This document shows positions 1-64,000 of a stretch of 64,000 bases of DNA, piece by piece. The position numbers and the translations under genes are program-made. The stretch comes from Candidatus Babeliales bacterium (GTDB taxonomy: Bacteria; Babelota; Babeliae; Babelales; Chromulinivoraceae). Position 1 is the stretch's first letter. Each line of letters opens with the position of its first letter. The stretch covers positions 1-64,000 of the forward strand of contig JAGOSF010000007.1 in the NCBI GenBank assembly GCA_018062405.1, in the 5' to 3' direction. Below the pieces are notes generated by a model. The model had not been told where the DNA came from. It saw only the letters and a program-made list of their open reading frames with translations, and made no database searches.

Positions 1-171
1 AAATTATAGACCAAACATTAAAAAACTGATTAATACAGCCTACGATTTTGCTATCATAAAATCTTAATCTCTTCTTTCTTTCCAAGAACAATTGCAATAC
101 ATAATCAATACAAAGTTATGAGTGGCTTTGCATGAAATGCGACTTTATAAGTCGCACAACTTACACAAAAA

Positions 172-200
172 AATAAGGAGCTTTTTTAAGGCCCCTTACT
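172..200 (-). terminator. Rho-independent terminator of the 2.8k-aa repeat gene
   Basis: On the minus strand a 10-bp stem (AGTAAGGGGC paired with GCTCCTTATT) closes a short loop and runs into a T-rich tract. Two of its pairs are G-U wobbles that exist only in minus-strand RNA, which fixes the orientation. It lies about 20 bases past the stop codon of the gene ending at 222. Confidence 0.8.
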
Positions 201-221
201 TTTTTATACTCTTATTTATTT

Positions 222-3200
222 CTAACTTTCTGAACCGACTACAATGATTCTACCATCTGGGTGAATCAATGCATCATGTGCAACTTGACTCGTCGCACCA
301 GCTGCAACAGCATAGGTTATGTAACCATTTGGACTGTTAAATGTGCTATCCAATGCAAACACAGTCGTTAATCGAGCTATAACAATTCGCTTTGCAAAAG
401 TATCATACGCAACGACAATTGTATTACCATCAGCATCAACCAACAGTCGAGCTAATTGATAGACTGCCGATGTTCCACCACCAAGCATAGTACCTGTTAA
501 CTCTACAGAATTTTGTTCTGTCCCTGTTGTGTCATAATTATTGACCACAATTGAATTACCAGCTCCTGCCAATGTTGAAATTACAGCCGCTGCATACACA
601 TTATTACTACTGTCGACAGCAACTTTCATATTTGCATAATCAGTTCCACCAACACCTGTATAATAATCAGCAATATTTGTTGTTGCTGTAAAATTAGCAT
701 CTAAAGCAGAACCATCTGCTAAATAACGAGCAATTGTAACATAGCTACCAACTCCATAATAATAAGCAAATACAATGTTATTATTCGTATCAATTGCATG
801 CGTATAAATACCAGCAGCTCCAGTATCTGATGATTGAAAACCATTATTACCAAATGAGTTATCCATTTTACCATTCGCTGTATACCCAAGTAACAGACCT
901 GTGTATCCATCAAATGTACCTGCAGCAACAATACGACCATTTGATTGTTGAGCTACAGAATATAATGCTTGACCATCACCAAATGCAACGCCAGAAGGAT
1001 CTCCATTAAATCCACCAAATGATGTATCAAGCGCTTGAGTATCTACATTATATTGTAAGAGTAAAGAACTTGTTGAACTCAATGTTGAATTATAAACATA
1101 TCCTGCAAGAATCGCTTTGTGAACCCCATCAACCGTTGTAAAGGTCACCATGTCACGAACATACTGATTTTCATAATTATTTAACACTATATCTTGGCTT
1201 ATAGTAATATCTAAAGTTCCATCTGTGTTATATTCAGCTACCGTAAATACTGTAGGAGAACCACTAAAACCACCTGCAACTATTTTTCCATTCGCTTGGA
1301 TTGCTATCGAATTTATTGCCGCAGTAGCTGAACCAATAGTAGTTGTAACATAACCTGATCCACTACCAAATCCTGTTGTATTAAGCGTTCCATCTGTGTT
1401 ATATTCAGCTACCGTAAATACAAAAATAGAGCCATTATGACTATACCCACCTGCAACTATTTTTTCATTCGCTTGGATTGCTATAGAAGTTATTGCCGCA
1501 GTAGCTGAACCAATAGTAGTCGTAACATAACCTGATCCACTACCAAATCCTGTTGTATCAAGCGTTCCATCTGTATTATATCGAGCTACCGTAAATACAT
1601 AACTAGAGCCATTATTATTAAACCCACCTGCAACTATTTTTCCATCCGCTTGGATTGCTATCGAAGTTATTATCGCACCAGTACCAATAGTAGTCCTAAC
1701 ATAACCATCTGGAGAACCAAATCCTGCTGTGTTCAAAGTTCCATCTGTATTATATCGAGCTACCGTAAATGCAGAAGTACCAGCAAAACGACTATACCCA
1801 CCTGCAACTATTTTTCCATCCGCTTGGATTGCTATCGAATTTATTTCTGCATTATTTGAACCAAACGCAGTCGTAACATAACCTGATCCACTACCAAATC
1901 CTGCTGTATTCAAAGTTCCATCTGTATTATATCGAGCTACTGTAAATACCCTAGTAGCACCACTATACCCACCTGCAACTATTTTTCCATCCGCTTGGAT
2001 TGCTATCGAATTTATTCTACTAGAACTAACACCAAACGCAGTTGTAACAGAACCTGATCCACTACCAAATCCTGCTGTATCCAAACTTCCATCTGTATTA
2101 TATCGAGCTACCGTAAATAGATAAGGAGCACCAGAACGACTATACCCACCTGCAACTATTTTTCCATCCGCTTGGATTGCTATCGAATTTATTCCACTAT
2201 CATTAGTACCAATAGTAGTCGTAACATAACCTGATCCACTACCAAATCCTGCTGTATCAAGCGTTCCATTTGCATTATATCGAGCTACCGTAAATACCGT
2301 AGGAGAACCACTATACCCACCTACAACTATTTTTCCATCAGCTTGAATTGCTGTTGCATATATTTGTGCGCTAGCACCAATAGTAGTTTGAACATACCCT
2401 TGTCCAGAACCAAATCCTGTTTGCGAAGTCCCATCGATCGTAAACATTTTAAGCATAATTTCAGAAGTTCCAGACCCTGCAGTAGAGTTACCATCAACCG
2501 CAACAAGAATATTTGCATCATCTTGTAATGCTATTGCTTGTGCAACTTGTCCCGAAGCTGCGTTAGCTCCAGATGAAGCAAAGAATGTTACACCTAAATC
2601 GGTACTTGATTGTGTTGATGCACCAAGCGTAATATCGTTGGTCCCATCTGCTTTTGAATCTTGGCAAATCACGGTCTGCGTTGTGTAAGGATCGTTGTAA
2701 GCCATCGAAAGGAATGGATTTACTGTACCATTAGTTTCTTGACCTACCATCGCAATTTGCCCATCGCCATAGACTGCAATCGATTGTAAAGATCGTACTG
2801 TTGCAGCACCATCAAAACTAAATGTCATAATGCCATCGCCACCACCAAACGTGGAATCAAAGGTATACGCTCCAGAACCATTATCTTTAAGACATTCAAC
2901 AAACATTGGGTTTGTCGTTGATTGATAACCTGCAACTAAAACTTTACCATCACTATCACCAATCAATGTTGTAAGCGTCGCTCCTGTCAGCCCACTGATA
3001 TCATATTCTGTTTCTGCAACTACAGCTCCTGTTCCATTTGCATAAGCTTTCACTGCTATTTTATTTGCACCATCATTAATATGCGCAGCAACAACAATAT
3101 TTCCTGATGCATCAAATGCTAAGCGAACTTGAGTTTCATCATCTGCATTTACAATTACACCAGTGATCGTGCCTTCTGTGCCAAATGTTGTATCAACTTG

Positions 3201-6200
3201 CCCAGCAGAAGTATAACGAGCAATATCGATTCCAGTACCATTTTTATATGCAATAATTAAACGATCAAACTGATCTGCAAGCAGCGCATAAATTGGTGAT
3301 GCAACACCTGTATCATAATAACCTGGGGTCAGCGTCGAATTAAAGGTTGTATCAATTTCGCCAGTATTTGTGAACGCAAACAATGCTCCATTTCCAGGAC
3401 CAGTCAACTGCCCAGCAACAACATATCGGCCGAGAGTTTGTTCTACAGCAACGGTTGCGATCAATGAATTCAAGCTACTTAACGCTGTTGCTACATTGGT
3501 ATTAAACGTTGTATCTAAAGAACTTAGACCTGCATTATAACGTTTTACCCAACCAGCTCCGCCAGTTGTTCCAGCTGCAATTAATCGACTTGAACCATCA
3601 ATAAACAATGAATAAACACCTGCTGGAGTTGATGACGCAAAACCGGTTCCTGCTGGTGCAAAATTTGTATCTAAAACAGCACCATTGGTTAAACGAACCA
3701 ACGTTCCATCGGTAAATGCAGTATAATAGTATCCGTTGCTTAAAATTGGCAACACAACTTGGGCAGTCAAACCTGCAAGACCTGCATCTAAACTTCCAAG
3801 TTGCACAACACCAGAAGTTCCAAAATTTGCATCAATAGTCCCTGGAGTTCCAGCAGAAACTGTCAGCGAATATTGCCCAACAAATTCATTACCATACACC
3901 TGCATTAAATATGGAGTGACTGTTGCTGCAATTGTTCCAGAACCACCAACTAATATTTTACCTTCTTGATTAATTTTTGCATCGTACCATTTTGTTACGG
4001 TTGCTGTTGGCACTGCAAGGGTTTGAATTCCTGTCGTATTAAATGAAGTATCAAGGCCACTTAAATCTGCAAGCACACGCATGATAAATGGCAAATTCGT
4101 TGTTGAATCATAACCAGTTAGAATTACATTACCATTCGAACCTCCAGTTGTCGCATCAATTGATATCGATGTCACAATTGGAGTTGTAAATCCAGTAATT
4201 CCTGTAGTTAAGGTCAAAGTAGCAAGCGTCGCAAGATTTGTTCGAGCATAATTTTCTACAATAATACTGTTGGAACTATTGACAGTTACGGCAACAATAT
4301 TATTTTGTTGATCAAATGCAATATAACTTGATCCAGCTATCGTATTCGTTATTGCAGTAGAAGAAGCTGAAATAGCTAGGCCATTCGCACCTACTTTTTG
4401 AACGACGACACTTGGAGCTACGGAAGATCTATACATCAGATAGATATCATTTGTAGAATTGACAAGAATCGAACTTAAAATTCCTTGCCCTACGACAATA
4501 TTACCGGCACCATTTACTCCAAATGTTCCATCAAGCGCTCCTGTTACAGAATTATATGCATTGACGATAGCATTTGTTGTACCTTTTTGCCCTACAACTA
4601 AAATTCTGCCATTTGATTGTTGAGCAACTGCATTACAAATATCCATCGTATCAGTTACACTAAAGCCTGATGTCGCAACACCAGTTGTTGCATTAAATGA
4701 TTTCACCCATCCATCATTTGAACCAGATGCGCCAGAACCACCAACCACAATTAAATTACCATTTTGAGCAATCATCATATCACTAACATTTGCTTTGCTC
4801 AAAATCGTTAAAACGCCAGTTGTTCCAAAGCCTGTTTGTTGTACATCATCAGCTGCAAAATAGGTAATGTAGCTATTTGTTCCGTTATCAGCAGCAACAT
4901 AATAAAAATTATTGCTCAATTGTAAAATCGATTTTACTTGATTTGTTGTCGATAAGTCTGTGGTCAATTCTGAACTCATATCCAAATAACCAGAGTTTGC
5001 GCCTGTTGGATTATACGTTGTATCAAGCTCACCTGCAAGACCTGTAGTCGACTGATTTTGATCAACTTTCGTTACAACAGAGCTATTAAACACCTGATTA
5101 AAAGCTCCGCCCAAAGCACCTGCTTTACCAATAACTAAAATTCCTTGATCAGAAGTTACATCAATTCCTAAAAAATTAGACATGCTATCAGAACCACCGC
5201 TTGCACTATTCGTAACCCCAGTTTCTAAAAAGCCTGTTGCATAACTAAAATTTGTATCAAGTGCAAATCCAGAAGTTAATTTAAACATTTCTAAAGTATT
5301 ACCTGTATCGTCAATACCAAGCACCAAGGTTGAACCATCACTTAACGCAAGTAAATCTTGAATATACGGCGTGCCAATTGTTCCTAAACTAACAGTTACA
5401 GGACCAGCATCATCATTTCCTGAAGTTGTATATCTGCGGGCTACATAATGTTCTGAGCTATCTTGTGCAACAACAACAATTTTACCATCAAACGCAAGTT
5501 GTAAGCGAATTTGATAGGTTTGAGAAACTGATGGAATTAATGTTTGTGTTCCACTTCCAAAACTTGCATCAAGACCAGAACCATTTGAATATAATTGTTT
5601 AATTGCAGCAGCGTTCGAAGCATCACGATAGGTGTACACAATTTTATCGGTCGTTGTCACTGCAGCACCAATAATTTCTGCGTTCACACCAGTTGTAAAA
5701 TAACCAGATGTACTAAAATCAAGATCTATCGCACCTGTTGTTGGGCTATATCCTGCAATAATTCCACTTGTACCATTATAGCCAGCAACGGTAATTCGAC
5801 CAGACGCTTGCTCAAGCACAACATTACCCAAAGTTAAATTTGCATCTGATTTTATCCCAGCAGTTCCAAAATTTGTATCAAGTACCCCAGCAGATGAAAC
5901 TTTTGCTAGCGTCATAATTGAACTTGTATCACCTACAACATAAATGTTCCCGTCGGATGCAACCATAATTTGTCGTGGATATTCAAGCCCAGTTATCGTA
6001 ACATACCCAGGAGTTACTCCAGCATTAAATGCTCCTGTATCAAGCGCATAGCTCGAAGTTAATTGTTCTAAAATCGTATTGCCAGTTACAGAATAGACAA
6101 CTAAAATTTTTCCACTTGGTAATACATACTCTGCCATCGAAGTATCAGATGTTGCACCTGAAGGAATCGCCAAAATACCACCATCACCAAAACTATAATT

Positions 6201-8741
6201 AACTCCGCCAATATCTGCACCTGGATAACGCGGAAGTTCATACGCTGGAGACCCACCTTCTGTTCCTACAACATTACCAACTAAAGAAACTGTATTTGTT
6301 GCATCAATATATTCAAAACCACCAAACGTAATTGCTCCGTCAGAAGAGATTGCAACACAGTTTGCTTTTCGTTGAGGTGTTGTGCCGTCGGTCGGATTAA
6401 CATCATCATATTTTGTTTTTAAAATACCAGGAGTTGAAGAATACGGTGCAAATGTTGTATCAATATTAAGGTTAGATAAACATCGGCCAACAAAGAAATA
6501 ATTATCATCATACCCCACAAATACGAGTGAATCATTTGAATCAACTTGTAATTGTGTAATGACTGGATTTGATAATAATGAAACTGCGGCTGAAATTGAA
6601 GCCGAAGCAGGAGTTCCTGCGGTTCCATCATTATTATATTTTTGAAATTCTATAGCATCTGTAGATGTATTGACCGTCGCAAAAACAATGATTCTATCAG
6701 CTGCAACAGCAGAACTTGTAATTCCACCTAATTTAGCAGCGCTATAATCTGCAGAAACTAAACCAGTATCGACAATTCCGTCCACATCAAAGTTTGTATC
6801 TAAACCAGAACCACCGGGTAAAATTCTATATATTTTAATATTAGCAGCGGTCGTTGCAATGATATAAATATTATCAGCAATATCAACAACCATGTCTGTA
6901 GCAACAACACTACTAATTTGATAGTAGCCAGTCGTTCCAAAGTTAGTATTTAAAGTACCATCTTGGTTGTACGCATAAACTCTAACATTTCCACCACTCG
7001 TTTGCCCTACAGCTAAAATATTTCCTGATTGTTGTTCACACACACGAATAAAAGAAGTAACCCCAGCTTGAGTTGCAATTGAACCACCATTAAATGTAGA
7101 ATCAAAAGGAAATGACCCTGGAACTCCTGCAGTTGGAACATAACGAGCTATCCACCCTGCAGTTAAACCTGCATTACCACCAACAACTAAAGCTCTACCA
7201 TGAGAATCACAAATTACATCTGCACCATTTGGCTGCCCAATCAAAGCAACTGGAATCTCTAAACCACCAGAAGAATTTAATTCTGCCAATTGAGTATCAG
7301 GAGTTCCTGATGTGTTTTTTGTTAAAACAAAGGTAAAATTTGAAGTTGGTACAGCTTGAATTGCAACAACTTGTGGTAAATCTGATGGTGTTGGCGTTGA
7401 ATCTGTCGGAGAATCGACATACCCAGGAACAGTTCCTGCAGCATTATACGTAACGTCAATACACCCTTGAACATCTGGAAGCCCTGTATATCGAGCAGTT
7501 GCAAAATCAGCATCACTTGTACCTGCTACAACAAACCTGCCATTTGATTGAATCGATAAAGCTCTGCCTGTGTCTGTAGAACTCGACCCAGAAATATCTG
7601 TAACTGTATAACCAGATGTTGTTCCAAAACTAGTTACCAAACCAGAACCATTTGCCGCATAACAAGCAATGACAAAATCTGTATCAACCGTCCCGCCGAC
7701 AACGATAGTGTCATCTGATTGCACAGCTAGGCCATAAGCGGTAGCAACAGTACCACCGAAATTTTGAGCTGCATTATACCCAGAAGAAGCTACTCCAAAG
7801 GAAGTGTCTAAAACACCTGCTGTAGTAAACCGTGCAACGACAGCGTTCGTACCAGTTGTACCTGCAATAATAATTTTACCAGTTGATTGAAATCCAACAG
7901 CATAACCAATATCAGTTCCACCAAAAGATTGAATATTATAACCAGTCGTATTGAAAGTTGTATCTAATATGCCACCTGTTGTAAATCGAGCAACAATTGC
8001 ATCGGTTCCTGCAGAACCAGTCACTACCATTTTCCCATTACTATCCAAAGCAGCTCCATAGCCAGCAAGTGAAGTCGCTGTGATTGATAACATCGCAATA
8101 CCAGCAATTGTTGTATCAGAACCACCGCCACCAACAGCAGCACCGCTATTATAGGTACCTGAGTTCAATGCACCAGCAGAATCGTATGAAGCAATAAAAA
8201 TAGTGGTCCCAGTTGTACCTGTACCTGCTACCAAAATATTTCCGGAATTATCAATAGCAACTGCATTTGCCACATCTGAAGAAGAACCTGGAAGCTGTGA
8301 TTGAATAACATAACCAGGAGTTCCACCACTATTAAACCCCGCTGTATCTAAAGAACCATCGGCTAAAAATCGTGCGACAAAGAAATTTGAATCATTTGAA
8401 CCAACAAGAACAATTTTACCATCATTTTGAATCGCAACGCCTCGAGCAACAGCATTGGTACCAATTGTCTGAGTAACTTTACCGTCGGTACTAAATTCGG
8501 TATCCAAAACACCTGCAATGGTATATCGAACCATGGCCATATTTGAACCACTGGAACCGACGACGACAACTTTGCCATCCGGCTGAACGGCTGATGCATA
8601 GGCGGCGTCAACAGTAGTCGAACCAATATCGGTCGTGACAATACCATCTCCACTAAAACTACTATCTAAAGTTCCTGGCGTAGAACCGAATAAGTTCATA
8701 CTTGAAAGTAAAAATCCCAAAATAAATATCATTTGTTGCAT
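222..8741 (-). CDS. Giant exported delta-60 repeat protein (about 2,839 aa)
   Basis: The protein is a signal peptide (hydrophobic FILGFLLSSMNLFG, then STPG) followed almost wholly by repeats of the delta-60 type. Each unit of about 55-60 residues reads roughly G-x-L-D-x-x-F-x-x-x-G, a variable loop, then a D/N-G-K-I-x-V-x-G strand and a F-x-x-A-R-Y strand. Such repeats are known from large extracellular proteins of delta-proteobacteria and are thought to form beta-propeller-like blades. I chose the ATG at 8741 because AAGGGA lies six bases upstream; a TTG seven codons earlier has no good site. Residues of about 2,110-2,510 hold seven nearly identical units (separate entry). No catalytic motif, anchor or C-terminal sorting domain was recognised, so a surface or secreted adhesion or binding role is only a guess. 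A second such gene lies just upstream. Confidence 0.85.
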   Translation of the reverse strand: MQQMIFILGFLLSSMNLFGSTPGTLDSSFSGDGIVTTDIGSTTVDAAYASAVQPDGKVVVVGSSGSNMAMVRYTIAGVLDTEFSTDGKVTQTIGTNAVARGVAIQNDGKIVLVGSNDSNFFVARFLADGSLDTAGFNSGGTPGYVIQSQLPGSSSDVANAVAIDNSGNILVAGTGTTGTTIFIASYDSAGALNSGTYNSGAAVGGGGSDTTIAGIAMLSITATSLAGYGAALDSNGKMVVTGSAGTDAIVARFTTGGILDTTFNTTGYNIQSFGGTDIGYAVGFQSTGKIIIAGTTGTNAVVARFTTAGVLDTSFGVASSGYNAAQNFGGTVATAYGLAVQSDDTIVVGGTVDTDFVIACYAANGSGLVTSFGTTSGYTVTDISGSSSTDTGRALSIQSNGRFVVAGTSDADFATARYTGLPDVQGCIDVTYNAAGTVPGYVDSPTDSTPTPSDLPQVVAIQAVPTSNFTFVLTKNTSGTPDTQLAELNSSGGLEIPVALIGQPNGADVICDSHGRALVVGGNAGLTAGWIARYVPTAGVPGSFPFDSTFNGGSIATQAGVTSFIRVCEQQSGNILAVGQTSGGNVRVYAYNQDGTLNTNFGTTGYYQISSVVATDMVVDIADNIYIIATTAANIKIYRILPGGSGLDTNFDVDGIVDTGLVSADYSAAKLGGITSSAVAADRIIVFATVNTSTDAIEFQKYNNDGTAGTPASASISAAVSLLSNPVITQLQVDSNDSLVFVGYDDNYFFVGRCLSNLNIDTTFAPYSSTPGILKTKYDDVNPTDGTTPQRKANCVAISSDGAITFGGFEYIDATNTVSLVGNVVGTEGGSPAYELPRYPGADIGGVNYSFGDGGILAIPSGATSDTSMAEYVLPSGKILVVYSVTGNTILEQLTSSYALDTGAFNAGVTPGYVTITGLEYPRQIMVASDGNIYVVGDTSSIMTLAKVSSAGVLDTNFGTAGIKSDANLTLGNVVLEQASGRITVAGYNGTSGIIAGYSPTTGAIDLDFSTSGYFTTGVNAEIIGAAVTTTDKIVYTYRDASNAAAIKQLYSNGSGLDASFGSGTQTLIPSVSQTYQIRLQLAFDGKIVVVAQDSSEHYVARRYTTSGNDDAGPVTVSLGTIGTPYIQDLLALSDGSTLVLGIDDTGNTLEMFKLTSGFALDTNFSYATGFLETGVTNSASGGSDSMSNFLGIDVTSDQGILVIGKAGALGGAFNQVFNSSVVTKVDQNQSTTGLAGELDTTYNPTGANSGYLDMSSELTTDLSTTNQVKSILQLSNNFYYVAADNGTNSYITYFAADDVQQTGFGTTGVLTILSKANVSDMMIAQNGNLIVVGGSGASGSNDGWVKSFNATTGVATSGFSVTDTMDICNAVAQQSNGRILVVGQKGTTNAIVNAYNSVTGALDGTFGVNGAGNIVVGQGILSSILVNSTNDIYLMYRSSVAPSVVVQKVGANGLAISASSTAITNTIAGSSYIAFDQQNNIVAVTVNSSNSIIVENYARTNLATLATLTLTTGITGFTTPIVTSISIDATTGGSNGNVILTGYDSTTNLPFIMRVLADLSGLDTSFNTTGIQTLAVPTATVTKWYDAKINQEGKILVGGSGTIAATVTPYLMQVYGNEFVGQYSLTVSAGTPGTIDANFGTSGVVQLGSLDAGLAGLTAQVVLPILSNGYYYTAFTDGTLVRLTNGAVLDTNFAPAGTGFASSTPAGVYSLFIDGSSRLIAAGTTGGAGWVKRYNAGLSSLDTTFNTNVATALSSLNSLIATVAVEQTLGRYVVAGQLTGPGNGALFAFTNTGEIDTTFNSTLTPGYYDTGVASPIYALLADQFDRLIIAYKNGTGIDIARYTSAGQVDTTFGTEGTITGVIVNADDETQVRLAFDASGNIVVAAHINDGANKIAVKAYANGTGAVVAETEYDISGLTGATLTTLIGDSDGKVLVAGYQSTTNPMFVECLKDNGSGAYTFDSTFGGGDGIMTFSFDGAATVRSLQSIAVYGDGQIAMVGQETNGTVNPFLSMAYNDPYTTQTVICQDSKADGTNDITLGASTQSSTDLGVTFFASSGANAASGQVAQAIALQDDANILVAVDGNSTAGSGTSEIMLKMFTIDGTSQTGFGSGQGYVQTTIGASAQIYATAIQADGKIVVGGYSGSPTVFTVARYNANGTLDTAGFGSGSGYVTTTIGTNDSGINSIAIQADGKIVAGGYSRSGAPYLFTVARYNTDGSLDTAGFGSGSGSVTTAFGVSSSRINSIAIQADGKIVAGGYSGATRVFTVARYNTDGTLNTAGFGSGSGYVTTAFGSNNAEINSIAIQADGKIVAGGYSRFAGTSAFTVARYNTDGTLNTAGFGSPDGYVRTTIGTGAIITSIAIQADGKIVAGGFNNNGSSYVFTVARYNTDGTLDTTGFGSGSGYVTTTIGSATAAITSIAIQANEKIVAGGYSHNGSIFVFTVAEYNTDGTLNTTGFGSGSGYVTTTIGSATAAINSIAIQANGKIVAGGFSGSPTVFTVAEYNTDGTLDITISQDIVLNNYENQYVRDMVTFTTVDGVHKAILAGYVYNSTLSSTSSLLLQYNVDTQALDTSFGGFNGDPSGVAFGDGQALYSVAQQSNGRIVAAGTFDGYTGLLLGYTANGKMDNSFGNNGFQSSDTGAAGIYTHAIDTNNNIVFAYYYGVGSYVTIARYLADGSALDANFTATTNIADYYTGVGGTDYANMKVAVDSSNNVYAAAVISTLAGAGNSIVVNNYDTTGTEQNSVELTGTMLGGGTSAVYQLARLLVDADGNTIVVAYDTFAKRIVIARLTTVFALDSTFNSPNGYITYAVAAGATSQVAHDALIHPDGRIIVVGSES
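1230..2410 (-). repeat. Seven near-identical 171-180 bp intragenic repeats
   Basis: Inside the giant gene the block encoding SIAIQADGKIVAGGYS recurs at about 1271, 1448, 1625, 1798, 1970, 2147 and 2318, a spacing of 171-180 bp that always keeps frame. The copies are almost identical at DNA level, unlike the diverged units elsewhere in the gene. Differences cluster in two short stretches per unit: after TT(T/A)(I/F)G and after GG(Y/F)(S/N). This indicates recent amplification or ongoing gene conversion with two tolerated variable loops. Confidence 0.85.
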
Positions 8742-9041
8742 TACAATTCCCTTTTTTGTCAAATTTATAAGTTAAAACAAATGTCAAACATTAATTGAAC
8801 TGGAGTTTATATTTTTTTTATGAAAAATAAAGTGAATCTTTATTCTCAAAAGAAATATATTGAAGTTTTTTAAAAATAAAAGGAAATAATTAATTAGGAT
8901 TTTAAAAAAGATAATTTTGCAGCAGCTGCTGCAAAATTAAAAACAGAAGATCTCAGAGCCTAAAATGTCGTAAAAAAAATAGGCGGCCGTTTGTAAACGA
9001 CCGCCTATTGTACAATTCAGAGAACCTGAAGTCTAGAAACC
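8742..9041. other. Gene-free spacer between the two giant repeat genes
   Basis: This 300-base stretch has no credible ORF. It holds the terminator of the upstream minus-strand gene (8972-9010) and, closer to 8742, a very AT-rich segment that should contain the promoter of the 2.8k-aa gene. Two TTGACA boxes are visible on the minus strand near the start codon, but neither has a well-spaced -10 box, so I do not call a promoter. A small palindrome (GCAGCAGCTGCTGC) lies near 8920. Confidence 0.6.
8972..9010 (-). terminator. Strong Rho-independent terminator
   Basis: The arms AATAGGCGGCCGTTT and AAACGACCGCCTATT form a long GC-rich stem. In minus-strand RNA the only non-Watson-Crick pair is a G-U wobble, and the stem is followed directly by eight T residues. 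It lies about 30 bases past the stop codon at 9042. Confidence 0.9.
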
Positions 9042-12000
9042 TCAGAGAGCTTGTGGCGATGAAAACTTCATGCTTTCAGCTCGAGTTTCTAACAATGTAA
9101 AGAACTCATCTATTTGCTCTGTCGATCCAGAATATAACTCATCAAGTAAAAGTCGCTCTACTTCAAATGCCGCTATATTTGTAGAAAAATTCCAAATAAG
9201 ATTTGTCCCTGGCTGCAACTCATAGTTTTGTTCATAGTTAAGAATAACAGATCTGACTGCCGCAAGAACTGCTACTTTTACGACTCTATTCGTAATGCCT
9301 CGAGCCAAGAATTTTAGAGCTATAACTTGCTCTAAATAATCTCGACTATTTCCATAATAATAGATTCGAACATCTTCTGGGTTTAACAATGACGGGTTGA
9401 CCACAAATATTTCGTCACCAGAATACATTTCTGCAACAACAAAGGCTGGACCATCAGTTAAACCTGCAATAATAATTTGATTCAAGACATTGGTTACCAC
9501 GGTACCACCAGTCAACAGACCAGTAATCGGACCAGTTGTCGCCATTCCAACTGAGGTAAAGCCTGTATCTAAAACACCCGTGTCAGTAAATCGAGCAACG
9601 ATCATGCTTCGCGGTTGTTGATACCCAGTCGCAACACCACCGACAACAGTTCTATGTTGGTTATCGACGGTAATACCACCAAACTGATTTAAGACGTTAA
9701 CAGGATCACTGTACGCGATTCCACTCACTCCAAAATCTGGGTCAAGATCACCATTAAAGACAAAGCGAGCGAGAACGAATGAATGATTTGCAGTTAAACC
9801 ACCAAGAACAATTTGATTATGATCATTTGATGCAAGAGCACCACCTTGAACAAGACCTAAAATGTCACCTGATGTTGCAATACCAGCTGTACCAAAACCA
9901 GAAATTAAAATTCCATCATTATCAAGTTTTGCAAGAACCATTGCTGTTCCAGCTTTACCACTGACAAAAATGTTATTAATTGTATCGGCCACAACACCAG
10001 CATTAGATTCTAATGATGGAACTGGAACGTACGCAACATAATCATTGATAGATAAACCAAATGATGTATCAACAGATCCATCTAATAAAAATCGCGTTAC
10101 GACAAAATTTCCGTCAGTTGTGTAACCGCTGGCAAGCGCTTTACCAAGAGAATTGATTGTAACATATCCACCAGTTGATAAATTCGAAATAAGGTACGAT
10201 GAAGCGATGCCACCAACACCATAGTCGGTATCAAGGTCGCCATCAACGGTAAATCGAGCAACAATTAATTTGTCAGTCGTTTTTACACCTCCAACATAAA
10301 CTCGATTAACACTATCAACTGCAACATAACCACCAAGAACTCCATTGATAGCAACAGTTGTCGATGTAACACCATCGATTCCAAAATCTGGATCAAGCAA
10401 ACCACTTGCTAAATAACGAGCTACAATAAATAAACCATCAGACGTGATGCCAGAAACCAATGTACGACCAAGACTGTCAATTGCAGAACTACCATACATA
10501 TCCATGTCTGTAATTGTCGGCGATATCGAAATACCGTTGCCATTAAATAATGGATTCAACACAATTGGTAAGCTGTTGCTTGGTTGGTATCCTGTAAATT
10601 GTGGCACTGGTTGGACATTTAAATATCCATACATTCTCATGGTCAAAGGAGTTTCTTGATTAAGTGCTGGAATTTCACCACCGCACAATAAAATATCCCC
10701 ATTCGTTTGAACGTTCATGTTACAAAGTCTACGCTCTAACTGCATAGGCGATGGAATGGCTTGGAAGGTTACGACACCAACTCCGCCAACACCAAAAGAA
10801 TGATCTCTTTCCCCAGCTTGATTAACACAGGCAACAAATTCATAATTATTTGCTGGAGTTGAACTTGTTTGGTAACCTGCTACCAAAATTTTATTATCTT
10901 CTAAAGTAACTAAAGAAGTTACGATAACATTGGTCGGCGTTACTTCGAATTCAATATTTAATTGCGACCCACTGTTAAAAGTAGGATCAATTTGGCCTAC
11001 TGCAGTTATACGATTTACCGCTAACTGACCATCAGCACCACCAAAAGATCCTGCAACGCAGATTCTTCCTGAATCATCAAACCCAGAACGAAGACTGCTT
11101 GCATTATCAATTTCGGCAAGAACTGAACTTGCAAAACCGCTCACTCCAAAACTGTTCACACGTTGGCCAGTTGCATTTAATTTTAAGATACCAGCTTGTA
11201 AAACAGAATTAGTATAAGCAATCGCAACATAAATATTATTCGATGAATCAACTGATACTGATGTTGCATTGACACCAAGATAGACTTGGCCGCCAATACC
11301 AAAATTAGTAACAATTTGCCCTGCTGAATTCAACATTCGAACAACACCAATGCCATTTAATGATCCAACAATAACAATGTTACCATTCGTTAATTGCTGA
11401 CAGGCATTAATCGAATCCATAATTCCATAGACTGTCCCTAAAGGATAAGTTAAAGAACCTCCAAAAGATTGGTCTAAAGTACCAGTTGGTAAAATTCGTT
11501 TAATAAATCCACCAAATGTTGCATTACTACCTGTTACTAAAAAGTTGCCTGAACCATCAAAAACCATGGTCTCAACACGTTCTACCCCAGCTAATTTAGG
11601 AATCGCAATCCCAAGGCCAGAACCGTAGGTTGTATCTGCTGTCGAATTTTGCAACAATCTTTTTGTATACGATATTGATGAGTTGTTATCGGTCACAACC
11701 GTCATAATATTTGTACCAGTTAATTGACGAATTGCTCGAACTTCTTGATTTGCTGTAGGTGTAGTTGCACCAAGAACATAATCTTCTGCAATACCAGCAT
11801 TACCATAGGTCGGATCAAACTCACCTGGAATTCTGACATGAACTGGAGAGTTTTTAACTTGCGTTGTTCCAGGAGTTCCAAAAATACGTAAAATAATTGG
11901 TGTTACATCATTTGAAAACATCTGTTCATAAGCACTGGCAACTAAATTTCCTTGGTTAATACCAACACGAGATTGTACCATAATACCAGTACCAACACGT

Positions 12001-14477
12001 GCATAATAATTAGGAACTTGATCGCCAATCTGAATTGATAAAATACCAGGAATTGGACCTTGTGAATTAAATGTTTGATCCAAAGTAGCATTTGCAGCAA
12101 CTCGAGCTACCAACATTGCATCATCAGTCGTATCATCATACCCAATAATCATTAACGTATTATCACTCACCCCAATCAACTGTCGAAGTTGAACAGAAGT
12201 TCCACAGGTGATAACTAATGGCATAAGATACCCTGCTACAGGGTTACCTGTTGCAACGTTTAACACCTTAACTAAGAAATTAGTTCCAAGCGCTGCCGCA
12301 ACAGCAACGTTGCCATCAGCATTAAATGAGACCCGAACATTATCTGCAGTAATTGATGGATAACCAGCAAAAACATTGGCCGCAGTCCAGAAAACTTCTG
12401 ACCCTGGATTATAAATAGCGGTAACATCAATCTCACTGGTCACACTATTTTTATACCCAACAAAAATATTTCCATCATCGCCAACAATACCATTGTACAA
12501 AGGCCCCATATTTAAGCCAAAGTCATTTGATACAATATAGCCAGGTGTATTATTTTCATTAAATCTAAGATCTATCGCACCATCAATTTCATAATACGCA
12601 TTAATTTGACCAGTTGATGAAGGACCTGCTAAAAATAATAAAACTCTTGTTGGACCTTCAAACCCAACACCAAGACCTTGGAATCCTGAAACTTGATAAT
12701 CAGCATTCCATAGCAAAGTTCCATCTGCACTATATTTACGGAAAAGAGCTCCTGTACTTGAATAACCAGTTACATAAATATTTTGATCGCCATCTTCTAA
12801 GATGCTCGTGATATATTCACTAACAACAGAAGGAGTTTCTGAATTTTCTAAAACTAATTTTCCACCAGAACCAAATGTGTTATCATACAAACCAGCATTA
12901 GTTAAGCGAACAAGAATCATGCTCGTGTAACTATTTGTACCAGTGTAACCACTTGAACCGATTAACATATTACCAGAAATCAAATCGATCACTGTTTCTG
13001 CACCTTGTTGCATGCTTGATCGATATAACCCAACAAAAGGACACACAACCCCTGGATTTGTTTCGGTAAAACCATTTCCAAATAAAGAATCGGTCGTACC
13101 CTGTTCATGAGATTGAGGATATTGTGTCAACTGATAGATATATTGATTGCTATACAAACAAGAAAGATACGGAGTTGAAGTTCCTAAGTTTAATTCAGCT
13201 CCAACCGTAAATATTTGTCCATCTGGAGCAAGCGACATACTATAACTATTTGCAAATGTAGAAGGTGTAGCTCCCGATGCATTAAAAAAGTTAATGCCTG
13301 GAGTTGCTGCACTATTAAACGTATCATCTAAAACACCAGCATCAGTTGCTCTGATAATTGCCATCTGATTTGTTGTTGTATTAGAACCTACAAAATAAAC
13401 GTGGCTATCGGAGCTTGTTACCATACTCAATAGTCGATAACTATCTGTACCAAAATTTCCACCAGTTGTTACAAAGTTTGCAAAACTACCTGCAGCAGCA
13501 GTTGATGCTACAATACTTGCAGCCTTAATAACAGTTGGACTGCCAGATGGAACAGCGACCACAAGGTCACCTGTTGCATCAATCACCATGCATAATTGTG
13601 ACGTCACCATTGAAGAACCATCAAGATAACTCATCACAACTGGAGCTCCTGAATTCCAACTAATATCCACAAATCCTGTTACGGTTAATCGAGTAACATA
13701 AACTGATAAATTGGTAGCAACGTACGCAACATATAATTCGTCGTATTCATTAATATAAAGATTTGTTAAAGCAACTGTCGAAGTTGGGAAATCTTGCGAT
13801 CCATCAAATAAAATATATCCACCTAATCCAAATTCTGTATCGATTGCACCGGTCAATGTATATCGAGCAAGCATCGCATTGGTTCCATTAAAACCTACAG
13901 CAATAACTTCGCCTGATGTTTGAATTGCTAACTGATTAATTTGGCCAGTTGCTCCCCAGCTTGCACCATCAGTAAAATCAAACATTGTATCAACTGTACC
14001 ATTTGTATTGATTCTACGAATCCATGGAAGTGAGCTTCCATCATTTTGCCCAGCAACCAAGAATCGCTGTTGTTCATCAACAATGATCGATGATATTGGA
14101 TTTTGTAAACCAGTCAGTGTTAGTTTATTGCTCGTCCCTGCTGCAAAACTTGTATTGACTGCACCTTCTGCTGTATATTGAACAAGGTAACTATTACTTG
14201 AATCACCAAAAACAGCAACAATAATACCATTTGGTAACACAAGCGTTGCTACTGCTTGAGAATTTATGACCTGAGCAGCTAAGCTCACACTCCCATTCGT
14301 CCCAAAAATCCCGGTTGGAACTAACTGCCCGATCCTACCTGCGGCTTGGGTATCAACAACTCCTTGCGTATATTGATTTCCATAAATCCGCGACATCATT
14401 GGCTTAGAATTTACTGCTTCGAGCAAATTCGTCAGATTCATCACAAAAAAAATTGTGATGCCAAAATAGTTCTTCAT
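9042..14477 (-). CDS. Giant exported delta-60 repeat protein (1,811 aa)
   Basis: A short hydrophobic N-terminus (YFGITIFFVMNLTNLL) resembles a signal sequence. The protein then carries many delta-60-like units with GxLDxxFxxxG and strands such as DNKILVAGY or SGxIxVAG. The units are more diverged from one another than those of the neighbouring giant protein. The last 100 or so residues are not repeats: a charged, helical tail rich in Glu, Leu and Tyr, which might be a capping or anchoring segment. The ATG at 14477 has an AGGGGGG site a few bases upstream. The strand shared with the 2,839-aa paralogue and the spacer terminator suggest two separately terminated transcripts. Function is unknown; extracellular binding is inferred. 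Confidence 0.83.
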   Translation of the reverse strand: MKNYFGITIFFVMNLTNLLEAVNSKPMMSRIYGNQYTQGVVDTQAAGRIGQLVPTGIFGTNGSVSLAAQVINSQAVATLVLPNGIIVAVFGDSSNSYLVQYTAEGAVNTSFAAGTSNKLTLTGLQNPISSIIVDEQQRFLVAGQNDGSSLPWIRRINTNGTVDTMFDFTDGASWGATGQINQLAIQTSGEVIAVGFNGTNAMLARYTLTGAIDTEFGLGGYILFDGSQDFPTSTVALTNLYINEYDELYVAYVATNLSVYVTRLTVTGFVDISWNSGAPVVMSYLDGSSMVTSQLCMVIDATGDLVVAVPSGSPTVIKAASIVASTAAAGSFANFVTTGGNFGTDSYRLLSMVTSSDSHVYFVGSNTTTNQMAIIRATDAGVLDDTFNSAATPGINFFNASGATPSTFANSYSMSLAPDGQIFTVGAELNLGTSTPYLSCLYSNQYIYQLTQYPQSHEQGTTDSLFGNGFTETNPGVVCPFVGLYRSSMQQGAETVIDLISGNMLIGSSGYTGTNSYTSMILVRLTNAGLYDNTFGSGGKLVLENSETPSVVSEYITSILEDGDQNIYVTGYSSTGALFRKYSADGTLLWNADYQVSGFQGLGVGFEGPTRVLLFLAGPSSTGQINAYYEIDGAIDLRFNENNTPGYIVSNDFGLNMGPLYNGIVGDDGNIFVGYKNSVTSEIDVTAIYNPGSEVFWTAANVFAGYPSITADNVRVSFNADGNVAVAAALGTNFLVKVLNVATGNPVAGYLMPLVITCGTSVQLRQLIGVSDNTLMIIGYDDTTDDAMLVARVAANATLDQTFNSQGPIPGILSIQIGDQVPNYYARVGTGIMVQSRVGINQGNLVASAYEQMFSNDVTPIILRIFGTPGTTQVKNSPVHVRIPGEFDPTYGNAGIAEDYVLGATTPTANQEVRAIRQLTGTNIMTVVTDNNSSISYTKRLLQNSTADTTYGSGLGIAIPKLAGVERVETMVFDGSGNFLVTGSNATFGGFIKRILPTGTLDQSFGGSLTYPLGTVYGIMDSINACQQLTNGNIVIVGSLNGIGVVRMLNSAGQIVTNFGIGGQVYLGVNATSVSVDSSNNIYVAIAYTNSVLQAGILKLNATGQRVNSFGVSGFASSVLAEIDNASSLRSGFDDSGRICVAGSFGGADGQLAVNRITAVGQIDPTFNSGSQLNIEFEVTPTNVIVTSLVTLEDNKILVAGYQTSSTPANNYEFVACVNQAGERDHSFGVGGVGVVTFQAIPSPMQLERRLCNMNVQTNGDILLCGGEIPALNQETPLTMRMYGYLNVQPVPQFTGYQPSNSLPIVLNPLFNGNGISISPTITDMDMYGSSAIDSLGRTLVSGITSDGLFIVARYLASGLLDPDFGIDGVTSTTVAINGVLGGYVAVDSVNRVYVGGVKTTDKLIVARFTVDGDLDTDYGVGGIASSYLISNLSTGGYVTINSLGKALASGYTTDGNFVVTRFLLDGSVDTSFGLSINDYVAYVPVPSLESNAGVVADTINNIFVSGKAGTAMVLAKLDNDGILISGFGTAGIATSGDILGLVQGGALASNDHNQIVLGGLTANHSFVLARFVFNGDLDPDFGVSGIAYSDPVNVLNQFGGITVDNQHRTVVGGVATGYQQPRSMIVARFTDTGVLDTGFTSVGMATTGPITGLLTGGTVVTNVLNQIIIAGLTDGPAFVVAEMYSGDEIFVVNPSLLNPEDVRIYYYGNSRDYLEQVIALKFLARGITNRVVKVAVLAAVRSVILNYEQNYELQPGTNLIWNFSTNIAAFEVERLLLDELYSGSTEQIDEFFTLLETRAESMKFSSPQAL

Positions 14478-14666
14478 ACTCGCCCCCCTAAAAGTTCGTA
14501 CTAGAAATTTTTAAACACACCCATATAAAACACTTTGTTTCAGACCGATCATACATCACAAGCAAAACAAATTTAAAGAAAATCATAAAAAAGAGCTGAA
14601 TAAAAGCTGTGTAAAAAGAAAAAACGAGAAAATAATTTCAGTAAACTATCAAGAAAATATAAAAAA

Positions 14667-14694
14667 AAGGCAGCTCTCAGAAGAAAGCTGCCTT
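14667..14694 (-). terminator. Terminator hairpin, second of a tandem pair
   Basis: AAGGCAGCT and AGCTGCCTT pair around an eight-to-ten-base loop. The stem is flanked by A-runs and T-runs on both sides, so it would work on either strand. It lies downstream of the minus-strand gene ending at 14774, behind another hairpin at 14721-14760. Confidence 0.7.
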
Positions 14695-14720
14695 TTTTAT
14701 TTAAAATTTAATGATCATAA

Positions 14721-14760
14721 AAAAGAGTATGAAGACTTTCGCCTCTATACTCTTTTTTTT
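14721..14760 (-). terminator. Terminator hairpin, first of a tandem pair
   Basis: AAAAGAGTAT pairs with ATACTCTTTT around a 16-base loop, with T-runs on both strands. It starts 14 bases past the stop codon of the gene ending at 14774. Confidence 0.7.
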
Positions 14761-14773
14761 CTAATTCTAAAAT

Positions 14774-16177
14774 CTACGACAATAAAATTTCAAAGTTTGC
14801 CCACACAGACCAGGTCGAAATTGCTTGCTGACTATTTGCAAGGTCAACAGAACCGCCAATTCCGTAGGTGAAATTTTCTCGAACTCGTTGCAGACGAACA
14901 GCTACGGTACTACTTAACCACATGCCTGCAGCTGCAGAACTTAAGTTAAGATCATCAGTCACCAACTCTACTGGTGTATTATCAAGCGGGAAATATCGAC
15001 TATAATAATCCGTATCATCTGCTGAATAAGCTTGATTAATTTCTGCTGTGCTTGCAGTCGAAATACCACCAAGCGTCCCAAGAGCATAAATTCCATAACC
15101 AGAAGGGATTCTTGTCACTTGACGAATTGATTCTGCTTGATTGTAGAAGAAATTGTAACTTACTTCAAAAAGAGATTCTTCCATTTGTTTTTGTAAACGA
15201 GCATACATCGTAATCTGATTTCTACCTGCGATGAGAGCATCTTGTGTAAAAATATTAATCCCAGGCATACCAATACTTAAAGGTTCGGATCCTTCATAAT
15301 CAGAAAGAGGTGTAACTAAAAGATATCGAGACCATGGCCCGTTATCAGTTAAATCAAAAGTACGTTTTTCCCAATTTGCAATCAAATGACGGAAATTACC
15401 ACCAAAAACAAAAGACAACCCATTATCGTTAATAAACATCGTGTCAAAACCAAAACCTATACCCCAATGGTTTGTCCCAACTTGCGGTTCAAACAACCAT
15501 TCACTTTTTGTTCCTGCACCAGTTGGAACTTCGACAACACCAAACCCTGCAAAATATGATCGAGTATCTGACTCAGAAAATTCAGTTGAACCACCAAACA
15601 TAACCTGAATATTATCAAATCCTATAACTTGTCGTGATGCACCGATTTTTCCATATTCAAACTCGCTTTGAGTAAATGCTTCGTATGCATCATGAATAAT
15701 AAAACCAAGATAGGTATCTAAACCACCATTGCCGCCGCCAGTTTCTGTCAACTCTACCATTGTTTTTGATTCTAACAATGAAGTTCTTACGTCAAAGAAA
15801 ACATGCTCAAACTGTTTATAAGTGTGGAAAAGCAAACCGTAGATTTGCTGAGTTGGATGTAAATTCAATTTAGAAGAATAGTTAAAGTCTTCATTTGAAG
15901 AACCAAGATATAACCAAGTTGGGTTAAGATCACCCGTGCCACGTTGCTCTAAAGATAAGGTAGAAAGACCTTCTGGCGCCAAATTACTAACGGTGTGTTG
16001 AGGATCAAACATTTGAGAAATCCACGGCTCAAATTCTATACTTAAATTTTCATGTGAATAATCAATTTGTTTATACAGTAACGGAGACGATGTAACAAGT
16101 CGATGATTCATCGTTGATGAAATTGCATCTAATTTCAATCCCGAAAAAAGCAACAACACTAAAATTATTTTTTTCAT
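14774..16177 (-). CDS. Exported outer-membrane-barrel-like protein (467 aa)
   Basis: The N-terminus is a clear signal peptide (MKKIILVLLLFSGLKLDA). The rest has no further membrane helix and is rich in alternating aromatic and polar segments (for example FHTYKQFEHVFFDVRTSLLES, QKQMEESLFEVSYNFFYNQ in shorter pieces), the pattern of a transmembrane beta-barrel. It ends WANFEILLS, a strand-like end without the classical terminal Phe. I recognise no named family; a porin-like or MOMP-like surface protein is the likeliest reading. It has its own spacer upstream and two terminators downstream, so it is probably a single-gene transcript. The 566-aa protein at 23688-25388 looks similar in overall design. 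Confidence 0.65.
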   Translation of the reverse strand: MKKIILVLLLFSGLKLDAISSTMNHRLVTSSPLLYKQIDYSHENLSIEFEPWISQMFDPQHTVSNLAPEGLSTLSLEQRGTGDLNPTWLYLGSSNEDFNYSSKLNLHPTQQIYGLLFHTYKQFEHVFFDVRTSLLESKTMVELTETGGGNGGLDTYLGFIIHDAYEAFTQSEFEYGKIGASRQVIGFDNIQVMFGGSTEFSESDTRSYFAGFGVVEVPTGAGTKSEWLFEPQVGTNHWGIGFGFDTMFINDNGLSFVFGGNFRHLIANWEKRTFDLTDNGPWSRYLLVTPLSDYEGSEPLSIGMPGINIFTQDALIAGRNQITMYARLQKQMEESLFEVSYNFFYNQAESIRQVTRIPSGYGIYALGTLGGISTASTAEINQAYSADDTDYYSRYFPLDNTPVELVTDDLNLSSAAAGMWLSSTVAVRLQRVRENFTYGIGGSVDLANSQQAISTWSVWANFEILLS

Positions 16178-16434
16178 ACTAACCCTTTATTCTCTTTATT
16201 TTTTTCAATCTATCATACAAATAATAAAAATTAATAAACAATATTTATTATCATGATTACTACACTGTTTTATGATTTTTTCAATTCATTTATATTAAAT
16301 GTAAATTTTAAAAGCATAAAAAGCTCACGGATCGACAGGATGCAGAGTATTTCTTTTTCAAACAACAAATATGAAATAAAAAAAAATCAAAGGCAAGAGA
16401 TTTAGCATCAAATTATGTTAAAAAAAAGAAGCAT

Positions 16435-16455
16435 GAGCCCAAGCTTTTGGGTTTC
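16435..16455 (-). terminator. Second hairpin downstream of bamA
   Basis: GAGCCCAA and TTGGGTTTC pair around a four-base loop. On the minus strand a run of eight T follows after about a dozen bases. It probably acts as a back-up terminator. Confidence 0.45.
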
Positions 16456-16477
16456 AGTCTAAAAAACAGCTCCAACA

Positions 16478-16520
16478 AAGAAAGGGACCAAAGATTTTTA
16501 CTCCTTTGAACCCTTTCTTT
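16478..16520 (-). terminator. Long hairpin directly after bamA
   Basis: Arms at 16478-16494 and 16504-16520 (AAAGAAAGGG..CAAAG and CTTTG..CCCTTTCTTT) pair with one 2-nt internal mismatch around a nine-base loop, five bases past the bamA stop codon. The T-tract beyond is weak. Confidence 0.65.
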
Positions 16521-16525
16521 AGCAA

Positions 16526-19444
16526 CTAAAAAGCTTGTCCAAGTGTTAAATACCAAACATACGGTGGTTCAAACTCTGGATATTTTCTATCTAATTTAAA
16601 TGATATATCAAAACGCAGTGGACCAATTGGCGTATTGTATCGAAATCCAAAACCAAGACCGCCCAGCATATTTTCTGGAACATCTTGTACAGAATCTTTG
16701 ATTAAAACGCCAGCATCAAAAAAGACTGCGCCTTCGAGCTGATAATAAATTGGAAATCGAGTTTCGAAATTACAATTGAACATAGTTCGACCACCCTGAT
16801 TAACATAATGCCACAAATTTTTTGCTTCAAGCGGCAATCCAGAACTTGGAGCATAAATCGGTTTTGTTAAACGGCCAAGCGGTGGGCAATAATCACGATC
16901 ATACCCGCGAAGCGTATTTGCTCCCCCAAGATAAAAACGATCAATTGGTAAAATTTCATTATATTGCTGATTAAAAATATGACCGATGCGTGTTCGAATT
17001 GCAAAAACAACTTGCGGAGTAAACGGAATATACAAAGCGTATTCGCCCAAAAATTTAAATAAACTTGTCTGATCAACAATATCTGCCATAGCAAGGAGTG
17101 TAATTAAAGCATTGCTACCAGAACGAGGATTGACAACGTTATCAACATTGGTCCACATCAAAGAAGGCTCTGCAAAAAGAAATGCTATTTTTTTTCCGAA
17201 AAATGACGGCTTATAATCAATACTGATTCCAATATCATCGATATCTGCTATTGATACACCCTTAAATTCAATACCAACACTCATACCAACATTGATATTT
17301 TCATACTTTTCTTGTAATCCAAATAAAACACCTTGCTGAGCTGCGTTATAAATCGAAACATCACTACCAATGTACAAAGGCTGCAAATAATGGTTGTCAT
17401 AAATTTTTAATTGAGACCGAATTCGTCGATGAGCAAAAAGCCATGGCATTAAATATTGCATCGAAAAATTTTCATAAAATCTTGTAAAATCAGCTTCGAC
17501 AACAACACGATCGCCAAATTTAAATGGGTTATTTAAAATCAAGGTTCCACCGGCTTTGTAAGAAAAACCTTGTTGCAAAGAAAAGTCTTTACCAACTTGT
17601 TGAGCACCTATTCGAGTTCTTACTTCATACTTATCGGCAGCAATTAATTTTACACCAACAGGAATATGTCCAAGATCATCGGTCTCTTTATGAGAAAAAA
17701 CGTGAACCGTATCAAAAAGTTCTAAGTTTCTTAAATTAGCCATCGAATCTTCTATTTTTTTCTTATCCCAAATTTGCCCTTGCTCAATATTGAGCTCTCG
17801 CTTTAAATATTTAAAGGGAATCTGAGAATTACCAGTCACGACAAATCTACCAAAATGAACCTGCTTTTCATCAAGATGAATTTTCCATACTAATATAATT
17901 CCATCTTCTGTTGAGACAAATTCATATTCAACAATTACCTTGGTGTGGCCAAGATCTTTAAAGTGGGTTATCAACCAATTTTTTTGCGTAGAAATCCAAC
18001 TATAATTAAAAGGAATTGCATCTTTTAACCCACTCAATTGCACAAATGGTTTTTCGAGCAATAATTCTGGGTACCCTTCAATTTCTACCGATTTCAACTT
18101 ACGCATAACCCCTTCATCAAGCGTTAAAAACGCTTTATAATCGACTGTTTTATAATTTTCAGCTTGCGGATAAAAAGGGATAAACTCTTCTTTTACAATT
18201 TTAATATCCCAAAATCCATGCTGCATGTACATCTGCTTTAACATTGAAATTGCCTGAGAAAAAGCATCTCGATCAAAAGGAAGATTGTGCAATGATCCAA
18301 AACATTCTGATTGCAGTTTTTTTGATGGAATATGAAAATTATCCTTAATTTCAACATCTTGCAAAAGAGCTCGTTTACCTTCGTGAATCACGCAAAACGT
18401 TTTATTCTCTTCTTCTTTTACCGAAACTTTAACATCCCAAAATCCTTTTGATTTATACATCGACTCGATTTCATCTGCTAAAATTGCTCCGGGAAAATGC
18501 CATGAAGATTTTCCGTACATCGAAATATTTTCTAAAAAATTTTCTTGCGTAAAAAAATGATTACCCCAAAAAACAAACTCTTTTTTTTCATCAAAAGACA
18601 GATTAAAATTAAGATCAACTTGATGATGATCATAATCAATCATCAAATCGTAGGTAACTTGAGATTGACTAAAACCTTTTTTAGTTAAAAAATGCTTTAA
18701 CTGTGCAATTGCCTTTTCAACCAATTCTTTGGTGTATTTTAATTTAAAAAATCGTTTAATAAATAATTTATGAAGCTGCTGATTAATCAATAATAAATCC
18801 TGCTGAGAAACTTTATCGATCGATGCAATATCAAACTTACAATTCCCAACAGTAAACTGATGACCTTTATGTAAAAACAGATCAACTTTTACCGTTTTTA
18901 AAATCGGATCATAAATAACCTCATCTTCTACTTCAGCTTTAAAACAACCGTCCTGGTAAAATTTTTCTTTGATTTTTTTTAATGAATATTGATGTTTTTT
19001 TTCTTCAAAACATTCTCCTGTCTCCATGATGTAAGCACTTTTATACTTTTCTTTGCCAATCATAGAACCATGAAGTCGAAACGAAGAAAGGACAAATAGA
19101 CCTTCGAGCTTAAAAATTAATCGATGATCAACTGGATAATAGAACAGTTCTATTTTAGAAAAATATTCTTTTTTGCGAAGATAGAAAACTGTCTGCTCAA
19201 GGTCTGCAACAGAAATATGGGACATCGGAACAAGATCGATTAAGTACAACAACTCGTCTTGATCAACTTTAAAATCTGCTTGGATATCAATTGATTTAAC
19301 AAATATTTTTGTAGGCAATGATGTTTTTAAACCAGAAGAATTATGAGTACAATCAACTATTATTTCTTGTCCACATATCCAAGAAGATTGAAAAGCTGTA
19401 AAAAATAAAAATAAAAGAAACTGCACATTTTTTTTAAAGGACAT
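16526..19444 (-). CDS. bamA: Outer-membrane assembly factor BamA (Omp85 family)
   Basis: BamA inserts beta-barrel proteins into the outer membrane. The 972-aa protein has a signal peptide (residues 1 to about 25), then several POTRA-like domains up to about residue 620, including KIFVKSIDIQADF at the first and RFVVTGNSQIPFKYLKREL later. A roughly 350-residue barrel follows. The barrel has the loop-6 motif as NTLRGYDRD and ends in LTLGQAF, the terminal Phe of the beta-signal. It is longer than Escherichia coli BamA (about 810 aa), mainly in the POTRA part. A TamA-like role cannot be excluded, but no second Omp85 gene is in the window. The degenerate acylphosphatase gene lies 93 bases upstream on the same strand. 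Confidence 0.88.
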   Translation of the reverse strand: MSFKKNVQFLLFLFFTAFQSSWICGQEIIVDCTHNSSGLKTSLPTKIFVKSIDIQADFKVDQDELLYLIDLVPMSHISVADLEQTVFYLRKKEYFSKIELFYYPVDHRLIFKLEGLFVLSSFRLHGSMIGKEKYKSAYIMETGECFEEKKHQYSLKKIKEKFYQDGCFKAEVEDEVIYDPILKTVKVDLFLHKGHQFTVGNCKFDIASIDKVSQQDLLLINQQLHKLFIKRFFKLKYTKELVEKAIAQLKHFLTKKGFSQSQVTYDLMIDYDHHQVDLNFNLSFDEKKEFVFWGNHFFTQENFLENISMYGKSSWHFPGAILADEIESMYKSKGFWDVKVSVKEEENKTFCVIHEGKRALLQDVEIKDNFHIPSKKLQSECFGSLHNLPFDRDAFSQAISMLKQMYMQHGFWDIKIVKEEFIPFYPQAENYKTVDYKAFLTLDEGVMRKLKSVEIEGYPELLLEKPFVQLSGLKDAIPFNYSWISTQKNWLITHFKDLGHTKVIVEYEFVSTEDGIILVWKIHLDEKQVHFGRFVVTGNSQIPFKYLKRELNIEQGQIWDKKKIEDSMANLRNLELFDTVHVFSHKETDDLGHIPVGVKLIAADKYEVRTRIGAQQVGKDFSLQQGFSYKAGGTLILNNPFKFGDRVVVEADFTRFYENFSMQYLMPWLFAHRRIRSQLKIYDNHYLQPLYIGSDVSIYNAAQQGVLFGLQEKYENINVGMSVGIEFKGVSIADIDDIGISIDYKPSFFGKKIAFLFAEPSLMWTNVDNVVNPRSGSNALITLLAMADIVDQTSLFKFLGEYALYIPFTPQVVFAIRTRIGHIFNQQYNEILPIDRFYLGGANTLRGYDRDYCPPLGRLTKPIYAPSSGLPLEAKNLWHYVNQGGRTMFNCNFETRFPIYYQLEGAVFFDAGVLIKDSVQDVPENMLGGLGFGFRYNTPIGPLRFDISFKLDRKYPEFEPPYVWYLTLGQAF

Positions 19445-19473
19445 GTAAATAATAGAAAAAGAAGAACATCTTT

Positions 19474-19494
19474 GGATTTAGACAATCTAAATCC
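19474..19494 (-). terminator. Small hairpin between the acylphosphatase-like gene and bamA
   Basis: GGATTTAGA and TCTAAATCC form a perfect nine-pair stem with a three-base loop. There is no strong T-tract, so it may be a weak terminator or an RNA-processing site rather than a full stop. Confidence 0.4.
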
Positions 19495-19537
19495 CTTCTT
19501 TAAATTTACCATATTTTAAAAAATTGTCTTTCAAAAA

Positions 19538-19816
19538 TCATTCTACAATGCGAAAAACTCCACGATAAGAACGATCTGTTGAGCAAGTTTCTATTTTTAT
19601 ATTTTGCAAACTTACCTTCTCACTCCCAAGATATAAACAGTCGATAAAATCTTCGACTTGATCTTGTGGCCCGCAAACATACAATTGAATAACTCCCTCT
19701 TTTACTTTTTGACCAATTCCCTCTATCCCATAATCTTCAGCGTGCTTTGCGATAAAAGTTTCGAGAACTTTTTGCGCATCTTGCACTTCAAATAACAGTT
19801 TTACACACTTTTTCAT
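19538..19816 (-). CDS. Degenerate acylphosphatase-fold protein
   Basis: The 92-aa protein aligns with the small acylphosphatase fold in length and pattern (IEGIGQKVKEGVIQLYVCGP, where active enzymes have GxVRNxxDGxVExxxxG, and a later SYRGVFRIVE where others have FxIR). Acylphosphatases hydrolyse carboxyl-phosphate bonds using an Arg in the VQGVGFR loop and a downstream Asn. Here that loop reads VQDAQKVLETF and the Asn position is Gln, so both catalytic residues seem to be missing. I placed the start at the ATG at 19816, since AAGGGAG sits eight bases upstream; longer versions lack such a site. It is probably non-enzymatic, perhaps a nucleic-acid or protein-binding remnant. Confidence 0.65.
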   Translation of the reverse strand: MKKCVKLLFEVQDAQKVLETFIAKHAEDYGIEGIGQKVKEGVIQLYVCGPQDQVEDFIDCLYLGSEKVSLQNIKIETCSTDRSYRGVFRIVE

Positions 19817-19975
19817 AAGACGCTCCCTTTCCGCTCCTTTTTTTATTGCAACTGAATCTATCAAATTACGAAAAAAATTGTCAAAAGATTCTTAATTTTA
19901 TTTTTTCTGGACCAAAATTTATAAGTTAGTAAAATATATAACAAAGTTTAAAATTTTAGCTGTAATAAAGATATT

Positions 19976-21388
19976 ATGAATACATGTAGAGTTCGTTTCG
20001 CTCCATCACCAACCGGAATCATGCACATCGGCAATGTCCGCACAGCCCTTTTAAACTATATTTTTGCGTTGAAAAACAAAGGGACGTTTATTTTACGTGT
20101 CGAAGATACCGATCAAGAAAGAAATATTGATCCACAATCTATTTTTGATCATCTTGCTTGGCTTGGAATCAATTACCAAGAAGGCCCTGGTGTCGGCGGA
20201 CCATGCAGCCCTTATTTTCAATCACAACGTCATGACATTTATAAAGACTATTTAGAAAAATTACAAAAAACGAATCACGTGTATCGTTGTTTTTGTACTC
20301 AAGAGCAACTTGAAGTGAAAAGAAATCGACAAATTGCTTTAAAAAATCCACCTCGGTATGACCGATCTTGTTTACGATTATCACCAACAGAAATTCAAAA
20401 TAATCTTGAAAACCAAGTTCCTTTTATTTGGCGCATGAAAATTGATGAAACACAAACTATTCAATTTATAGATCTTGGTCATGGAATTTTAACATTTGAA
20501 CTTAAAAATTTTTCTGACTTTGCCATAAGCCGCGTTGATGGAAGCTTTACTTTTATGTTTGCCAACTGCATCGATGATATAACCATGAAAATATCACACA
20601 TTTTGCGCGGGCAAGATCATATGACCAATACCGTTGGACAGATCACAATTATGAAAGCATTGAATCACACTTTCCCAATTTTTTGGCATTTACCAATTTT
20701 ATTTAACACCGACAACAAAAAACTTTCAAAACGTGATCAAGGTTTCTCGCTTGAAGATTTAAAAACTGAAGGTTTTTTACCTCAAGCAATTGCAAATTAT
20801 CTTGGAATTATTGGCGCTTCTTTTGAAAAAGAAATTTTATCACTGCAAGAACTTGCTGATAGTTATAATTTTGAAAATATGCACACGACCAATCAGATCA
20901 AGTATGATATTGAAAAAATGAAATGGGTTAACCATAAATGGATTATGCAAACTCCAATTGCAGAGCTTGTGCAACTATGTAAACCATTTTTAGCGCAACA
21001 TTTTAATCTTGATAGCACCAGTGATGCAACGCTTACAACACTGATTCAATCAGTTCAAACCGACATTGTTGTTTTGCAAGATGTGCGAAAATTATTAGAA
21101 TTTTATTTCATAAAACCTGTGATTAGTCAAGAACAGATCGATGCAATCATTCCAGACCAATCAATAAGTAAAAAAATTCAAACAATTTTAGATGCTCATA
21201 AAAACAACTCTGATTCTGAAACCTTTTTTGCAATAATAAAAAAAGAAATGGTAACAAATTCAATTGTGCTTAAAGATTATTTCTCCTACATTCGATTATT
21301 AATTACCGGTAATCCAAAAGGTCTTGGTATTGCTGAATTAGAAAAATGTTTAGGTTTTGAAGAAATACAACAACGACTGTGTCGATAA
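19976..21388 (+). CDS. gltX: Glutamyl-tRNA synthetase
   Basis: GltX charges tRNA-Glu (and in many bacteria tRNA-Gln) with glutamate in the cytoplasm. The 470-aa length is normal. The class I signature appears as RFAPSPTGIMHIGNVRTALL near the N-terminus, the substrate motif LRVEDTDQER follows, and the KMSKS loop is present as KLSKRDQG. The C-terminal anticodon-binding part is helical and somewhat diverged. A GltX1 or GltX2 specificity cannot be told from the sequence; no gatCAB genes are in the window. It starts the plus-strand run, divergent from the acylphosphatase-like gene. Confidence 0.95.
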   Translation: MNTCRVRFAPSPTGIMHIGNVRTALLNYIFALKNKGTFILRVEDTDQERNIDPQSIFDHLAWLGINYQEGPGVGGPCSPYFQSQRHDIYKDYLEKLQKTNHVYRCFCTQEQLEVKRNRQIALKNPPRYDRSCLRLSPTEIQNNLENQVPFIWRMKIDETQTIQFIDLGHGILTFELKNFSDFAISRVDGSFTFMFANCIDDITMKISHILRGQDHMTNTVGQITIMKALNHTFPIFWHLPILFNTDNKKLSKRDQGFSLEDLKTEGFLPQAIANYLGIIGASFEKEILSLQELADSYNFENMHTTNQIKYDIEKMKWVNHKWIMQTPIAELVQLCKPFLAQHFNLDSTSDATLTTLIQSVQTDIVVLQDVRKLLEFYFIKPVISQEQIDAIIPDQSISKKIQTILDAHKNNSDSETFFAIIKKEMVTNSIVLKDYFSYIRLLITGNPKGLGIAELEKCLGFEEIQQRLCR

Positions 21389-21390
21389 AC

Positions 21391-21858
21391 ATGAACAAAC
21401 AGCACATGCTCATCACTATATTTTTCTGTTTCTTAAGCGTACACACAAGCAATATCATAAGCTCTTCTAAAAAGCATCCTGTCTACGCAGATCTAAAAAA
21501 TTTAATTATTTACGAGCCAACAGAAAGCTTAGTCGCAAATCTTAATAGCTTGCAAATTGATTTTACAAACATGAATGTGATCAAGCAAGAGCTTTTAATG
21601 CAAAATGAACTTGATGTTTTTTCTCGCAAAAGCATAAAAGAAGTTTTTAAAGCAAAAAAATATTCCATAAGAGCTTTACTCTGCCAAAGACTTATTACTG
21701 CAGAAGGTGAGCGCTTTAAATTTAATCCTAATTATGTAAAGAACACACAATTACAATCAAATACGCTTGCACTTAAATTAGAAGTTCTCAACATTGAACC
21801 AACAGAGCCTGACAGTTTTTTACCAAAAATTGATGGTCCACAATCTCATCGTGGCTGA
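21391..21858 (+). CDS. Small exported protein of unknown function (155 aa)
   Basis: The ATG at 21391, two bases after the gltX stop codon, begins a signal-peptide-like segment (MLITIFFCFLSVHTSN). An in-frame GTG inside gltX would give a less plausible N-terminus. The rest is polar, with no Cys pair, repeat or motif that I recognise. Its position suggests co-transcription with gltX. The coding pattern ends at PQSHRG. No homologue comes to mind. Confidence 0.6.
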   Translation: MNKQHMLITIFFCFLSVHTSNIISSSKKHPVYADLKNLIIYEPTESLVANLNSLQIDFTNMNVIKQELLMQNELDVFSRKSIKEVFKAKKYSIRALLCQRLITAEGERFKFNPNYVKNTQLQSNTLALKLEVLNIEPTEPDSFLPKIDGPQSHRG

Positions 21859-21911
21859 ATTCCAAAACTCATTAATTATTGTTCTAACAGAAAAAATAAT
21901 CCAATTATATG

Positions 21912-22166
21912 TTAGACCTGTTCGTTTGGGTCAAGCAGACGATTTGGCAATTGTTGAATATCAGTTGCGATGCCATGTTTTTCAAATGTAATCATGACCG
22001 ACATAAAAACATTATGAAAATCTGGCGCTACAAAAAATTCAAAAACACTCGTTTCTTTATCATAACATCGATCGAATGCAAGATACTCAGAGTACCGCAA
22101 AGTTGAGGTCACCAACCAGCATAACTCTTTTTGAATTTTCGCTCGATAGTATAAACAATATTTCAT
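21912..22166 (-). CDS. Small unknown protein (84 aa)
   Basis: The ATG at 22166 is preceded by AAGGGAG at good distance, which supports this start over the one 14 codons upstream. The product is soluble-looking, without signal peptide or membrane segment: MKYCLYYRAKIQKELCW, then a middle rich in aromatic residues and a hydrophobic SVMITFEKHGI strand. It may be a small alpha/beta regulatory or binding domain. It stands alone on the minus strand between two plus-strand genes. I do not recognise a family. Confidence 0.55.
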   Translation of the reverse strand: MKYCLYYRAKIQKELCWLVTSTLRYSEYLAFDRCYDKETSVFEFFVAPDFHNVFMSVMITFEKHGIATDIQQLPNRLLDPNEQV

Positions 22167-22405
22167 AAATTGATCTCCCTTCGTGATCTCTAATTGTACT
22201 TTTTCCAAATTTCGTTATATTTAACTAAGATTTTTTCTATTTTAATAGAGACTAGATTTTGATATGGGATTAAAGATTTACCCTACATTTGATCTCGCTT
22301 ACGCGATTTTTATTTGATCTGCAAAGTTCAAGCTAATATTTTATCTCTACTCTAACAAAAATAAGAAAAAAATTCTATTAAAACCATCCTAACAAAAGGA
22401 AGATC

Positions 22406-23620
22406 ATGTCTACGGAAAACACGCAAAAGATAGGTTTAGCTACAGCAATCATCGTTGGAATGAACGCAATGATCGGTGCTGGAATTTTTAGCATGACATC
22501 TCAATTAGCATCGGGTACTGGCCCTGCAAGTATTTTAAGCTATCTGTTTGCGTTTTTTGCTGTTTGGTTTATAGCTCAATCATTTGCTCGCGTTGCTTAT
22601 CTGTGGCCACAAGAAGGATCTTTCTATACCTACGCTTCCCAATGGGGCGGACACACACTTGGCATTATTACAGCTGGTGCTTATATTTTTGGATTTTTAA
22701 TTGCAATGGCACTTTTGTGCAAAATTGCAGGATTTTATTTGCATGATATTTTCCCTGCAGTATCAAGCACAAACCTTGGCCTTATCACACTTGCAGCTCT
22801 TGTTGCGCTCAACCTTTTAGGGATGACATTGTCGCAAATTGGGCAATATATTTTAATCATTTTTACCGTGTTTTCATTGCTTGCAACAACTGCTTTATGT
22901 TTAACAAAAATTGATCTTGCAAACCTAACACCATTTATGCCATACGGCCCTTTCAGTATTATTAAAGGAACTCGCGTTGCAATTTTTGGTTTGTTTGGAT
23001 TTGAATGTATTACTTCATTATTTAATATTGTAGAAAATCCAGAAAAAAATGTTCCAAAAGCGTTACAATATTCATTGCTGTTGGTTGGAATTATCTACTT
23101 ATTTTTTATTAGTTCAATCATTTTATCGATTCCTGCAACTGTTTTTACTTCAACAGCAAACGTAACAATTCCTCAAGCGCTGCAGACACTCTTCCCAGAT
23201 AGTGTTTTTATGGTGCATTTGATCAGATTTTCGATCCTTTCCGCAATCATCGGGACCATACATTCTATGATCTGGGCTGGAAGTGAACTTATTGTTTCGT
23301 ATGCAAAAATGTTTAAAACTCGATACATAAAAAACTGTGTTCAAAAAGGTTATATCACACAAAAAGTTGGCGTTCTTTTTTGTGGTTTGGTTATGTTCAT
23401 CTGTTTTATGACGATCAACCAAATTAACCTGTTCTTCACCTTGACAGCAATTCCATTAATTTTTGCGTTTATTAGCTCGATCGTTGCATTGCTGTTTCAA
23501 CCTTCTGAATGGAAATCTGGACAAAATATTAAAACTATACTTGGCTTAATAGCAGCTTGTATAATTTTTGGTATTGCGATACAAAATTTAATCGAAGATA
23601 TTACTGCTTTACTTTGTTAA
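22406..23620 (+). CDS. APC-family amino acid permease
   Basis: The 404-aa protein has about 11-12 hydrophobic segments. It opens with the APC signature (AIIVGMNAMIGAGIFSMTS), in which the unwound GAGIF of TM1 binds the amino-acid backbone. FGLFGFECITSLFNIVENPEKNVPKAL matches TM6 and its following loop, given here in part. Such permeases exchange or import amino acids across the inner membrane; the substrate cannot be read off. An AAGGAAG site precedes the ATG. A terminator hairpin follows at 23634. Amino-acid uptake fits an organism with few biosynthetic genes in view. Confidence 0.88.
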   Translation: MSTENTQKIGLATAIIVGMNAMIGAGIFSMTSQLASGTGPASILSYLFAFFAVWFIAQSFARVAYLWPQEGSFYTYASQWGGHTLGIITAGAYIFGFLIAMALLCKIAGFYLHDIFPAVSSTNLGLITLAALVALNLLGMTLSQIGQYILIIFTVFSLLATTALCLTKIDLANLTPFMPYGPFSIIKGTRVAIFGLFGFECITSLFNIVENPEKNVPKALQYSLLLVGIIYLFFISSIILSIPATVFTSTANVTIPQALQTLFPDSVFMVHLIRFSILSAIIGTIHSMIWAGSELIVSYAKMFKTRYIKNCVQKGYITQKVGVLFCGLVMFICFMTINQINLFFTLTAIPLIFAFISSIVALLFQPSEWKSGQNIKTILGLIAACIIFGIAIQNLIEDITALLC

Positions 23621-23633
23621 AAAAATGATATCA

Positions 23634-23666
23634 AAGAGCATAGAAATTCACTTTCTATGCTCTTGT
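23634..23666 (+). terminator. Terminator of the APC permease gene
   Basis: AAGAGCATAGAA (23634-23645) and TTCTATGCTCTT (23653-23664) form a perfect 12-pair stem with a short loop, 13 bases past the stop codon. The T-tract is short (TTGTT). Confidence 0.75.
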
Positions 23667-23687
23667 TAGAAAAAGGAAGAGGAAATA

Positions 23688-25388
23688 ATGATCGTAAAAA
23701 ACAACTGGCTACGCTATGGTGCATTACTTTTATGCTTACCATCATTTTTATTCGCAGATCTCACCACACTTCAATCTTGGGATCCTGTTCCATTTTTTAA
23801 CGCTGCAAACTTAAACATGCCACCTGATACACAATTTTGCTACGGCATTAAAGAAATAATTTTAGATGAAGCTACTGATAAACGTAGACACATAGGAATC
23901 AACATTTCTCCTTTTGTACAACGAGCGATACGTGCCCAACAAAGTGAAAATGTTTTCTTTGGTGTTTCTGGATCTACAGATTTAGGCGGAGTCGTCACCG
24001 CAGCTGGCGGTGCTTACACCCCACAAATGTCAGACTACCAAGGTACAGCATTTCTTATGGGGCTTTTCATGGGGCAAGATATTAATGGTAATAGTATTTG
24101 GGGAGGACCTTCGGCTGTTGACACTGGTCTTACAACTGATATTACAACTGCTACAGTTGCTGCTTTAACAGAAATGCCATCAAATTTACGAGATGCAATT
24201 AACGCGCTGAATGATAACGCTCATGCAACTTCCGGATCTACCCCAACACCTGGGCCAAACGCAGTTATTTATAATATTCCATCAAACTCTGCAGGTACTG
24301 CGCCAAGTATTTTATCAGAAAGCGTTTTAGAAGCTGATAATATTTATTTTGGAGCATTCTCAACTCCCTTAACTTATCAAAAAACTGGTTTTCGATGGGA
24401 ACTCAATCTTGACATCAGCGACAATGTTGGTTTTCTAGTTCGAGGCGGTTTATGCCAAATCGTTCAACGAGTAATTCCGCCAACACCTCTTGCTGGGCTT
24501 GCTCCATCGCAAATGTCAAACTATACACAAAATGGAACTCAAAATACCGGTGCAATGCCTTCGTTATACACTGGATTAAACACGGTTGAAAATGGCGCAA
24601 CCGATGCAGCTATTCCTGCTGCCATAGCACAGTCAGTTTTTAACCAATGGGTGTCTAATAACCTCGAAGATCTTTTTGATCCAATTAATGGGATTAATCA
24701 AAACTATGAAACGTTTACTTTAACTGGTGTTGAAGATATGCAATTTTTAGCTTTTTTACGGCATGCATTTCCTATTCATCCAAATGACCCAGAAAAATAT
24801 GCTTCTGTTATTGCAACCCCTTACGCAAATATTGGTGCAACGCTCCCATTAGCTGCGGTGCAAGATTATTCGAAATTGTACGGTTTGCCACTTGGTAACA
24901 ACAGCCACGTCTCTGTTGGTGGTGTTGTTGGACTGACGCTTGATTTTATCGATAGTATCGAATTTGGATTTGAATTTGGAGCAACCTACTTCTTAAAGAA
25001 AACTATTTATGGAGTTCCTTGCCCAAACCATATTTTGCAACGAGTTATTTACCCGTATCGACAAGATTTAATCGTAAGCCCTGGATTTAACGGCCAGTTT
25101 GCATTCATCTTTAATGCGTATGAATTTGCACACAATACAAGCTTTTCTTTCCGCTATAATTACGTACAACACAACCAAGATACGATAACTTTAGTAACTC
25201 CAAGCCCATACTTTTTACCAAGCCAGCTCGAGATTATATCTCCATGGACTTCACAAATGTTTATTGCTGCATTTACGTTTGAAATCCAGCCAGCTATATT
25301 CCTAAGTATTGCATGGCAAGGAGCTTTAGCGCAAAGAAATGCCTATTGTTCAAACACTATTTTAGGAAGTTTGAACTTCCAATTTTAA
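23688..25388 (+). CDS. Exported outer-membrane beta-barrel protein, MOMP-like
   Basis: The 566-aa protein has a signal peptide (WLRYGALLLCLPSFLFA, then DLTTLQSW) and no other membrane helix. The sequence is rich in short amphipathic strands with aromatic belts (VGLTLDFIDSIEFGFEFGA). It ends NTILGSLNFQF, with the terminal aromatic of an outer-membrane beta-signal. It has several Cys, as in chlamydial-type major outer-membrane proteins, but direct homology to those is not shown. It is probably a porin or abundant surface protein. The AAGGAAGAGGAAATA leader before the ATG suggests strong translation. A spacer separates it from rpsU. Confidence 0.7.
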   Translation: MIVKNNWLRYGALLLCLPSFLFADLTTLQSWDPVPFFNAANLNMPPDTQFCYGIKEIILDEATDKRRHIGINISPFVQRAIRAQQSENVFFGVSGSTDLGGVVTAAGGAYTPQMSDYQGTAFLMGLFMGQDINGNSIWGGPSAVDTGLTTDITTATVAALTEMPSNLRDAINALNDNAHATSGSTPTPGPNAVIYNIPSNSAGTAPSILSESVLEADNIYFGAFSTPLTYQKTGFRWELNLDISDNVGFLVRGGLCQIVQRVIPPTPLAGLAPSQMSNYTQNGTQNTGAMPSLYTGLNTVENGATDAAIPAAIAQSVFNQWVSNNLEDLFDPINGINQNYETFTLTGVEDMQFLAFLRHAFPIHPNDPEKYASVIATPYANIGATLPLAAVQDYSKLYGLPLGNNSHVSVGGVVGLTLDFIDSIEFGFEFGATYFLKKTIYGVPCPNHILQRVIYPYRQDLIVSPGFNGQFAFIFNAYEFAHNTSFSFRYNYVQHNQDTITLVTPSPYFLPSQLEIISPWTSQMFIAAFTFEIQPAIFLSIAWQGALAQRNAYCSNTILGSLNFQF

Positions 25389-25480
25389 TGCGTTCTAGAC
25401 ATTTTGCATAAAAATCCGTACAATTAAAAAAGATATTATAAATAAATTCTGATTAAATAATTAAAGGTGGTTGATTTAAC

Positions 25481-25705
25481 ATGTCAAAAAAACAAGCAAA
25501 CGTTAAAGTTTTCGTTACAGCAAATGTTGACAAAGCTCTTCGTCAGTTGAAAAAGAAAATTGAACGTGAAGGCATTGTAAGAGACATGAAACGTGTTGTT
25601 TATTTCGAGTCTCCAACTCAGAAAAAAAGAAAACGTCTTATTCGTGCAATTAAACAAAATCTTATGAGACTTGCTACTCGTGGCGAATTATACACTAAAC
25701 AATAA
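25481..25705 (+). CDS. rpsU: Small ribosomal subunit protein bS21
   Basis: The 74-aa, highly basic protein matches bS21: VDKALRQLKKKIEREGIVRD, then a KKRKRLIRAIKQN tail. It sits near the 3' end of 16S rRNA in the 30S subunit and helps initiation. AAAGGTGG nine bases before the ATG is a strong site. The stop codon shares one base with the rbfA start (TAATG), so the two are translationally coupled. Confidence 0.93.
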   Translation: MSKKQANVKVFVTANVDKALRQLKKKIEREGIVRDMKRVVYFESPTQKKRKRLIRAIKQNLMRLATRGELYTKQ

Positions 25706-26130
25706 TGATTAATTCTTCAGCTACAGCAGCGATCAAACGCGCTCAAAAAGAATCACTTTTATTACGAGAATTTTCGAATATGTATCATACCATTGCTATG
25801 GATGATAGTCGTTTGAATGGCTTGTTCGTTAATCGTGTAGAATTATCAACTGATAAAGGTTGGGTAACCGTCTTTTTCTTCACTCTTGATGGCTTAGAAA
25901 AATTCCAAGAACAACTTGAAATTTTAAAGCTGTATAAACCTTCGATTCGAAAAGGTTTATCATCTGGCATACGAGGACGTTACGTACCTGATATCAAATT
26001 TGCTTATGATGCAAAATTCGAAAAGCAACAACGTCTTGAACTTGCAATGGCGCAAGCCGCGCAAGATGTCGAAAGACTAGAAAGACTTGAAAAACAAAAA
26101 GATATCAAAGATGATGAGGATGCTGCGTGA
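25705..26130 (+). CDS. rbfA: Ribosome-binding factor A
   Basis: RbfA is a single KH-like domain protein needed for late 30S maturation and processing of the 16S 5' end. The 141-aa protein has the family pattern: an N-terminal helix (KRAQKESLLLREFSNMY), the strand VNRVELSTDKGWVTVFF, and IRKGLSSGIRGRYVPDIKFAYD near the end of the domain (usual R-x-x-P-x-L-x-F). A charged tail of about 30 residues follows. It overlaps rpsU by one base and the next gene by four, forming one operon of ribosome and export genes. Confidence 0.88.
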   Translation: MINSSATAAIKRAQKESLLLREFSNMYHTIAMDDSRLNGLFVNRVELSTDKGWVTVFFFTLDGLEKFQEQLEILKLYKPSIRKGLSSGIRGRYVPDIKFAYDAKFEKQQRLELAMAQAAQDVERLERLEKQKDIKDDEDAA

Positions 26131-26873
26131 TTGCAGCCATCCTCATTTTTCTTGCTTGGGGATCTTACCTCAATTCTCTTGGCTACCGATTACTCAATCT
26201 TGAACATTTTTTCAAAGTCAGATCTTTTTGCCCACACTGCCATCACCAAATCAACTGGTATGATAACATCCCTGTAATTTCATGGTTATGGCTCAAAGCG
26301 CAATGCCGATTTTGTAAACAACCTATCTCGTGGCTGTATCCTTTTATCGAACTTGTTTCAACATTCAGCCTATTCTTTTTATGGCAAACTGTGCCAACTC
26401 ATTATTTCCCTACTTATTTTTTATTTTTTTCAGCACTCATCGTGACATTGCGAACTGATTGCGACCAGATGTTGATATCTCGATTTGTAACATTATACCT
26501 TCTTCCAGCAGGTTTTTGCGCTGCAGCTTTTAATTTTTTGCCACTATCTTTCAACATGGCTTTGCTTGGTGCAATTTGTGGTTATGTTGTGTTATGGTGC
26601 GCAAAAACAGTTGCTTACCTGATAACCAAACAAGAATGCCTTGGACAAGGCGACCTTGAACTTCTTGCGTTTATCGGTGCCTTCACTGGACCTTGTGGTG
26701 CTTGGATTACCATGCTTGTTGGATCGGTTTTAGGAACCGTCATAAGTACTATCTTTATGATAACAACTCAACAAAAAATCGAAAAAATTCCACTCGGCGC
26801 TTTCTTAAGCTGTGGAGCTATGACCTTCGTTCTTTTTCAACAATTTTTCATGACCTATTTTTTCGCCGCATAG
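26127..26873 (+). CDS. pilD: Prepilin leader peptidase / N-methyltransferase (A24)
   Basis: This inner-membrane aspartyl protease cleaves and methylates type IV pilin-like precursors. The 248-aa protein has the N-terminal cytoplasmic zinc domain with two CxxC pairs (CPHCHHQINWYDNIPVISW and CRFCKQPIS) and several membrane segments. The catalytic aspartates are visible at RTDCDQM and in GQGDLELLAFIGAF (GxGD). The start is GTG at 26127, overlapping the rbfA stop as GTGA. Its presence implies type IV pili or a type II-like secretion system; no pilin or ATPase gene is in the window. Confidence 0.9.
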   Translation: MIAAILIFLAWGSYLNSLGYRLLNLEHFFKVRSFCPHCHHQINWYDNIPVISWLWLKAQCRFCKQPISWLYPFIELVSTFSLFFLWQTVPTHYFPTYFLFFSALIVTLRTDCDQMLISRFVTLYLLPAGFCAAAFNFLPLSFNMALLGAICGYVVLWCAKTVAYLITKQECLGQGDLELLAFIGAFTGPCGAWITMLVGSVLGTVISTIFMITTQQKIEKIPLGAFLSCGAMTFVLFQQFFMTYFFAA

Positions 26874-26878
26874 AATCT

Positions 26879-26906
26879 TTGCAATAAAAAGAGCCAACTC
26901 TATAAT
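26879..26906 (+). promoter_or_regulatory. Sigma-70-type promoter of the 138-aa secreted protein
   Basis: TTGCAA (26879-26884), a 16-base spacer and a perfect TATAAT (26901-26906) precede the ATG at 26955 by about 50 bases. It starts directly after the pilD stop codon. Confidence 0.65.
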
Positions 26907-26954
26907 TACTGCTGAAAGACAGAGATACATATTTTTTACCATAAGGAATCTTCT

Positions 26955-27371
26955 ATGAAAACAAACTCAATTTTGCTTATCATGCTTGTAACGTTCAACT
27001 CAATATCACAAGCAAATTTTATAAGATCTGCAATGATTTCTGTAGCAATCCCAACTACAATATATTTATACCAAGCTGACGGTAATACAGAAAAAGCACT
27101 AAGATTAGTACGACAAGATACAGATAACGCCTGCAATGCCATCATCAAAAGATTAGAAACAAACTGCACCTCTGATATTTTTTGTAAAGAACTTATTAAA
27201 AAATTCGAACAAACACGATCAACTCCATCACAAATAATCATAGATACATTCCAAGAAAGTATCGAAGCAACAAAAAAAAGTGAAGCTTACAAATCAACAG
27301 AAAAAGCTACAACTGAATCTTATAATGCGCTGAAAAAAACTTTTGATGATGTGATAAACCCAAAAAAATAG
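26955..27371 (+). CDS. Small secreted Cys-containing protein A (138 aa)
   Basis: A signal peptide (SILLIMLVTFNSISQA) is followed by a second hydrophobic stretch (AMISVAIPTTIYLY) and a polar helical domain. The three Cys of the mature part are spaced C-x10-C-x5-C, exactly as in the protein at 27461, and both have a (Y/N)QAD-x-N motif just after the second hydrophobic stretch. The two are paralogues. The C-terminus is Lys/Thr-rich. Function is unknown; it might be an exported or host-directed small protein, or membrane-bound in the periplasm if the second segment stays in the membrane. Confidence 0.7.
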   Translation: MKTNSILLIMLVTFNSISQANFIRSAMISVAIPTTIYLYQADGNTEKALRLVRQDTDNACNAIIKRLETNCTSDIFCKELIKKFEQTRSTPSQIIIDTFQESIEATKKSEAYKSTEKATTESYNALKKTFDDVINPKK

Positions 27372-27398
27372 ATTTTATTTCATCTTAACGATTTAATC

Positions 27399-27427
27399 TT
27401 GTATAAGCGCTCATAATTTTTTATAAT
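27399..27427 (+). promoter_or_regulatory. Promoter of the 102-aa secreted protein
   Basis: TTGTAT (27399-27404), a 17-base spacer and TATAAT (27422-27427) lie about 35 bases before the ATG at 27461. Confidence 0.65.
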
Positions 27428-27460
27428 TCCCCTACGTTTTACACACTAAAAAGGAATTAT

Positions 27461-27769
27461 ATGAAAATGAATCGGTTGCTTTTACTCTCTTTTTTCATGA
27501 TACATTTTACAGCATGCCAAGCTGGAACATTTAAGCATGCAGCTATTTTCATAGCAGGAATTTATACTGGAATACGATACAACCAGGCAGACAGCAATCT
27601 AACCGAAACAGAAAAACTCATAGGAAAAGATGCTCAAAAAGTTTGCGATAAAACACGCTTAGGGATAGAACTTATATGCGGCGAACAAGAAGTTTGTCAA
27701 TCAGCAATCAAATCATTGCAAGCATGTAAAGAAATGATTGAGACCATGACCAATACTCCAAAAAAATAA
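27461..27769 (+). CDS. Small secreted Cys-containing protein B (102 aa)
   Basis: This is a shorter paralogue of the protein at 26955. It has a signal peptide ending in HFTACQAG, where the Cys might be lipid-modified, though the lipobox lacks its usual Leu. A hydrophobic AAIFIAGIYTGI, the shared NQADSN motif and the same C-x10-C-x5-C spacing follow. AAAAAGGAATTAT precedes the ATG; a second in-frame ATG two codons on is also possible. Each of the paralogues has its own promoter, so they are probably regulated separately. Confidence 0.7.
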   Translation: MKMNRLLLLSFFMIHFTACQAGTFKHAAIFIAGIYTGIRYNQADSNLTETEKLIGKDAQKVCDKTRLGIELICGEQEVCQSAIKSLQACKEMIETMTNTPKK

Positions 27770-27814
27770 GATTTCCAGAACTGCAACTTTATAAGAAATT
27801 TGTTTATATAAAAA

Positions 27815-27843
27815 TTCACAAGCAATAACTTTTTATATATAAT
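27815..27843 (+). promoter_or_regulatory. Promoter of the 106-aa secreted protein
   Basis: TTCACA (27815-27820), a 17-base spacer and TATAAT (27838-27843) precede the ATG at 27893 by about 50 bases. Confidence 0.65.
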
Positions 27844-27892
27844 CTCTTGGTCGTCTTTGCATATAAAAACACAAATATTTTAAGGGTTTTTC

Positions 27893-28213
27893 ATGAACAA
27901 AAAATTATTCATTTTCAGCTTAGCTTTACTAGCACCTTATTTACAAGTTGATGCATCTGGACCTAAAGCAGCATCTTCTCTTTTTAAAAAAATTGTAACT
28001 AGAACAACTGCATTGTCATTAGTAACAGCAGCTTCATATGCTGGATGCGCGACATGGAGAATTCAAAAAAATGAACAAGAGTTAAATCTTGCAACAGCTC
28101 AAGCTCAAGCTTCGCAAGATTTGAAATTTGCTCAAACAAAATTGAATGCTGGAACACAAGCTGCTCAAGCTTTCGTTACCGATTTACAAGAAAAATTTAA
28201 TAAAAAAGACTAA
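27893..28213 (+). CDS. Small secreted Ala/Gln-rich protein (106 aa)
   Basis: A signal peptide (LFIFSLALLAPYLQVDA, then SGPKAASS) is followed by a moderately hydrophobic stretch (TTALSLVTAASYAGCATW). Next comes a helical, coiled-coil-prone tail rich in Ala and Gln (LNLATAQAQASQDLKFAQ). It shares the design of its neighbours but not their Cys pattern. The gene has its own promoter and its own terminator. Function is unknown. Confidence 0.65.
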   Translation: MNKKLFIFSLALLAPYLQVDASGPKAASSLFKKIVTRTTALSLVTAASYAGCATWRIQKNEQELNLATAQAQASQDLKFAQTKLNAGTQAAQAFVTDLQEKFNKKD

Positions 28214-28241
28214 TCTCTTTTATTATTGAAAAGAATCTACC

Positions 28242-28279
28242 AATGGCAAGATACAACATCTTGCCATTGTTGTTTTTTA
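28242..28279 (+). terminator. Terminator of the 106-aa secreted protein gene
   Basis: AATGGCAAGAT (28242-28252) and ATCTTGCCATT (28258-28268) pair around ACAAC and run into GTTGTTTTTT. This is a textbook intrinsic terminator. Confidence 0.9.
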
Positions 28280-28349
28280 TAGATGCTGTATATTTTTATA
28301 GAATCTATAAAATTCAAAAAAGAACACCTTTTTCTACCGAAAGAAAAGT

Positions 28350-28910
28350 ATGAAATTTATAAAAATTATGTTGATCAGCTCAGCTCTTTTTGCAAATCTA
28401 TCAAGTACGTCAGACAAAAACAATTTTTCTTACCAAAATCAACAACAAGAAACAACTCGCTCTTCATATTTCAAATCTCATAGAATGGAAAAAATTCGAG
28501 CTAGACTTCATTCCTCAAATCGTGCATTAAAATTTGGAACAATAATATTTGGCATTGCAACATACGCAAACTATGTTCTAAATACAACACAAGACTTCAC
28601 GAAACTTCCTGAATTTTCGACAGAACATTTTAAAAGCTATAGCCAAAAATGGGCAACAACGTTAGACAACACATCTCAGTCACTTGGAATTAATCAAGCA
28701 ATCTCAGATTTTTATGATGTAAGAAAGCAAACACTCAAATCGCTTCACGCAGCAAAAAAAGATCAAGAAGTACAAGCAATTAATAACGAAAAAAATACAG
28801 GATCAAAAGAAATCCATGAGTCACTGACTTCTCGAGATTCTAATGATACAACTCTGGAAAAACCTGAAATTCCATCAAAAAAATTAAGTCAGGACGAAAC
28901 TCCTGAGTAA
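28350..28910 (+). CDS. Small secreted protein of unknown function (186 aa)
   Basis: A signal peptide (MKFIKIMLISSALFANLSS) is followed by a polar, Gln/Asn-rich linker and a short hydrophobic stretch (LKFGTIIFGIATYANYVL). A charged helical domain and a Ser/Glu/Lys-rich tail ending in QDETPE complete it. It is the fourth gene of the small-secreted cluster and shares the signal-peptide-plus-second-hydrophobic-segment design. No motif is recognised. The gene converges on the next minus-strand gene with a shared terminator between them. Confidence 0.6.
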   Translation: MKFIKIMLISSALFANLSSTSDKNNFSYQNQQQETTRSSYFKSHRMEKIRARLHSSNRALKFGTIIFGIATYANYVLNTTQDFTKLPEFSTEHFKSYSQKWATTLDNTSQSLGINQAISDFYDVRKQTLKSLHAAKKDQEVQAINNEKNTGSKEIHESLTSRDSNDTTLEKPEIPSKKLSQDETPE

Positions 28911-28925
28911 TTAATTTTACTCATT

Positions 28926-28963
28926 AAAAAAGAGCCTACTCTCAATGAGCAGGCTCTTTTTTA
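28926..28963. terminator. Bidirectional terminator between convergent genes
   Basis: AAAAAAGAGCCT.CTC and GAG.AGGCTCTTTTTT form a strong stem with A-run and T-run on either side. It lies between the stop codons at 28910 (+) and 28979 (-) and would serve both. Confidence 0.9.
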
Positions 28964-28978
28964 AGCTTAATAAGAACA

Positions 28979-29629
28979 TTACACCGAAACGATTTCACCA
29001 TCTTGGCATAAACCGCCCTGACCTACAAAACTTTTAACATGCGGGATAATCCCTTTATTTGATTTTTGATCAATAATAATATCGATCACCTGACGAGAGA
29101 AAAGTCCTTCAGAATAATCAACCATGCATGCATGATAATTTTTTTGGTTGTCGATACGAGCAATCGAAATATTCAATAAATACCCAAAAATTTCGACGTG
29201 ATTGTGAATTAAAGAAATATCTCCACATAACCATTGCGCAAACCAAACATCAACACTCTTTTTATATTTTTTTCCAAAAGTTTTTTTCCATGCTGCAAAA
29301 GCTTTTTCTAATTTATGCTTATCGATAAGACCATTTTTATCCATGAATGAATACATTTTTTTATTAACTTTATCATAGAAAGCTGATGGTCGAAGCAGCA
29401 ATCCTGGTTTTTCTGATCCCAACAAAAGAGGCTCTTTAAATAATGAATAAGGCTCAATCGTAATAACCTGACCTTTTTTTACAGGAGAACAATCTGACAG
29501 ATCATTATGACTCACCACAGTAAATTGAAATGGTGTTTTTCTGTTATCAATTTTTCGAATTACAGGTTGAGCTTGTACATAAGAAAATATCGAAACAATA
29601 CACAGCATAAATTTCACATTGAACTTCAT
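28979..29629 (-). CDS. Exported protein of unknown function (216 aa)
   Basis: The ATG at 29629 has GGGGG just upstream and begins a signal peptide (VKFMLCIVSIFSYVQAQ). An alternative start 25 codons earlier would bury it. The mature part is a mixed alpha/beta domain with PVKKGQVITIEPYS, where short strands alternate with basic helices (KKTFGKKYKKSVDVWFAQW). It ends DGEIVSV. I see no catalytic triad or metal site. It is probably periplasmic. The gene ends at the bidirectional terminator. Confidence 0.6.
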   Translation of the reverse strand: MKFNVKFMLCIVSIFSYVQAQPVIRKIDNRKTPFQFTVVSHNDLSDCSPVKKGQVITIEPYSLFKEPLLLGSEKPGLLLRPSAFYDKVNKKMYSFMDKNGLIDKHKLEKAFAAWKKTFGKKYKKSVDVWFAQWLCGDISLIHNHVEIFGYLLNISIARIDNQKNYHACMVDYSEGLFSRQVIDIIIDQKSNKGIIPHVKSFVGQGGLCQDGEIVSV

Positions 29630-29725
29630 ATCTACCCCCGATTGATAATGAATTTTACAAAATTCCTTCTTGTACAACATCTTACTAAAAGAAGATATTA
29701 ACAATCAATAATTTGGCATTTATAT

Positions 29726-30319
29726 TCAAATTGAATCCAGAACAACTGTACCCATTCTTATTACTTTGATCGAACCAGAAGAGAAATCGATAATTGTTGA
29801 AGCTGGTCCATCATAAATTTTAAATCTATCGCAACAAACTGCTTGCACCATATCTAAAAGTACAGGGTTGATTTGATCATAGCTCATCGGCAATGGTTGA
29901 TCTGAAAGATTGGCACTTGTTGTAAATAAACCACCAACTTGCGTAAGTAAATCTTGCAATCCTTGATGAGCTGGTACTCGAATTGCAATCGTACCATCCA
30001 CCCCTTTTATCCAATTTGGCAATGTTGATTTCGCTTTAAAAATAATAGTTAAAGGACCTGGCCAATATCGATGCATAATTTCTTGCATAGATTCATCAAT
30101 TTTTTGATCTGTAAACTTATCTAAAAGATGCACTGATTCGATTAACACGATGTATGGCTTAAGACTTCTAATCTTTATAAAATCCAATTTTTGCTTCGAT
30201 TTTTCTGACAGCTGTGCAAATAAACCAAGAACAGTATCAGAACTTGCAAGCAACACGCCATCAGCACGTAAAACATCGATCATATAAGGATAATCATCTT
30301 TTTCATTCCAACTCAACAC
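29726..30319 (-). CDS. tsaC: Threonylcarbamoyl-AMP synthase (YrdC/Sua5 family)
   Basis: The enzyme makes threonylcarbamoyl-AMP from threonine, bicarbonate and ATP, the first step of the t6A37 modification of ANN-decoding tRNAs. The 197-aa protein has the YrdC core: GVLLASSDTVLGLFAQL, the substrate-binding KIRSLKPYIVLI, RYWPGPLTIIF and GTIAIRVPAH, and SANLSDQP. The start is GTG at 30319 after AAAGG. It is divergent from folC. TsaB, TsaD and TsaE must be encoded elsewhere. Confidence 0.9.
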   Translation of the reverse strand: MLSWNEKDDYPYMIDVLRADGVLLASSDTVLGLFAQLSEKSKQKLDFIKIRSLKPYIVLIESVHLLDKFTDQKIDESMQEIMHRYWPGPLTIIFKAKSTLPNWIKGVDGTIAIRVPAHQGLQDLLTQVGGLFTTSANLSDQPLPMSYDQINPVLLDMVQAVCCDRFKIYDGPASTIIDFSSGSIKVIRMGTVVLDSI

Positions 30320-30378
30320 TAAAAAATCCTTTCAATTAGAATTTATTGACACTGCGACACATCGGCAAGATTTATAAA

Positions 30379-30406
30379 TTGACATTTTAATAGTATACAC
30401 TATAAT
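30379..30406 (+). promoter_or_regulatory. Consensus sigma-70 promoter of the folC-atp operon
   Basis: Perfect TTGACA (30379-30384), a 16-base spacer and perfect TATAAT (30401-30406) lie about 80 bases before the folC start. It is the best promoter match I found in the window. The operon it drives includes the F0 subunits. Confidence 0.8.
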
Positions 30407-30488
30407 TTTTTAGATCTGAAAAAGTTGTATACAAAGTTAAAATAGTTTCATTTTTTAATGACATGTTTTGTTCCAAATGGAGAAGCAA

Positions 30489-31895
30489 ATGGTTCAAATT
30501 GATACAAAAGTACAAAATAAAAAAAACTCTCTCCTTCAATCCCCACGGACGTATAATGAAATTGTTCATTATTTAGATACGCACTGGAGCACAACAACAA
30601 ATCTTGTTGCTATAAGCCAACTTGATGAATGTTTTGATTTTGCATCTAAAAAATTAGATATAGCAATGGTATCAGGAACAAGCGGAAAAAGTACAACTAT
30701 TCACTATACTTGTAAACTTTTTCAAGAAGAAGGTTTAAAAATTGGTGCGTTTTATAGCCCTCATATATTTTTATACAATGAGCGCCTGACCATCAACAAT
30801 GAACAGATTTCAAATAATGCTTTTACAGACCTTGCAAACAAAGTCATTCAAACCGCAGAAGATAAAAAAATAGCCGCATCAACAAAAGATATTTTAACGA
30901 TGATGGCTTTTTTATTTTTTAAAGAAAATAATGTTAACTTAGCTATTTTCGAAAATTCAGGAACATTTTCTATCGATCCTGTTCTATATTCAAATGTTAA
31001 AATAGCAGCAGTTACACGATTAATGCCCAACACAAGTCATGACGATATCCTAGCAGCCTTTCATAACATTATGTCACCAATGACATCAACCAGTTATTTT
31101 GTAGCCGCTGACCAAAACAAACAAAACTTACAAATCATGCATCAACTTGTCGAAGCTCAAGGTAGCAACTGGTCAATGCCAATTCGTAAATTAGCACCAC
31201 TTGCTTACCCTTTTGAACAACTTCATGGTCGATGTGCAGCGCTTGCAGAAAGAATCGCTCATATTTATAGTGATAATTTTTTAAATAAAAATAAAGAAGG
31301 CATTATCAGCGCAAGTCTTTTAAATAAACCAAAAGGATTACGCGGACGTCCAACTTTAGAAGCAAAAAAAGCTTTGGAAAATTATCCTAGTAAATCACTT
31401 GAACAATTTTGGAGTACGACGACAACAACATTGCAATCTCGATTTCAGTTATTAACGGACAAGAAACCTCTTGTTTTGCTTGATAATGCGGATAATCTTG
31501 ATGCATTAAATAATGTTTTTCTTGGTTTTAGATTACTTGCTTACAAGCAACAATTTAAAGGTGTTTCTCTCATTCTTGGATGTTACGAAGGTCAATTTGA
31601 AGATGATGAATTTATTAAACAAATTCGTTATTTTATAAAAAAGACATCTGCTTCGATCTCTTTTTGCCCAATAAAAATTACTCCTAGTGAAAACACTCAC
31701 CAAAGTTGGGATGCACAAAAAATAGCAATTCTTGCAAAAGCTGTAAAAATTAAAGCAAAAGCTTTTAAAGATTTCGAAGAAGCTTTTCTTGCTGCAAAAA
31801 CCGCAAATGATGATCGTAGTAATCTGATTATTATTACGGGCAGCCAAGCAATCGTTTCAGAATATTTACACTACAAAGAAGAAACAGCTGCATAA
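30489..31895 (+). CDS. folC: Folylpolyglutamate synthase-like Mur ligase
   Basis: FolC adds glutamate to folates (and dihydrofolate synthase activity is common in bacteria). The 468-aa protein has the Mur-ligase P-loop VSGTSGKSTTIHYTCKLF, the FolC-type YSPHIFLYNERLTIN and a C-terminal ligase domain with LILGCYEGQFEDDEF and IITGSQAIVSEYL. Usual residues such as the folate-loop pattern are diverged, so substrate is uncertain. I chose the ATG at 30489 after GGAGAAG; two other in-frame starts lie within 21 bases upstream. Its stop overlaps the start of the AtpR-like gene (TAATG), tying it to the ATP synthase genes. Confidence 0.8.
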   Translation: MVQIDTKVQNKKNSLLQSPRTYNEIVHYLDTHWSTTTNLVAISQLDECFDFASKKLDIAMVSGTSGKSTTIHYTCKLFQEEGLKIGAFYSPHIFLYNERLTINNEQISNNAFTDLANKVIQTAEDKKIAASTKDILTMMAFLFFKENNVNLAIFENSGTFSIDPVLYSNVKIAAVTRLMPNTSHDDILAAFHNIMSPMTSTSYFVAADQNKQNLQIMHQLVEAQGSNWSMPIRKLAPLAYPFEQLHGRCAALAERIAHIYSDNFLNKNKEGIISASLLNKPKGLRGRPTLEAKKALENYPSKSLEQFWSTTTTTLQSRFQLLTDKKPLVLLDNADNLDALNNVFLGFRLLAYKQQFKGVSLILGCYEGQFEDDEFIKQIRYFIKKTSASISFCPIKITPSENTHQSWDAQKIAILAKAVKIKAKAFKDFEEAFLAAKTANDDRSNLIIITGSQAIVSEYLHYKEETAA

Positions 31896-32158
31896 TGTTG
31901 CAAGCAATTTGCATCACACTTTTTTCTGGCATACTATTTGGACTTTCTCTGTTTTTAACACAGAAAGTCCTTTTTATATCCAAAAAACCTCAGCTTATCG
32001 GAGTTTTTTCTGCTCTGAGACTTATAGTTCTTGCGAGATTTTTTTACATTATGTTGAAATCAACTCAGATACATCCTATAATTTTAATAGTTTCATTTTT
32101 AGTCGCTTATTGGCTAACTATTTTAAAATTCAAAGAGTTTATCAATGCAAGACCATAA
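31895..32158 (+). CDS. AtpR/AtpI-like small membrane protein of the ATP synthase
   Basis: The 87-aa protein has three hydrophobic segments. The middle one carries two arginines (SALRLIVLARFFYIML, R42 and R48), as in the AtpR proteins of N-type ATPases. Those are thought to assist the c ring; AtpI of ordinary F-ATPases is a ring-assembly factor of similar size. It lies directly before atpB, overlapping it by 14 bases, and N-ATPase operons have the same R-B-E order. An AtpQ-like partner is not seen. Identification rests on context plus a weak motif. Confidence 0.6.
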   Translation: MLQAICITLFSGILFGLSLFLTQKVLFISKKPQLIGVFSALRLIVLARFFYIMLKSTQIHPIILIVSFLVAYWLTILKFKEFINARP

Positions 32159-32885
32159 TTTACTCACAGGCCATCAATGGCAACCTTTGACCCATTATGG
32201 ATTTACTCACAAATTTTGGACATTAAACACCGATACTTTGATGAGTACCATTGTCGTCACTATTGTTATTATGATCTTTTCTTTGTACGCACACTATGCG
32301 ATGCAAAAAAAACAGTCAGTTGCTCAATTCGTTATTTTAAAATATGTCGAAGGCTTTAAAGATCTTTTACATCAAACATTGCAAAGCGCACCTTTAAACC
32401 ATCTTGCGTTTATTGGATCACTTTTCACCTTCATTTTTTGTTGCAACACCATCTCGTTTGTACCTTTTTTAGAAGAACCAACCAAAGATTTAAATACAAC
32501 ACTTGCGTTTGGACTTATTTCATTTTTTTATGTGCAAGGCTATGCGATTCAATACAAAGGAATTAAAACTTATCTTTTAGGCTTTATTGATCCATTCTTC
32601 CTGATGCTTCCACTCAACGTAATTGGAACCGTAACTTCAATTATCTCACTTTCATTTCGACTTTTTGGTAACATTTTTGGTGGTTACGTTATATCAAGCC
32701 TTTATTTTCATAAAATAGTTGCAAGTTCAGTTCTGATGCAAATTTTAGGACTTATCACAGCAAGTAATCTTTGTATATTTTTATTATTTGGTTTTTTTGA
32801 AGGCATGATTCAGGCATTTGTTTTTGCGATGCTCACCTTAACTTATTTATCTATGGAAATTGCACCTGAAGAGGAGTCTGAATAA
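32145..32885 (+). CDS. atpB: F-type ATP synthase subunit a
   Basis: Subunit a forms the two ion half-channels beside the c ring in the inner membrane. The 246-aa protein has about six hydrophobic segments and the stator arginine at R172 in SIISLSFRLFGNIFGG, the family signature. An acidic stretch (EEPTKDLN) precedes the middle helices, as in typical AtpB proteins. It overlaps the AtpR-like gene and is followed two bases later by atpE. Ion specificity cannot be read from this subunit. It is the partner of an unusual four-hairpin c subunit. Confidence 0.92.
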   Translation: MQDHNLLTGHQWQPLTHYGFTHKFWTLNTDTLMSTIVVTIVIMIFSLYAHYAMQKKQSVAQFVILKYVEGFKDLLHQTLQSAPLNHLAFIGSLFTFIFCCNTISFVPFLEEPTKDLNTTLAFGLISFFYVQGYAIQYKGIKTYLLGFIDPFFLMLPLNVIGTVTSIISLSFRLFGNIFGGYVISSLYFHKIVASSVLMQILGLITASNLCIFLLFGFFEGMIQAFVFAMLTLTYLSMEIAPEEESE

Positions 32886-32887
32886 TC

Positions 32888-33841
32888 ATGGTCGAAATGT
32901 TGTATCTTATTTCTATAGCAATTCCTGTAACTCTTTCTGCTTTAGGCGCTGGTATCGGTCAAGGTATGATCGGAGTAAAATCACTCAAAGCAATTGATAT
33001 TCAACCTTTTTCAGCTCCAGAAATTAATAAAATATCTTTAATCGGCATGACACTTACCGAAACTTCAGCAATTTTAGGACTTGTTGTTTCAATCATGATG
33101 CTTTTAGACAGTTCAATTCCTGCAGATTATTATTATGCTTCTTTTGGAAAATTAGGCATGGGCCTTGCAATTGGTCTGACCGGCTTTATTGCAGGAGTTG
33201 CTTCAAGCTTTCCAGCCCAAGCAGCTTGTCTATCAGTTGCTCGCCAACCCTTTTTCAGTAATAAGATTTTACAACTTATGCTGGTAACTCAAACTTTGAT
33301 CATGACTCCCAATGTCTTTGGGTTTATTATTGCATTATTAATCAATATGAAAACTCCATGTATTACCGATCTTAATGGAGCTCTACAGCTTTTAGCTGCG
33401 GGACTTGTTATTGGCGTTGGAAGTATTGGACCATGTATTGGATTAAGTCAATTTGCAGCTGCTGCGTGCACTGCAATTGGAATCAACAGAAAAGCTTATG
33501 CTAAAATTTTACCTTTTACTTTTGTGTGCGAAGCAATTATCGAAACTCCTGTTATCTTTTCGCTCCTCATAGCCTTACTGATTTGGAATGTAGAAATATT
33601 ACCTTCGACGCCAGAAATAAAAGGGTTAACCTTAATCGCTGCTGCAATTTGTATGAGTTTAAGTACCATTGGTACTGGATTTAGTGCTGGTAAAACTGGC
33701 GCTGCTGCATGTGAGCAAATAGGTCAAACTCCAGAAGCTATTTCTATTATCTCAAAAGTTGGATTTTTAGCTCTCGCTATGATCGACACTTTTGCAATTT
33801 ATGGTTTTATAGTTTCAATAATTTTAATATACGCAATCTAA
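32888..33841 (+). CDS. atpE: Quadruple fused ATP synthase c subunit (four hairpins)
   Basis: Ordinary F-type c subunits are single hairpins of 75-90 aa; this one is 317 aa with eight membrane helices. Four c-like hairpins follow one another, with loops resembling RQP or GQTPEA (IDIQP, ARQP, GINRK, GQTPE). The ion-binding carboxylate position repeats at 80-81-residue spacing: E58, M139, E219, D300, each followed by Thr. So the second hairpin has lost it. Only the first hairpin has GAGIGQG with Gln25 besides E58 and T59, the Na+ ligand set of Ilyobacter/Propionigenium c rings. A ring of such units would have one silent hairpin in four, changing the ion-to-ATP ratio. Fused c subunits are known in V/A-type enzymes (two to thirteen hairpins), not, to my knowledge, as four hairpins beside an F-type a subunit. 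Confidence 0.9.
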   Translation: MVEMLYLISIAIPVTLSALGAGIGQGMIGVKSLKAIDIQPFSAPEINKISLIGMTLTETSAILGLVVSIMMLLDSSIPADYYYASFGKLGMGLAIGLTGFIAGVASSFPAQAACLSVARQPFFSNKILQLMLVTQTLIMTPNVFGFIIALLINMKTPCITDLNGALQLLAAGLVIGVGSIGPCIGLSQFAAAACTAIGINRKAYAKILPFTFVCEAIIETPVIFSLLIALLIWNVEILPSTPEIKGLTLIAAAICMSLSTIGTGFSAGKTGAAACEQIGQTPEAISIISKVGFLALAMIDTFAIYGFIVSIILIYAI

Positions 33842-33857
33842 CAAACACGGATCAATC

Positions 33858-34769
33858 ATGATGTACGAATCTTTACTGGATGCAATCGGTCATACACCTT
33901 TAGTCAAAATTGACTTTAAAACACCCTGCCCTATTTACGCAAAGCTTGAATACCTCAACCCAGGTGGCAGCGTTAAAGACAGATCATCGTTATACATGAT
34001 CGAAGAAGCTGAACAATTAGGCCTTTTAAAACCTGGTGGAACGTTAATCGATGCATCATCTGGCAACCAAGGAATTGCAACAGCAATGATCGGCGCTATA
34101 AAAGGCTATAAAGTTATCATCACATTTCCAGAAAAAAACAGTAAAGAAAAACTCGAAACATTAAAAGCTTACGGAGCAGAAGTTATTATTTGCCCTCCAA
34201 CAAGTTTTTTAGAAGATCCAAATAGTTATCATTCACGCGCTTTACAGCTGCATAAAGAAACTCCAAACTCTTTTATGCCAAATCAATATTTCAATCTATC
34301 AAATGCTCGCGCACATTACCGTTCACTCGGGCCTGAAATTTGGAAACAAACCGAAGGCAAAATCACTCATTTTATTGCTGCAGCAGGAACAGGCGGAACC
34401 ATTAGTGGAGCTGGAAAATATTTAAAAGAACAAAATCCAAACATTAAAGTTATTGCCGTCGATTCGAACAACTCCTATCGATCAACCCAGGGCAACCCAA
34501 AGCCATATAAACTCGAAGGTATTGGTGTTGACTTTGATTCTCCGGTGTTAAATTATGATGTTATTGATGATTTCTTTTTAGCTCCCGATGATGAATCTTT
34601 GGGCATGCTTAAAACTCTTGCAAGAAATCATGGAATTTTAACTGGTCCAAGCAGCGGTGCCGTTGCCTACGCAGCACAGCAATATTGCAAACAATTGCAA
34701 CCAGATGACCTTGCTGTCATTATTTTTGGCGACTCTGGACGAGCATACTTGACCAAAAACTTTTATTAA
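33858..34769 (+). CDS. cysK: Cysteine synthase-type PLP enzyme
   Basis: The 303-aa protein belongs to fold-type II PLP enzymes of the cysteine synthase/cystathionine beta-synthase group. PLP lysine is in NPGGSVKDRSSLYM, the substrate loop in DASSGNQGIATAMIG, the phosphate-binding glycine loop in AAGTGGTISGAGKYL, and the pyridine-N contact in TGPSSGAVAYAA. The usual reaction makes cysteine from O-acetylserine and sulfide, or cystathionine from serine and homocysteine; no cysE or transsulfuration partner is nearby. It follows atpE by 16 bases and ends the operon before a terminator. Confidence 0.85.
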   Translation: MMYESLLDAIGHTPLVKIDFKTPCPIYAKLEYLNPGGSVKDRSSLYMIEEAEQLGLLKPGGTLIDASSGNQGIATAMIGAIKGYKVIITFPEKNSKEKLETLKAYGAEVIICPPTSFLEDPNSYHSRALQLHKETPNSFMPNQYFNLSNARAHYRSLGPEIWKQTEGKITHFIAAAGTGGTISGAGKYLKEQNPNIKVIAVDSNNSYRSTQGNPKPYKLEGIGVDFDSPVLNYDVIDDFFLAPDDESLGMLKTLARNHGILTGPSSGAVAYAAQQYCKQLQPDDLAVIIFGDSGRAYLTKNFY

Positions 34770-34778
34770 GATATAAAA

Positions 34779-34806
34779 ATAAGGGCCTTGAAAAAGGTCC
34801 TTATCA
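34779..34806 (+). terminator. Terminator of the folC-atp-cysK operon
   Basis: ATAAGGGCCTT and AAGGTCCTTAT pair around a four-base loop. The single G-U pair exists only in plus-strand RNA, which fixes orientation. The hairpin would fall inside a longer version of the following ORF, which argues against that start. Confidence 0.75.
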
Positions 34807-34823
34807 TTGTAAAAGGGGTTTTT

Positions 34824-35381
34824 ATGAAAAGAATGCTGATAACTATATTTTTATACGCGCTAGGATTGAACAATAACCTGTATAGTTCGAAAGATGAAGA
34901 ACAAACAGTATTTTTATGCAAACTAAGATTAAACGATGACCCGTATGGTTCAACAAATGAAATAACAGAAGGACAAAATTTAATAAGACAAAATAGATTA
35001 ATGCATCTTGGTTTAAGCTATTATCAAGCAAAAAGCGCTACAGATAAATCTATGATATATTATGATAACATAGCTCTACAAGCCGCCCAAAACAACGAAC
35101 TTGACACCCTTGAAAAACAAATACAACGACATGGTCATTTAGCAGCTCCTTTTTTAACTGCATTTCAAGAACAACAAGCAGAAAGAGTTCGTAAAACTTA
35201 CGGAATTTGGGATGAAGGCTTAAAATACCGCCAAGCACGCATTGCTTATCTTTGTGGAATAAAAACTAAAGATGAAGCTGAAAAATTTCTCCAAAGAAAT
35301 CCTCGTCTTCTTAAAAAAAAGAAGATAAAGACGCCTCAAAAAACTGACTACGAGACAATTGAAATTGTAATACAGAAATGA
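34824..35381 (+). CDS. Exported protein of unknown function (185 aa)
   Basis: The ATG at 34824 follows AAGGGG and begins a signal peptide (MKRMLITIFLYALGLNNNLYSS). The mature part is a charged helical domain with many Gln, Lys and Tyr (QAAQNNELDTLEKQIQRHGH) and a basic tail (LLKKKKIKTPQK). A short imprecise duplication of about 24 bases (NDDPYGS-like codons at about 34876 and 34937) occurs near the N-terminus. There is no recognisable family. It may be a periplasmic or secreted orphan like the cluster at 27-29 kb. Confidence 0.6.
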   Translation: MKRMLITIFLYALGLNNNLYSSKDEEQTVFLCKLRLNDDPYGSTNEITEGQNLIRQNRLMHLGLSYYQAKSATDKSMIYYDNIALQAAQNNELDTLEKQIQRHGHLAAPFLTAFQEQQAERVRKTYGIWDEGLKYRQARIAYLCGIKTKDEAEKFLQRNPRLLKKKKIKTPQKTDYETIEIVIQK

Positions 35382-35392
35382 GCTGTTTTAAT

Positions 35393-36406
35393 TTATAAAA
35401 CTTTCGTTTGATTTTTGCGCTTTAATCGAGAAAGATCGACAATTTTGTCTCGAACGCATTCAACCAACTCACCAACTTTAGCAACTTTTAAAACTTTATT
35501 AGAACATTGTTTTTTATGGAGCTGCCACCAATTTTTAATTCGCGTTACAGGCTCTTTAAATTGATCCATACCCAAACGAAACGTCCCCCAATGCATTGGC
35601 ACAAGCAAACGAGCTTTCAATTTAAGAAAAGCTCTTCCTGCTTCTTCTGCATTAATATGAGCATGCTTCATCCAGTGACGAGGCTCGCCTGGACCAATTG
35701 GCATCAACGCAACATCAATCGATTTAAAAATATCACCAATCACAGAAAAATGATGCCCCCAACCAGTATCCCCAGCAAAATAAAATTTAAAATTATTATG
35801 CTCGATCATCCAGCTGCCCCACAACGACTTATTTTTATCAAACAATCCTCGTTGTGACCAATGTTTTGCTGGTAGAAAAGTAAACTTAACACCATCTTGT
35901 TCGATTTCATCCCACCAGATATGCTCTGAACAGTCCAAAAAACCTTGTTCATCAAACCAAGCTTTATCACCCATCGGGACCAAAACCTTAACATGAGGAT
36001 TAAACTCTTTAATATTAAGCAAACTTGCGGTATCCATATGATCTGGATGATTATGAGACAAAATAATATAATCAATGACTGGTAAATCTTTGATAACAAT
36101 TTTATGAGGTAAAATTCGAGAGAAAATAAAGGATAAATTTCCAAAAATAGGATCGGTCAGAATATTTTTGTCACCAAATTGAATAAGAAATGTTGAATGA
36201 CCAAGCCATGTAAAACGTGGCTCAAAAGAACGTTGAAGATAAGAAGGTTTGACAACCCACTTTTTAGCTTCTTTTCCAATCGGGTATAAAAAGTCTCGTA
36301 CCCAAGTTTTTAAGAAAACCATGACAGTCGCCAAAAACCAACCTGATGGCTCATCGCCAGCCAAATAAAAACGGCCATCTTTTCGTAAAGGGAAAAAACG
36401 TTTCAT
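35393..36406 (-). CDS. Metallo-beta-lactamase-fold hydrolase (NAPE-PLD/UlaG-like)
   Basis: The 337-aa protein has the MBL metal motif HNHPDHMD, preceded by TWLGHSTFLIQFGDKNILTDP. Further ligands are in AGDTGWGHHF and VPMHWGTF. Relatives hydrolyse N-acyl phosphatidylethanolamine-like lipids, cyclic phosphates or lactones, so the substrate is open. No signal peptide is clear; the N-terminus has a Trp-rich hydrophobic stretch (WFLATVMVFLKTW) that may touch the membrane. I placed the start at 36406 because the longer form begins inside a terminator-like hairpin. That hairpin lies in the leader (see 36421-36460). Confidence 0.8.
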   Translation of the reverse strand: MKRFFPLRKDGRFYLAGDEPSGWFLATVMVFLKTWVRDFLYPIGKEAKKWVVKPSYLQRSFEPRFTWLGHSTFLIQFGDKNILTDPIFGNLSFIFSRILPHKIVIKDLPVIDYIILSHNHPDHMDTASLLNIKEFNPHVKVLVPMGDKAWFDEQGFLDCSEHIWWDEIEQDGVKFTFLPAKHWSQRGLFDKNKSLWGSWMIEHNNFKFYFAGDTGWGHHFSVIGDIFKSIDVALMPIGPGEPRHWMKHAHINAEEAGRAFLKLKARLLVPMHWGTFRLGMDQFKEPVTRIKNWWQLHKKQCSNKVLKVAKVGELVECVRDKIVDLSRLKRKNQTKVL

Positions 36407-36420
36407 AGAAACCCAATAGT

Positions 36421-36460
36421 AAAAAATACCCCTATCCAGACAAAATATCATAGATAGGGG
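36421..36460 (-). terminator. Intrinsic terminator / attenuator before the MBL gene
   Basis: On the minus strand CCCCTATC and GATAGGGG pair around a 16-base loop and are followed by TATTTTTT, 20 bases before the MBL start codon. It may end the upstream mutS-ftsH operon or act as an attenuator in the MBL leader, because a good promoter lies upstream of it. Confidence 0.65.
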
Positions 36461-36510
36461 AAATGGAGGTTACATTTATATTCTTTTATTAAAATCTAGA
36501 TTATTAAATA

Positions 36511-36538
36511 AGTATACTCGATCAATAAAAAAAATCAA
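36511..36538 (-). promoter_or_regulatory. Promoter upstream of the MBL gene hairpin
   Basis: On the minus strand TTGATT (36538-36533), a 16-base spacer and TATACT (36516-36511) are well placed. Transcription would start near 36504 and run through the hairpin at 36460-36429 before reaching the MBL start at 36406. Confidence 0.5.
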
Positions 36539-36561
36539 AACTAATCGAAATTGGCAAAAAA

Positions 36562-36590
36562 TTTAATTAAACAAATTCGCTTCTTTTGCC
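36562..36590. repeat. 29-bp direct repeat, copy 1 (downstream copy)
   Basis: Identical to 39075-39103, where it encodes the last codons and stop of the mutS-like gene (AKEANLFN) plus a few bases. This copy is non-coding and sits directly after the stop codon of the gene at 36591. The two copies bracket the FtsH-like gene and the small exported gene. Confidence 0.9.
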
Positions 36591-37319
36591 TTACCCACGC
36601 TTGCTAACTAAACCAAGTCGGTTTTCTAAGCTTTTTGTGAAAGCATCATATTCTTCACCACATTGTTCACGCACAGCAATAAGGTCTGCAACTGTTTTGT
36701 GTGATTTTTTCCATGCTTGATCGTAAACTATATCGTTATAGCATTGATCTTTATCAAAATCATGTAATGCACCTTTATCGCTTTCAGCTAATTTATATTT
36801 TTTATTATATTCAGCCGCAAGTCGACTGCTTTTATCATAATCTCCATTACTGTTCATGAATTGTGAAATATGAACACGCCACGGCTCATTTTCATTCATA
36901 ATTTCTAACGAACAAGCATCATTTTTTAATTCTTCCAGAACAAATGCTTGAGCAAAATGAGAAATTTCATTTTGCTGATGATAATTCCCACCTTGAATTG
37001 CAACGACATTTCTATGATTGTCAGAAATAGCATTAAATAACTTTATATAATCTGAAAGTCTCATCGCATTTTTATCAAAAGTTGAATCTTCTGCTTCCAA
37101 ATCTTGAATCATTGTATCCAATAAAGAAGCTGCCTGCTTTTGATAAAACTCTACACCTTGATCGACAAAATTTCTTTTACTTTCTTCCAATTTAGAAGTT
37201 AATTTAGCCCCCAATGCTTTAACATCTTCAATCTTAACTTGTTTATCAAAACCAAAAACTATATTTTGCCCCGAGGTAATCAACACAAACAAAACCAACA
37301 ACATATTCTTCTTATTCAT
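36591..37319 (-). CDS. Exported protein of unknown function in FtsH-like operon
   Basis: The ATG at 37319 begins a signal peptide (MLLVLFVLITSGQNIVFG); an upstream start would overlap ftsH and hide it. The 242-aa product is charged and helical, with KVKIEDVKALGAKLTSKLEE and a Glu/Asp-rich middle. No catalytic motif is seen. The gene starts 16 bases after the FtsH-like stop codon, so it is co-transcribed. The location suggests a substrate, adaptor or partner of that protease. It ends exactly at one copy of the 29-bp direct repeat. Confidence 0.65.
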   Translation of the reverse strand: MNKKNMLLVLFVLITSGQNIVFGFDKQVKIEDVKALGAKLTSKLEESKRNFVDQGVEFYQKQAASLLDTMIQDLEAEDSTFDKNAMRLSDYIKLFNAISDNHRNVVAIQGGNYHQQNEISHFAQAFVLEELKNDACSLEIMNENEPWRVHISQFMNSNGDYDKSSRLAAEYNKKYKLAESDKGALHDFDKDQCYNDIVYDQAWKKSHKTVADLIAVREQCGEEYDAFTKSLENRLGLVSKRG

Positions 37320-37335
37320 ACATAGATCTTTCTTT

Positions 37336-39063
37336 TTAATTAACAGCGCAAGGAGCTGGCATATCAAGATTTAATAATTCATAAATATCAGAACCAAGCA
37401 CCGTCCCTTTTTCTATTAAAAGTTTTGCTATACTTTCAATATCATGCTTATGTTCATTCATTAATTGTTTGCCACGCTCAGCACACTCATTAATAATAGC
37501 TTGAACTTCTCGTTCAATTTGAGTTGCAATATCATTAGGCATTTGATGAGATCGATTAAAACCAATATTTCGTAATGTATCTGACATTCCATAGACCGCG
37601 ACCATATCATAGGCTAAAGCATGCGCTTTTTCTAAATCATTTGAAGCACCAGTACTTAATCCCATTCCAAAAGCTTCTTCTGCTAATCTTCCGCATAGAA
37701 CTATAACAATCTGATTTTTCATATCATCTTGTGTATATTCATAAGATTCATACAATGGCAACATACGCATGACACCCAAAGTATTTGATCGTGGAGTAAT
37801 TGAAACTTTATGAACAATATGCGCTTTATCACAAAGAATCTCTGCCATAGTATGACCAGCTTCATGAATAGCTGTTTTCCATTTTTTATCATGGGATTGT
37901 TGCATACCAGTAATTTCACGACCAAGCGTAATATGATCAAATGCTAATTCAACGTCCTGCATAACAACTACCTGCCGCCCTGCATTAACAGCTAAAATTG
38001 CAGCTTCATTAACAAGATTTGCTAACTCTGCACCAGAAAAATTTATCGTCATTTGAGCAATTCTATTAACATCAAATTCTACAGCCGTTTTCACAGATTT
38101 TACAGCAATCTGCAATAATTCAATTCTATCTTTAATAGCAAGTTTAGAAACTTCTACTGTACGATCAAATCGACCAGGTCGAACAATTGCAGCATCAAGT
38201 AAATGAGCTCGGTTTGTAGCTCCAAGTACAATAACTGGATATTCAGATTTATCAAGGCCATCCATTTCTGCAAGCAAAGCATTAATTGTCTGATCATGCT
38301 CTCCATTACCACCAGAAGAAGAACGCTGTAAAGCTACTGCATCAATTTCATCAATAAATATAATACAAGCGCCATATTTCGAAGCTAAATTTCGAGCTTT
38401 TGCAAATAGACTTCGTACTCGCATTGCTCCAACACCAACATACATCTGAATAAAAGATGAACCATTAATACTAATAAAGGGACAACTAACCTCTCCCGCA
38501 ACTGCTTTTGCCAATAAAGTTTTACCATTACCTGGAGATCCATTCAGCAAAATTCCTTTTGGAACGTGAGCGCCAATATTTTTATACATTTTTGGATTTT
38601 TAATATAGGAAATAATATCTTGCATATCAGCTTTAGGACCAGACATACCAGCAACACCAGACAAATTAAAATCGATTTGACCTGGATAATAAATCTGTAA
38701 ACCTTCTTGCTCCATATTTGCATCTATCGCTTTCATTTGCACATAAATTAAAAAATACATATATGCTGCAAACGCTGCAATAGTACCAATCGTTGCAGTT
38801 GATCTATCTATAAAAGAATGAATCCCTTCTTTTGATTGAAAAAATTTAAAATCATTTTCTATTTTATCTGCCTTTTCAAACAGAACTGCTTTTAAATTAC
38901 TGAAAAAAGATGGGTCTTCTTGATGAACTGTTTTTTTAATCGCATCAATAGCCTTGCAAGCTTCATATAATTCAATATCAATATCAATAGACTTAAGATT
39001 GAAGACAGCCATTGTTAGTAAGCTCAACAATACAAAATTTTTTCGTGGTTTAAAAAAAACCAT
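37336..39063 (-). CDS. FtsH-like membrane AAA+ metalloprotease
   Basis: FtsH proteases pull membrane or soluble proteins through an ATPase ring into a zinc protease chamber. The 575-aa protein has an N-terminal membrane segment, a second one at about residues 91-110, Walker A GSPGNGKT (175-182), Walker B IFIDE (235-239), the second-region motif RPGRFDR, and zinc site HEAGH (400-404). The third-ligand motif appears as TGASNDLEKA. The N-terminal part between the two membrane segments is charged and longer than usual. Residue details fit FtsH but it is divergent, perhaps a second, specialised copy. It follows the membrane MutS-like gene by 12 bases and precedes the exported gene at 36591. Confidence 0.88.
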   Translation of the reverse strand: MVFFKPRKNFVLLSLLTMAVFNLKSIDIDIELYEACKAIDAIKKTVHQEDPSFFSNLKAVLFEKADKIENDFKFFQSKEGIHSFIDRSTATIGTIAAFAAYMYFLIYVQMKAIDANMEQEGLQIYYPGQIDFNLSGVAGMSGPKADMQDIISYIKNPKMYKNIGAHVPKGILLNGSPGNGKTLLAKAVAGEVSCPFISINGSSFIQMYVGVGAMRVRSLFAKARNLASKYGACIIFIDEIDAVALQRSSSGGNGEHDQTINALLAEMDGLDKSEYPVIVLGATNRAHLLDAAIVRPGRFDRTVEVSKLAIKDRIELLQIAVKSVKTAVEFDVNRIAQMTINFSGAELANLVNEAAILAVNAGRQVVVMQDVELAFDHITLGREITGMQQSHDKKWKTAIHEAGHTMAEILCDKAHIVHKVSITPRSNTLGVMRMLPLYESYEYTQDDMKNQIVIVLCGRLAEEAFGMGLSTGASNDLEKAHALAYDMVAVYGMSDTLRNIGFNRSHQMPNDIATQIEREVQAIINECAERGKQLMNEHKHDIESIAKLLIEKGTVLGSDIYELLNLDMPAPCAVN

Positions 39064-39074
39064 AAGCAGATTCC

Positions 39075-39103
39075 TTTAATTAAACAAATTCGCTTCTTTT
39101 GCC
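39075..39103. repeat. 29-bp direct repeat, copy 2 (3' end of mutS-like gene)
   Basis: Perfect match to 36562-36590. This copy covers the last eight codons and stop of the mutS-like gene and the start of the leader of the FtsH-like gene, including its AAAGG ribosome site. Confidence 0.9.
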
Positions 39104-40812
39104 ATATCCATAGCAACGTTCACCGTGCTTGCACCAGGACTCAACGTAAATGGATAGACCAATTTGCCTTCGGCATTTTTTATTGGAGCATCAGCTTTAT
39201 AGTTCATTAAACCAATATTTTGCTTACCAAGCTCTTTCAATGCATCAAAGTGTGTTGCATAAATAAACAGCGTTTGATGGTAGCTTGCTATCTTTTTAAT
39301 AAAATCATACGCAATCTTTTCACCAGCTTCTGCTGCTGTTCCGGTAAATAATTCATCAAGCGCAAAAAACAACTTTTGATTTGTTGGCAAGTTTTTAATA
39401 ATTTCAAGCAACTCTTGAGCACGTTTTACTTCTGAAGCAAATAGCGATAAGCCATTAATCAAATCATCTGAAATATTTAAATACGATAAAACAACATCAA
39501 ATTGCGTATATTCAAAATGAGATGCAGCTGCAACACCATACGTTTGACTCAGTACAATATTTTGTAAAATCGCACGAATCGAAGTTGTTTTGCCACCAGC
39601 ATTTGGACCAGTTAAAATCACGTGCTGATCTTGGATCAAGCTATTTGTCACTGCATGTGGCACTAACACGTTCCAGAAATCTTTTGAAATAACTTTTGGT
39701 TGAGCAGATCTAAGTACCTGAGAAAAGCAGAACTGTCGTTGACTATTTTGAGCCTCTATCATTTTTGTCGCAATCGCATTACATGCATCCATTTCTGCAA
39801 TTGATGCAAAAATTTGCGCTAACTGATTTTCATTTTCATACAAATAATATAAATATGTATGAACTGCTGATGGATCAAAACAATAATCAGTTTCATTTTG
39901 ATAACGACTTACCTTTAAACCATCTACCAAAGCAACACCTGCATTATCAGTGATTAAGCTCATTTTAAATTGCGTTTGAATATTCTCTTCAATTGACAAA
40001 AGTTCAAGATCTTCTGCAATATAAATTAATTGATTAAGAGCATGCATTTTTGATCGTTTTTCACCAGCTTTAACAAGGCCATCAGCATAGACGAAGGTAA
40101 TAAAAGCTGTGATTAAACCAAAATATAGTCCAGAAGCTATCGCATCGTAATTTCCTTTATAAACCACACCACCACAGTAACCTGTCGCACCCCACAGTAC
40201 TGGAAGCGCCAAAGACAACTCAAGAAATTCAACAGTCTTTGGAATTCGACTGGTATTCATAAATTTAACAAAACCATACAAAGGATGATTCGCATCTTTA
40301 AGCTGCTGTAATTGCGCAAGCTCTGGACATGTTTTATTTTTAAAACTAGTTGACATCAAAGTAATGATATCTTTTTCATATGGTACAACTGATTGCAATA
40401 TTGCTTCAACTTCTGATTTCAGATTAGGATTTTCTACTAACTGCCGAATAATATTTGATCGTAATGCAACAATGCCAGATTTATCAGTTGGGCTCACTGG
40501 TCGTGATAAAGTTTCACGTAAATAGGCTTTACCCATAACTGTTTTTGCCTGAAAAAAATCAGCTATTTCTGAAACATTTAAATCTTTATCGAGATTCGTA
40601 GCTTGTGTATAGACAATCGGTGCAACCTTACCCGGAACAACACTATGGTTAATTTGCGCCATAATGTTGATAATTTTATCATGGCCAGAATTATCGTCTA
40701 AAACTGGTGCCACAAAGCTTTTTTCATCAACTTCAGCAACTTTTGAAATTAGTTCAGGACTGGTAAAAAATAGAGATACCAGTAAAAAATACTTTAAATT
40801 TTCTTGATTCAT
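39076..40812 (-). CDS. Membrane-associated MutS-family ATPase
   Basis: The 578-aa protein has the MutS core but not the N-terminal mismatch-binding domain. A hydrophobic N-terminus (KYFLLVSLFFTSPE) looks like a signal or anchor. Lever/core helices follow, then two membrane segments at about 197-217 and 226-245. The ATPase part has Walker A TGPNAGGKTT (401-410), a LSLFASEVKRA signature and Walker B LFFALDELF (481-489). Similar MutS-like proteins with membrane helices are known from Bacteroidetes, with unknown role. It leads an operon with the FtsH-like protease. A DNA-repair role is doubtful; a membrane-linked ATPase is inferred. Confidence 0.8.
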   Translation of the reverse strand: MNQENLKYFLLVSLFFTSPELISKVAEVDEKSFVAPVLDDNSGHDKIINIMAQINHSVVPGKVAPIVYTQATNLDKDLNVSEIADFFQAKTVMGKAYLRETLSRPVSPTDKSGIVALRSNIIRQLVENPNLKSEVEAILQSVVPYEKDIITLMSTSFKNKTCPELAQLQQLKDANHPLYGFVKFMNTSRIPKTVEFLELSLALPVLWGATGYCGGVVYKGNYDAIASGLYFGLITAFITFVYADGLVKAGEKRSKMHALNQLIYIAEDLELLSIEENIQTQFKMSLITDNAGVALVDGLKVSRYQNETDYCFDPSAVHTYLYYLYENENQLAQIFASIAEMDACNAIATKMIEAQNSQRQFCFSQVLRSAQPKVISKDFWNVLVPHAVTNSLIQDQHVILTGPNAGGKTTSIRAILQNIVLSQTYGVAAASHFEYTQFDVVLSYLNISDDLINGLSLFASEVKRAQELLEIIKNLPTNQKLFFALDELFTGTAAEAGEKIAYDFIKKIASYHQTLFIYATHFDALKELGKQNIGLMNYKADAPIKNAEGKLVYPFTLSPGASTVNVAMDMAKEANLFN

Positions 40813-40902
40813 AGACAGATTCCTTTTTGAAACAATAAGATACGAAACATTGACTGTTTATATCATACTTCAAATAGGAAATGTTGACAAATGGCGTAGG
40901 TT

Positions 40903-41094
40903 TTATTTTTCTTCTTGATACTTGATGACGAAAACTGGGCATTCTTTGACCGATTGCTCGATAAGATCTTCATTTTCTTGCACATCAAAACCAGGCTTAA
41001 TATGCGAAACGTCCGTGACTTGAAACACTTTTGGAGCGATAAATTCACACATGCCACAGGTAATACACCCTGGCTCAATCCATAATTTTTTCAC
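40903..41094 (-). CDS. Single-cluster 4Fe-4S ferredoxin
   Basis: The 63-aa protein has the cluster-binding pattern C-x2-C-x2-C (CITCGMC) and a distant Cys-Pro (KECPVFVI), the layout of small one-cluster [4Fe-4S] or [3Fe-4S] ferredoxins. It carries electrons in the cytoplasm for unknown partners; no reductase or radical-SAM gene is adjacent. It sits alone between the mutS-like gene and the M23 peptidase gene, on the same strand. The short length is complete for the family. Confidence 0.85.
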   Translation of the reverse strand: MKKLWIEPGCITCGMCEFIAPKVFQVTDVSHIKPGFDVQENEDLIEQSVKECPVFVIKYQEEK

Positions 41095-41163
41095 AAAAAT
41101 CCTTTATATCAAGCAATCTATATCAATTCAGGATACAACTGCAACTGGCAAAAGGCAAGGCTG

Positions 41164-41817
41164 TTACAAACTATACCCTGGCAAATTTTTTGCGATCCAT
41201 GCATCATCAGAAGCAAATAAACAAATTATAGGATTAATGCGAGTATCGCCACGATAAATTTCAAAATGAAGATGCGAAGGATCACTCTTGCTATTTTTTG
41301 CAATAACGTGACCAGACCTACCAACCAATCCAATTTTATGACCACGTTTAACAGCCTGACCATGCTTAACCAATATTTTTTGAAGATGACCATACCGAGT
41401 TTTATAATATTTAAGATGGCCATACTCATCGTAAAAATCTAATTTTTTATGGGACATCAAAATCATATTGCCATAACCCTGCTTGTCATCACTCAACTGA
41501 GCAACTTCAATCACACCATCTGCTGGTGCATAAATTGGCGTACCTTCTGGAGCTGCCAAATCAAGACCGTTATGATGGCCAGATTTTCGAGGCCCAAATA
41601 ATGAACTAATCCAACATTCACAAATTTTAACCGGCCAATCAAAAAAAACCTGATCTTCGACAACCTCTGTCAAAAGCTTTTGAGCTTGTGCTGTTATTTT
41701 TTTAGCCCGCTGATTTTCGATCGACAAATCAGGATCACAGACCTCTTTATCAATTAAAAATATCGACTGAGTCGACAATAGCATCATAAAAAGAAATATT
41801 ATTTTAATAATCTTCAT
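41164..41817 (-). CDS. Exported M23 (LytM-type) peptidoglycan endopeptidase
   Basis: The 217-aa protein has a signal peptide (IIFLFMMLLSTQSIFL) and then a LytM domain. Zinc ligands are in HHNGLDLAAPEGTPIYAP (H-x3-D) and in SHLHFEIYRG (HxH), and VGRSGHV is the usual glycine-rich stretch. All catalytic residues seem present, so it is probably an active cell-wall hydrolase acting in the periplasm. Cross-link cutting fits with the PBP1A, UppS and MurG-like genes in the window. No LysM or SH3 domain is present. A GGGGGG site precedes the ATG, and a 406-base gene-free stretch lies upstream. Confidence 0.88.
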   Translation of the reverse strand: MKIIKIIFLFMMLLSTQSIFLIDKEVCDPDLSIENQRAKKITAQAQKLLTEVVEDQVFFDWPVKICECWISSLFGPRKSGHHNGLDLAAPEGTPIYAPADGVIEVAQLSDDKQGYGNMILMSHKKLDFYDEYGHLKYYKTRYGHLQKILVKHGQAVKRGHKIGLVGRSGHVIAKNSKSDPSHLHFEIYRGDTRINPIICLFASDDAWIAKNLPGYSL

Positions 41818-42108
41818 ACACCCCCCAATGTTTTGAAATATTAACCCTTCTATTCTTTATGACTTTATCACAAATAGAAATATTAATTCAAGAAAACAGG
41901 AGAAAGCAAAAGAAAGCGCTCAAGCCACACAGGTCTTTAGACAAGCAATGTTTTATAAAAAAACCTCTTATAAAATATGAAACCTTTGAAAAAAATCGAA
42001 CAATAAAATAAATAACATTTTATGAACAAAGAGAAACTGAAACAAACAGAAATTTAATAATTATTGAAATTTCAGCAAGCTATAGCTGGTTAATTAAAGC
42101 TCCTTTAT

Positions 42109-42158
42109 TAACCTATAGATTAACAAGTATTGCTGTTTTATTAACTTATAAGTTAACA
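42109..42158. promoter_or_regulatory. Two related 16-bp dyads, possible operator pair
   Basis: TTAACCTATAGATTAA and TTAACTTATAAGTTAA are 34 bases apart, each flanked by TTTA and CAA. The second is a perfect palindrome. Spacing of about three helical turns would put both on one face. No regulator gene is adjacent. Confidence 0.35.
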
Positions 42159-42178
42159 AAGAACTATTTTATACAAGC

Positions 42179-42216
42179 CAAACCTTTCTCAATAAGAAAA
42201 AGGTTTGGTCTATTTT
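42179..42216. terminator. Hairpin past the CPBP protease gene
   Basis: CCAAACCTTT (42179-42188) and AAAGGTTTGG (42200-42209) pair perfectly. The better T-tract (TCTATTTTTTAC) lies on the plus strand, pointing into the 3' end of the minus-strand protease gene. On the minus strand the T-tract is poor. It probably ends the protease transcript but could also stop a plus-strand RNA. Confidence 0.55.
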
Positions 42217-42223
42217 TTACTTT

Positions 42224-45200
42224 CTACTCGACGTGCGATCGTTCATAAAAGAATAACGAACTTGCAATAATCAATACAATTGCAATAAGCCCATCGAATG
42301 CTGAACCGCAATAAGCTGGGTCTATAATTTCTGGAATAACCATACAAATCATAAACACACCAGAGACAAGCGGCAGCAACGTCATATCATGCTGCAAGAC
42401 AAGATAGTACGCAACGAACACAACTGTTCCAACGACAACAGCATGCAATAACATCCATGAAATTGAAGAACCAAGTTGCATAGATTCTAACGCAATGAAA
42501 AACAAAATAGATGTTGCAAGCTGCGGCAATAAAGAAGTTGGAAGTAATTTTCGTACCGTCTTGAGCACAACAAACATTGCAATCATGAATGACAAAACAA
42601 AACTCAATCGTTTAAGGCAACTACCCGCAAAAGCTAAAAACGAGATCCAATGACCTGCTGATGAACAATCACCAACAGTTGGTTCAAGGTATGGTTGATA
42701 AAAATTGATCACTGAACTTGCGCCAAGAACCATGAACGCTACAGCTATCGACAACAATATTGCTTGTACAAGATTCGATTGTCTTGCACGAATAAAACCA
42801 ACAGCCCCAACTGATAAAAGAACTGAACAGAATAAAACCTGCCATGACAACTTTGAAACTAAGGCCAAAGAAAAACGGGTTAATTGATCATAAAATGGTT
42901 CTGCTGTTGAAAAAGATGCAATAACTGTAGGAAGACTGTTGAAAGCGTAGATGCAAGAAGTTATCGCCAGAAACAAAGCTTTATGTTGTAAAATTACAGC
43001 TCCACATTGAGAAACCGACAACCATCGTATCGCAAACATACAACCAAAAGCAGTTAACCCAATCAGAAGAAAAAATAAAATTGATTTGAAAAGATTAAGA
43101 TTTATTAATCTTTCCTGCTCTGCTCTATCCCAATCTTCAGGCACAAAAACAAACCGTGAAAAAGATGTCACGACATCACCTGATATTTTAACTTTGATTC
43201 GAGCTTGTCCACCATCACCAAAATCAAAAACTTTGGCATCTTGCACAACAATTGTCCAATCACGGCGATTATCAAATTTATCATTATTGACCGAAATCAT
43301 ATTCAAATCTTGACGATCTAAGTTATATTCTTGTGCAATAAAATCGTAGGCAATTTTTTCTGCTTGATCTTGATCTATATCTGCTCCAGCAAAATGCTCG
43401 GGCAATTTATGAGATGCTCGAATCACATGGCCAGCATGCTCTGACAAAGGCTTACGATCAACATGTTTATCAAGATGGCTGCTCGAAATAATAACCTGAT
43501 ACTCTTCACCTCGATCTTCGACCGCTCCAGAAAATTGCATGCAACCAACAACCCAATTTATCCCATAAAGATAGGACCCTTGCATAAAGTCATACGCTTC
43601 TTTTCCATATTTTTGCCAAATAAATCGACTGGCTTTCGAATTGCCATCATCTTGAGCAACGGCCATGATAGTCCAGTTTGCATCTAAATCTGCTCCAAAT
43701 TTATCGGCAATTGTTTGACGAGCAATTTCAATTGCCTGCGTTTTGGTAACACACAATGGATAAACATCGCTTTCAAATTTGTACAAACTCATCCATGCAA
43801 GAAAACCAAGCAGACCAAGTCCAACTGCTATTTTTTTATGTAAAGCAGGAATTGCTTCGCCAATTCTTCGTGGTTGAATAAGCACGGGAGTAGGCTCTGC
43901 TACAGAAAAAGCTTGGTTAAAATATTGAGCCGGCAAATTGTATAATTTTTTATTCATGACAAAAACTATCAGCGCTACCCACAACGGCAAGCCTGTCAAA
44001 ACAATGACCATAATTTTTGACCACAAAAGATTCGATGTAAAAATTGGCATCGAAAATAAAATAGCATCATAGATAAAATGTATAATAATCCCTGGTAACA
44101 AACCAAACTTAAGATACATCCACCCAAAAGCAAATGACATCGGAATCAGTTCAACCAACCGAGCATAAAACGGTTGATTTGGATAATTTGCATGAACAGC
44201 TCCAAAAATTAAGGCCTGAACTACAAAAATGACAATAAACCAAAAATTTTTATACTTACTCTTTCGAGTCAAAACAGCTGTCATAGCAAGTGGCAAAGCC
44301 CTGCAAACCACTTCTTCAAAAAAACCTGCGTATAAAGAAACAGCCAAAGCTCCAAACCATGGAAAATATGAGGCTACAACATTGGGGTCAAAAAGGCTGC
44401 CCGCTGGGGACCACCAGCCACAATAAGTTTTCATAACATAACTAAAAATTAACGTATACAAAAAGAAAAATGGAGTTGCAAGATACCCAAAAAACAGCTG
44501 AAGTAAAACTTCATAAGAGCCGAGTCCATGAATACTACAAGTCTGGAAAAATTGCACATGGTGTTTATAGATAAATCTGCCTGCAGCTTCAGCTACAACT
44601 AACGTTACAAAAATCATGGTAAACAAATAAAAAAATGTAAGAGATTGTTCAAAAATCTTCATCAAAACAAATGTTGATGATGATTGAACGGTATTATAGG
44701 ATGACCACCACAATGGAAAATCATTTAACCCGCGTAAAAACATTCCACCAGCAACAAGAAATGATGCTAAAGCGGATGATTTGATCAACAGATAGCTTCT
44801 TCTGTAGAAAAAAAACAGTCCAAACAAAGCAAACAAGAAAATGTATAATGATCTAAAAAAGAAACTACCGACCGATGCAAGCAAAGTATTTGCTGATCGC
44901 ATCTGTTGATACCTACGAATGAAATTATCAGGAACTTTTACCGATGGTTCAAATTTTGTAATAACATCACCACAAACCACTGCATCAAATCTATAAAACC
45001 CTTTTCCAATCACAAGATCGGTTCGTTCATACGTAAAGCTATGGTCGATACGGCCTGTATCTCGATTTTCACTATCATATTCGATCAGCTTATAAGACTC
45101 AAAATCTGGACACCAGTCACGTATCGATTTTTCTATAAGCTCTAAAGCTTCCTCTTTTGTTAGTGCTGCACCTGGAGCCTGTTCAGCTAATTTTTGAGCA

Positions 45201-45589
45201 AAGCCAAGTTTTTTACCTTGTGGAGAAAACCAGGTATGCATTTCAACAACATGCTTTTCTTGAAAAAATCGCACATGCCAATGGTAAGGATAGTAATAAC
45301 CAGACTGAAACATTTCGACAAAAGCATCTTTACCGCCAGCTTCAAGCTCAACAAAACATTGCAAATCATCTTCGCTATCAAACGAAGTGACATCATGATA
45401 ATCTTTAATATCCCAATTGAGTTCTGTTGCAAGCTGTTTTGCCTGAGTTAACACCTGCTCACGATCGACGGTAATCGAAAGGTTTACAAACGAAAAAACT
45501 TTATCGATATATTGATAAGAAAGAAAAGCTGCAGTTGCAGATAAACACGCAAAAATCAACCAAAAATTATATCGCCGAGTCAACACCAT
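42224..45589 (-). CDS. Large CPBP intramembrane protease with duplicated layout
   Basis: CPBP (CAAX/Abi-type) proteases cleave within membranes using Glu/His residues. The 1,121-aa protein is far longer than the usual 200-350 aa. Layout: N-terminal membrane anchor (10-25); a periplasmic-like alpha/beta domain (40-230); membrane domain with EEVVCR (425-430), FGAVH (462-466) and HFIYD (504-508); a second alpha/beta domain (about 600-850) alike in design to the first; and a second membrane domain (860-1,110) that lacks those motifs. So an ancestral unit seems to have been duplicated, with only the first half catalytic. Substrates are unknown. It is divergent from the DciA-like gene. Confidence 0.8.
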   Translation of the reverse strand: MVLTRRYNFWLIFACLSATAAFLSYQYIDKVFSFVNLSITVDREQVLTQAKQLATELNWDIKDYHDVTSFDSEDDLQCFVELEAGGKDAFVEMFQSGYYYPYHWHVRFFQEKHVVEMHTWFSPQGKKLGFAQKLAEQAPGAALTKEEALELIEKSIRDWCPDFESYKLIEYDSENRDTGRIDHSFTYERTDLVIGKGFYRFDAVVCGDVITKFEPSVKVPDNFIRRYQQMRSANTLLASVGSFFFRSLYIFLFALFGLFFFYRRSYLLIKSSALASFLVAGGMFLRGLNDFPLWWSSYNTVQSSSTFVLMKIFEQSLTFFYLFTMIFVTLVVAEAAGRFIYKHHVQFFQTCSIHGLGSYEVLLQLFFGYLATPFFFLYTLIFSYVMKTYCGWWSPAGSLFDPNVVASYFPWFGALAVSLYAGFFEEVVCRALPLAMTAVLTRKSKYKNFWFIVIFVVQALIFGAVHANYPNQPFYARLVELIPMSFAFGWMYLKFGLLPGIIIHFIYDAILFSMPIFTSNLLWSKIMVIVLTGLPLWVALIVFVMNKKLYNLPAQYFNQAFSVAEPTPVLIQPRRIGEAIPALHKKIAVGLGLLGFLAWMSLYKFESDVYPLCVTKTQAIEIARQTIADKFGADLDANWTIMAVAQDDGNSKASRFIWQKYGKEAYDFMQGSYLYGINWVVGCMQFSGAVEDRGEEYQVIISSSHLDKHVDRKPLSEHAGHVIRASHKLPEHFAGADIDQDQAEKIAYDFIAQEYNLDRQDLNMISVNNDKFDNRRDWTIVVQDAKVFDFGDGGQARIKVKISGDVVTSFSRFVFVPEDWDRAEQERLINLNLFKSILFFLLIGLTAFGCMFAIRWLSVSQCGAVILQHKALFLAITSCIYAFNSLPTVIASFSTAEPFYDQLTRFSLALVSKLSWQVLFCSVLLSVGAVGFIRARQSNLVQAILLSIAVAFMVLGASSVINFYQPYLEPTVGDCSSAGHWISFLAFAGSCLKRLSFVLSFMIAMFVVLKTVRKLLPTSLLPQLATSILFFIALESMQLGSSISWMLLHAVVVGTVVFVAYYLVLQHDMTLLPLVSGVFMICMVIPEIIDPAYCGSAFDGLIAIVLIIASSLFFYERSHVE

Positions 45590-45771
45590 AAGAATCCTTT
45601 TTTATTGAAAAAATTATCTGCTCAGCGTAGCAAAATTAAACAGCAATTCAAACAAAAATTCCTTGTAGCCGACTACCAAATTAACTAAAAATGCCATTAT
45701 TTTTAGCAAACTCTTTTATTTTTTATAAATTCAAGCAAACTAAAATAAGCACTTTTAAAAAGGTATTTTTC

Positions 45772-46200
45772 ATGGAAAACGTCAAAACAATTCTGGACTC
45801 ACTTTTACAACCAACAAGCAAGCAACAAGCTTGGAAACTTACTTTGATCAAAAATTGGCCTTTAATTATCGGCTCATTGCATGAAAAAGTTTCTCTTCAA
45901 AAAATTAATAACACCACCGTTGTCTTAGGCGTTTACGATAGCAGTTGGATTCAAGAATTGTATCTCCTTTCAAAACTGATTTTAAAAAAAATTAACAGCC
46001 AGCTCGACCAACCTCGTATCGAAACTTTACGATTTCAATGCATAGAAAAAAAAGAACAAATAGCTAAGTCAAAAAAAGTACAGCCTCAACAAGAAAGAAA
46101 ACTTTTCTTAAAACCACAAGAGTCAGCTGCTTTGCAAAAAATACAAGATCCACAACTGTCACAAGCTTTACAAGGATTTTTACAAAAATGTCAGCAATAA
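45772..46200 (+). CDS. DciA-like protein (DUF721)
   Basis: DUF721/DciA proteins help load the replicative helicase DnaB in bacteria lacking DnaC. The 142-aa protein has the KH-like domain pattern near the N-terminus: AWKLTLIKNWPLIIG and TTVVLGVYDSSWIQELYLL, followed by a basic Lys/Gln-rich tail. I chose the ATG at 45772 because AAAGG lies just upstream; the longer reading frame has no site. It overlaps the MurG-like gene by 13 bases. No dnaA or gyrB lies nearby to support the context, so function is by family only. Confidence 0.7.
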   Translation: MENVKTILDSLLQPTSKQQAWKLTLIKNWPLIIGSLHEKVSLQKINNTTVVLGVYDSSWIQELYLLSKLILKKINSQLDQPRIETLRFQCIEKKEQIAKSKKVQPQQERKLFLKPQESAALQKIQDPQLSQALQGFLQKCQQ

Positions 46201-47219
46201 TACATCAGGCTATGCTTATTTTGTGTTTCGTTGCAGGAAAATCTGGCGGACACCTTCTCCCTTGTCTTACTCAGGCTGAAAAAATTTTAAAATCAGAGCC
46301 AACAAGTCAGGTTTATCTTTTTTCTTGCGGAACATCACTTGATGAAAAAATCATGCAAAAACATCCATTAGTTCAGCATTATGTACCATCAGTGCTCGAT
46401 GGCATTCCTTATGGGCAACCTTGGTTATTTCCATTCTTTTTTTACCATGCGACGGCCTATTTTTTTAATTCAATCTACAAACTTTGGAATCTGAACCCAG
46501 CAAAAATTATCAGCTTTGGAGGACTCAATTCAATTCCAGTCTGCCTTGCTGGTAAAATCCTAGGCATTCCCTTTGATCTTTATGAACTCAATGTTGAACC
46601 TGGCAAAAGCATTCAATTTTTATCCTATTTTACCGATACGATTCATATCTGTTTTTCACAAACTGCTCAGTTTTTCAAACATAAAAAATGCATCCTTGAA
46701 CCTTATCCAGTTCGATTCACAGACCAAGATCGCAATTACGATAAAGAAAAACTTTTACAAGAATGGTCTCTTCGATCAGATCGAAAAACCATTGTCATTC
46801 TTGGTGGCTCACAAGGATCCCTCTTTTTAAATCAAGCAATCAAAAATTGTTTAGGATCCAACCAAGATCTTGCAAACCAAATTCAAATCATTCATCAAAT
46901 CGGAATCAACGACCAGGCTGACTACCAAGAATTTTATGAACAACATGGCATGCCTGCCGTCGTTTTTGCCTACAACGAACAGCTTCAAAACTTTTATAAT
47001 TTAGCTGACCTCATCATTTGCAGAGCTGGTGCTGGAACTTTATTCGAAGTCGAATTCTTCAAAAAAAATTGCATTATCATCCCACTACAAACAGAACTTA
47101 ATGATCATCAGCTTAAAAATGCTGATGCCATGGCTGCTATGCATCCTGATCTATTTTCTGTTGTTCTGCAAGATGAATGCCCAGAAAAATTGGCGTCAGC
47201 GATAGAAAGTAAAATTTAA
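46188..47219 (+). CDS. murG: MurG-like UDP-GlcNAc transferase
   Basis: MurG transfers GlcNAc to lipid I, making lipid II on the inner face of the membrane. The 343-aa protein has the GT-B fold marks: GKSGGHLLPCLTQA (GGH loop), SFGGLNSIPVCLAG, ILGGSQGSLFLNQA, IHQIG and the donor motif RAGAGTLFEVEFF with the DHQLKNA region. Some consensus residues are changed (RAGAG instead of RAGASTLAE), but the pattern is clear. It overlaps the DciA-like gene, an unusual pairing. An internal ATG eight codons on is an alternative start. The rest of the mur cluster is absent here. Confidence 0.85.
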   Translation: MSAIIHQAMLILCFVAGKSGGHLLPCLTQAEKILKSEPTSQVYLFSCGTSLDEKIMQKHPLVQHYVPSVLDGIPYGQPWLFPFFFYHATAYFFNSIYKLWNLNPAKIISFGGLNSIPVCLAGKILGIPFDLYELNVEPGKSIQFLSYFTDTIHICFSQTAQFFKHKKCILEPYPVRFTDQDRNYDKEKLLQEWSLRSDRKTIVILGGSQGSLFLNQAIKNCLGSNQDLANQIQIIHQIGINDQADYQEFYEQHGMPAVVFAYNEQLQNFYNLADLIICRAGAGTLFEVEFFKKNCIIIPLQTELNDHQLKNADAMAAMHPDLFSVVLQDECPEKLASAIESKI

Positions 47220-47230
47220 AGTATCCCCCA

Positions 47231-47310
47231 TTTTCAACCATGAACAGTGAAAAATTGGGTATAATTTTAACCATATCGGCTAAAATCTATTATTTTCGAC
47301 CATGAAAGTG
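47231..47310 (+). repeat. Pair of direct repeats upstream of the DUF4143 ATPase gene
   Basis: TTTTCAACCATGAACAGTG (47231-47249) and TTTTCGACCATGAAAGTG (47293-47310) lie 62 bases apart, each a few to a dozen bases before a TATAAT. They may be repeated regulator sites or duplicated promoter elements. Confidence 0.5.
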
Positions 47311-47333
47311 TATAATTAGAATTAATTATACAC
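47308..47333 (+). promoter_or_regulatory. Perfect 11-bp inverted repeat over a TATAAT box
   Basis: GTGTATAATTA (47308-47318) and TAATTATACAC (47323-47333) form a perfect dyad with a four-base spacer, and the left arm holds TATAAT. The ATG of the ATPase gene is 27 bases away. This is the usual geometry of an autoregulatory operator on a promoter. Confidence 0.6.
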
Positions 47334-47359
47334 CATGCAAAAAAGTTATGGATTAGAAT

Positions 47360-48979
47360 ATGAAGCGAATTATTGATTATTATCTTTTAGAATGGAAATG
47401 GAGCCGACTACGCAAACCTTTATTATTGCGCGGAGCTCGTCAGGTTGGCAAAACTTATGCAGCTCGACAATTAGGCGCAACCTATGAAAGCTTTGTTGAA
47501 ATCAATTTAGAATATGAACCAGAAACTCATAAAGCTTTTTCTGGCAAACTTGATCCAAAAGAAATAATCACAATTTTATCTGCACAAATCGTTCAAAAAA
47601 TAATCCCGGGAAAAACACTTCTTTTTATTGATGAAATTCAAGCTTGCCCTCAGGCAATTATAGCTTTACGATATTTTTATGAACTTATGCCAGAACTTCA
47701 TATCATTGCAGCTGGTTCATTATTAGATTTTGCAATCGCTCAGGTAGGCGCTCCTGTTGGTAGAATTCAAGCTTTGTACATGCACCCAATTTCATTTATT
47801 GAATACCTTGCAAACACAAACCCAATTATTGTGCAAACTTTTTTAGATCACCCAGCAACAGTACCAATTCAAGAACCTATTCATACAAAATGCTTACAAT
47901 TATTAAGTCGATATTTAGCGATTGGCGGCATGCCTCAAGCAATTCAAGATTGGATTAACTACCAAGATCCTTTAGCAATAAGTTCAATTCATACCAGCAT
48001 TCTTGATTTTTATCGACAAGATTTTAATAAATATGCAAAAAATCATGAAATCAAATATGTTGAAAAAATATTCAATCAAATCCCTCATCAACTTGGGAAT
48101 AAATTTAAATATAGCCTTATCGATGGTGACTATCGCAAACGTGAACTATCTCCGGCTTTAGATCTTTTGATAACTGCAGGCATTGCTCGCAAAGTTTATT
48201 ATGCTGCAGGCCAAGGGGTACCTTTAGGAGCACAACAAAGTGACCTTGATTACAAGGTTATTTTCTTAGATGTTGGATTGGCTCAATCGATTCTAAAACT
48301 AAATCTTGCTCAATGGCTTACTCAACCATTACAAGAATTTATAAATAAAGGCTCTCTTGTCGAAGCTTTTGTCGGACAAGAATTAGCAACCTATTCAAAT
48401 CCTGCAACGGACAATAATTTATATTATTGGCATAAAGATAGTAGCCCTCAACAAGCAGAAATCGATTATCTTCTAGAAATTGAAACGAATATTATTCCGA
48501 TTGAAGTAAAATCTGGTGATGGCAGAACATTAAAAAGCCTCCACCGTTTTCTTGATTTGCACACGCAAAGCCCCTATGGAATTAAATTTTCAACTCAAAA
48601 TTATTTTGTCCACGAAAAGATTCATTCCTTACCGTTGTATGCAATCGCACAGGTAATGAGCAACGCAAATCCTTCTATGAAAAACGCCATACTATCGATG
48701 ATTGCAACTCCAAAAATTATCCATTACCATCCTGATCAATTTTCAAAAATAGAAGACCAGATCATCAACATGAGTCCTTTTCAAGAAGAAGTCGCCATGA
48801 TTATATATCAAGATGATGGATATGAACCTTACTTTAATACCATGATGAATGATTTAAAAAATCATGCCTTTAAAGAAGCTCACGGTATAAATTTGCTACA
48901 AAATCAGCATAAAAATTTACGAATTGTGCAGGTGATGCACAAAGGTAAAATAATATGGCAAAAAGTTATAAGAACCTAA
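47360..48979 (+). CDS. AAA_14/DUF4143 ATPase
   Basis: The 539-aa protein has Walker A RGARQVGKTYAARQLG at the N-terminus, Walker B LLFIDEIQACPQAII, and a C-terminal DUF4143 half with a PD-(D/E)XK-like region (QAEIDYLLEIETNIIPIEVKSGDG). Such ATPases are common in bacteria and archaea, often as several copies per genome, with no agreed role; the tail resembles nuclease folds. It is about 100 aa longer than many relatives: residues of about 430 onward form an additional domain. The gene has a weak ribosome site. An inverted repeat over its -10 box and paired direct repeats suggest self-regulation. Confidence 0.88.
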   Translation: MKRIIDYYLLEWKWSRLRKPLLLRGARQVGKTYAARQLGATYESFVEINLEYEPETHKAFSGKLDPKEIITILSAQIVQKIIPGKTLLFIDEIQACPQAIIALRYFYELMPELHIIAAGSLLDFAIAQVGAPVGRIQALYMHPISFIEYLANTNPIIVQTFLDHPATVPIQEPIHTKCLQLLSRYLAIGGMPQAIQDWINYQDPLAISSIHTSILDFYRQDFNKYAKNHEIKYVEKIFNQIPHQLGNKFKYSLIDGDYRKRELSPALDLLITAGIARKVYYAAGQGVPLGAQQSDLDYKVIFLDVGLAQSILKLNLAQWLTQPLQEFINKGSLVEAFVGQELATYSNPATDNNLYYWHKDSSPQQAEIDYLLEIETNIIPIEVKSGDGRTLKSLHRFLDLHTQSPYGIKFSTQNYFVHEKIHSLPLYAIAQVMSNANPSMKNAILSMIATPKIIHYHPDQFSKIEDQIINMSPFQEEVAMIIYQDDGYEPYFNTMMNDLKNHAFKEAHGINLLQNQHKNLRIVQVMHKGKIIWQKVIRT

Positions 48980-49039
48980 GAGTTCGTGGTCGGAGTTTTA
49001 TCTTGTTACTTTTTTTACAACAAAATAAAACAACACATT

Positions 49040-51292
49040 TTAGTTATCTAAAGTATTAGCGTCCCTATAAGAATAGAGATTAGCATATCCATCTACGGCA
49101 TCATTAGCAGCAGAAGTATCCACCTGAGCTGCAAGCTGATATCCTAATGTATTTTTCAACCTTCTTTTCATGTTTTGTGTGTAAGTCATTGCTTGAGGTT
49201 TTCCGGTAATTTGCTCCAGCGAAACTATCGTGCTTGGCATTTTGTCTATTCCTGATTTACCAAAATCATAAACATATTGATTCATCACCGTCGATAATTT
49301 TAATGGCGGGTATTTCAAACTGATTTTGCCAGAAATAATTGCATTCAAACAACCTTTACCATAACTTGTTAACTGCTGAGTTGTTACGTCAATCAGCTTT
49401 GCATTTCCATACTTCAACAAAAATAGTTCAACTCTTTTTTTCACCGCATCTTTATTTTTCATGTACCCTGCAAACCAATCTTCTACAACTTTTTTCAGGG
49501 CAACTGAAACATCTGCTCCAAGTGAAGCTGTTTTAGCATTATCAAGATAACTGTTCAACAAGGTAATAAGATTATTAAAACTTACCAATGCCGGGGCTAA
49601 AACATAATAAAACCGACCAAAACCCAAACCTTTCGGCATAAAAATATCGGTACCTAGAAGATACCCAATAACTTGCAACTCTTTATCTTCTATAACACCT
49701 TTGCTCACGCTCAAATTACCCATGAGCGTTGCAACCTTTTCTTCTGCTGTTAAAACAGGGTCTATGTTGCCAGCAACTCCTTTTACATCAAGACCATCTT
49801 TATCATCTTTTTGCATCACAAAAGGAGCGTTGACAGCTTTTTTGTATTCATTCATAACATCTTTACCCAAGGACTGTTGTGCAACTTTTCGTACAAAATT
49901 TTCTGCAATTGCATCATCGGTTGTCACAACATAAACAAAATAAACAAACTCATCAGATTGGCTTAATAATGGTCGAGTTAGATTCCACGAAACGGCTTGA
50001 CCTGGTACAACCTTTGAACAAACTGGATTATCACCGCCAAGATACACAACCCATACTTGTCCGAGTAAATCGATGTATCCATCAGCTGGCGAATATTCTG
50101 TTTGCTCAACAGCCTGATACCAAAACGTCGATGGACAAGGTGTTAAATCCCGAGACCTTGGAGTGCTTGCAATGTCATAATTTCCTGGCATTAATCCTTG
50201 CAAAGCAACCTGCATTTTTTTATCTGCTTGCTGAAAAATTTCGATGGTGTAAGGTTTGCCTTCAAATCCATCTGACGGCAATTTTAAGGTCTGAAAATCG
50301 TCATACTTTTGAGATATAGGATTATAAGCCGCAAAGGTTATCGTATTTGGTCGCAATGAAAACATTGGAGGTGCTTCACTTTTTTCTGTAGCATCGGTTG
50401 AAGTTACATTATTTTCATCTGCAAGTTTCTTTGATGCATCTGCCGGAACAGTTTTCGCTGTTAATGTAACAGCACCTACTCCAGCTTGAATAACAACATT
50501 TCCAGTTTCAGATGAAGCTTTTTTGTCATCTTGAGCATTGAAAGATTGACTACCTGCTACAGCCAACTTCATCGTTCCTGCAGAATCTTTGCCTGATGTT
50601 GATTTTTTTTCTTGTGGCGTTGGCAGCCCCAATGAATTATGAGAGTATTTTTCTACGGTAAAACTATAAGGCTGCGTTCCATAAGTCAACGAGACTTTTA
50701 CATTGACTCCAGAACTATTAAAAAAATTAAGAACCGATAGTTGTGAACCAATCGATACCGAACCTTTTTTTGCACTATCAGTTTCAGAAGGATTTTGATA
50801 TCCAACAATTTCAACTTCTGGATCATAAGCAAAATCACCTTTAGAAAAATTTCTTCTGGTGTAGGTATGATAATAATAAACATTTGGATCATTTTTTTCT
50901 AAAGGAAGTTGCGTTAAAAACTGTGTATAAATTGGATGTTCATGCGCTGGTGAACGATCAGAAATATAAAAATGAAAATAATAATCTTGTTTATGATACG
51001 CTACTTTTGAAGGATACCCGTCAGCTTCAAAAATAGAGGGTAACTTTTTTCTACCAAAAAATGCTTTTGCGCTTCTAAAATATCCACCCATGAATGAAGC
51101 GATACCTTCTTGTTCGACATACATTGGAATATGAGCATCATTCCAAACTTCATAACTATAAACATACCCATGAGGAGGGACACCAAAAGATTCTCCCATG
51201 CCTTCGATCATGGCTTTTATATCTAATCCAAAGCTTAATGAAGAATATAAAGACACCATAATTGATAATGCAATATACGAACTTTTCTTCAC
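49040..51292 (-). CDS. Large exported protein of unknown function (750 aa)
   Basis: The start is GTG at 51292, preceded by AAAGGAGATC, one of the best ribosome sites in the window. A signal peptide (YIALSIMVSLYSSLSFG) follows. The mature protein is predicted soluble: an N-terminal part with PPHGYVYSYEVWNDAHIPMY and SNRSPAHEHPIY-like His/Tyr patches, a Ser/Ala/Lys-rich linker at about 230-310, then a mixed domain and a helical C-terminal half. No catalytic or binding motif is recognised. It may be secreted or periplasmic. It converges on the ATPase gene and is 78 bases downstream of the PBP1A gene. Confidence 0.65.
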   Translation of the reverse strand: MKKSSYIALSIMVSLYSSLSFGLDIKAMIEGMGESFGVPPHGYVYSYEVWNDAHIPMYVEQEGIASFMGGYFRSAKAFFGRKKLPSIFEADGYPSKVAYHKQDYYFHFYISDRSPAHEHPIYTQFLTQLPLEKNDPNVYYYHTYTRRNFSKGDFAYDPEVEIVGYQNPSETDSAKKGSVSIGSQLSVLNFFNSSGVNVKVSLTYGTQPYSFTVEKYSHNSLGLPTPQEKKSTSGKDSAGTMKLAVAGSQSFNAQDDKKASSETGNVVIQAGVGAVTLTAKTVPADASKKLADENNVTSTDATEKSEAPPMFSLRPNTITFAAYNPISQKYDDFQTLKLPSDGFEGKPYTIEIFQQADKKMQVALQGLMPGNYDIASTPRSRDLTPCPSTFWYQAVEQTEYSPADGYIDLLGQVWVVYLGGDNPVCSKVVPGQAVSWNLTRPLLSQSDEFVYFVYVVTTDDAIAENFVRKVAQQSLGKDVMNEYKKAVNAPFVMQKDDKDGLDVKGVAGNIDPVLTAEEKVATLMGNLSVSKGVIEDKELQVIGYLLGTDIFMPKGLGFGRFYYVLAPALVSFNNLITLLNSYLDNAKTASLGADVSVALKKVVEDWFAGYMKNKDAVKKRVELFLLKYGNAKLIDVTTQQLTSYGKGCLNAIISGKISLKYPPLKLSTVMNQYVYDFGKSGIDKMPSTIVSLEQITGKPQAMTYTQNMKRRLKNTLGYQLAAQVDTSAANDAVDGYANLYSYRDANTLDN

Positions 51293-51369
51293 GATCTGAT
51301 CTCCTTTTTTAAAAGATCATAAAAAAACTTTAAGTCTTTAATTTTTTTACCACACTAAAAAAATTAATG

Positions 51370-53268
51370 CTATGAAATCAAGAGAGATATAAGTTCAGGA
51401 TTTTTTTTGTCATAACAAATTTGTCCTGTTTTAGCATCAACAGAAACTTCTTGTAATGTTGGGTCATAATAAAAATGTTGTATATTTTTTGTTACTAATT
51501 TATTAAAACCAAACCAAATCGGAAACGAAGTTCGAGATCCATAGACCTTTTCTCCAAGCGGCTGGTTATTATCCAACCCAATACAAATTCCAGTCGTCAA
51601 CTCTGGCGTTGACCCACAAAACCAACACGTACGAGAATCATTAGTCGTACCTGTTTTCCCAACAGCATCTCCACCAACCCATTGCTCTCCGACAGTTTTT
51701 TTTAACCGATTCATACCTAAGCTTAAAACTTTTAAAACCTGGCTAGAAATTTTATTATCCATAACCTGTTCTTTTAATGGATGAGCTTTATAAATTTTAA
51801 CACCTAACTCATCTTTAACCCACCGTACATAATGAGGCTCTACATAAACTCCATGATTAGCCCAAATATTAAATGCTGCAACAGCCTGTTGTAGCGTTGC
51901 ATCAACACAACCCAAAGCAAGAGATGGATACGGTTGCAATTCAGAAGATATGTGCAAGCGAGAAGCCATTTCGATCACTTTTTCAACACCAACATCTAAA
52001 AGAGTTTGAACAGCAATTGTATTATTTGAATAGGATAAAGCGCGAGCAAGCGTCATTTCACCAATAAATTTTCTTGTATTGTTTTGAGGTGTCCACACTT
52101 GATTTCCTTGTCTAATTTCGATCGGCTCATCAATTTTTGTATCGATAAACGAAGCGCCATGTTCAAGCGCTGTTGCATAAACGAATGGTTTAAAAATAGA
52201 ACCCATTTGTCGTTTTGCTTGAGTCACTCGATTAAATTTTGACTCGAGAAAATCATAGCCCCCAACCAATGCTTTAATTTCCCCAGTCGCTGGAGTGATC
52301 GATAACATCCCACCATCAACACCAGGAAATAATTTTTCTTTCAATATGGTAACTTGGTCATGAAAACTTTTTTCAGCAGCTTTTTGAATATCATAATTAA
52401 TCGTTGTCTGAATTATCAAACCACCAGAATATAACTGTTGTTTACCAACATACTCTTCTAAATATATCCGTATCATCTCTTTAAGATGAGGCGCGATTGT
52501 TTCAACTGATGGCTGTTGAACTTCCAGCTGTAAAGCCTGTGCCTGCAAACAACTCGTATCATCAATAAAACCTCGGCGCTGCATCAATCGCAGAACAACA
52601 TTTCTTCTTTTTTGAGCCTTTGCTGGCGATGAGATAGGAGAGTAATGAGTTGGAGATCGAACCATGCCAGCTAAAACAGCAGATTCATCCAATGATAAAT
52701 CTTGAACATTTTTATTCCAGAATCGTTGTGATGCAGCTTGAACCCCATAAATTCCATAACCAAAATAAACGTGGTTTAAATAGGTTTCTAAAATTTGATT
52801 TTTTGTAAATTGAAATTCAACTAACAAAGCAAAAAGCTGCTCTTTAACTTTTCGTTTAAAAGTTTTTTTTGCATCAAAAAATAAAAGACGAACCAACTGC
52901 TGTGTAATCGTGCTTGCACCTTGTACTTTTTTACCATGATATAAATTCACGAAGACAGAACGACAGATTCCACGAATTGATAATCCATGATGTTCATAAA
53001 ATTTATGATCTTCTGTTGCTAAAAAAGCATCGAGTAATGATTGTGGCATCTGCTCAAGTGAAACAAATTTTCGACGATCGAGTTGAAATCGCCCCCATTC
53101 ACGACCTTGGTCATCAAGTAAAATAGATGGCTTGCCAGGATTGTAGTTTTCGAGCACAGAAAAATCGATAGCTCTGCTTGAAAGCACAAAAACTAACCCT
53201 CCAGCTAAAAAAGCTGTTAATAAAAAACCAGCAATAAATATATTTTTTGCTACACTTTGTAGATGCAA
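51370..53268 (-). CDS. mrcA: Class A penicillin-binding protein (PBP1A type)
   Basis: The enzyme polymerises lipid II and cross-links peptidoglycan. The 632-aa protein has one membrane anchor (FIAGFLLTAFLAGGLVF), a GT51 transglycosylase domain with EDHKFYEHHGLS, GASTITQQLVR and FQFTKNQILETYLN, and a transpeptidase domain. The latter has all three active-site motifs: SIFK in MGSIFKPF, SNN in SYSNNTIAVQ and KTG in VGKTGTTND. It is complete and presumably active, so the organism makes peptidoglycan. It is divergent from the small membrane gene at 53317. Confidence 0.95.
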   Translation of the reverse strand: MHLQSVAKNIFIAGFLLTAFLAGGLVFVLSSRAIDFSVLENYNPGKPSILLDDQGREWGRFQLDRRKFVSLEQMPQSLLDAFLATEDHKFYEHHGLSIRGICRSVFVNLYHGKKVQGASTITQQLVRLLFFDAKKTFKRKVKEQLFALLVEFQFTKNQILETYLNHVYFGYGIYGVQAASQRFWNKNVQDLSLDESAVLAGMVRSPTHYSPISSPAKAQKRRNVVLRLMQRRGFIDDTSCLQAQALQLEVQQPSVETIAPHLKEMIRIYLEEYVGKQQLYSGGLIIQTTINYDIQKAAEKSFHDQVTILKEKLFPGVDGGMLSITPATGEIKALVGGYDFLESKFNRVTQAKRQMGSIFKPFVYATALEHGASFIDTKIDEPIEIRQGNQVWTPQNNTRKFIGEMTLARALSYSNNTIAVQTLLDVGVEKVIEMASRLHISSELQPYPSLALGCVDATLQQAVAAFNIWANHGVYVEPHYVRWVKDELGVKIYKAHPLKEQVMDNKISSQVLKVLSLGMNRLKKTVGEQWVGGDAVGKTGTTNDSRTCWFCGSTPELTTGICIGLDNNQPLGEKVYGSRTSFPIWFGFNKLVTKNIQHFYYDPTLQEVSVDAKTGQICYDKKNPELISLLIS

Positions 53269-53316
53269 GAAATTACACCTTAATTTTAAAGAAACATTTT
53301 AAACTATTGAAAAATT

Positions 53317-53790
53317 ATGACACAACAACAAATAAAAAACAGTTTTTTTATCTGCTTATCAATTTTAATTTTTATCGTTGATCTTTCTTTGTTTGCAATA
53401 TTACAGCAACATCTTTTGCTACTGCTCCATTGTTTTATCGTTCTTCTCATGGCGCACCAATACCAAAACCGAATTATATTCCCGCCATTGTTTTTACTTT
53501 CTCTGCTTTCGTATCTTGATACCAACATCTTTGGATCATGCTTAATTTACATGCTCCCCACCCTATTTTTAGCAAAATACTTTAAAGAACATTTGCAAAA
53601 CAAAACAGTAATTCCTTATTTGCTCCTCATCACCAGTTTTATTATTAAATATTGGACACTCAATTTTATCAAGATCCCTCAATTAAGCTGGCAACATTGT
53701 CTAATGTTTATGATCTATAACTTAATTTGTCTGATTTTTTTTAATACCATGCTCAATTATGGGCAACAAAGATTCTGTGACCCAAAATAA
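53317..53790 (+). CDS. Polytopic membrane protein, possibly MreD-like
   Basis: The 157-aa protein has about five hydrophobic segments with short connecting loops. Size, topology and the position divergent from a PBP gene fit MreD, the small membrane protein of the rod-shape complex, but no diagnostic motif is visible and mreB/mreC are not adjacent. A strong terminator follows. Treat it as a hypothetical membrane protein. Confidence 0.5.
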   Translation: MTQQQIKNSFFICLSILIFIVDLSLFAILQQHLLLLLHCFIVLLMAHQYQNRIIFPPLFLLSLLSYLDTNIFGSCLIYMLPTLFLAKYFKEHLQNKTVIPYLLLITSFIIKYWTLNFIKIPQLSWQHCLMFMIYNLICLIFFNTMLNYGQQRFCDPK

Positions 53791-53840
53791 CTTCGACACA
53801 AATTTTCTATATGATATAATTTTAAAGATAAAAATTATAA

Positions 53841-53872
53841 AATAAGCCTATCTTACTGATAGGCTTATTTTA
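53841..53872 (+). terminator. Terminator of the small membrane protein gene
   Basis: AATAAGCCTATC (53841-53852) and GATAGGCTTATT (53858-53869) form a perfect 12-pair stem with a TTACT loop and a trailing TTTA. Confidence 0.85.
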
Positions 53873-53919
53873 TGACAATCTCAACGACATAACTTATTTT
53901 TTACTCAGGAATTATCTTC

Positions 53920-54465
53920 GTGCATAAAAACAAATTCTTACAATTTTTATTTTTCTTATCTTTCATCATGAATTCAACAGCAATTGTAACTCAGCACGAC
54001 AATAAAGATTTTCAAGAAAATATAGACATTGCACAATATATCATAGCTCAAAATCCACTGCTTAAACCAATACTAAAAGACTCACTCAATGAAGTTGCTG
54101 ATATAAAAAAAGGTCTAGCTCAAAAGCTAGAATATATATCAGAAGCAGAAAAAATCGCTATTTCTACTCAAAAGTTTCTTCAAAGGCTAAGCTTTTACGC
54201 ATGCCCAGAAGATCAAAGAAAATTAACCGAAAAATTTCTATTTCAATGTCCTGAATGTTTTGATTTCCTCATCGCAATTCACAAGCAAAAAACAGCTTTT
54301 GAAGAAGAAGCTGCAGAAGAAGAAATAGAATTTATACAAGAAAATAAAAAACAACATGAAACAAATTTAGGTGCATGGGCAAAAAAAATCTTTAAGGCAA
54401 ATGAAAAATTTAATGAAGAACGTTATATTACTATAGAGACTTCAAGAAAATCTCGACAGAAATAA
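53920..54465 (+). CDS. Exported helical protein of unknown function (181 aa)
   Basis: The start is GTG at 53920 with AGGA upstream. A signal peptide (FLQFLFFLSFIMNSTA) is followed by a soluble, Glu/Lys-rich helical protein. It carries three Cys in the middle (YACPEDQRK, FQCPECFDFL) and an acidic stretch (EEEAAEEEIEFI). The CPEC pair might bind metal or form a disulfide. No family is recognised. It ends about 45 bases before the RNase P RNA gene. Confidence 0.6.
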   Translation: MHKNKFLQFLFFLSFIMNSTAIVTQHDNKDFQENIDIAQYIIAQNPLLKPILKDSLNEVADIKKGLAQKLEYISEAEKIAISTQKFLQRLSFYACPEDQRKLTEKFLFQCPECFDFLIAIHKQKTAFEEEAAEEEIEFIQENKKQHETNLGAWAKKIFKANEKFNEERYITIETSRKSRQK

Positions 54466-54495
54466 AGCTTATTTTTATCAATTTATTTTTTCTGC

Positions 54496-54501
54496 TATAC
54501 T
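54496..54501 (+). promoter_or_regulatory. -10 box of rnpB
   Basis: TATACT ends eight bases before the first base of the RNase P RNA stem. No strong -35 box is visible at proper spacing, only T-rich sequence. Confidence 0.55.
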
Positions 54502-54508
54502 AAAATTT

Positions 54509-54862
54509 GAGTAGAGTAACCTAGGCAATCGCTTGTGATGAAAATTATGAGAGGAAAGTCCGGACTCCTAACGAAAAGATGCCCTGGAAGAAGAAGTTCA
54601 ATCAGGGGGAGCGTGAGTTCACGGAAAGTGTCACAGAAAATAACCACCTATCATGGAAACATGAAAGGAAAGGGTGAAAATGTGTGGTAAGAGCGCACAG
54701 GCAATTTTAGTAATAACGTTGCAGGATAAACCCCATCTGGAGCAAGACAAAGCATGGAACTGGCCTTTCGTTGCCTATAGTTTCAGGGTATGTCGCACAG
54801 ATAAATGGTTGCCACTGTATCAAAAATACAGAACAGAATCCGGCTTATTGTTTACTCTGCTC
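54509..54862 (+). ncRNA. rnpB: RNase P RNA (bacterial type A)
   Basis: This is the catalytic RNA that trims tRNA 5' ends. The conserved core GAGAGGAAAGTCCGGACTCC starts about 40 bases in, ACAGAA with the conserved 3' GTCGCACAG-like and CCGGCTTA elements sits near the end, and the termini pair as P1: GAGTAGAGTAA (54509 on) with TTTACTCTGCTC (to 54862). The length of about 354 bases is normal. The 3' end lies 23 bases before the PASTA gene start. A small ORF at 54674-54883 falls inside it and is spurious. Confidence 0.95.
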
Positions 54863-54885
54863 AATCAAAATTTAGAAAGATAAAT

Positions 54886-55602
54886 ATGAAGCAAAAAGTA
54901 TGCCTGTTTTTTTCTCAAACTTTATGGACATTGCCATTTCTGGCATTTTTAATCGGCTATTTTTCTTTACAACATTTCATTATAGATTCTATTATTCAAA
55001 CCCCAGATCTTGTTGGTAAAGACCTTTTACAGGCTACAAAGATCTGCTCAGACCAAAAATTAAATTTACGAATTATTGCAGAAAAAGAAATTGCTGACGC
55101 AAAACCTGGCACGATTATTAAACAAAATCCATTACCAAAAAGCTCCATAAAAACAGATCAATCGGTTTTTATCGTCATCACAAAACTCCCAAGACCTGTG
55201 ACAGCACCAACCTTCATCAATAAAAAGCATGAACAGATCGAAAAAGAATGCAAAGAAACAGGAATTAAAAATAGATTTTATTTTTTACCAACAAACCATC
55301 CAACTGGACAATGCTTTGCACAAATGCCAGAACCGCAAGAACTTCTTGAAGATAAAAAAATGAGTTGCTATATTTCGACAGGCAATCAAAATCAGTATCT
55401 TTTTCCAGACTTGACTGGTAACAACTTGCAAGATGTTATGAGTTTTTTAGAGCAGTATAAAATTCAAAGTGAAGTCTATCACAAAGATCAAAAACTCACG
55501 CCACCTTATCAACAAAAATTTACCGTCAATTATCAAAAGCCATTGCCCGGAACGCTCATAATTCCAAACAATAAATTATACGTCCAACTACAAGTCATTT
55601 AA
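54886..55602 (+). CDS. Membrane protein with three PASTA domains, no kinase
   Basis: PASTA domains bind muropeptides or beta-lactam-like ligands and usually hang from Ser/Thr kinases or PBPs. This 238-aa protein has an N-terminal anchor (LWTLPFLAFLIGYFSL) and three PASTA-like units: the first from TPDLVGKDLLQATKIC, the second from PVTAPTFINKK, the third from YLFPDLTGNNLQDVM. No kinase or transpeptidase domain is attached. The start is ATG at 54886; the frame is open further upstream but that part lies in rnpB. It probably senses or scaffolds cell-wall synthesis in the periplasm. It could be co-transcribed with rnpB. Confidence 0.82.
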   Translation: MKQKVCLFFSQTLWTLPFLAFLIGYFSLQHFIIDSIIQTPDLVGKDLLQATKICSDQKLNLRIIAEKEIADAKPGTIIKQNPLPKSSIKTDQSVFIVITKLPRPVTAPTFINKKHEQIEKECKETGIKNRFYFLPTNHPTGQCFAQMPEPQELLEDKKMSCYISTGNQNQYLFPDLTGNNLQDVMSFLEQYKIQSEVYHKDQKLTPPYQQKFTVNYQKPLPGTLIIPNNKLYVQLQVI

Positions 55603-55634
55603 TTTATTATTTCTTAACTTGAGCACAACCAAAT

Positions 55635-56513
55635 TTACTGAAACTCATCCAACGATTTTTTAAGACTGGCAAATGAAGCTTGTGCATAATCTTTTGCTCG
55701 CAAACTCATCTCGTTTTTTGCACACAATATATAATAAGCGCAAAGCTTGTTATATCGAAATTCAAACTCTTGTCGATCAAAAGAATCTTTACAGATAACA
55801 TCACGCTCAAGATCAAAAGCTGTATTAAAAAATTCTCGAACTACATAAGATGGTGAAGCTACATCATAATTACAAAGACCTTTTAATAAATGCTCTCTAC
55901 AAATAGATACATTTAATTTTTGTATAGCATCAATTTCATTTTCAATTGCACTGGACTCTTGATCTAAAAAAAGTTTCAATGCTGGATCATTATTTATTTC
56001 ATGAGAATATTTCTTAAATCTTGGTTGCAGATGACGCTCTTTAATCAAGCTCAATGCACGAAAACCCTGTGTCTGCCAAATATAAAGACTCTTTCTCCGC
56101 AGGTAACAAACATCATGAATCAATTTTTTGATCTCGGGGCTAAAACTGCCAAGCGCCGAACTATCAACTGGAAGAGCTCGAGATGTAAGAGCTACACCAC
56201 GAATACAACAACCAATAGTTTTCATTTTTGCGCGCATCTGTTCTTTTGACAAACCAGACAACTGTGATTCTTCAGGACCAATTTCAGGCATATGTGCATA
56301 AGGACTTCTGCTTGAACGATAAGCTGTAGCTACACGCTGTTTACCTTTTGAATTTCTTATTATCGACGCAGGCCCAAACCTAAAAAACGCAGGATCTTTA
56401 CGGTTTCTCTGAACTAACTCAATCATAAACTCTAAATCAGTATCACTTGCTTGGCCATGAAAGCTCATCATCAAAACTAATACAAAAATATACCGCGCAA
56501 AATTTTTATTCAT
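55635..56513 (-). CDS. Exported protein of unknown function (292 aa)
   Basis: A signal peptide (YIFVLVLMMSFHGQAS) is followed by a Ser/Arg-rich segment (RVATAYRSSRSPYAHM) and a mostly helical domain with several Cys (for example TIGCCIRGVA, SICREH). No motif is recognised. Cys-rich helical proteins with signal peptides recur in this window. It converges on the PASTA gene with 32 bases between. Confidence 0.6.
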   Translation of the reverse strand: MNKNFARYIFVLVLMMSFHGQASDTDLEFMIELVQRNRKDPAFFRFGPASIIRNSKGKQRVATAYRSSRSPYAHMPEIGPEESQLSGLSKEQMRAKMKTIGCCIRGVALTSRALPVDSSALGSFSPEIKKLIHDVCYLRRKSLYIWQTQGFRALSLIKERHLQPRFKKYSHEINNDPALKLFLDQESSAIENEIDAIQKLNVSICREHLLKGLCNYDVASPSYVVREFFNTAFDLERDVICKDSFDRQEFEFRYNKLCAYYILCAKNEMSLRAKDYAQASFASLKKSLDEFQ

Positions 56514-56616
56514 GATTATCTTCTATCATATAAATTTTTAAATATATAAAAACAAACATGCTCGTGTTGAACACTGTTGAACACTAAAGCATCTACCTTA
56601 AAAAACAAACTAAAAC

Positions 56617-57294
56617 CTATTTTCCAATATTTTTTTGTGCGAGAACAGCACTTGTGACTGCATCAAAAATTTCTGACTCAGTTAAATCTGGCCATAACGT
56701 ATCGACAAAACGAATTTCTGTGTAAGCACTTTGATACAATAAAAAATTACTCAACCGTTGAACGCCACCAGTTCTTAGAATAAGATCAGGGTCTGGCGTC
56801 CCAGCCGTCCACAATAAAGACTCAAAATCTTTTTGCGTCAGATTCGCTCCTGACGCAACCAACTCTGCAAATTTTTTTGTAGCTGCAAAAATCTCTTGGC
56901 GAGCACCATATCCAAATAAAAAATTTACCTGTAAATGTTCACCTGCTTTTGTTTGTTCTTGAACTTTATGACAAATATCTTGTACAGACTGTGGAAACAA
57001 AGAAATATCTCCAACGAATCTAATAGCTACACCTTGTTCTATAAACTGAGGAACATAACCTTCTGCTTGCTGAATAACAATATTAAAAAGATAGGACTGT
57101 TCTTGCTCTGATCGTTTAAAATTTTCTAAAGAAAAAGTATACAAAGAAAGATAGGAGATTTTATGGTGTAAACAAAATTTAATAACAGTTTCGACGGTTT
57201 TCACACCTGCTTTATGACCAATCCATGGTAACTGCCCTTGCCGTGTTGCCCATCTACGATTGCCATCCATAACACAAGCAAGATGCGTAATCAT
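56617..57294 (-). CDS. uppS: Undecaprenyl diphosphate synthase
   Basis: UppS elongates farnesyl diphosphate with eight cis-isoprene units, making the lipid carrier for peptidoglycan. The 225-aa protein has every cis-prenyltransferase motif: MDGNRRWA near the N-terminus, SLYTFSLENFKRSEQE, NFLFGYGARQEI, and DLILRTGGVQRLSNFLLYQSAYTEI, given here in pieces. Its start overlaps the stop of the upstream membrane gene by four bases (ATGA). CdsA, its usual neighbour, is not recognised here. Confidence 0.95.
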   Translation of the reverse strand: MITHLACVMDGNRRWATRQGQLPWIGHKAGVKTVETVIKFCLHHKISYLSLYTFSLENFKRSEQEQSYLFNIVIQQAEGYVPQFIEQGVAIRFVGDISLFPQSVQDICHKVQEQTKAGEHLQVNFLFGYGARQEIFAATKKFAELVASGANLTQKDFESLLWTAGTPDPDLILRTGGVQRLSNFLLYQSAYTEIRFVDTLWPDLTESEIFDAVTSAVLAQKNIGK

Positions 57295-57899
57295 ACCGCA
57301 ACCTTATGAGAACAGAAATCTTCAATGAAATTATACAATGAAATAAACCCAATCATCCCAGCTGCAATAATCAACCGCTCTACAATGACCAAAGGCATTA
57401 ACGCTGTCCAAACTTCTGGCGCAATAAACCCACAATACAACCAAATAACTGAACCTACAGCATGAGCAACAAATGATGCAATTAAAGCTCGGCAGTAGAT
57501 GGTATCTTTTCCAAAAAAATAAATAACCATTGGAATAAACCAGTACCAGGAATAATAAAAAACCTGAACACCAGTAGGATGTACACAAAAAAGTAAAATA
57601 GCTAACAATGGCAGCAACACGGAGATTTTAAAATCCCAATATCGCAGAGCAATCGTTGCAAAAAAAATTGGTAAACGATGTAGAAAAAATAATAATGGAA
57701 ATGAGTAACTGAAAAGACCTTTTGTGAAAAAATATAAAATAACATACACTAATGATTGTTGATAACCTAAAGCTGGAATTGACATACTAGAATAAGAAAA
57801 ACAGGCTGCTTTTGAACCTATAATAAAATTAAATGGTAAAAAAGCTACAATCGTAGCAATGCAGAATGAAATTATTGATGCAAATTTTTTAGTTTTCAT
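57291..57899 (-). CDS. Polytopic membrane protein coupled to uppS
   Basis: The 202-aa protein has about six hydrophobic segments. I chose ATG 57899 (MKTKKFASII) over an earlier one, since it gives the usual basic start before the first helix. A late AHAVGSVIWLYCG helix with His and Gly, and the general size, recall S components of ECF vitamin transporters, but no signature is diagnostic. It shares four bases with uppS and must be translated together with it. It could equally be an unrelated membrane enzyme or a lipid-carrier transporter. Confidence 0.5.
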   Translation of the reverse strand: MKTKKFASIISFCIATIVAFLPFNFIIGSKAACFSYSSMSIPALGYQQSLVYVILYFFTKGLFSYSFPLLFFLHRLPIFFATIALRYWDFKISVLLPLLAILLFCVHPTGVQVFYYSWYWFIPMVIYFFGKDTIYCRALIASFVAHAVGSVIWLYCGFIAPEVWTALMPLVIVERLIIAAGMIGFISLYNFIEDFCSHKVAV

Positions 57900-57968
57900 T
57901 GAAAAAGCAGTCCATTTTAACGTTAAATTAATACTTATAGAATACCACATAATAAATTTAAAGGGAAT

Positions 57969-58643
57969 ATGATGAACTATAAAGCAATTATCTTCGACAT
58001 GGATGGAACAATTGTTTCAACAGAAGCAATGTGGCAACAAGCAACTCAAGATATTTTAAATAAATATACAAATCATTTAACCCAAACAGAAAAAGATGAA
58101 ATCAAAATTTATCTTAAGGGTCTTGCCCTCTACGAGAGCTGCAAACATATTGCAAAATTTGCTATAGATGAAGTTCATCCTCATATAATATTGCAAGAAA
58201 AAATGGATCTAGCTCATAAATATTACGAAACTAACAAGGTTAGTTTTATTCCTTTTTTTGCTGAATTTCATGAAAAAGCAACGAATCATAATTTAAAAAC
58301 TGCCATAGCAACTAATGCAATTACAGAAACAGTCGCCCGAACATTAACGCAATTGCCTTTACGTGATTTTTTTAATGAACATATTTACAACATAGATATG
58401 GTTAATAAAGTTTGCAAACCAAATCCGGCAATATTTTTACACGCTGCTAAAAACATTGATACACTTCCAGAGCATTGCATTGTTATCGAAGATTCTGTGC
58501 ATGGGATTAAAGCTGCAAAAGCTGCCGGCATGTATTGCATTGCTATCAATACAGGCAATGATCGCCACCTTTTACACGAGGCTGATGAAATTGTGGAATG
58601 CTACAGAGAAATTAATTTAGACAAACTTTTATATAAAAAATAA
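57969..58643 (+). CDS. HAD-family hydrolase 1, cytoplasmic
   Basis: The 224-aa protein is a HAD phosphatase of the beta-phosphoglucomutase/gph type. Motif I is FDMDGTIVSTE (nucleophile Asp), motif II is AIATNAI, the lysine is in VCKPNPAIFL, and motif IV is CIVIEDSVHGIKAAKAAGM. A helical cap lies between motif I and II. Substrate is open (sugar phosphates, phosphoglycolate, nucleotides). It is the first of three tandem paralogues; this one has no export signal. AAGGGA precedes the ATG. Confidence 0.88.
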   Translation: MMNYKAIIFDMDGTIVSTEAMWQQATQDILNKYTNHLTQTEKDEIKIYLKGLALYESCKHIAKFAIDEVHPHIILQEKMDLAHKYYETNKVSFIPFFAEFHEKATNHNLKTAIATNAITETVARTLTQLPLRDFFNEHIYNIDMVNKVCKPNPAIFLHAAKNIDTLPEHCIVIEDSVHGIKAAKAAGMYCIAINTGNDRHLLHEADEIVECYREINLDKLLYKK

Positions 58644-58663
58644 TTATTATTCAGGACATCTCG

Positions 58664-59434
58664 ATGAAAACAACACGTAATATACTCCTTCTATCCATAA
58701 CAACTATTGCTATTCTTTCTATCGGTTACTACTTTACTGCAACTCACAATAATAAAAAAATAGTTCATGCTATTATTTTTGATATGGATGGAACGATTAT
58801 CAACACTGATCCTTTATGGAAAGCTGCAAATCGTTACATTTTAGATGAGCATGCACCACATTTAAGCTCTACAGAAAAAGATGAAATCATTGCCAGCTTT
58901 CAACACCTTACTTTTTATGAAATATGGACAACACTTCAAAAAAATTACTCAATCCCTATGACCTTAGAAGAAATTGCTGAAGACAACACGCGTCACGTCC
59001 ATACCATGTACGAAATTCATGGAATTTCTTTTATTCCAAAATTTGATGAATTTCATACTGTAATTTCTCAACTTGGTATAAAAACAGCAATTGCCACAAG
59101 CTCTCAAGAAAAAACGGTCAATATAATTTTAAATACTGTGCCGCTTCGTGACTATTTTGGTGAAAATATTTATCATGTTGATCATGTCAATAAAGCTTTT
59201 AAACCAAAACCTGATGTATATTTACATGCTGCAAAAATGCTTGAAGTACAACCATGTAACTGCATTGCAATCGAAGATAGCTCAAGCGGAATCAAAGCTG
59301 CAAAAGCTGCTGGCATGTATTGCATCGGTATCAACACTGGCAAAAATAGAAAGCTTCTTGAACAAGCTGATGAAATTGTTGAATGCTTTTCAGAAATCGA
59401 TTTACAAAAATTCAATTTTATTTCCGTAAATTAA
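58664..59434 (+). CDS. HAD-family hydrolase 2, membrane-anchored or exported
   Basis: A HAD protein of the same subgroup (FDMDGTIINTD; AIATSSQ; AFKPKPDVYL; CIAIEDSSSGIKAAKAAGM), but with a hydrophobic N-terminus (ILLLSITTIAILSIGYYFTA) not present in the first copy. The segment has no obvious cleavage site, so it may be anchored with the enzyme in the periplasm. The active-site residues seem intact. It is 20 bases after copy 1 and clearly a tandem duplicate. Confidence 0.85.
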   Translation: MKTTRNILLLSITTIAILSIGYYFTATHNNKKIVHAIIFDMDGTIINTDPLWKAANRYILDEHAPHLSSTEKDEIIASFQHLTFYEIWTTLQKNYSIPMTLEEIAEDNTRHVHTMYEIHGISFIPKFDEFHTVISQLGIKTAIATSSQEKTVNIILNTVPLRDYFGENIYHVDHVNKAFKPKPDVYLHAAKMLEVQPCNCIAIEDSSSGIKAAKAAGMYCIGINTGKNRKLLEQADEIVECFSEIDLQKFNFISVN

Positions 59435-59444
59435 AGGCTTGATC

Positions 59445-60203
59445 ATGAAAAAATTCTTATTTCTCCTCATAGCACCAATTCTAATTTTAAATGTAAACCT
59501 TCGTGCAAGCCAGTCTAAAAACTATCAATTTAAAGCAATCATATTTGATATGGATGGCACAATTTTAAATACAGAAGTTGTCTGGGATGAAGCAAATCAT
59601 CATATTCTAACAACCTACGCACCTCATCTTGATGAAAAAGAAACACAAGAACTTTTGCATACACTCAAAAATCTACCACTGCAAGACGGCCGAAAACTGA
59701 TGCAAGCAACTTGTTCGGTTGCTATTTCAATCGATCAAATCATAGAAGAAAAAACAAACTACGTTCTTGATGTCTATGCAAACAAAGGAATTTCGTTTAT
59801 CCCCTTTTTCATAGAATTTCATGCAGCGATTTCTGAACTTGGGATAAAAACAGCGGTTGCAACAAATGCTACACAACATTCAGTCAATTGCATTGTACAA
59901 CAAGTTCCACTCAAAAATTATTTTGCAACCCACATTTATACGATTGATCACGTCAATCAAATCTATAAGCCTCAACCAGATGTTTATCTTCACGCAGCTG
60001 CTATGATTGGAATCGATCCTCAAGATTGTATTGCAATCGAAGATACCTTAAATGGAATTAAAGCTGCAAAAGCTGCTGGCATGTATTGCATTGGGATCAA
60101 TACTGGTAAAAATCGCAAGAACCTTGAACTAGCTGATGAAATTGTGGAATGCTTTTCAGAAATCGACATAAAAAAACTATTCAATATAGAAAATCGCCCA
60201 TAA
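59445..60203 (+). CDS. HAD-family hydrolase 3, exported
   Basis: The third tandem HAD has a classical signal peptide (KKFLFLLIAPILILNVNLRAS) then FDMDGTILNTE, VATNATQ, YKPQPDVYL and CIAIEDTLNGIKAAKAAGM. I chose the ATG at 59445 after AAAGG rather than a TTG two codons earlier. Copies 2 and 3 share the C-terminal CFSEID stretch. It is 10 bases downstream of copy 2, followed 17 bases later by the symporter gene, suggesting that the hydrolase and transporter work together. Confidence 0.87.
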   Translation: MKKFLFLLIAPILILNVNLRASQSKNYQFKAIIFDMDGTILNTEVVWDEANHHILTTYAPHLDEKETQELLHTLKNLPLQDGRKLMQATCSVAISIDQIIEEKTNYVLDVYANKGISFIPFFIEFHAAISELGIKTAVATNATQHSVNCIVQQVPLKNYFATHIYTIDHVNQIYKPQPDVYLHAAAMIGIDPQDCIAIEDTLNGIKAAKAAGMYCIGINTGKNRKNLELADEIVECFSEIDIKKLFNIENRP

Positions 60204-60220
60204 ATTTAAGGTACAAGGTT

Positions 60221-61579
60221 ATGAGTATCACTCTTTTTTTAATCCTGCTCTTTTCGCTGACGACCATCTATTTTATTATAGGTCTTATCACCTCGTCAAA
60301 AGTAACCAGCGTTAACGACTATTTTTTAGCAAATCGACAAGTTGGTATTTTACCTTTAACATTTACCCTCGTTGCTACGCAACTTGGCAGCGGACTTCTT
60401 CTTGGGACTGCTGCTCGCGCATACTCAATTGGCCTATGGGGAATTTTATACACCCTTGGAATTAGTATTGGTTTTTTAATTTTAGGCTTTGGCTTTGCGG
60501 CACGCTTACAATCATTAAACATTGCAACGACTGCAGAAATTTTTGAAACTCGATACCATTCTCCAAAATTAAAAATGTTTGCATCTTTGGTTTCCATAAT
60601 TAGTTTATGGGGAATTTTAGTTGCACAAATTATTGCATCGCACCAACTTTTTTTAAGTTGTGGCATTGAAGACCCTCGGTGGCTTTTATGCTTTTGGGCT
60701 CTTTTAATTGGGTACACCATGCTTGGCGGATTGCGATCCGTTATTATTATCGACACCTTACAAGTTGGGTTTATTCTCATCATATTTTCAGTTGTATTTT
60801 ATTATGCTTTACCAAAAGAAGGTCTGACAACTTTCACGATGGCAAACCTCATTAAAATGCAAAACTACTATTTTACTAAAAAATATGTGCTCTCTGCTCT
60901 CTTGCCAGTTGTTGTATCCTCTGCTCTATTTTCATTAATCGAACAAGATTTGGCTCAAAAATTTTTTGCAGCACGAACAGCTTGGACAGCAACTATCGCA
61001 GCTTTTTTATCAAGTATTATCATCACAATTTTCGCATGCATTCCGTTGTATTTTGGGATTTTTGCAAAAATTAAAAACATTGCCGTACCTGCTGGCGTCA
61101 GCCCACTTTTACCTTTTATAGAAAAAATAAGTAGTGAATGGGTGTACGCGCTTGTTGTCTGTGCTTTAATTGCCGCAATTGCATCAACTGCAGATTCTTT
61201 ATTATGTGCGATTAGTTCGCACATTGCTCAAGATTTTTCAAGCTTTTTACCTACAACTCGAAAACTTTTAATCGCAAAGTTCATTACTTTTATAACTGGT
61301 GCCTGCGCACTTGGAGTCTCTTTTTATATTTCTGGGGATATCATTTCAGTTCTTGAGCAAAGTTATAGATTTTCAATCAGTTGCCTTTTCGTTCCAACAA
61401 TCATCGCATATTTTACCGAAAATGTTCGACAAGGAGCAGCTCTTGTTGCTATTGTTTGTGGCTCGCTCAGCTTTATTGGAGCACAGCTTTTTTTACCCCA
61501 TTCAATACTTCAAGATATAATTCCTTTAGCACTCTCTTTACTTGGTTATATACTAGGCGCTATACTATCAGAAAAATAA
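60221..61579 (+). CDS. Sodium:solute symporter (SSS family)
   Basis: The 452-aa inner-membrane protein has about 12-13 hydrophobic segments with the SSS signs: NDYFLANRQVGILPLTFTLVATQLGSG (cited in pieces, TM1 region), IDTLQVGF after a GYTMLGGLRS turn, and a Ser/Thr-rich IAAIASTADSLLCAISSH in the Na2-site helix. It should import a sugar, amino acid, pantothenate or similar solute with Na+. Start is the ATG at 60221; the longer frame reads into the preceding HAD gene. Dependence on Na+ fits the possible Na+-type F0. Substrate unknown. Confidence 0.88.
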   Translation: MSITLFLILLFSLTTIYFIIGLITSSKVTSVNDYFLANRQVGILPLTFTLVATQLGSGLLLGTAARAYSIGLWGILYTLGISIGFLILGFGFAARLQSLNIATTAEIFETRYHSPKLKMFASLVSIISLWGILVAQIIASHQLFLSCGIEDPRWLLCFWALLIGYTMLGGLRSVIIIDTLQVGFILIIFSVVFYYALPKEGLTTFTMANLIKMQNYYFTKKYVLSALLPVVVSSALFSLIEQDLAQKFFAARTAWTATIAAFLSSIIITIFACIPLYFGIFAKIKNIAVPAGVSPLLPFIEKISSEWVYALVVCALIAAIASTADSLLCAISSHIAQDFSSFLPTTRKLLIAKFITFITGACALGVSFYISGDIISVLEQSYRFSISCLFVPTIIAYFTENVRQGAALVAIVCGSLSFIGAQLFLPHSILQDIIPLALSLLGYILGAILSEK

Positions 61580-61604
61580 AATTAGGCTTTATAAAAGGTA
61601 TCAT

Positions 61605-63023
61605 ATGAAAAAGATGATCAGAGCTTCGATTCTTGCTCTTATTGCCCTGAGTTATGCAACAACACCAGCAAATACTATGACAACTCTGACAAAAAAATCC
61701 AAGGATGTTTGGGTTACGATTTTTGTTCACGGCTCATTTTCATTAAAACCACATTTAACCTTGGGCAATGCTTTAAACGTAATTTTTGATAGAATTGAAG
61801 ATTCTGTTTACTATCGATCAACAGAAATTAATCGAAGAGATCCTTTCTTTTATAAAAATCAGGTTATGCTTGGACTTGGGCTTCATAAAATAGATATGCA
61901 TCATCCAAATAAAGAGCAAGCAGCTCGAATTATTGCTGCAAGTTACGAAAGAATTTCTCAATATGCTGGCAACGAACCTTCTGAAGAATATTATGCTTTT
62001 GGATGGAGCGGACTTGTTAGTCATAAATTACGATACTTAGAAGCTGGGATTTTATACCAACAGTTAAGCGATGTCAGCAAAAAATTAAAATCTGAAGGCA
62101 AAAACCCAAAAATTCGTATCATAAGCTATAGTCATGGCGGTAACCTTTCAATTCAACTTGGTGCAGTTCATGTTACCAAAGCTCCTTGTGACCAGATTTC
62201 TATCGATGAACTATATTTAAATGGAACTCCTGTTCAAATAGAAACCGACTATTTAGTTAACAGCCCTGTTTTCAAAAGAATTTATAATATTTATTCAAAA
62301 GCTGATAGTATTCAAAAATTAGACTTCTTTTCTTTTAAAAGATTTTTTTCTCGTCGAAAATTCAGCAATAGAAAAAACTTTAGAATCCCTGATAAATTAA
62401 CGCAAATTAGATTAAGTATTGTCGATTACACACCAAAAGATATTAATTCAACAATCCCATTCCCTCGAGATGAGAAGAGCCTACATAAACATTTTACAAA
62501 ATGTACCTATGATCCAGGCCATTTTGAATTATGGTTCATGGGATGGACAATTTTATCCTATCGAAAAAATTTCCCTTTCAATCCACTACCAATCATTAAT
62601 TTTTTACCAATTATCGTAAAAGATTTACATACCAATGCAAACGTTTCCAACGATATTATTATAAAAATTCTTCCATACAAAGAATCTATTGAAATTTATA
62701 ATTATAGAAAATTTATTTATCATCAAGAACTTGTAATGGAAAAACCATTCTTACCAAAAAAATTAATGGAAGATATAGGAACAAACGCATTAAAATATGA
62801 GCCTGTCGACTATAATTTAGAAACATATAATAGAAAAATGTATGACGCTATTGCTATAGCTCAATTTGAATACAATCAACTAGCGAAGCTTAAAATTAAA
62901 GAATTCAAAAAAATTAAAAATGAAAAAAAATCTTCTGAGGCTCAAGAGTCGAACAAAACAAAGAAAAATGTTGTTAATTTACAAAAAAGAGAAAAACACG
63001 CTCTTAAAGGATTTTTAAATTAA
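61605..63023 (+). CDS. Exported alpha/beta-hydrolase-like (lipase-like) protein
   Basis: The 472-aa protein has a signal peptide (ASILALIALSYATTPANT) and then VTIFVHGSF (oxyanion HG, residues 37-45) and IISYSHGGN (173-180), a nucleophile elbow with Ser176 in SYSHGG. These are marks of lipase or PGAP1-like serine hydrolases. The Asp and His of a triad cannot be assigned with confidence. The second half is unfamiliar, and the last 60 residues are very Lys-rich (KEFKKIKNEKKSSEAQ). It is probably periplasmic or secreted and might act on host or membrane lipids. Confidence 0.65.
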   Translation: MKKMIRASILALIALSYATTPANTMTTLTKKSKDVWVTIFVHGSFSLKPHLTLGNALNVIFDRIEDSVYYRSTEINRRDPFFYKNQVMLGLGLHKIDMHHPNKEQAARIIAASYERISQYAGNEPSEEYYAFGWSGLVSHKLRYLEAGILYQQLSDVSKKLKSEGKNPKIRIISYSHGGNLSIQLGAVHVTKAPCDQISIDELYLNGTPVQIETDYLVNSPVFKRIYNIYSKADSIQKLDFFSFKRFFSRRKFSNRKNFRIPDKLTQIRLSIVDYTPKDINSTIPFPRDEKSLHKHFTKCTYDPGHFELWFMGWTILSYRKNFPFNPLPIINFLPIIVKDLHTNANVSNDIIIKILPYKESIEIYNYRKFIYHQELVMEKPFLPKKLMEDIGTNALKYEPVDYNLETYNRKMYDAIAIAQFEYNQLAKLKIKEFKKIKNEKKSSEAQESNKTKKNVVNLQKREKHALKGFLN

Positions 63024-63055
63024 GCTCGAAAAGCAAAAAGCTCTACACCATAATT

Positions 63056-63991
63056 ATGAACTTTAAAAATCAACTTTTATTTTGTTGGACGATCATATTT
63101 TTGTTAGGCCTGACAATTTTTTATCAGCTCAGCAAACCAACTACAGGCAAAACAAAACCTTATATCATATGTACAACAAGCATCATTGCTGACGCTCTTA
63201 AAAATATAGCGCGTGACAAAGTTGAACTTGTAACTTTAATGGGCCCAGGTATCGACCCTCATTTATATAAACCTGTTGAAAGTGATATTTTCAAAATTTC
63301 ATCAGCAGATATTATTTTTTATAATGGGCTCCACCTTGAAGCTAAACTAGTTCATCTTTTTGAACATCTTGCTCAAACTCAAACAACAATTGCGGTCACA
63401 AAAAATATTCCTCAATCAAAACTTTTACGAGTATCAGATTTCGAAAATATATTCGATCCTCACATCTGGTTTGATATTCATCTTTGGATCATTGTTGTCG
63501 AGACTATTTGCCAAGAACTGATAAAAAAATATCCTGAAGATACAATTTTTTATAAAAAAAATATGGAGCAGTATAAAAAAGAGCTCCACAAACTACAGCA
63601 ACAAACTCATGCAATTATGTCGACAATACCAGCAAACAAAAGAGTGATTATCACCGGTCATGATGCTTTTTCTTATTTTGCACGCCAACATGATTGCTCG
63701 GTAATTGGATTACAAGGGATCAGCACCGAAAGTAGCCCTGGAGCTTATGATTTACAAAAAATCATTTCAATTATCTGTAAACAAAACATTCCTGCTATTT
63801 TTATCGAAACATCTATTCCCATTAAAAATATCTTAGCAATTCAAGAAGGTGTCGCTGCCTACAACAAACAGGTTAACCTTGGCGGAGAAATCTATTCTGA
63901 TGCACTTGGTCCAGAAAATTCACCTGGAGATACTTATATCAAAATGATGCTTCACAACACACAAACAATTGCATTAGCATTAACCTGCTAA
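63056..63991 (+). CDS. Zn/Mn ABC transporter substrate-binding protein
   Basis: The 311-aa protein belongs to cluster 9 binding proteins (ZnuA/TroA/PsaA). Metal ligands are visible: His in MGPGIDPHLYKP, His in DPHIWFD, Glu in GLQGISTESSPGA, and Asp in YSDALG. The His-His-Glu-Asp set is that of PsaA-type Mn/Zn proteins. A helical N-terminus (LFCWTIIFLLGLTIFYQL) is a signal or anchor without lipobox. The His-rich loop of many ZnuA proteins is absent. Its permease and ATPase genes are presumably beyond 64 kb. Confidence 0.9.
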   Translation: MNFKNQLLFCWTIIFLLGLTIFYQLSKPTTGKTKPYIICTTSIIADALKNIARDKVELVTLMGPGIDPHLYKPVESDIFKISSADIIFYNGLHLEAKLVHLFEHLAQTQTTIAVTKNIPQSKLLRVSDFENIFDPHIWFDIHLWIIVVETICQELIKKYPEDTIFYKKNMEQYKKELHKLQQQTHAIMSTIPANKRVIITGHDAFSYFARQHDCSVIGLQGISTESSPGAYDLQKIISIICKQNIPAIFIETSIPIKNILAIQEGVAAYNKQVNLGGEIYSDALGPENSPGDTYIKMMLHNTQTIALALTC

Positions 63992-64000
63992 AACAAAGCT

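Follow-up and report, generated by a model that had tools for sequence, protein, structure and literature searches.

A probably young seven-bladed propeller with diverged top loops inside a giant delta-60 repeat protein of a Dependentiae bacterium

The window analyzed here (the whole stretch of 64,000 bases, corresponding to bases 1-64,000 of contig C8 in a source genome of 1.23 Mb and 14 contigs) encodes a giant protein of delta-60 repeats, P0001, which contains a block of seven closely similar tandem units. We favor, with a probability of about 0.6, the view that this block is a young propeller which arose by amplification of a single blade, or arrived as a cassette, and the top face of which was diversified by selection, probably for binding. 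Under this scenario, the amplification or the arrival of the cassette would have taken place where two repeats of an exported multi-propeller protein meet and would have yielded an additional complete seven-bladed delta-60 beta-propeller; the blades would retain a common frame, with selection diversifying the D-A and B-C loops, that is, the top face.

The seven-unit block of P0001

In profile searches with the whole protein, P0001 exceeds both curated cut-offs of the delta-60/DUF5122 family (TIGR02608, 544.9 bits against a cut-off of 76.5; PF17164, 293.5 bits against 27). In the Pfam search, DUF5122 is the only profile to exceed its cut-off: no NACHT match was found in P0001, and membership in the WD40 family (PF00400) was rejected at 20.4 bits, below the cut-off of 27. 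The seven diverged units of the N-terminal set of P0001 share a mean identity of 36%. Dependentiae are bacteria that live inside protists, and we take the bacterium that carries P0001 to be a relative of Chromulinavorax destructans, a protist parasite of this phylum. According to the accessible part of the source, strain SeV1 of C. destructans belongs to the phylum Dependentiae and is a pathogen of the flagellate Spumella; the word "propeller" does not occur in that part (PMC6561590).

The block consists of seven tandem units of 56-59 aa each within one intact ORF (aa 2117-2521 of P0001, window 1200-2414, minus strand), and the seven consecutive similar units described in the earlier note are thus real; the array lies where that note had placed it (1230-2410), its actual extent being slightly greater. 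Pairs of units are 66-86% identical in residues and 77-89% identical over aligned bases. Tandem Repeats Finder assigns the array scores of 1351-1501, and its one further entry for the 64 kb has a score of 59. By one and the same measure, the mean identity between units is 69% in the block vs 29-50% in the other seven-unit sets of the genus and the order. Unit 1 is the most distant unit and the outlier of the block, being only 66-71% identical to the rest. The statement that the units differ only in two loops goes too far: of the 59 columns of the unit alignment, 25 are invariant, and the 12 loop codons (columns 14-18 and 37-43, picked for their variability) carry half of the non-synonymous differences (230.7 of the 457.9 pairwise differences among block units). 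Nor does every unit have loops of its own: the first variable loop is identical in units 6 and 7 and the residues of the second are identical in units 1 and 7, a pattern suggestive of mosaic loop exchange inside the block.

Comparison with homologues shows that the block was inserted in frame, between two repeats. In all eight homologues that have both flanks, namely five paralogues on contig C12 and three ORFs of genome G002, the alignment with P0001 runs to about aa 2120 and resumes at about aa 2522, without the block; the two matched stretches range from a 3-nt overlap to a distance of 33 nt. The boundaries were taken from these matches, and the MAFFT alignment across the insertion, which was forced through the block, is unreliable. 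Not judgeable for the insertion were one G002 right-flank match that starts at a contig end and the homologue in G001, a genome of the same genus, where the match is confined to aa 11-1655 plus one short segment. What is observed within the genus is the presence or absence of all seven units together, not an altered unit number, and the insertion starts and stops where standalone delta-60 proteins do.

Contig C12 carries five tandem same-strand delta-60 giants of 2,883-3,372 aa (L029-L031, G000:C12:110448-161988), which lack the seven-unit block. Contig C8 begins directly past the stop codon of P0001, and C12 ends (G000:C12:162349) just short of a same-strand delta-60 paralogue; the two contigs may be neighbors in the genome.

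Seven is the usual number of delta-60 units. Exactly seven are present in all nine delta-60 ORFs of 414-572 aa (from the same genome, G019 and G028), and a 973-aa delta-60 ORF of G001 yields eight unit matches. Among 77 runs of at least five units (80 loci from many phyla, with shorter runs, often fragments of weak detection, left out), 40 have seven units, none has eight, one has nine and six have 12-14; at Dependentiae loci, 33 of the 47 runs have seven units and two have eight. One seven-unit match in G002 (L173, G002:C120:46-1179) contains an internal TAA and is perhaps a decaying propeller.

Table 1. Features of the window, with coordinates in window positions
Feature	Coordinates	Strand	Basis or remark
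P0001, delta-60 multi-propeller ORF, 2,846 aa	222..8762	-	ORF and translation; profile matches
Likely start ATG (codon 8) and signal peptide of P0001	8682..8741	-	translation judged by eye
N-terminal set of seven diverged delta-60 units of P0001 (aa 40-426)	7485..8645	-	profile matches
Inserted seven-unit block (aa 2121-2521)	1200..2402	-	absent from 8/8 homologues with both flanks
Unit 1 (aa 2117-2172)	2247..2414	-	unit listing and alignment
Unit 2 (aa 2173-2231)	2070..2246	-	unit listing and alignment
Unit 3 (aa 2232-2288)	1899..2069	-	unit listing and alignment
Unit 4 (aa 2289-2347)	1722..1898	-	unit listing and alignment
Unit 5 (aa 2348-2405)	1548..1721	-	unit listing and alignment
Unit 6 (aa 2406-2464)	1371..1547	-	unit listing and alignment
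Unit 7 (aa 2465-2521)	1200..1370	-	unit listing and alignment
Variable loop 1, example (D-A loop, TNDSG, unit 2)	2193..2207	-	between model strands E69-72 and E79-86, reaching the first residues of E79-86
Variable loop 2, example (B-C loop, RSGAPYL, unit 2)	2118..2138	-	between model strands E92-99 and E105-111, reaching one residue of each
P0002, delta-60 protein adjoining P0001, 1,811 aa	9042..14477	-	TIGR02608, 237.8 bits
Putative outer-membrane protein beside P0002, candidate partner, 467 aa	14774..16177	-	no match in Pfam or NCBIfam profile searches; phylum-wide family
BamA-like outer-membrane assembly protein	16526-19444	-	below equivalog cut-off; upstream of the 467-aa ORF and the delta-60 genes
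AAA/peptidase M41 protein and MutS domain V protein, side by side	37336-39063 and 39076-40812	-	Pfam matches
Large ORFs, 1,121 and 750 aa	42224-45589, 49040-51292	-	no Pfam match
Large ORFs, 566 and 475 aa	23688-25388, 30468-31895	+	no Pfam match

Predicted fold and divergence of the loops

Structure prediction, proposed in the earlier note as a check, supports the idea that the seven blades make one beta-propeller. The AlphaFold2 model of the block (24 sequences) contains seven strand groups (pLDDT 95.2, pTM 0.93), and its best solved match is the propeller of CylK (Z 45.1, rmsd 2.2, 346 residues aligned, 19% identity), which covers residues 9-410 of the 414 in the model; accordingly, the block is predicted to be a complete seven-bladed beta-propeller with four-stranded blades. 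A 786-aa context model contains the same propeller at aa 2120-2519, flanked by low-confidence linkers; the pTM of this model is 0.60, so its domain packing is not trusted, and its confidence is lower across the C-terminal remainder, which might form a single propeller split by the block. In the block model, the variable loops connect strands and do not form strand cores, and the topology of the propeller implies that the D-A and B-C loops would share the top face. In CylK, the top face is formed from blade-connecting loops and loops within blades (PMC8916777, in the part available).

Synonymous and non-synonymous differences at the loops were also counted, another check named in the earlier note. 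With the loops picked for variability, loop pN is 0.511, and the framework has a pS of 0.149 and a pN of 0.111. Loop pN is accordingly 3.4 times framework pS in the block vs 0.39-1.64 times in other delta-60 arrays; the framework pN/pS of 0.75 implies weak overall constraint. The framework pS of the block is the lowest among all sets measured, with no other array below 0.28, and among the arrays of its repeat family (TIGR02608, PF17164) that were seen and measured, the block appears to be the younger expansion. Low synonymous divergence in the frame combined with high non-synonymous divergence in the loops fits amplification followed by loop diversification, as had been suggested.

Because the loop columns had been picked for their variability, the test was repeated with loops defined by the strands of the model, and the excess persisted, in a weaker form (top-loop pN 0.404 vs pS 0.153 elsewhere, a ratio of 2.6 vs 3.4), in alignments where indels in the loops can inflate pN. 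By the same definition, pN is 0.063 in the bottom A-B turn and 0.159 in the C-D connection. Parsimony counts 34 changes at codon positions 1 and 2 of the 11 top-loop codons (22 sites) vs 20 at position 3 of the 45 other codons (p = 5.5e-6), all of them between units of one gene in one genome and representing few independent events; inside the loops of the block alone, the comparison of positions 1 and 2 with position 3 yields p = 0.055. Column permutation of the block alignment gave 0 of 20,000.

The excess of the loops over the framework implies that either selection favors loop change, or conversion homogenizes the frame while selection separates the loops. Neutral drift, in which the top loops are merely unconstrained and the structure preserves the frame, appears unlikely. 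It is in line with the old delta-60 arrays, the loops of which are nearly always more diverged than the frame, most of these arrays being saturated at synonymous sites, so that their loop ratios are little informative. Among the 14 unsaturated arrays (framework pS < 0.5, duplicates of one contig counted once), loop pN is at least as high as framework pS in 11, with the exceptions in L061, L071 and L158; conserved loops are also found in L045 and L062, among the more saturated arrays. Unconstrained sites should, however, remain at or below the synonymous rate, which the block loops exceed 2.6-3.4 times. The all-sites difference of the loops, 0.442 (280.0 of 633.0), was never reached in 1,000 runs of a neutral simulation at the framework rate (best-window mean 0.226, maximum 0.294), and a doubled rate just reaches it (maximum 0.446). 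Homogenization of the frame by gene conversion, with old loops and a synonymous divergence of the frame that understates the age of the units, is a more serious contender, although we still doubt it. Such conversion would be compatible with the recurrence of loops between block units and with the observation that in genome G048, 26 of 36 units are nearest to a unit of another protein. Conversion tracts would, however, homogenize the loops as well unless selection kept the variants, and hence selection would still be needed; moreover, the search of the same genome for a DNA donor of the block units returned only matches of 33 and 47 bp.

Alternatively, the propeller may have arrived complete from another bacterium instead of being amplified at its present site, which strikes us as no more probable than drift. 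Matches in other phyla reach 47% identity, whereas identity to the two standalone seven-unit proteins encoded in the same genome is only 31-34%; against this origin, the block does not differ from the remainder of the gene in base composition (0.391 and 0.392), Dependentiae relatives match about equally (45.6%), and the block units are far closer to one another than to any outside unit seen. By far the least probable explanation is an assembly artefact, with a wrong unit count or a chimera, even though the tandem repeats lie near a contig end (window base 1 is the contig start) and comparable fungal arrays are, according to the available part of PMC12222747, not assemblable from short reads: inside the block there are 15 repeated 51-mers but no repeated 60-mer, the open frame is single, and seven units are the norm of the family. 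A diversity-generating retroelement was rejected because the assembly (estimated 94.6% complete) contains no match to the reverse transcriptase profile PF00078.

Under the preferred reading, a young propeller with a selected top face, loop change in the block is probably driven by selection rather than by a mutation hotspot. P0001 would act at the cell surface or outside the cell, and the top face presumably binds something variable, be it a host, competitor or self ligand. In our view, an exported protein uses the block as a binding module, the top face of which has been adapted to a changing partner; antigenic variation, in keeping with the immune evasion considered in the earlier note, is a possible role.

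Relation to known propellers

The literature that we found hardly mentions the delta-60 repeat family. Highly repetitive beta-propellers amplified from single blades have blades with a median identity of more than 60% (Pereira and Lupas, 2022, PMC9218822), and the block, in which the median of the 21 pairwise unit identities is 0.71, is one of them by this measure. As far as the accessible part of that paper goes, the block shares with these propellers a family-preferred blade number and blades that are closest to each other, and differs from them in its setting, as a cassette within a long series of older delta-60 units, and in the concentration of its changes on a single face; neither DUF5122 nor delta appears as a word in that part of the main text. 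The closest solved fold, the C-terminal seven-bladed propeller of CylK (7RON), has a top face that serves as an interface according to the available part of PMC8916777, where CylK is described as an enzyme with a calcium-binding N-terminal domain, whereas for the block no catalytic role is proposed.

The nearest parallel to the block is found in the WD40 propellers of HET-D and HET-E, members of the HNWD family of Podospora anserina (PMC1805685, PMC2873952, PMC12222747, each in the part accessible). The likeness lies in highly similar tandem blades, in the concentration of change at the d-a loop and the b-c turn of the top face, where the selected change of the HNWD family sits (PMC1805685), and in repeat exchange, which in the block is only suggested; the excess non-synonymous change at the corresponding loops of the block is seen between units of one gene only. 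In contrast to the block, which is made of bacterial delta-60 repeats, the HNWD proteins, as these sources describe them, are NLR receptors of fungi; their repeats are of the WD40 type, their recognition partner is known, and their repeat number changes. The NACHT/NLR architecture with WD40 repeats is an HNWD feature, and in P0001 neither component gives a Pfam match above its cut-off.

In the Dependentiae genome G048, six ORFs (L181-L183) have delta-60 frames that are almost identical, and certain loops recur among them, one B-C loop being present three times across two ORFs. The nearest neighbor of a unit belongs to the same protein in 10 of 36 cases vs 5.7 expected (p 0.07, over the first 28 codons, without gaps), which implies that units of different proteins resemble each other almost as closely as units of the same protein. 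By analogy with the fungal HNWD family, the pattern resembles a repertoire of blades that is shared among genes by exchange.

A putative outer-membrane partner and biological implications

Delta-60 genes of Dependentiae tend to adjoin one subfamily of a putative outer-membrane protein, represented in the window by the 467-aa ORF beside P0002. Homologues of this protein are present in 101 of 101 genomes of the phylum. Outer-membrane barrels end in an aromatic residue; several homologues have a signal-like stretch at the start and such a residue at the end, and the copy in the window lacks the terminal aromatic residue. A delta-60 ORF is present in 8 of 18 regions with high-scoring homologues (two overlap, hence 7 of 17), which were drawn from genomes that have delta-60, vs 0 of 18 regions with low-scoring homologues; in 7 of these 8 regions (6 of 7 distinct ones) the delta-60 ORF lies directly beside the homologue or overlaps it, at no more than about 60 nt. 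Four pairs, about 8-364 nt apart, are found in the same genus. Loci of the closest subfamily, often abutting delta-60 genes, are L200, L202, L204, L207, L210 and L211. This pairing provides a starting point for testing how such proteins come to the surface.

A broader and rather improbable proposal, which we offer tentatively, is that the delta-60 propellers of Dependentiae might be a bacterial counterpart of the fungal HNWD repertoire, with blades amplified and exchanged, top loops diversified under selection, and the propellers displayed with a dedicated outer-membrane protein encoded alongside and recognizing changing partners. The block itself would clearly illustrate how an older multi-propeller protein can gain an entire new propeller, as a cassette of seven blades that has diversified mainly on one face, and would do so in a phylum that has received little study and some members of which parasitize protists. 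If the loops vary between isolates, the block would offer a bacterial system for following how a binding surface arises and diversifies.

Follow-up and report, generated by a model that had tools for sequence, protein, structure and literature searches.

A four-hairpin c subunit beside subunit a of the F-type ATP synthase of Dependentiae, and its possible place in a hybrid rotor ring

The window analysed here is a stretch of 64,000 nucleotides from a Candidatus Babeliales bacterium (assembly GCA_018062405.1, contig JAGOSF010000007.1, forward strand), whose genome (G000 in our survey) amounts to 1.23 Mb and is 94.6% complete. Within it, a gene for a small AtpI-like membrane protein, the gene of F-type subunit a (atpB) and a gene for a c subunit made of four hairpins follow one another on the plus strand, preceded by a Mur-ligase-like gene and followed by a cysteine-synthase-like gene. 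The features are:

30468..31895, plus strand: Mur-ligase/FolC-like gene, upstream (weak PF08245 match, E 0.011, under the cut-off)
31895..32158, plus strand: small membrane protein of 87 amino acids, probable AtpI, a c-ring assembly factor (weak PF03899 match, E 0.044, under the cut-off)
32145..32885, plus strand: subunit a, atpB (PF00119, E 6.9e-37; conserved Arg172 and Gln223)
32888..33841, plus strand: four-hairpin F-type c subunit, 317 amino acids (four PF00137 stretches, AlphaFold model, orthologs across the phylum)
32888..33109, plus strand: hairpin 1, residues 1-74 (Q25, E58 at 33059-33061, T59; no Tyr at the Y70 place)
33131..33361, plus strand: hairpin 2, residues 82-158 (M139 at 33302-33304, carboxylate lost; RQP loop retained)
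33371..33589, plus strand: hairpin 3, residues 162-234 (E219 at 33542-33544, T220)
33617..33835, plus strand: hairpin 4, residues 244-316 (D300 at 33785-33787, T301, Y305)
33858..34769, plus strand: cysteine-synthase-like PLP enzyme, downstream (PF00291, E 3.4e-72)

The frame of the four-hairpin protein is open and begins 3 bases past the stop of the subunit a gene. Upstream, the Mur-ligase/FolC-like gene shares one base with the AtpI-like gene and is probably in an operon with it, though its function is probably unrelated. A contig scan with one protein, which detects close relatives only, yielded two further loci, L006 and L007, where the order of small frame, atpB, four-hairpin c gene and cysteine-synthase-like gene is identical, the small frames at the place of the AtpI-like gene encoding 82 and 110 amino acids, respectively. 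Elsewhere, the window carries two very large adjacent genes for secreted-looking repeat proteins of 2846 and 1811 amino acids (222-14477, minus strand), an FtsH-like AAA protease with an HEAGH motif beside a MutS-like ATPase, each beginning with a hydrophobic segment that resembles a signal (37336-40812, minus strand), and three tandem HAD-type phosphatase paralogues, of which two are hydrophobic near the N-terminus (57969-60203, plus strand).

Four stretches of the 317-residue protein match the c-subunit profile PF00137 (ATP-synt_C; E 6.9e-36, 122.7 bits, with a Pfam cut-off of 24 bits), whereas an F-type c subunit usually consists of one hairpin and fewer than 100 amino acids. The ion-site residues are E58, M139, E219 and D300, the carboxylate being absent in hairpin 2 only. 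The AlphaFold model, computed from an alignment of 93 orthologs, places eight membrane helices, some of them kinked, in four hairpins (mean pLDDT 97.4, pTM 0.93). The original prediction of four c hairpins in a single chain, lying next to an F-type subunit a and lacking one site, is thus confirmed by the frame, the Pfam matches and the model. By sequence as well as by fold, the nearest solved relative is c1 of Acetobacterium woodii (4bem_J), itself a component of a mixed ring, followed among the fold matches by V-ATPase K/c chains. No solved c-type chain spanning all four hairpins is among the matches listed, a viral fold library gave no match at E <= 0.001, and a plasmid search returned a match to normal c only.

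A normal c is also present in the genome. Of the combination named as refuting the original prediction, an ordinary atpE elsewhere and a silent four-hairpin gene, the first half is thereby borne out: a second c gene, for a normal single-hairpin c of 87 amino acids, lies on another contig (C14), where it is followed by two b-like genes, delta and alpha. The b-like genes, which are assigned by position and size and give no match to Pfam subunit b, stand in tandem and encode 124 and 161 amino acids (L008:6276-7129, minus strand). Beta and a short epsilon are found on contig C5 and the one gamma of the genome on contig C10; epsilon (L011:2501-2746) comprises 81 amino acids and the N-terminal domain alone. 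The ATP synthase genes of this genome are split over C8 (a and four-hairpin c), C14, C5 and C10, as opposed to the usual single operon.

The enzyme to which this Fo belongs is of the F type. Profile matches identify a (PF00119, a single match in the genome), delta (PF00213), epsilon (PF02823) and gamma (PF00231), while PF00006 matches alpha, beta and a third, Rho-like protein. A V/A-type K subunit was rejected on the grounds that a, alpha, beta, delta, epsilon and gamma, its partners here, are all of the F type. Likewise rejected was a second complete F1Fo or an N-type ATPase owning this Fo, since a, alpha, beta and gamma are each encoded by a single gene and the third PF00006 match is Rho-like. 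Among NCBIfam models, those of F-type c are favoured for the four-hairpin protein, and the N-type models for c or a, TIGR03322 and TIGR03306, give only partial scores: 87.7 bits where the curated cut-off is 130.85, and 100.6 bits where it is 302.1.

We surveyed 101 genomes of the Dependentiae, a phylum of intracellular bacteria, 68 of which reach 90% completeness or more with no more than 5% contamination and are referred to here as good. Orthologs of the four-hairpin protein, 313-352 amino acids long, occur in 96 of the 101 genomes and in all 68 good ones, and exactly five PF00137 hairpins, four plus one, are counted in 86/101. Read from the two phylum counts combined, both c genes are present in 92 genomes and in 67 of the 68 good ones. 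The sole good genome without both, G053, also lacks the linked delta gene. More generally, the genomes missing a c gene lack either delta (G051, G053, G058 and G060) or subunit a (G021, G039, G045 and G061) as well, and because linked genes are absent in these same eight genomes, the c-gene absences are likely due to incomplete assembly. Of 95 genomes with full-length subunit a, nearly all have a single copy; an extra fragment is seen in two genomes and only a partial copy in two; its essential Arg is kept in 96 of 98 aligned rows and its Gln in all 98. At each of the 96 loci a same-strand subunit a frame lies near the four-hairpin gene. One a, one four-hairpin c and one normal c are thus the set found throughout the phylum.

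These observations dispose of an assembly error joining separate atpE genes, which would have refuted the original prediction: the fused gene recurs in 96 genomes, including that of a relative from the same genus, G024, where both c genes lie on a single contig of 1.17 Mb. Six pairs give dN/dS ratios of 0.03-0.15 for the four-hairpin gene, dS being not computable in one further pair, and codon comparison thus indicates strong purifying selection, which makes a silent gene unlikely. A pseudogene, silent copy or artefact might have been suspected from the normal atpE elsewhere in the genome; with 96 genomes, one of them in one contig, no stops, the low dN/dS and a fold predicted at high confidence, we regard it as practically dismissed.

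The residues at the four ion sites were counted over 96 four-hairpin proteins and 35 single c proteins. The commonest patterns for hairpins 1 to 4 are EQED (44 proteins), EEEE (21), EQEE (13), EMED (7) and DQED (3), with rare others. Hairpin 1 has E or D in 96/96, hairpin 3 has E in 91/96 and hairpin 4 has D or E in 95/96, whereas hairpin 2 has Q in 62, E in 24, M in 7, V in 2 and G in 1. The loop of hairpin 2 is nonetheless retained (R in 92, Q in 88 and P in 95 of the 96). Loss of the hairpin 3 carboxylate is seen in L070, L078, L080, L083 and L097, the last of which has also lost that of hairpin 4 (D, E, S, G). In the single c, E is invariant (35/35), Q32 and Y70 are each found in 32/35, and S or T follows the carboxylate in 33/35.

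The state of hairpin 2 follows the tree of the 96 proteins, rooted at the midpoint. A clade of 24 members (families f4, f5, f12, f14, f15, f16 and f18) has E in 23, and the remaining clade of 72 has Q in 62, M in 7, V in 2 and E in 1. M and V belong to the family of the window and to L006, a near relative, V also occurring in one f19 member. L037 (G076), which is EEEE within the larger clade, either seems to have regained the carboxylate or sits on a misplaced branch. The same hairpin compared between genomes is 0.35-0.50 identical, against 0.22-0.28 in comparison with other hairpins, and hairpins 1, 3 and 4 are closer to single c than to one another. The likeness of corresponding hairpins across genomes indicates that the four had already diverged when the phylum radiated. 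The simplest history places fusion ahead of site loss in one clade, the opposite polarity being formally possible under a midpoint root. Since E is kept at hairpin 2 in 23 of the 24 members of the smaller clade, and 21 proteins are EEEE, fusion need not have arisen for site loss.

The residues around the sites also differ from hairpin to hairpin, in line with the specialised hairpins that the original prediction had suggested. In the Enterococcus hirae K subunit, the carboxylate and Gln of a site come from hairpin 2, and Thr, a carbonyl and Tyr from hairpin 1 (PMC2359735). If the handedness is the same here, a full site would combine Q/E of hairpin i with S/T/Y of hairpin i-1. At the Y70 place, Tyr is found in hairpin 4 (91/96), and mostly Leu/Ile/Met, Phe and Phe in hairpins 1, 2 and 3, respectively. 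At the Q32 place, hairpin 1 has Gln in 55 and Glu in 17, hairpin 2 has Ser, hairpin 3 has Leu or Gln, and hairpin 4 never has Gln. The Q...E-S/T (Na+) motif is accordingly whole in single c and mostly so in hairpin 1, its Q missing in hairpins 2 and 4 and most of hairpin 3. With the Tyr half kept in hairpin 4 and the Q/E half best preserved in hairpin 1, the canonical half-sites are retained where the four-hairpin arc faces outward at either end, as would be expected from the E. hirae geometry if the arc adjoins normal c or another arc. Position 66, the residue that follows the carboxylate, differs between the clades in hairpins 1 and 4 as well as in single c, Ser prevailing among the 24 members and Thr among the 72; in hairpin 3 it is Thr in both clades. 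This pattern is suggestive, although it amounts essentially to one phylogenetic contrast.

What kind of ring would such a set of genes build? We think it rather probable that the four-hairpin protein is the fused c of the sole F1Fo, in a hybrid ring with several copies of normal c, with a longer arc than in A. woodii, and that the enzyme serves mainly as an ATP-driven pump on host ATP. The rotor would then be composed of one or more four-hairpin arcs and several single-hairpin copies. In the window's arc, hairpins 1, 3 and 4 would carry working carboxylates and hairpin 2 would be dead, so that n single c together with one arc would make a ring of n+4 hairpins, n+3 of them with a site. That both c proteins share one ring we infer from gene content; the number of arcs, the direction of operation and the purpose of the asymmetry are likewise inferred, the last perhaps being a fixed asymmetric ring that passes one ion less at each turn wherever hairpin 2 is dead. 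For the fuller reading, an obligately asymmetric, phylum-wide hybrid F-type rotor with a fixed arc, non-canonical inner sites of which one is usually dead, and canonical ends meeting normal c, where fusion preceded the radiation and one large clade afterwards lost a site, belief and doubt are about evenly balanced. Against a hybrid it can be said that separate operons hold the two c genes, which is not the case in A. woodii, and that a ring of four-hairpin chains alone would show canonical end faces too.

Such a ring, in which three or four four-hairpin chains form the whole rotor, so that 9 of 12 or 12 of 16 hairpins carry a site, was the one originally predicted; the single c would act elsewhere or as a minor component. 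The neighbour of the only subunit a is indeed the four-hairpin gene and not single c in 96/96 loci, and the faces of hairpins 4 and 1 are compatible. However, genomes across the phylum retain a normal c whose site is intact, and in the window's genome it shares a gene run with delta and alpha. Because normal c is encoded phylum-wide and there is only one subunit a, the mixed ring is preferred, and a rotor of four-hairpin chains alone appears unlikely. Two conserved c genes in separate operons with a single a could also mean that two pure rings are made in alternation, according to conditions, to give two gear ratios with a common subunit a. We know of no prokaryotic precedent for this, and the matching end faces make mixing likely; this reading seems to us, if anything, a little less credible still. 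More improbable again is a role outside the rotor, as an assembly scaffold, plug or chaperone for a ring of single c: the diverged hairpins, the lost site and the adjoining AtpI-like gene would suit it, but a scaffold has no need of the carboxylates that hairpins 1, 3 and 4 keep in 96, 91 and 95 of 96 proteins.

The hybrid ring that we favour would most likely work as an ATP-driven ion pump using ATP imported from the host. ATP/ADP translocases are present in 98 of the 101 genomes, and the window's genome, the one searched for respiratory markers, matched neither COX1 nor the complex I-type antiporter domain. The C-terminal domain of epsilon is a usual brake on ATP hydrolysis; in the 81-residue epsilon, which lacks it, this brake is missing. 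For a relative, Chromulinavorax, an ATP synthase running in reverse on imported ATP has been proposed (PMC6561590). Together, translocases, the lack of respiratory markers in the search, truncated epsilon and the reverse operation proposed for a relative fit pumping and support it indirectly.

As for gearing, c-rings are usually treated as symmetric, and the ion-to-ATP ratio is the ring size over three. Ion pumping by ATP, which the original prediction had proposed, gains indirect support from the translocases and the short epsilon, whereas the large shift in ion-to-ATP ratio that went with it would not follow: with one arc, the dead hairpin would mean one ion less per turn, a small gear change.

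Fused c subunits with lost sites were named in the original prediction as a feature of V-type and some archaeal ATPases, but F-type examples are already known too. A. woodii and Clostridium aceticum encode a c1 of two hairpins, with E replaced by Q in hairpin 2, alongside normal c (PMC7911925), and for A. woodii 10 Na+ sites are described (PMC7793690). The present system resembles their F/V-hybrid rotor of c1 and c2/c3 in being F-type and in combining, with one subunit a, a normal c and a fused c without the hairpin 2 carboxylate, which is missing from the window's protein and from 72 of 96 overall, 24 having E. It differs in having four hairpins and not exactly two, in an arc that keeps three sites, in separate operons and in its phylum-wide occurrence; in addition, the window has M where A. 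woodii and C. aceticum have Q, and one clade here keeps E. Chains of more than two hairpins are known from the K subunits of Methanocaldococcus (three) and Methanopyrus (13 hairpins) (PMC2359735), but these are A-type, whereas here a, delta and epsilon are F-type and an additional normal c is present; Methanopyrus, moreover, keeps all sites. Fused hairpins and lost sites are shared with K, c and c'' of Enterococcus and eukaryotic V-ATPases, and the fold agrees locally with that of 2bl2 (TM-score 0.83 on the target), but those chains have two hairpins each and V-type partners.

Hybrid F-type rotors are thus already known, and a four-hairpin F-type c fixed across a phylum appears new within the literature searched. 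As the original prediction had supposed, we found no description there of a four-hairpin c in an F-type enzyme, though hybrid-rotor reviews may describe other multi-hairpin F-type c, and a term search of the two genome papers on cultured phylum members returned no discussion of c subunits. If the hybrid reading is true, these bacteria would provide a natural experiment in asymmetric rotors, bearing on the need for like sites and on the docking of gamma and epsilon onto a non-uniform ring, with the clades with and without E in hairpin 2 as a built-in comparison. It would also inform how an ATP-importing parasite gears its enzyme for pumping.
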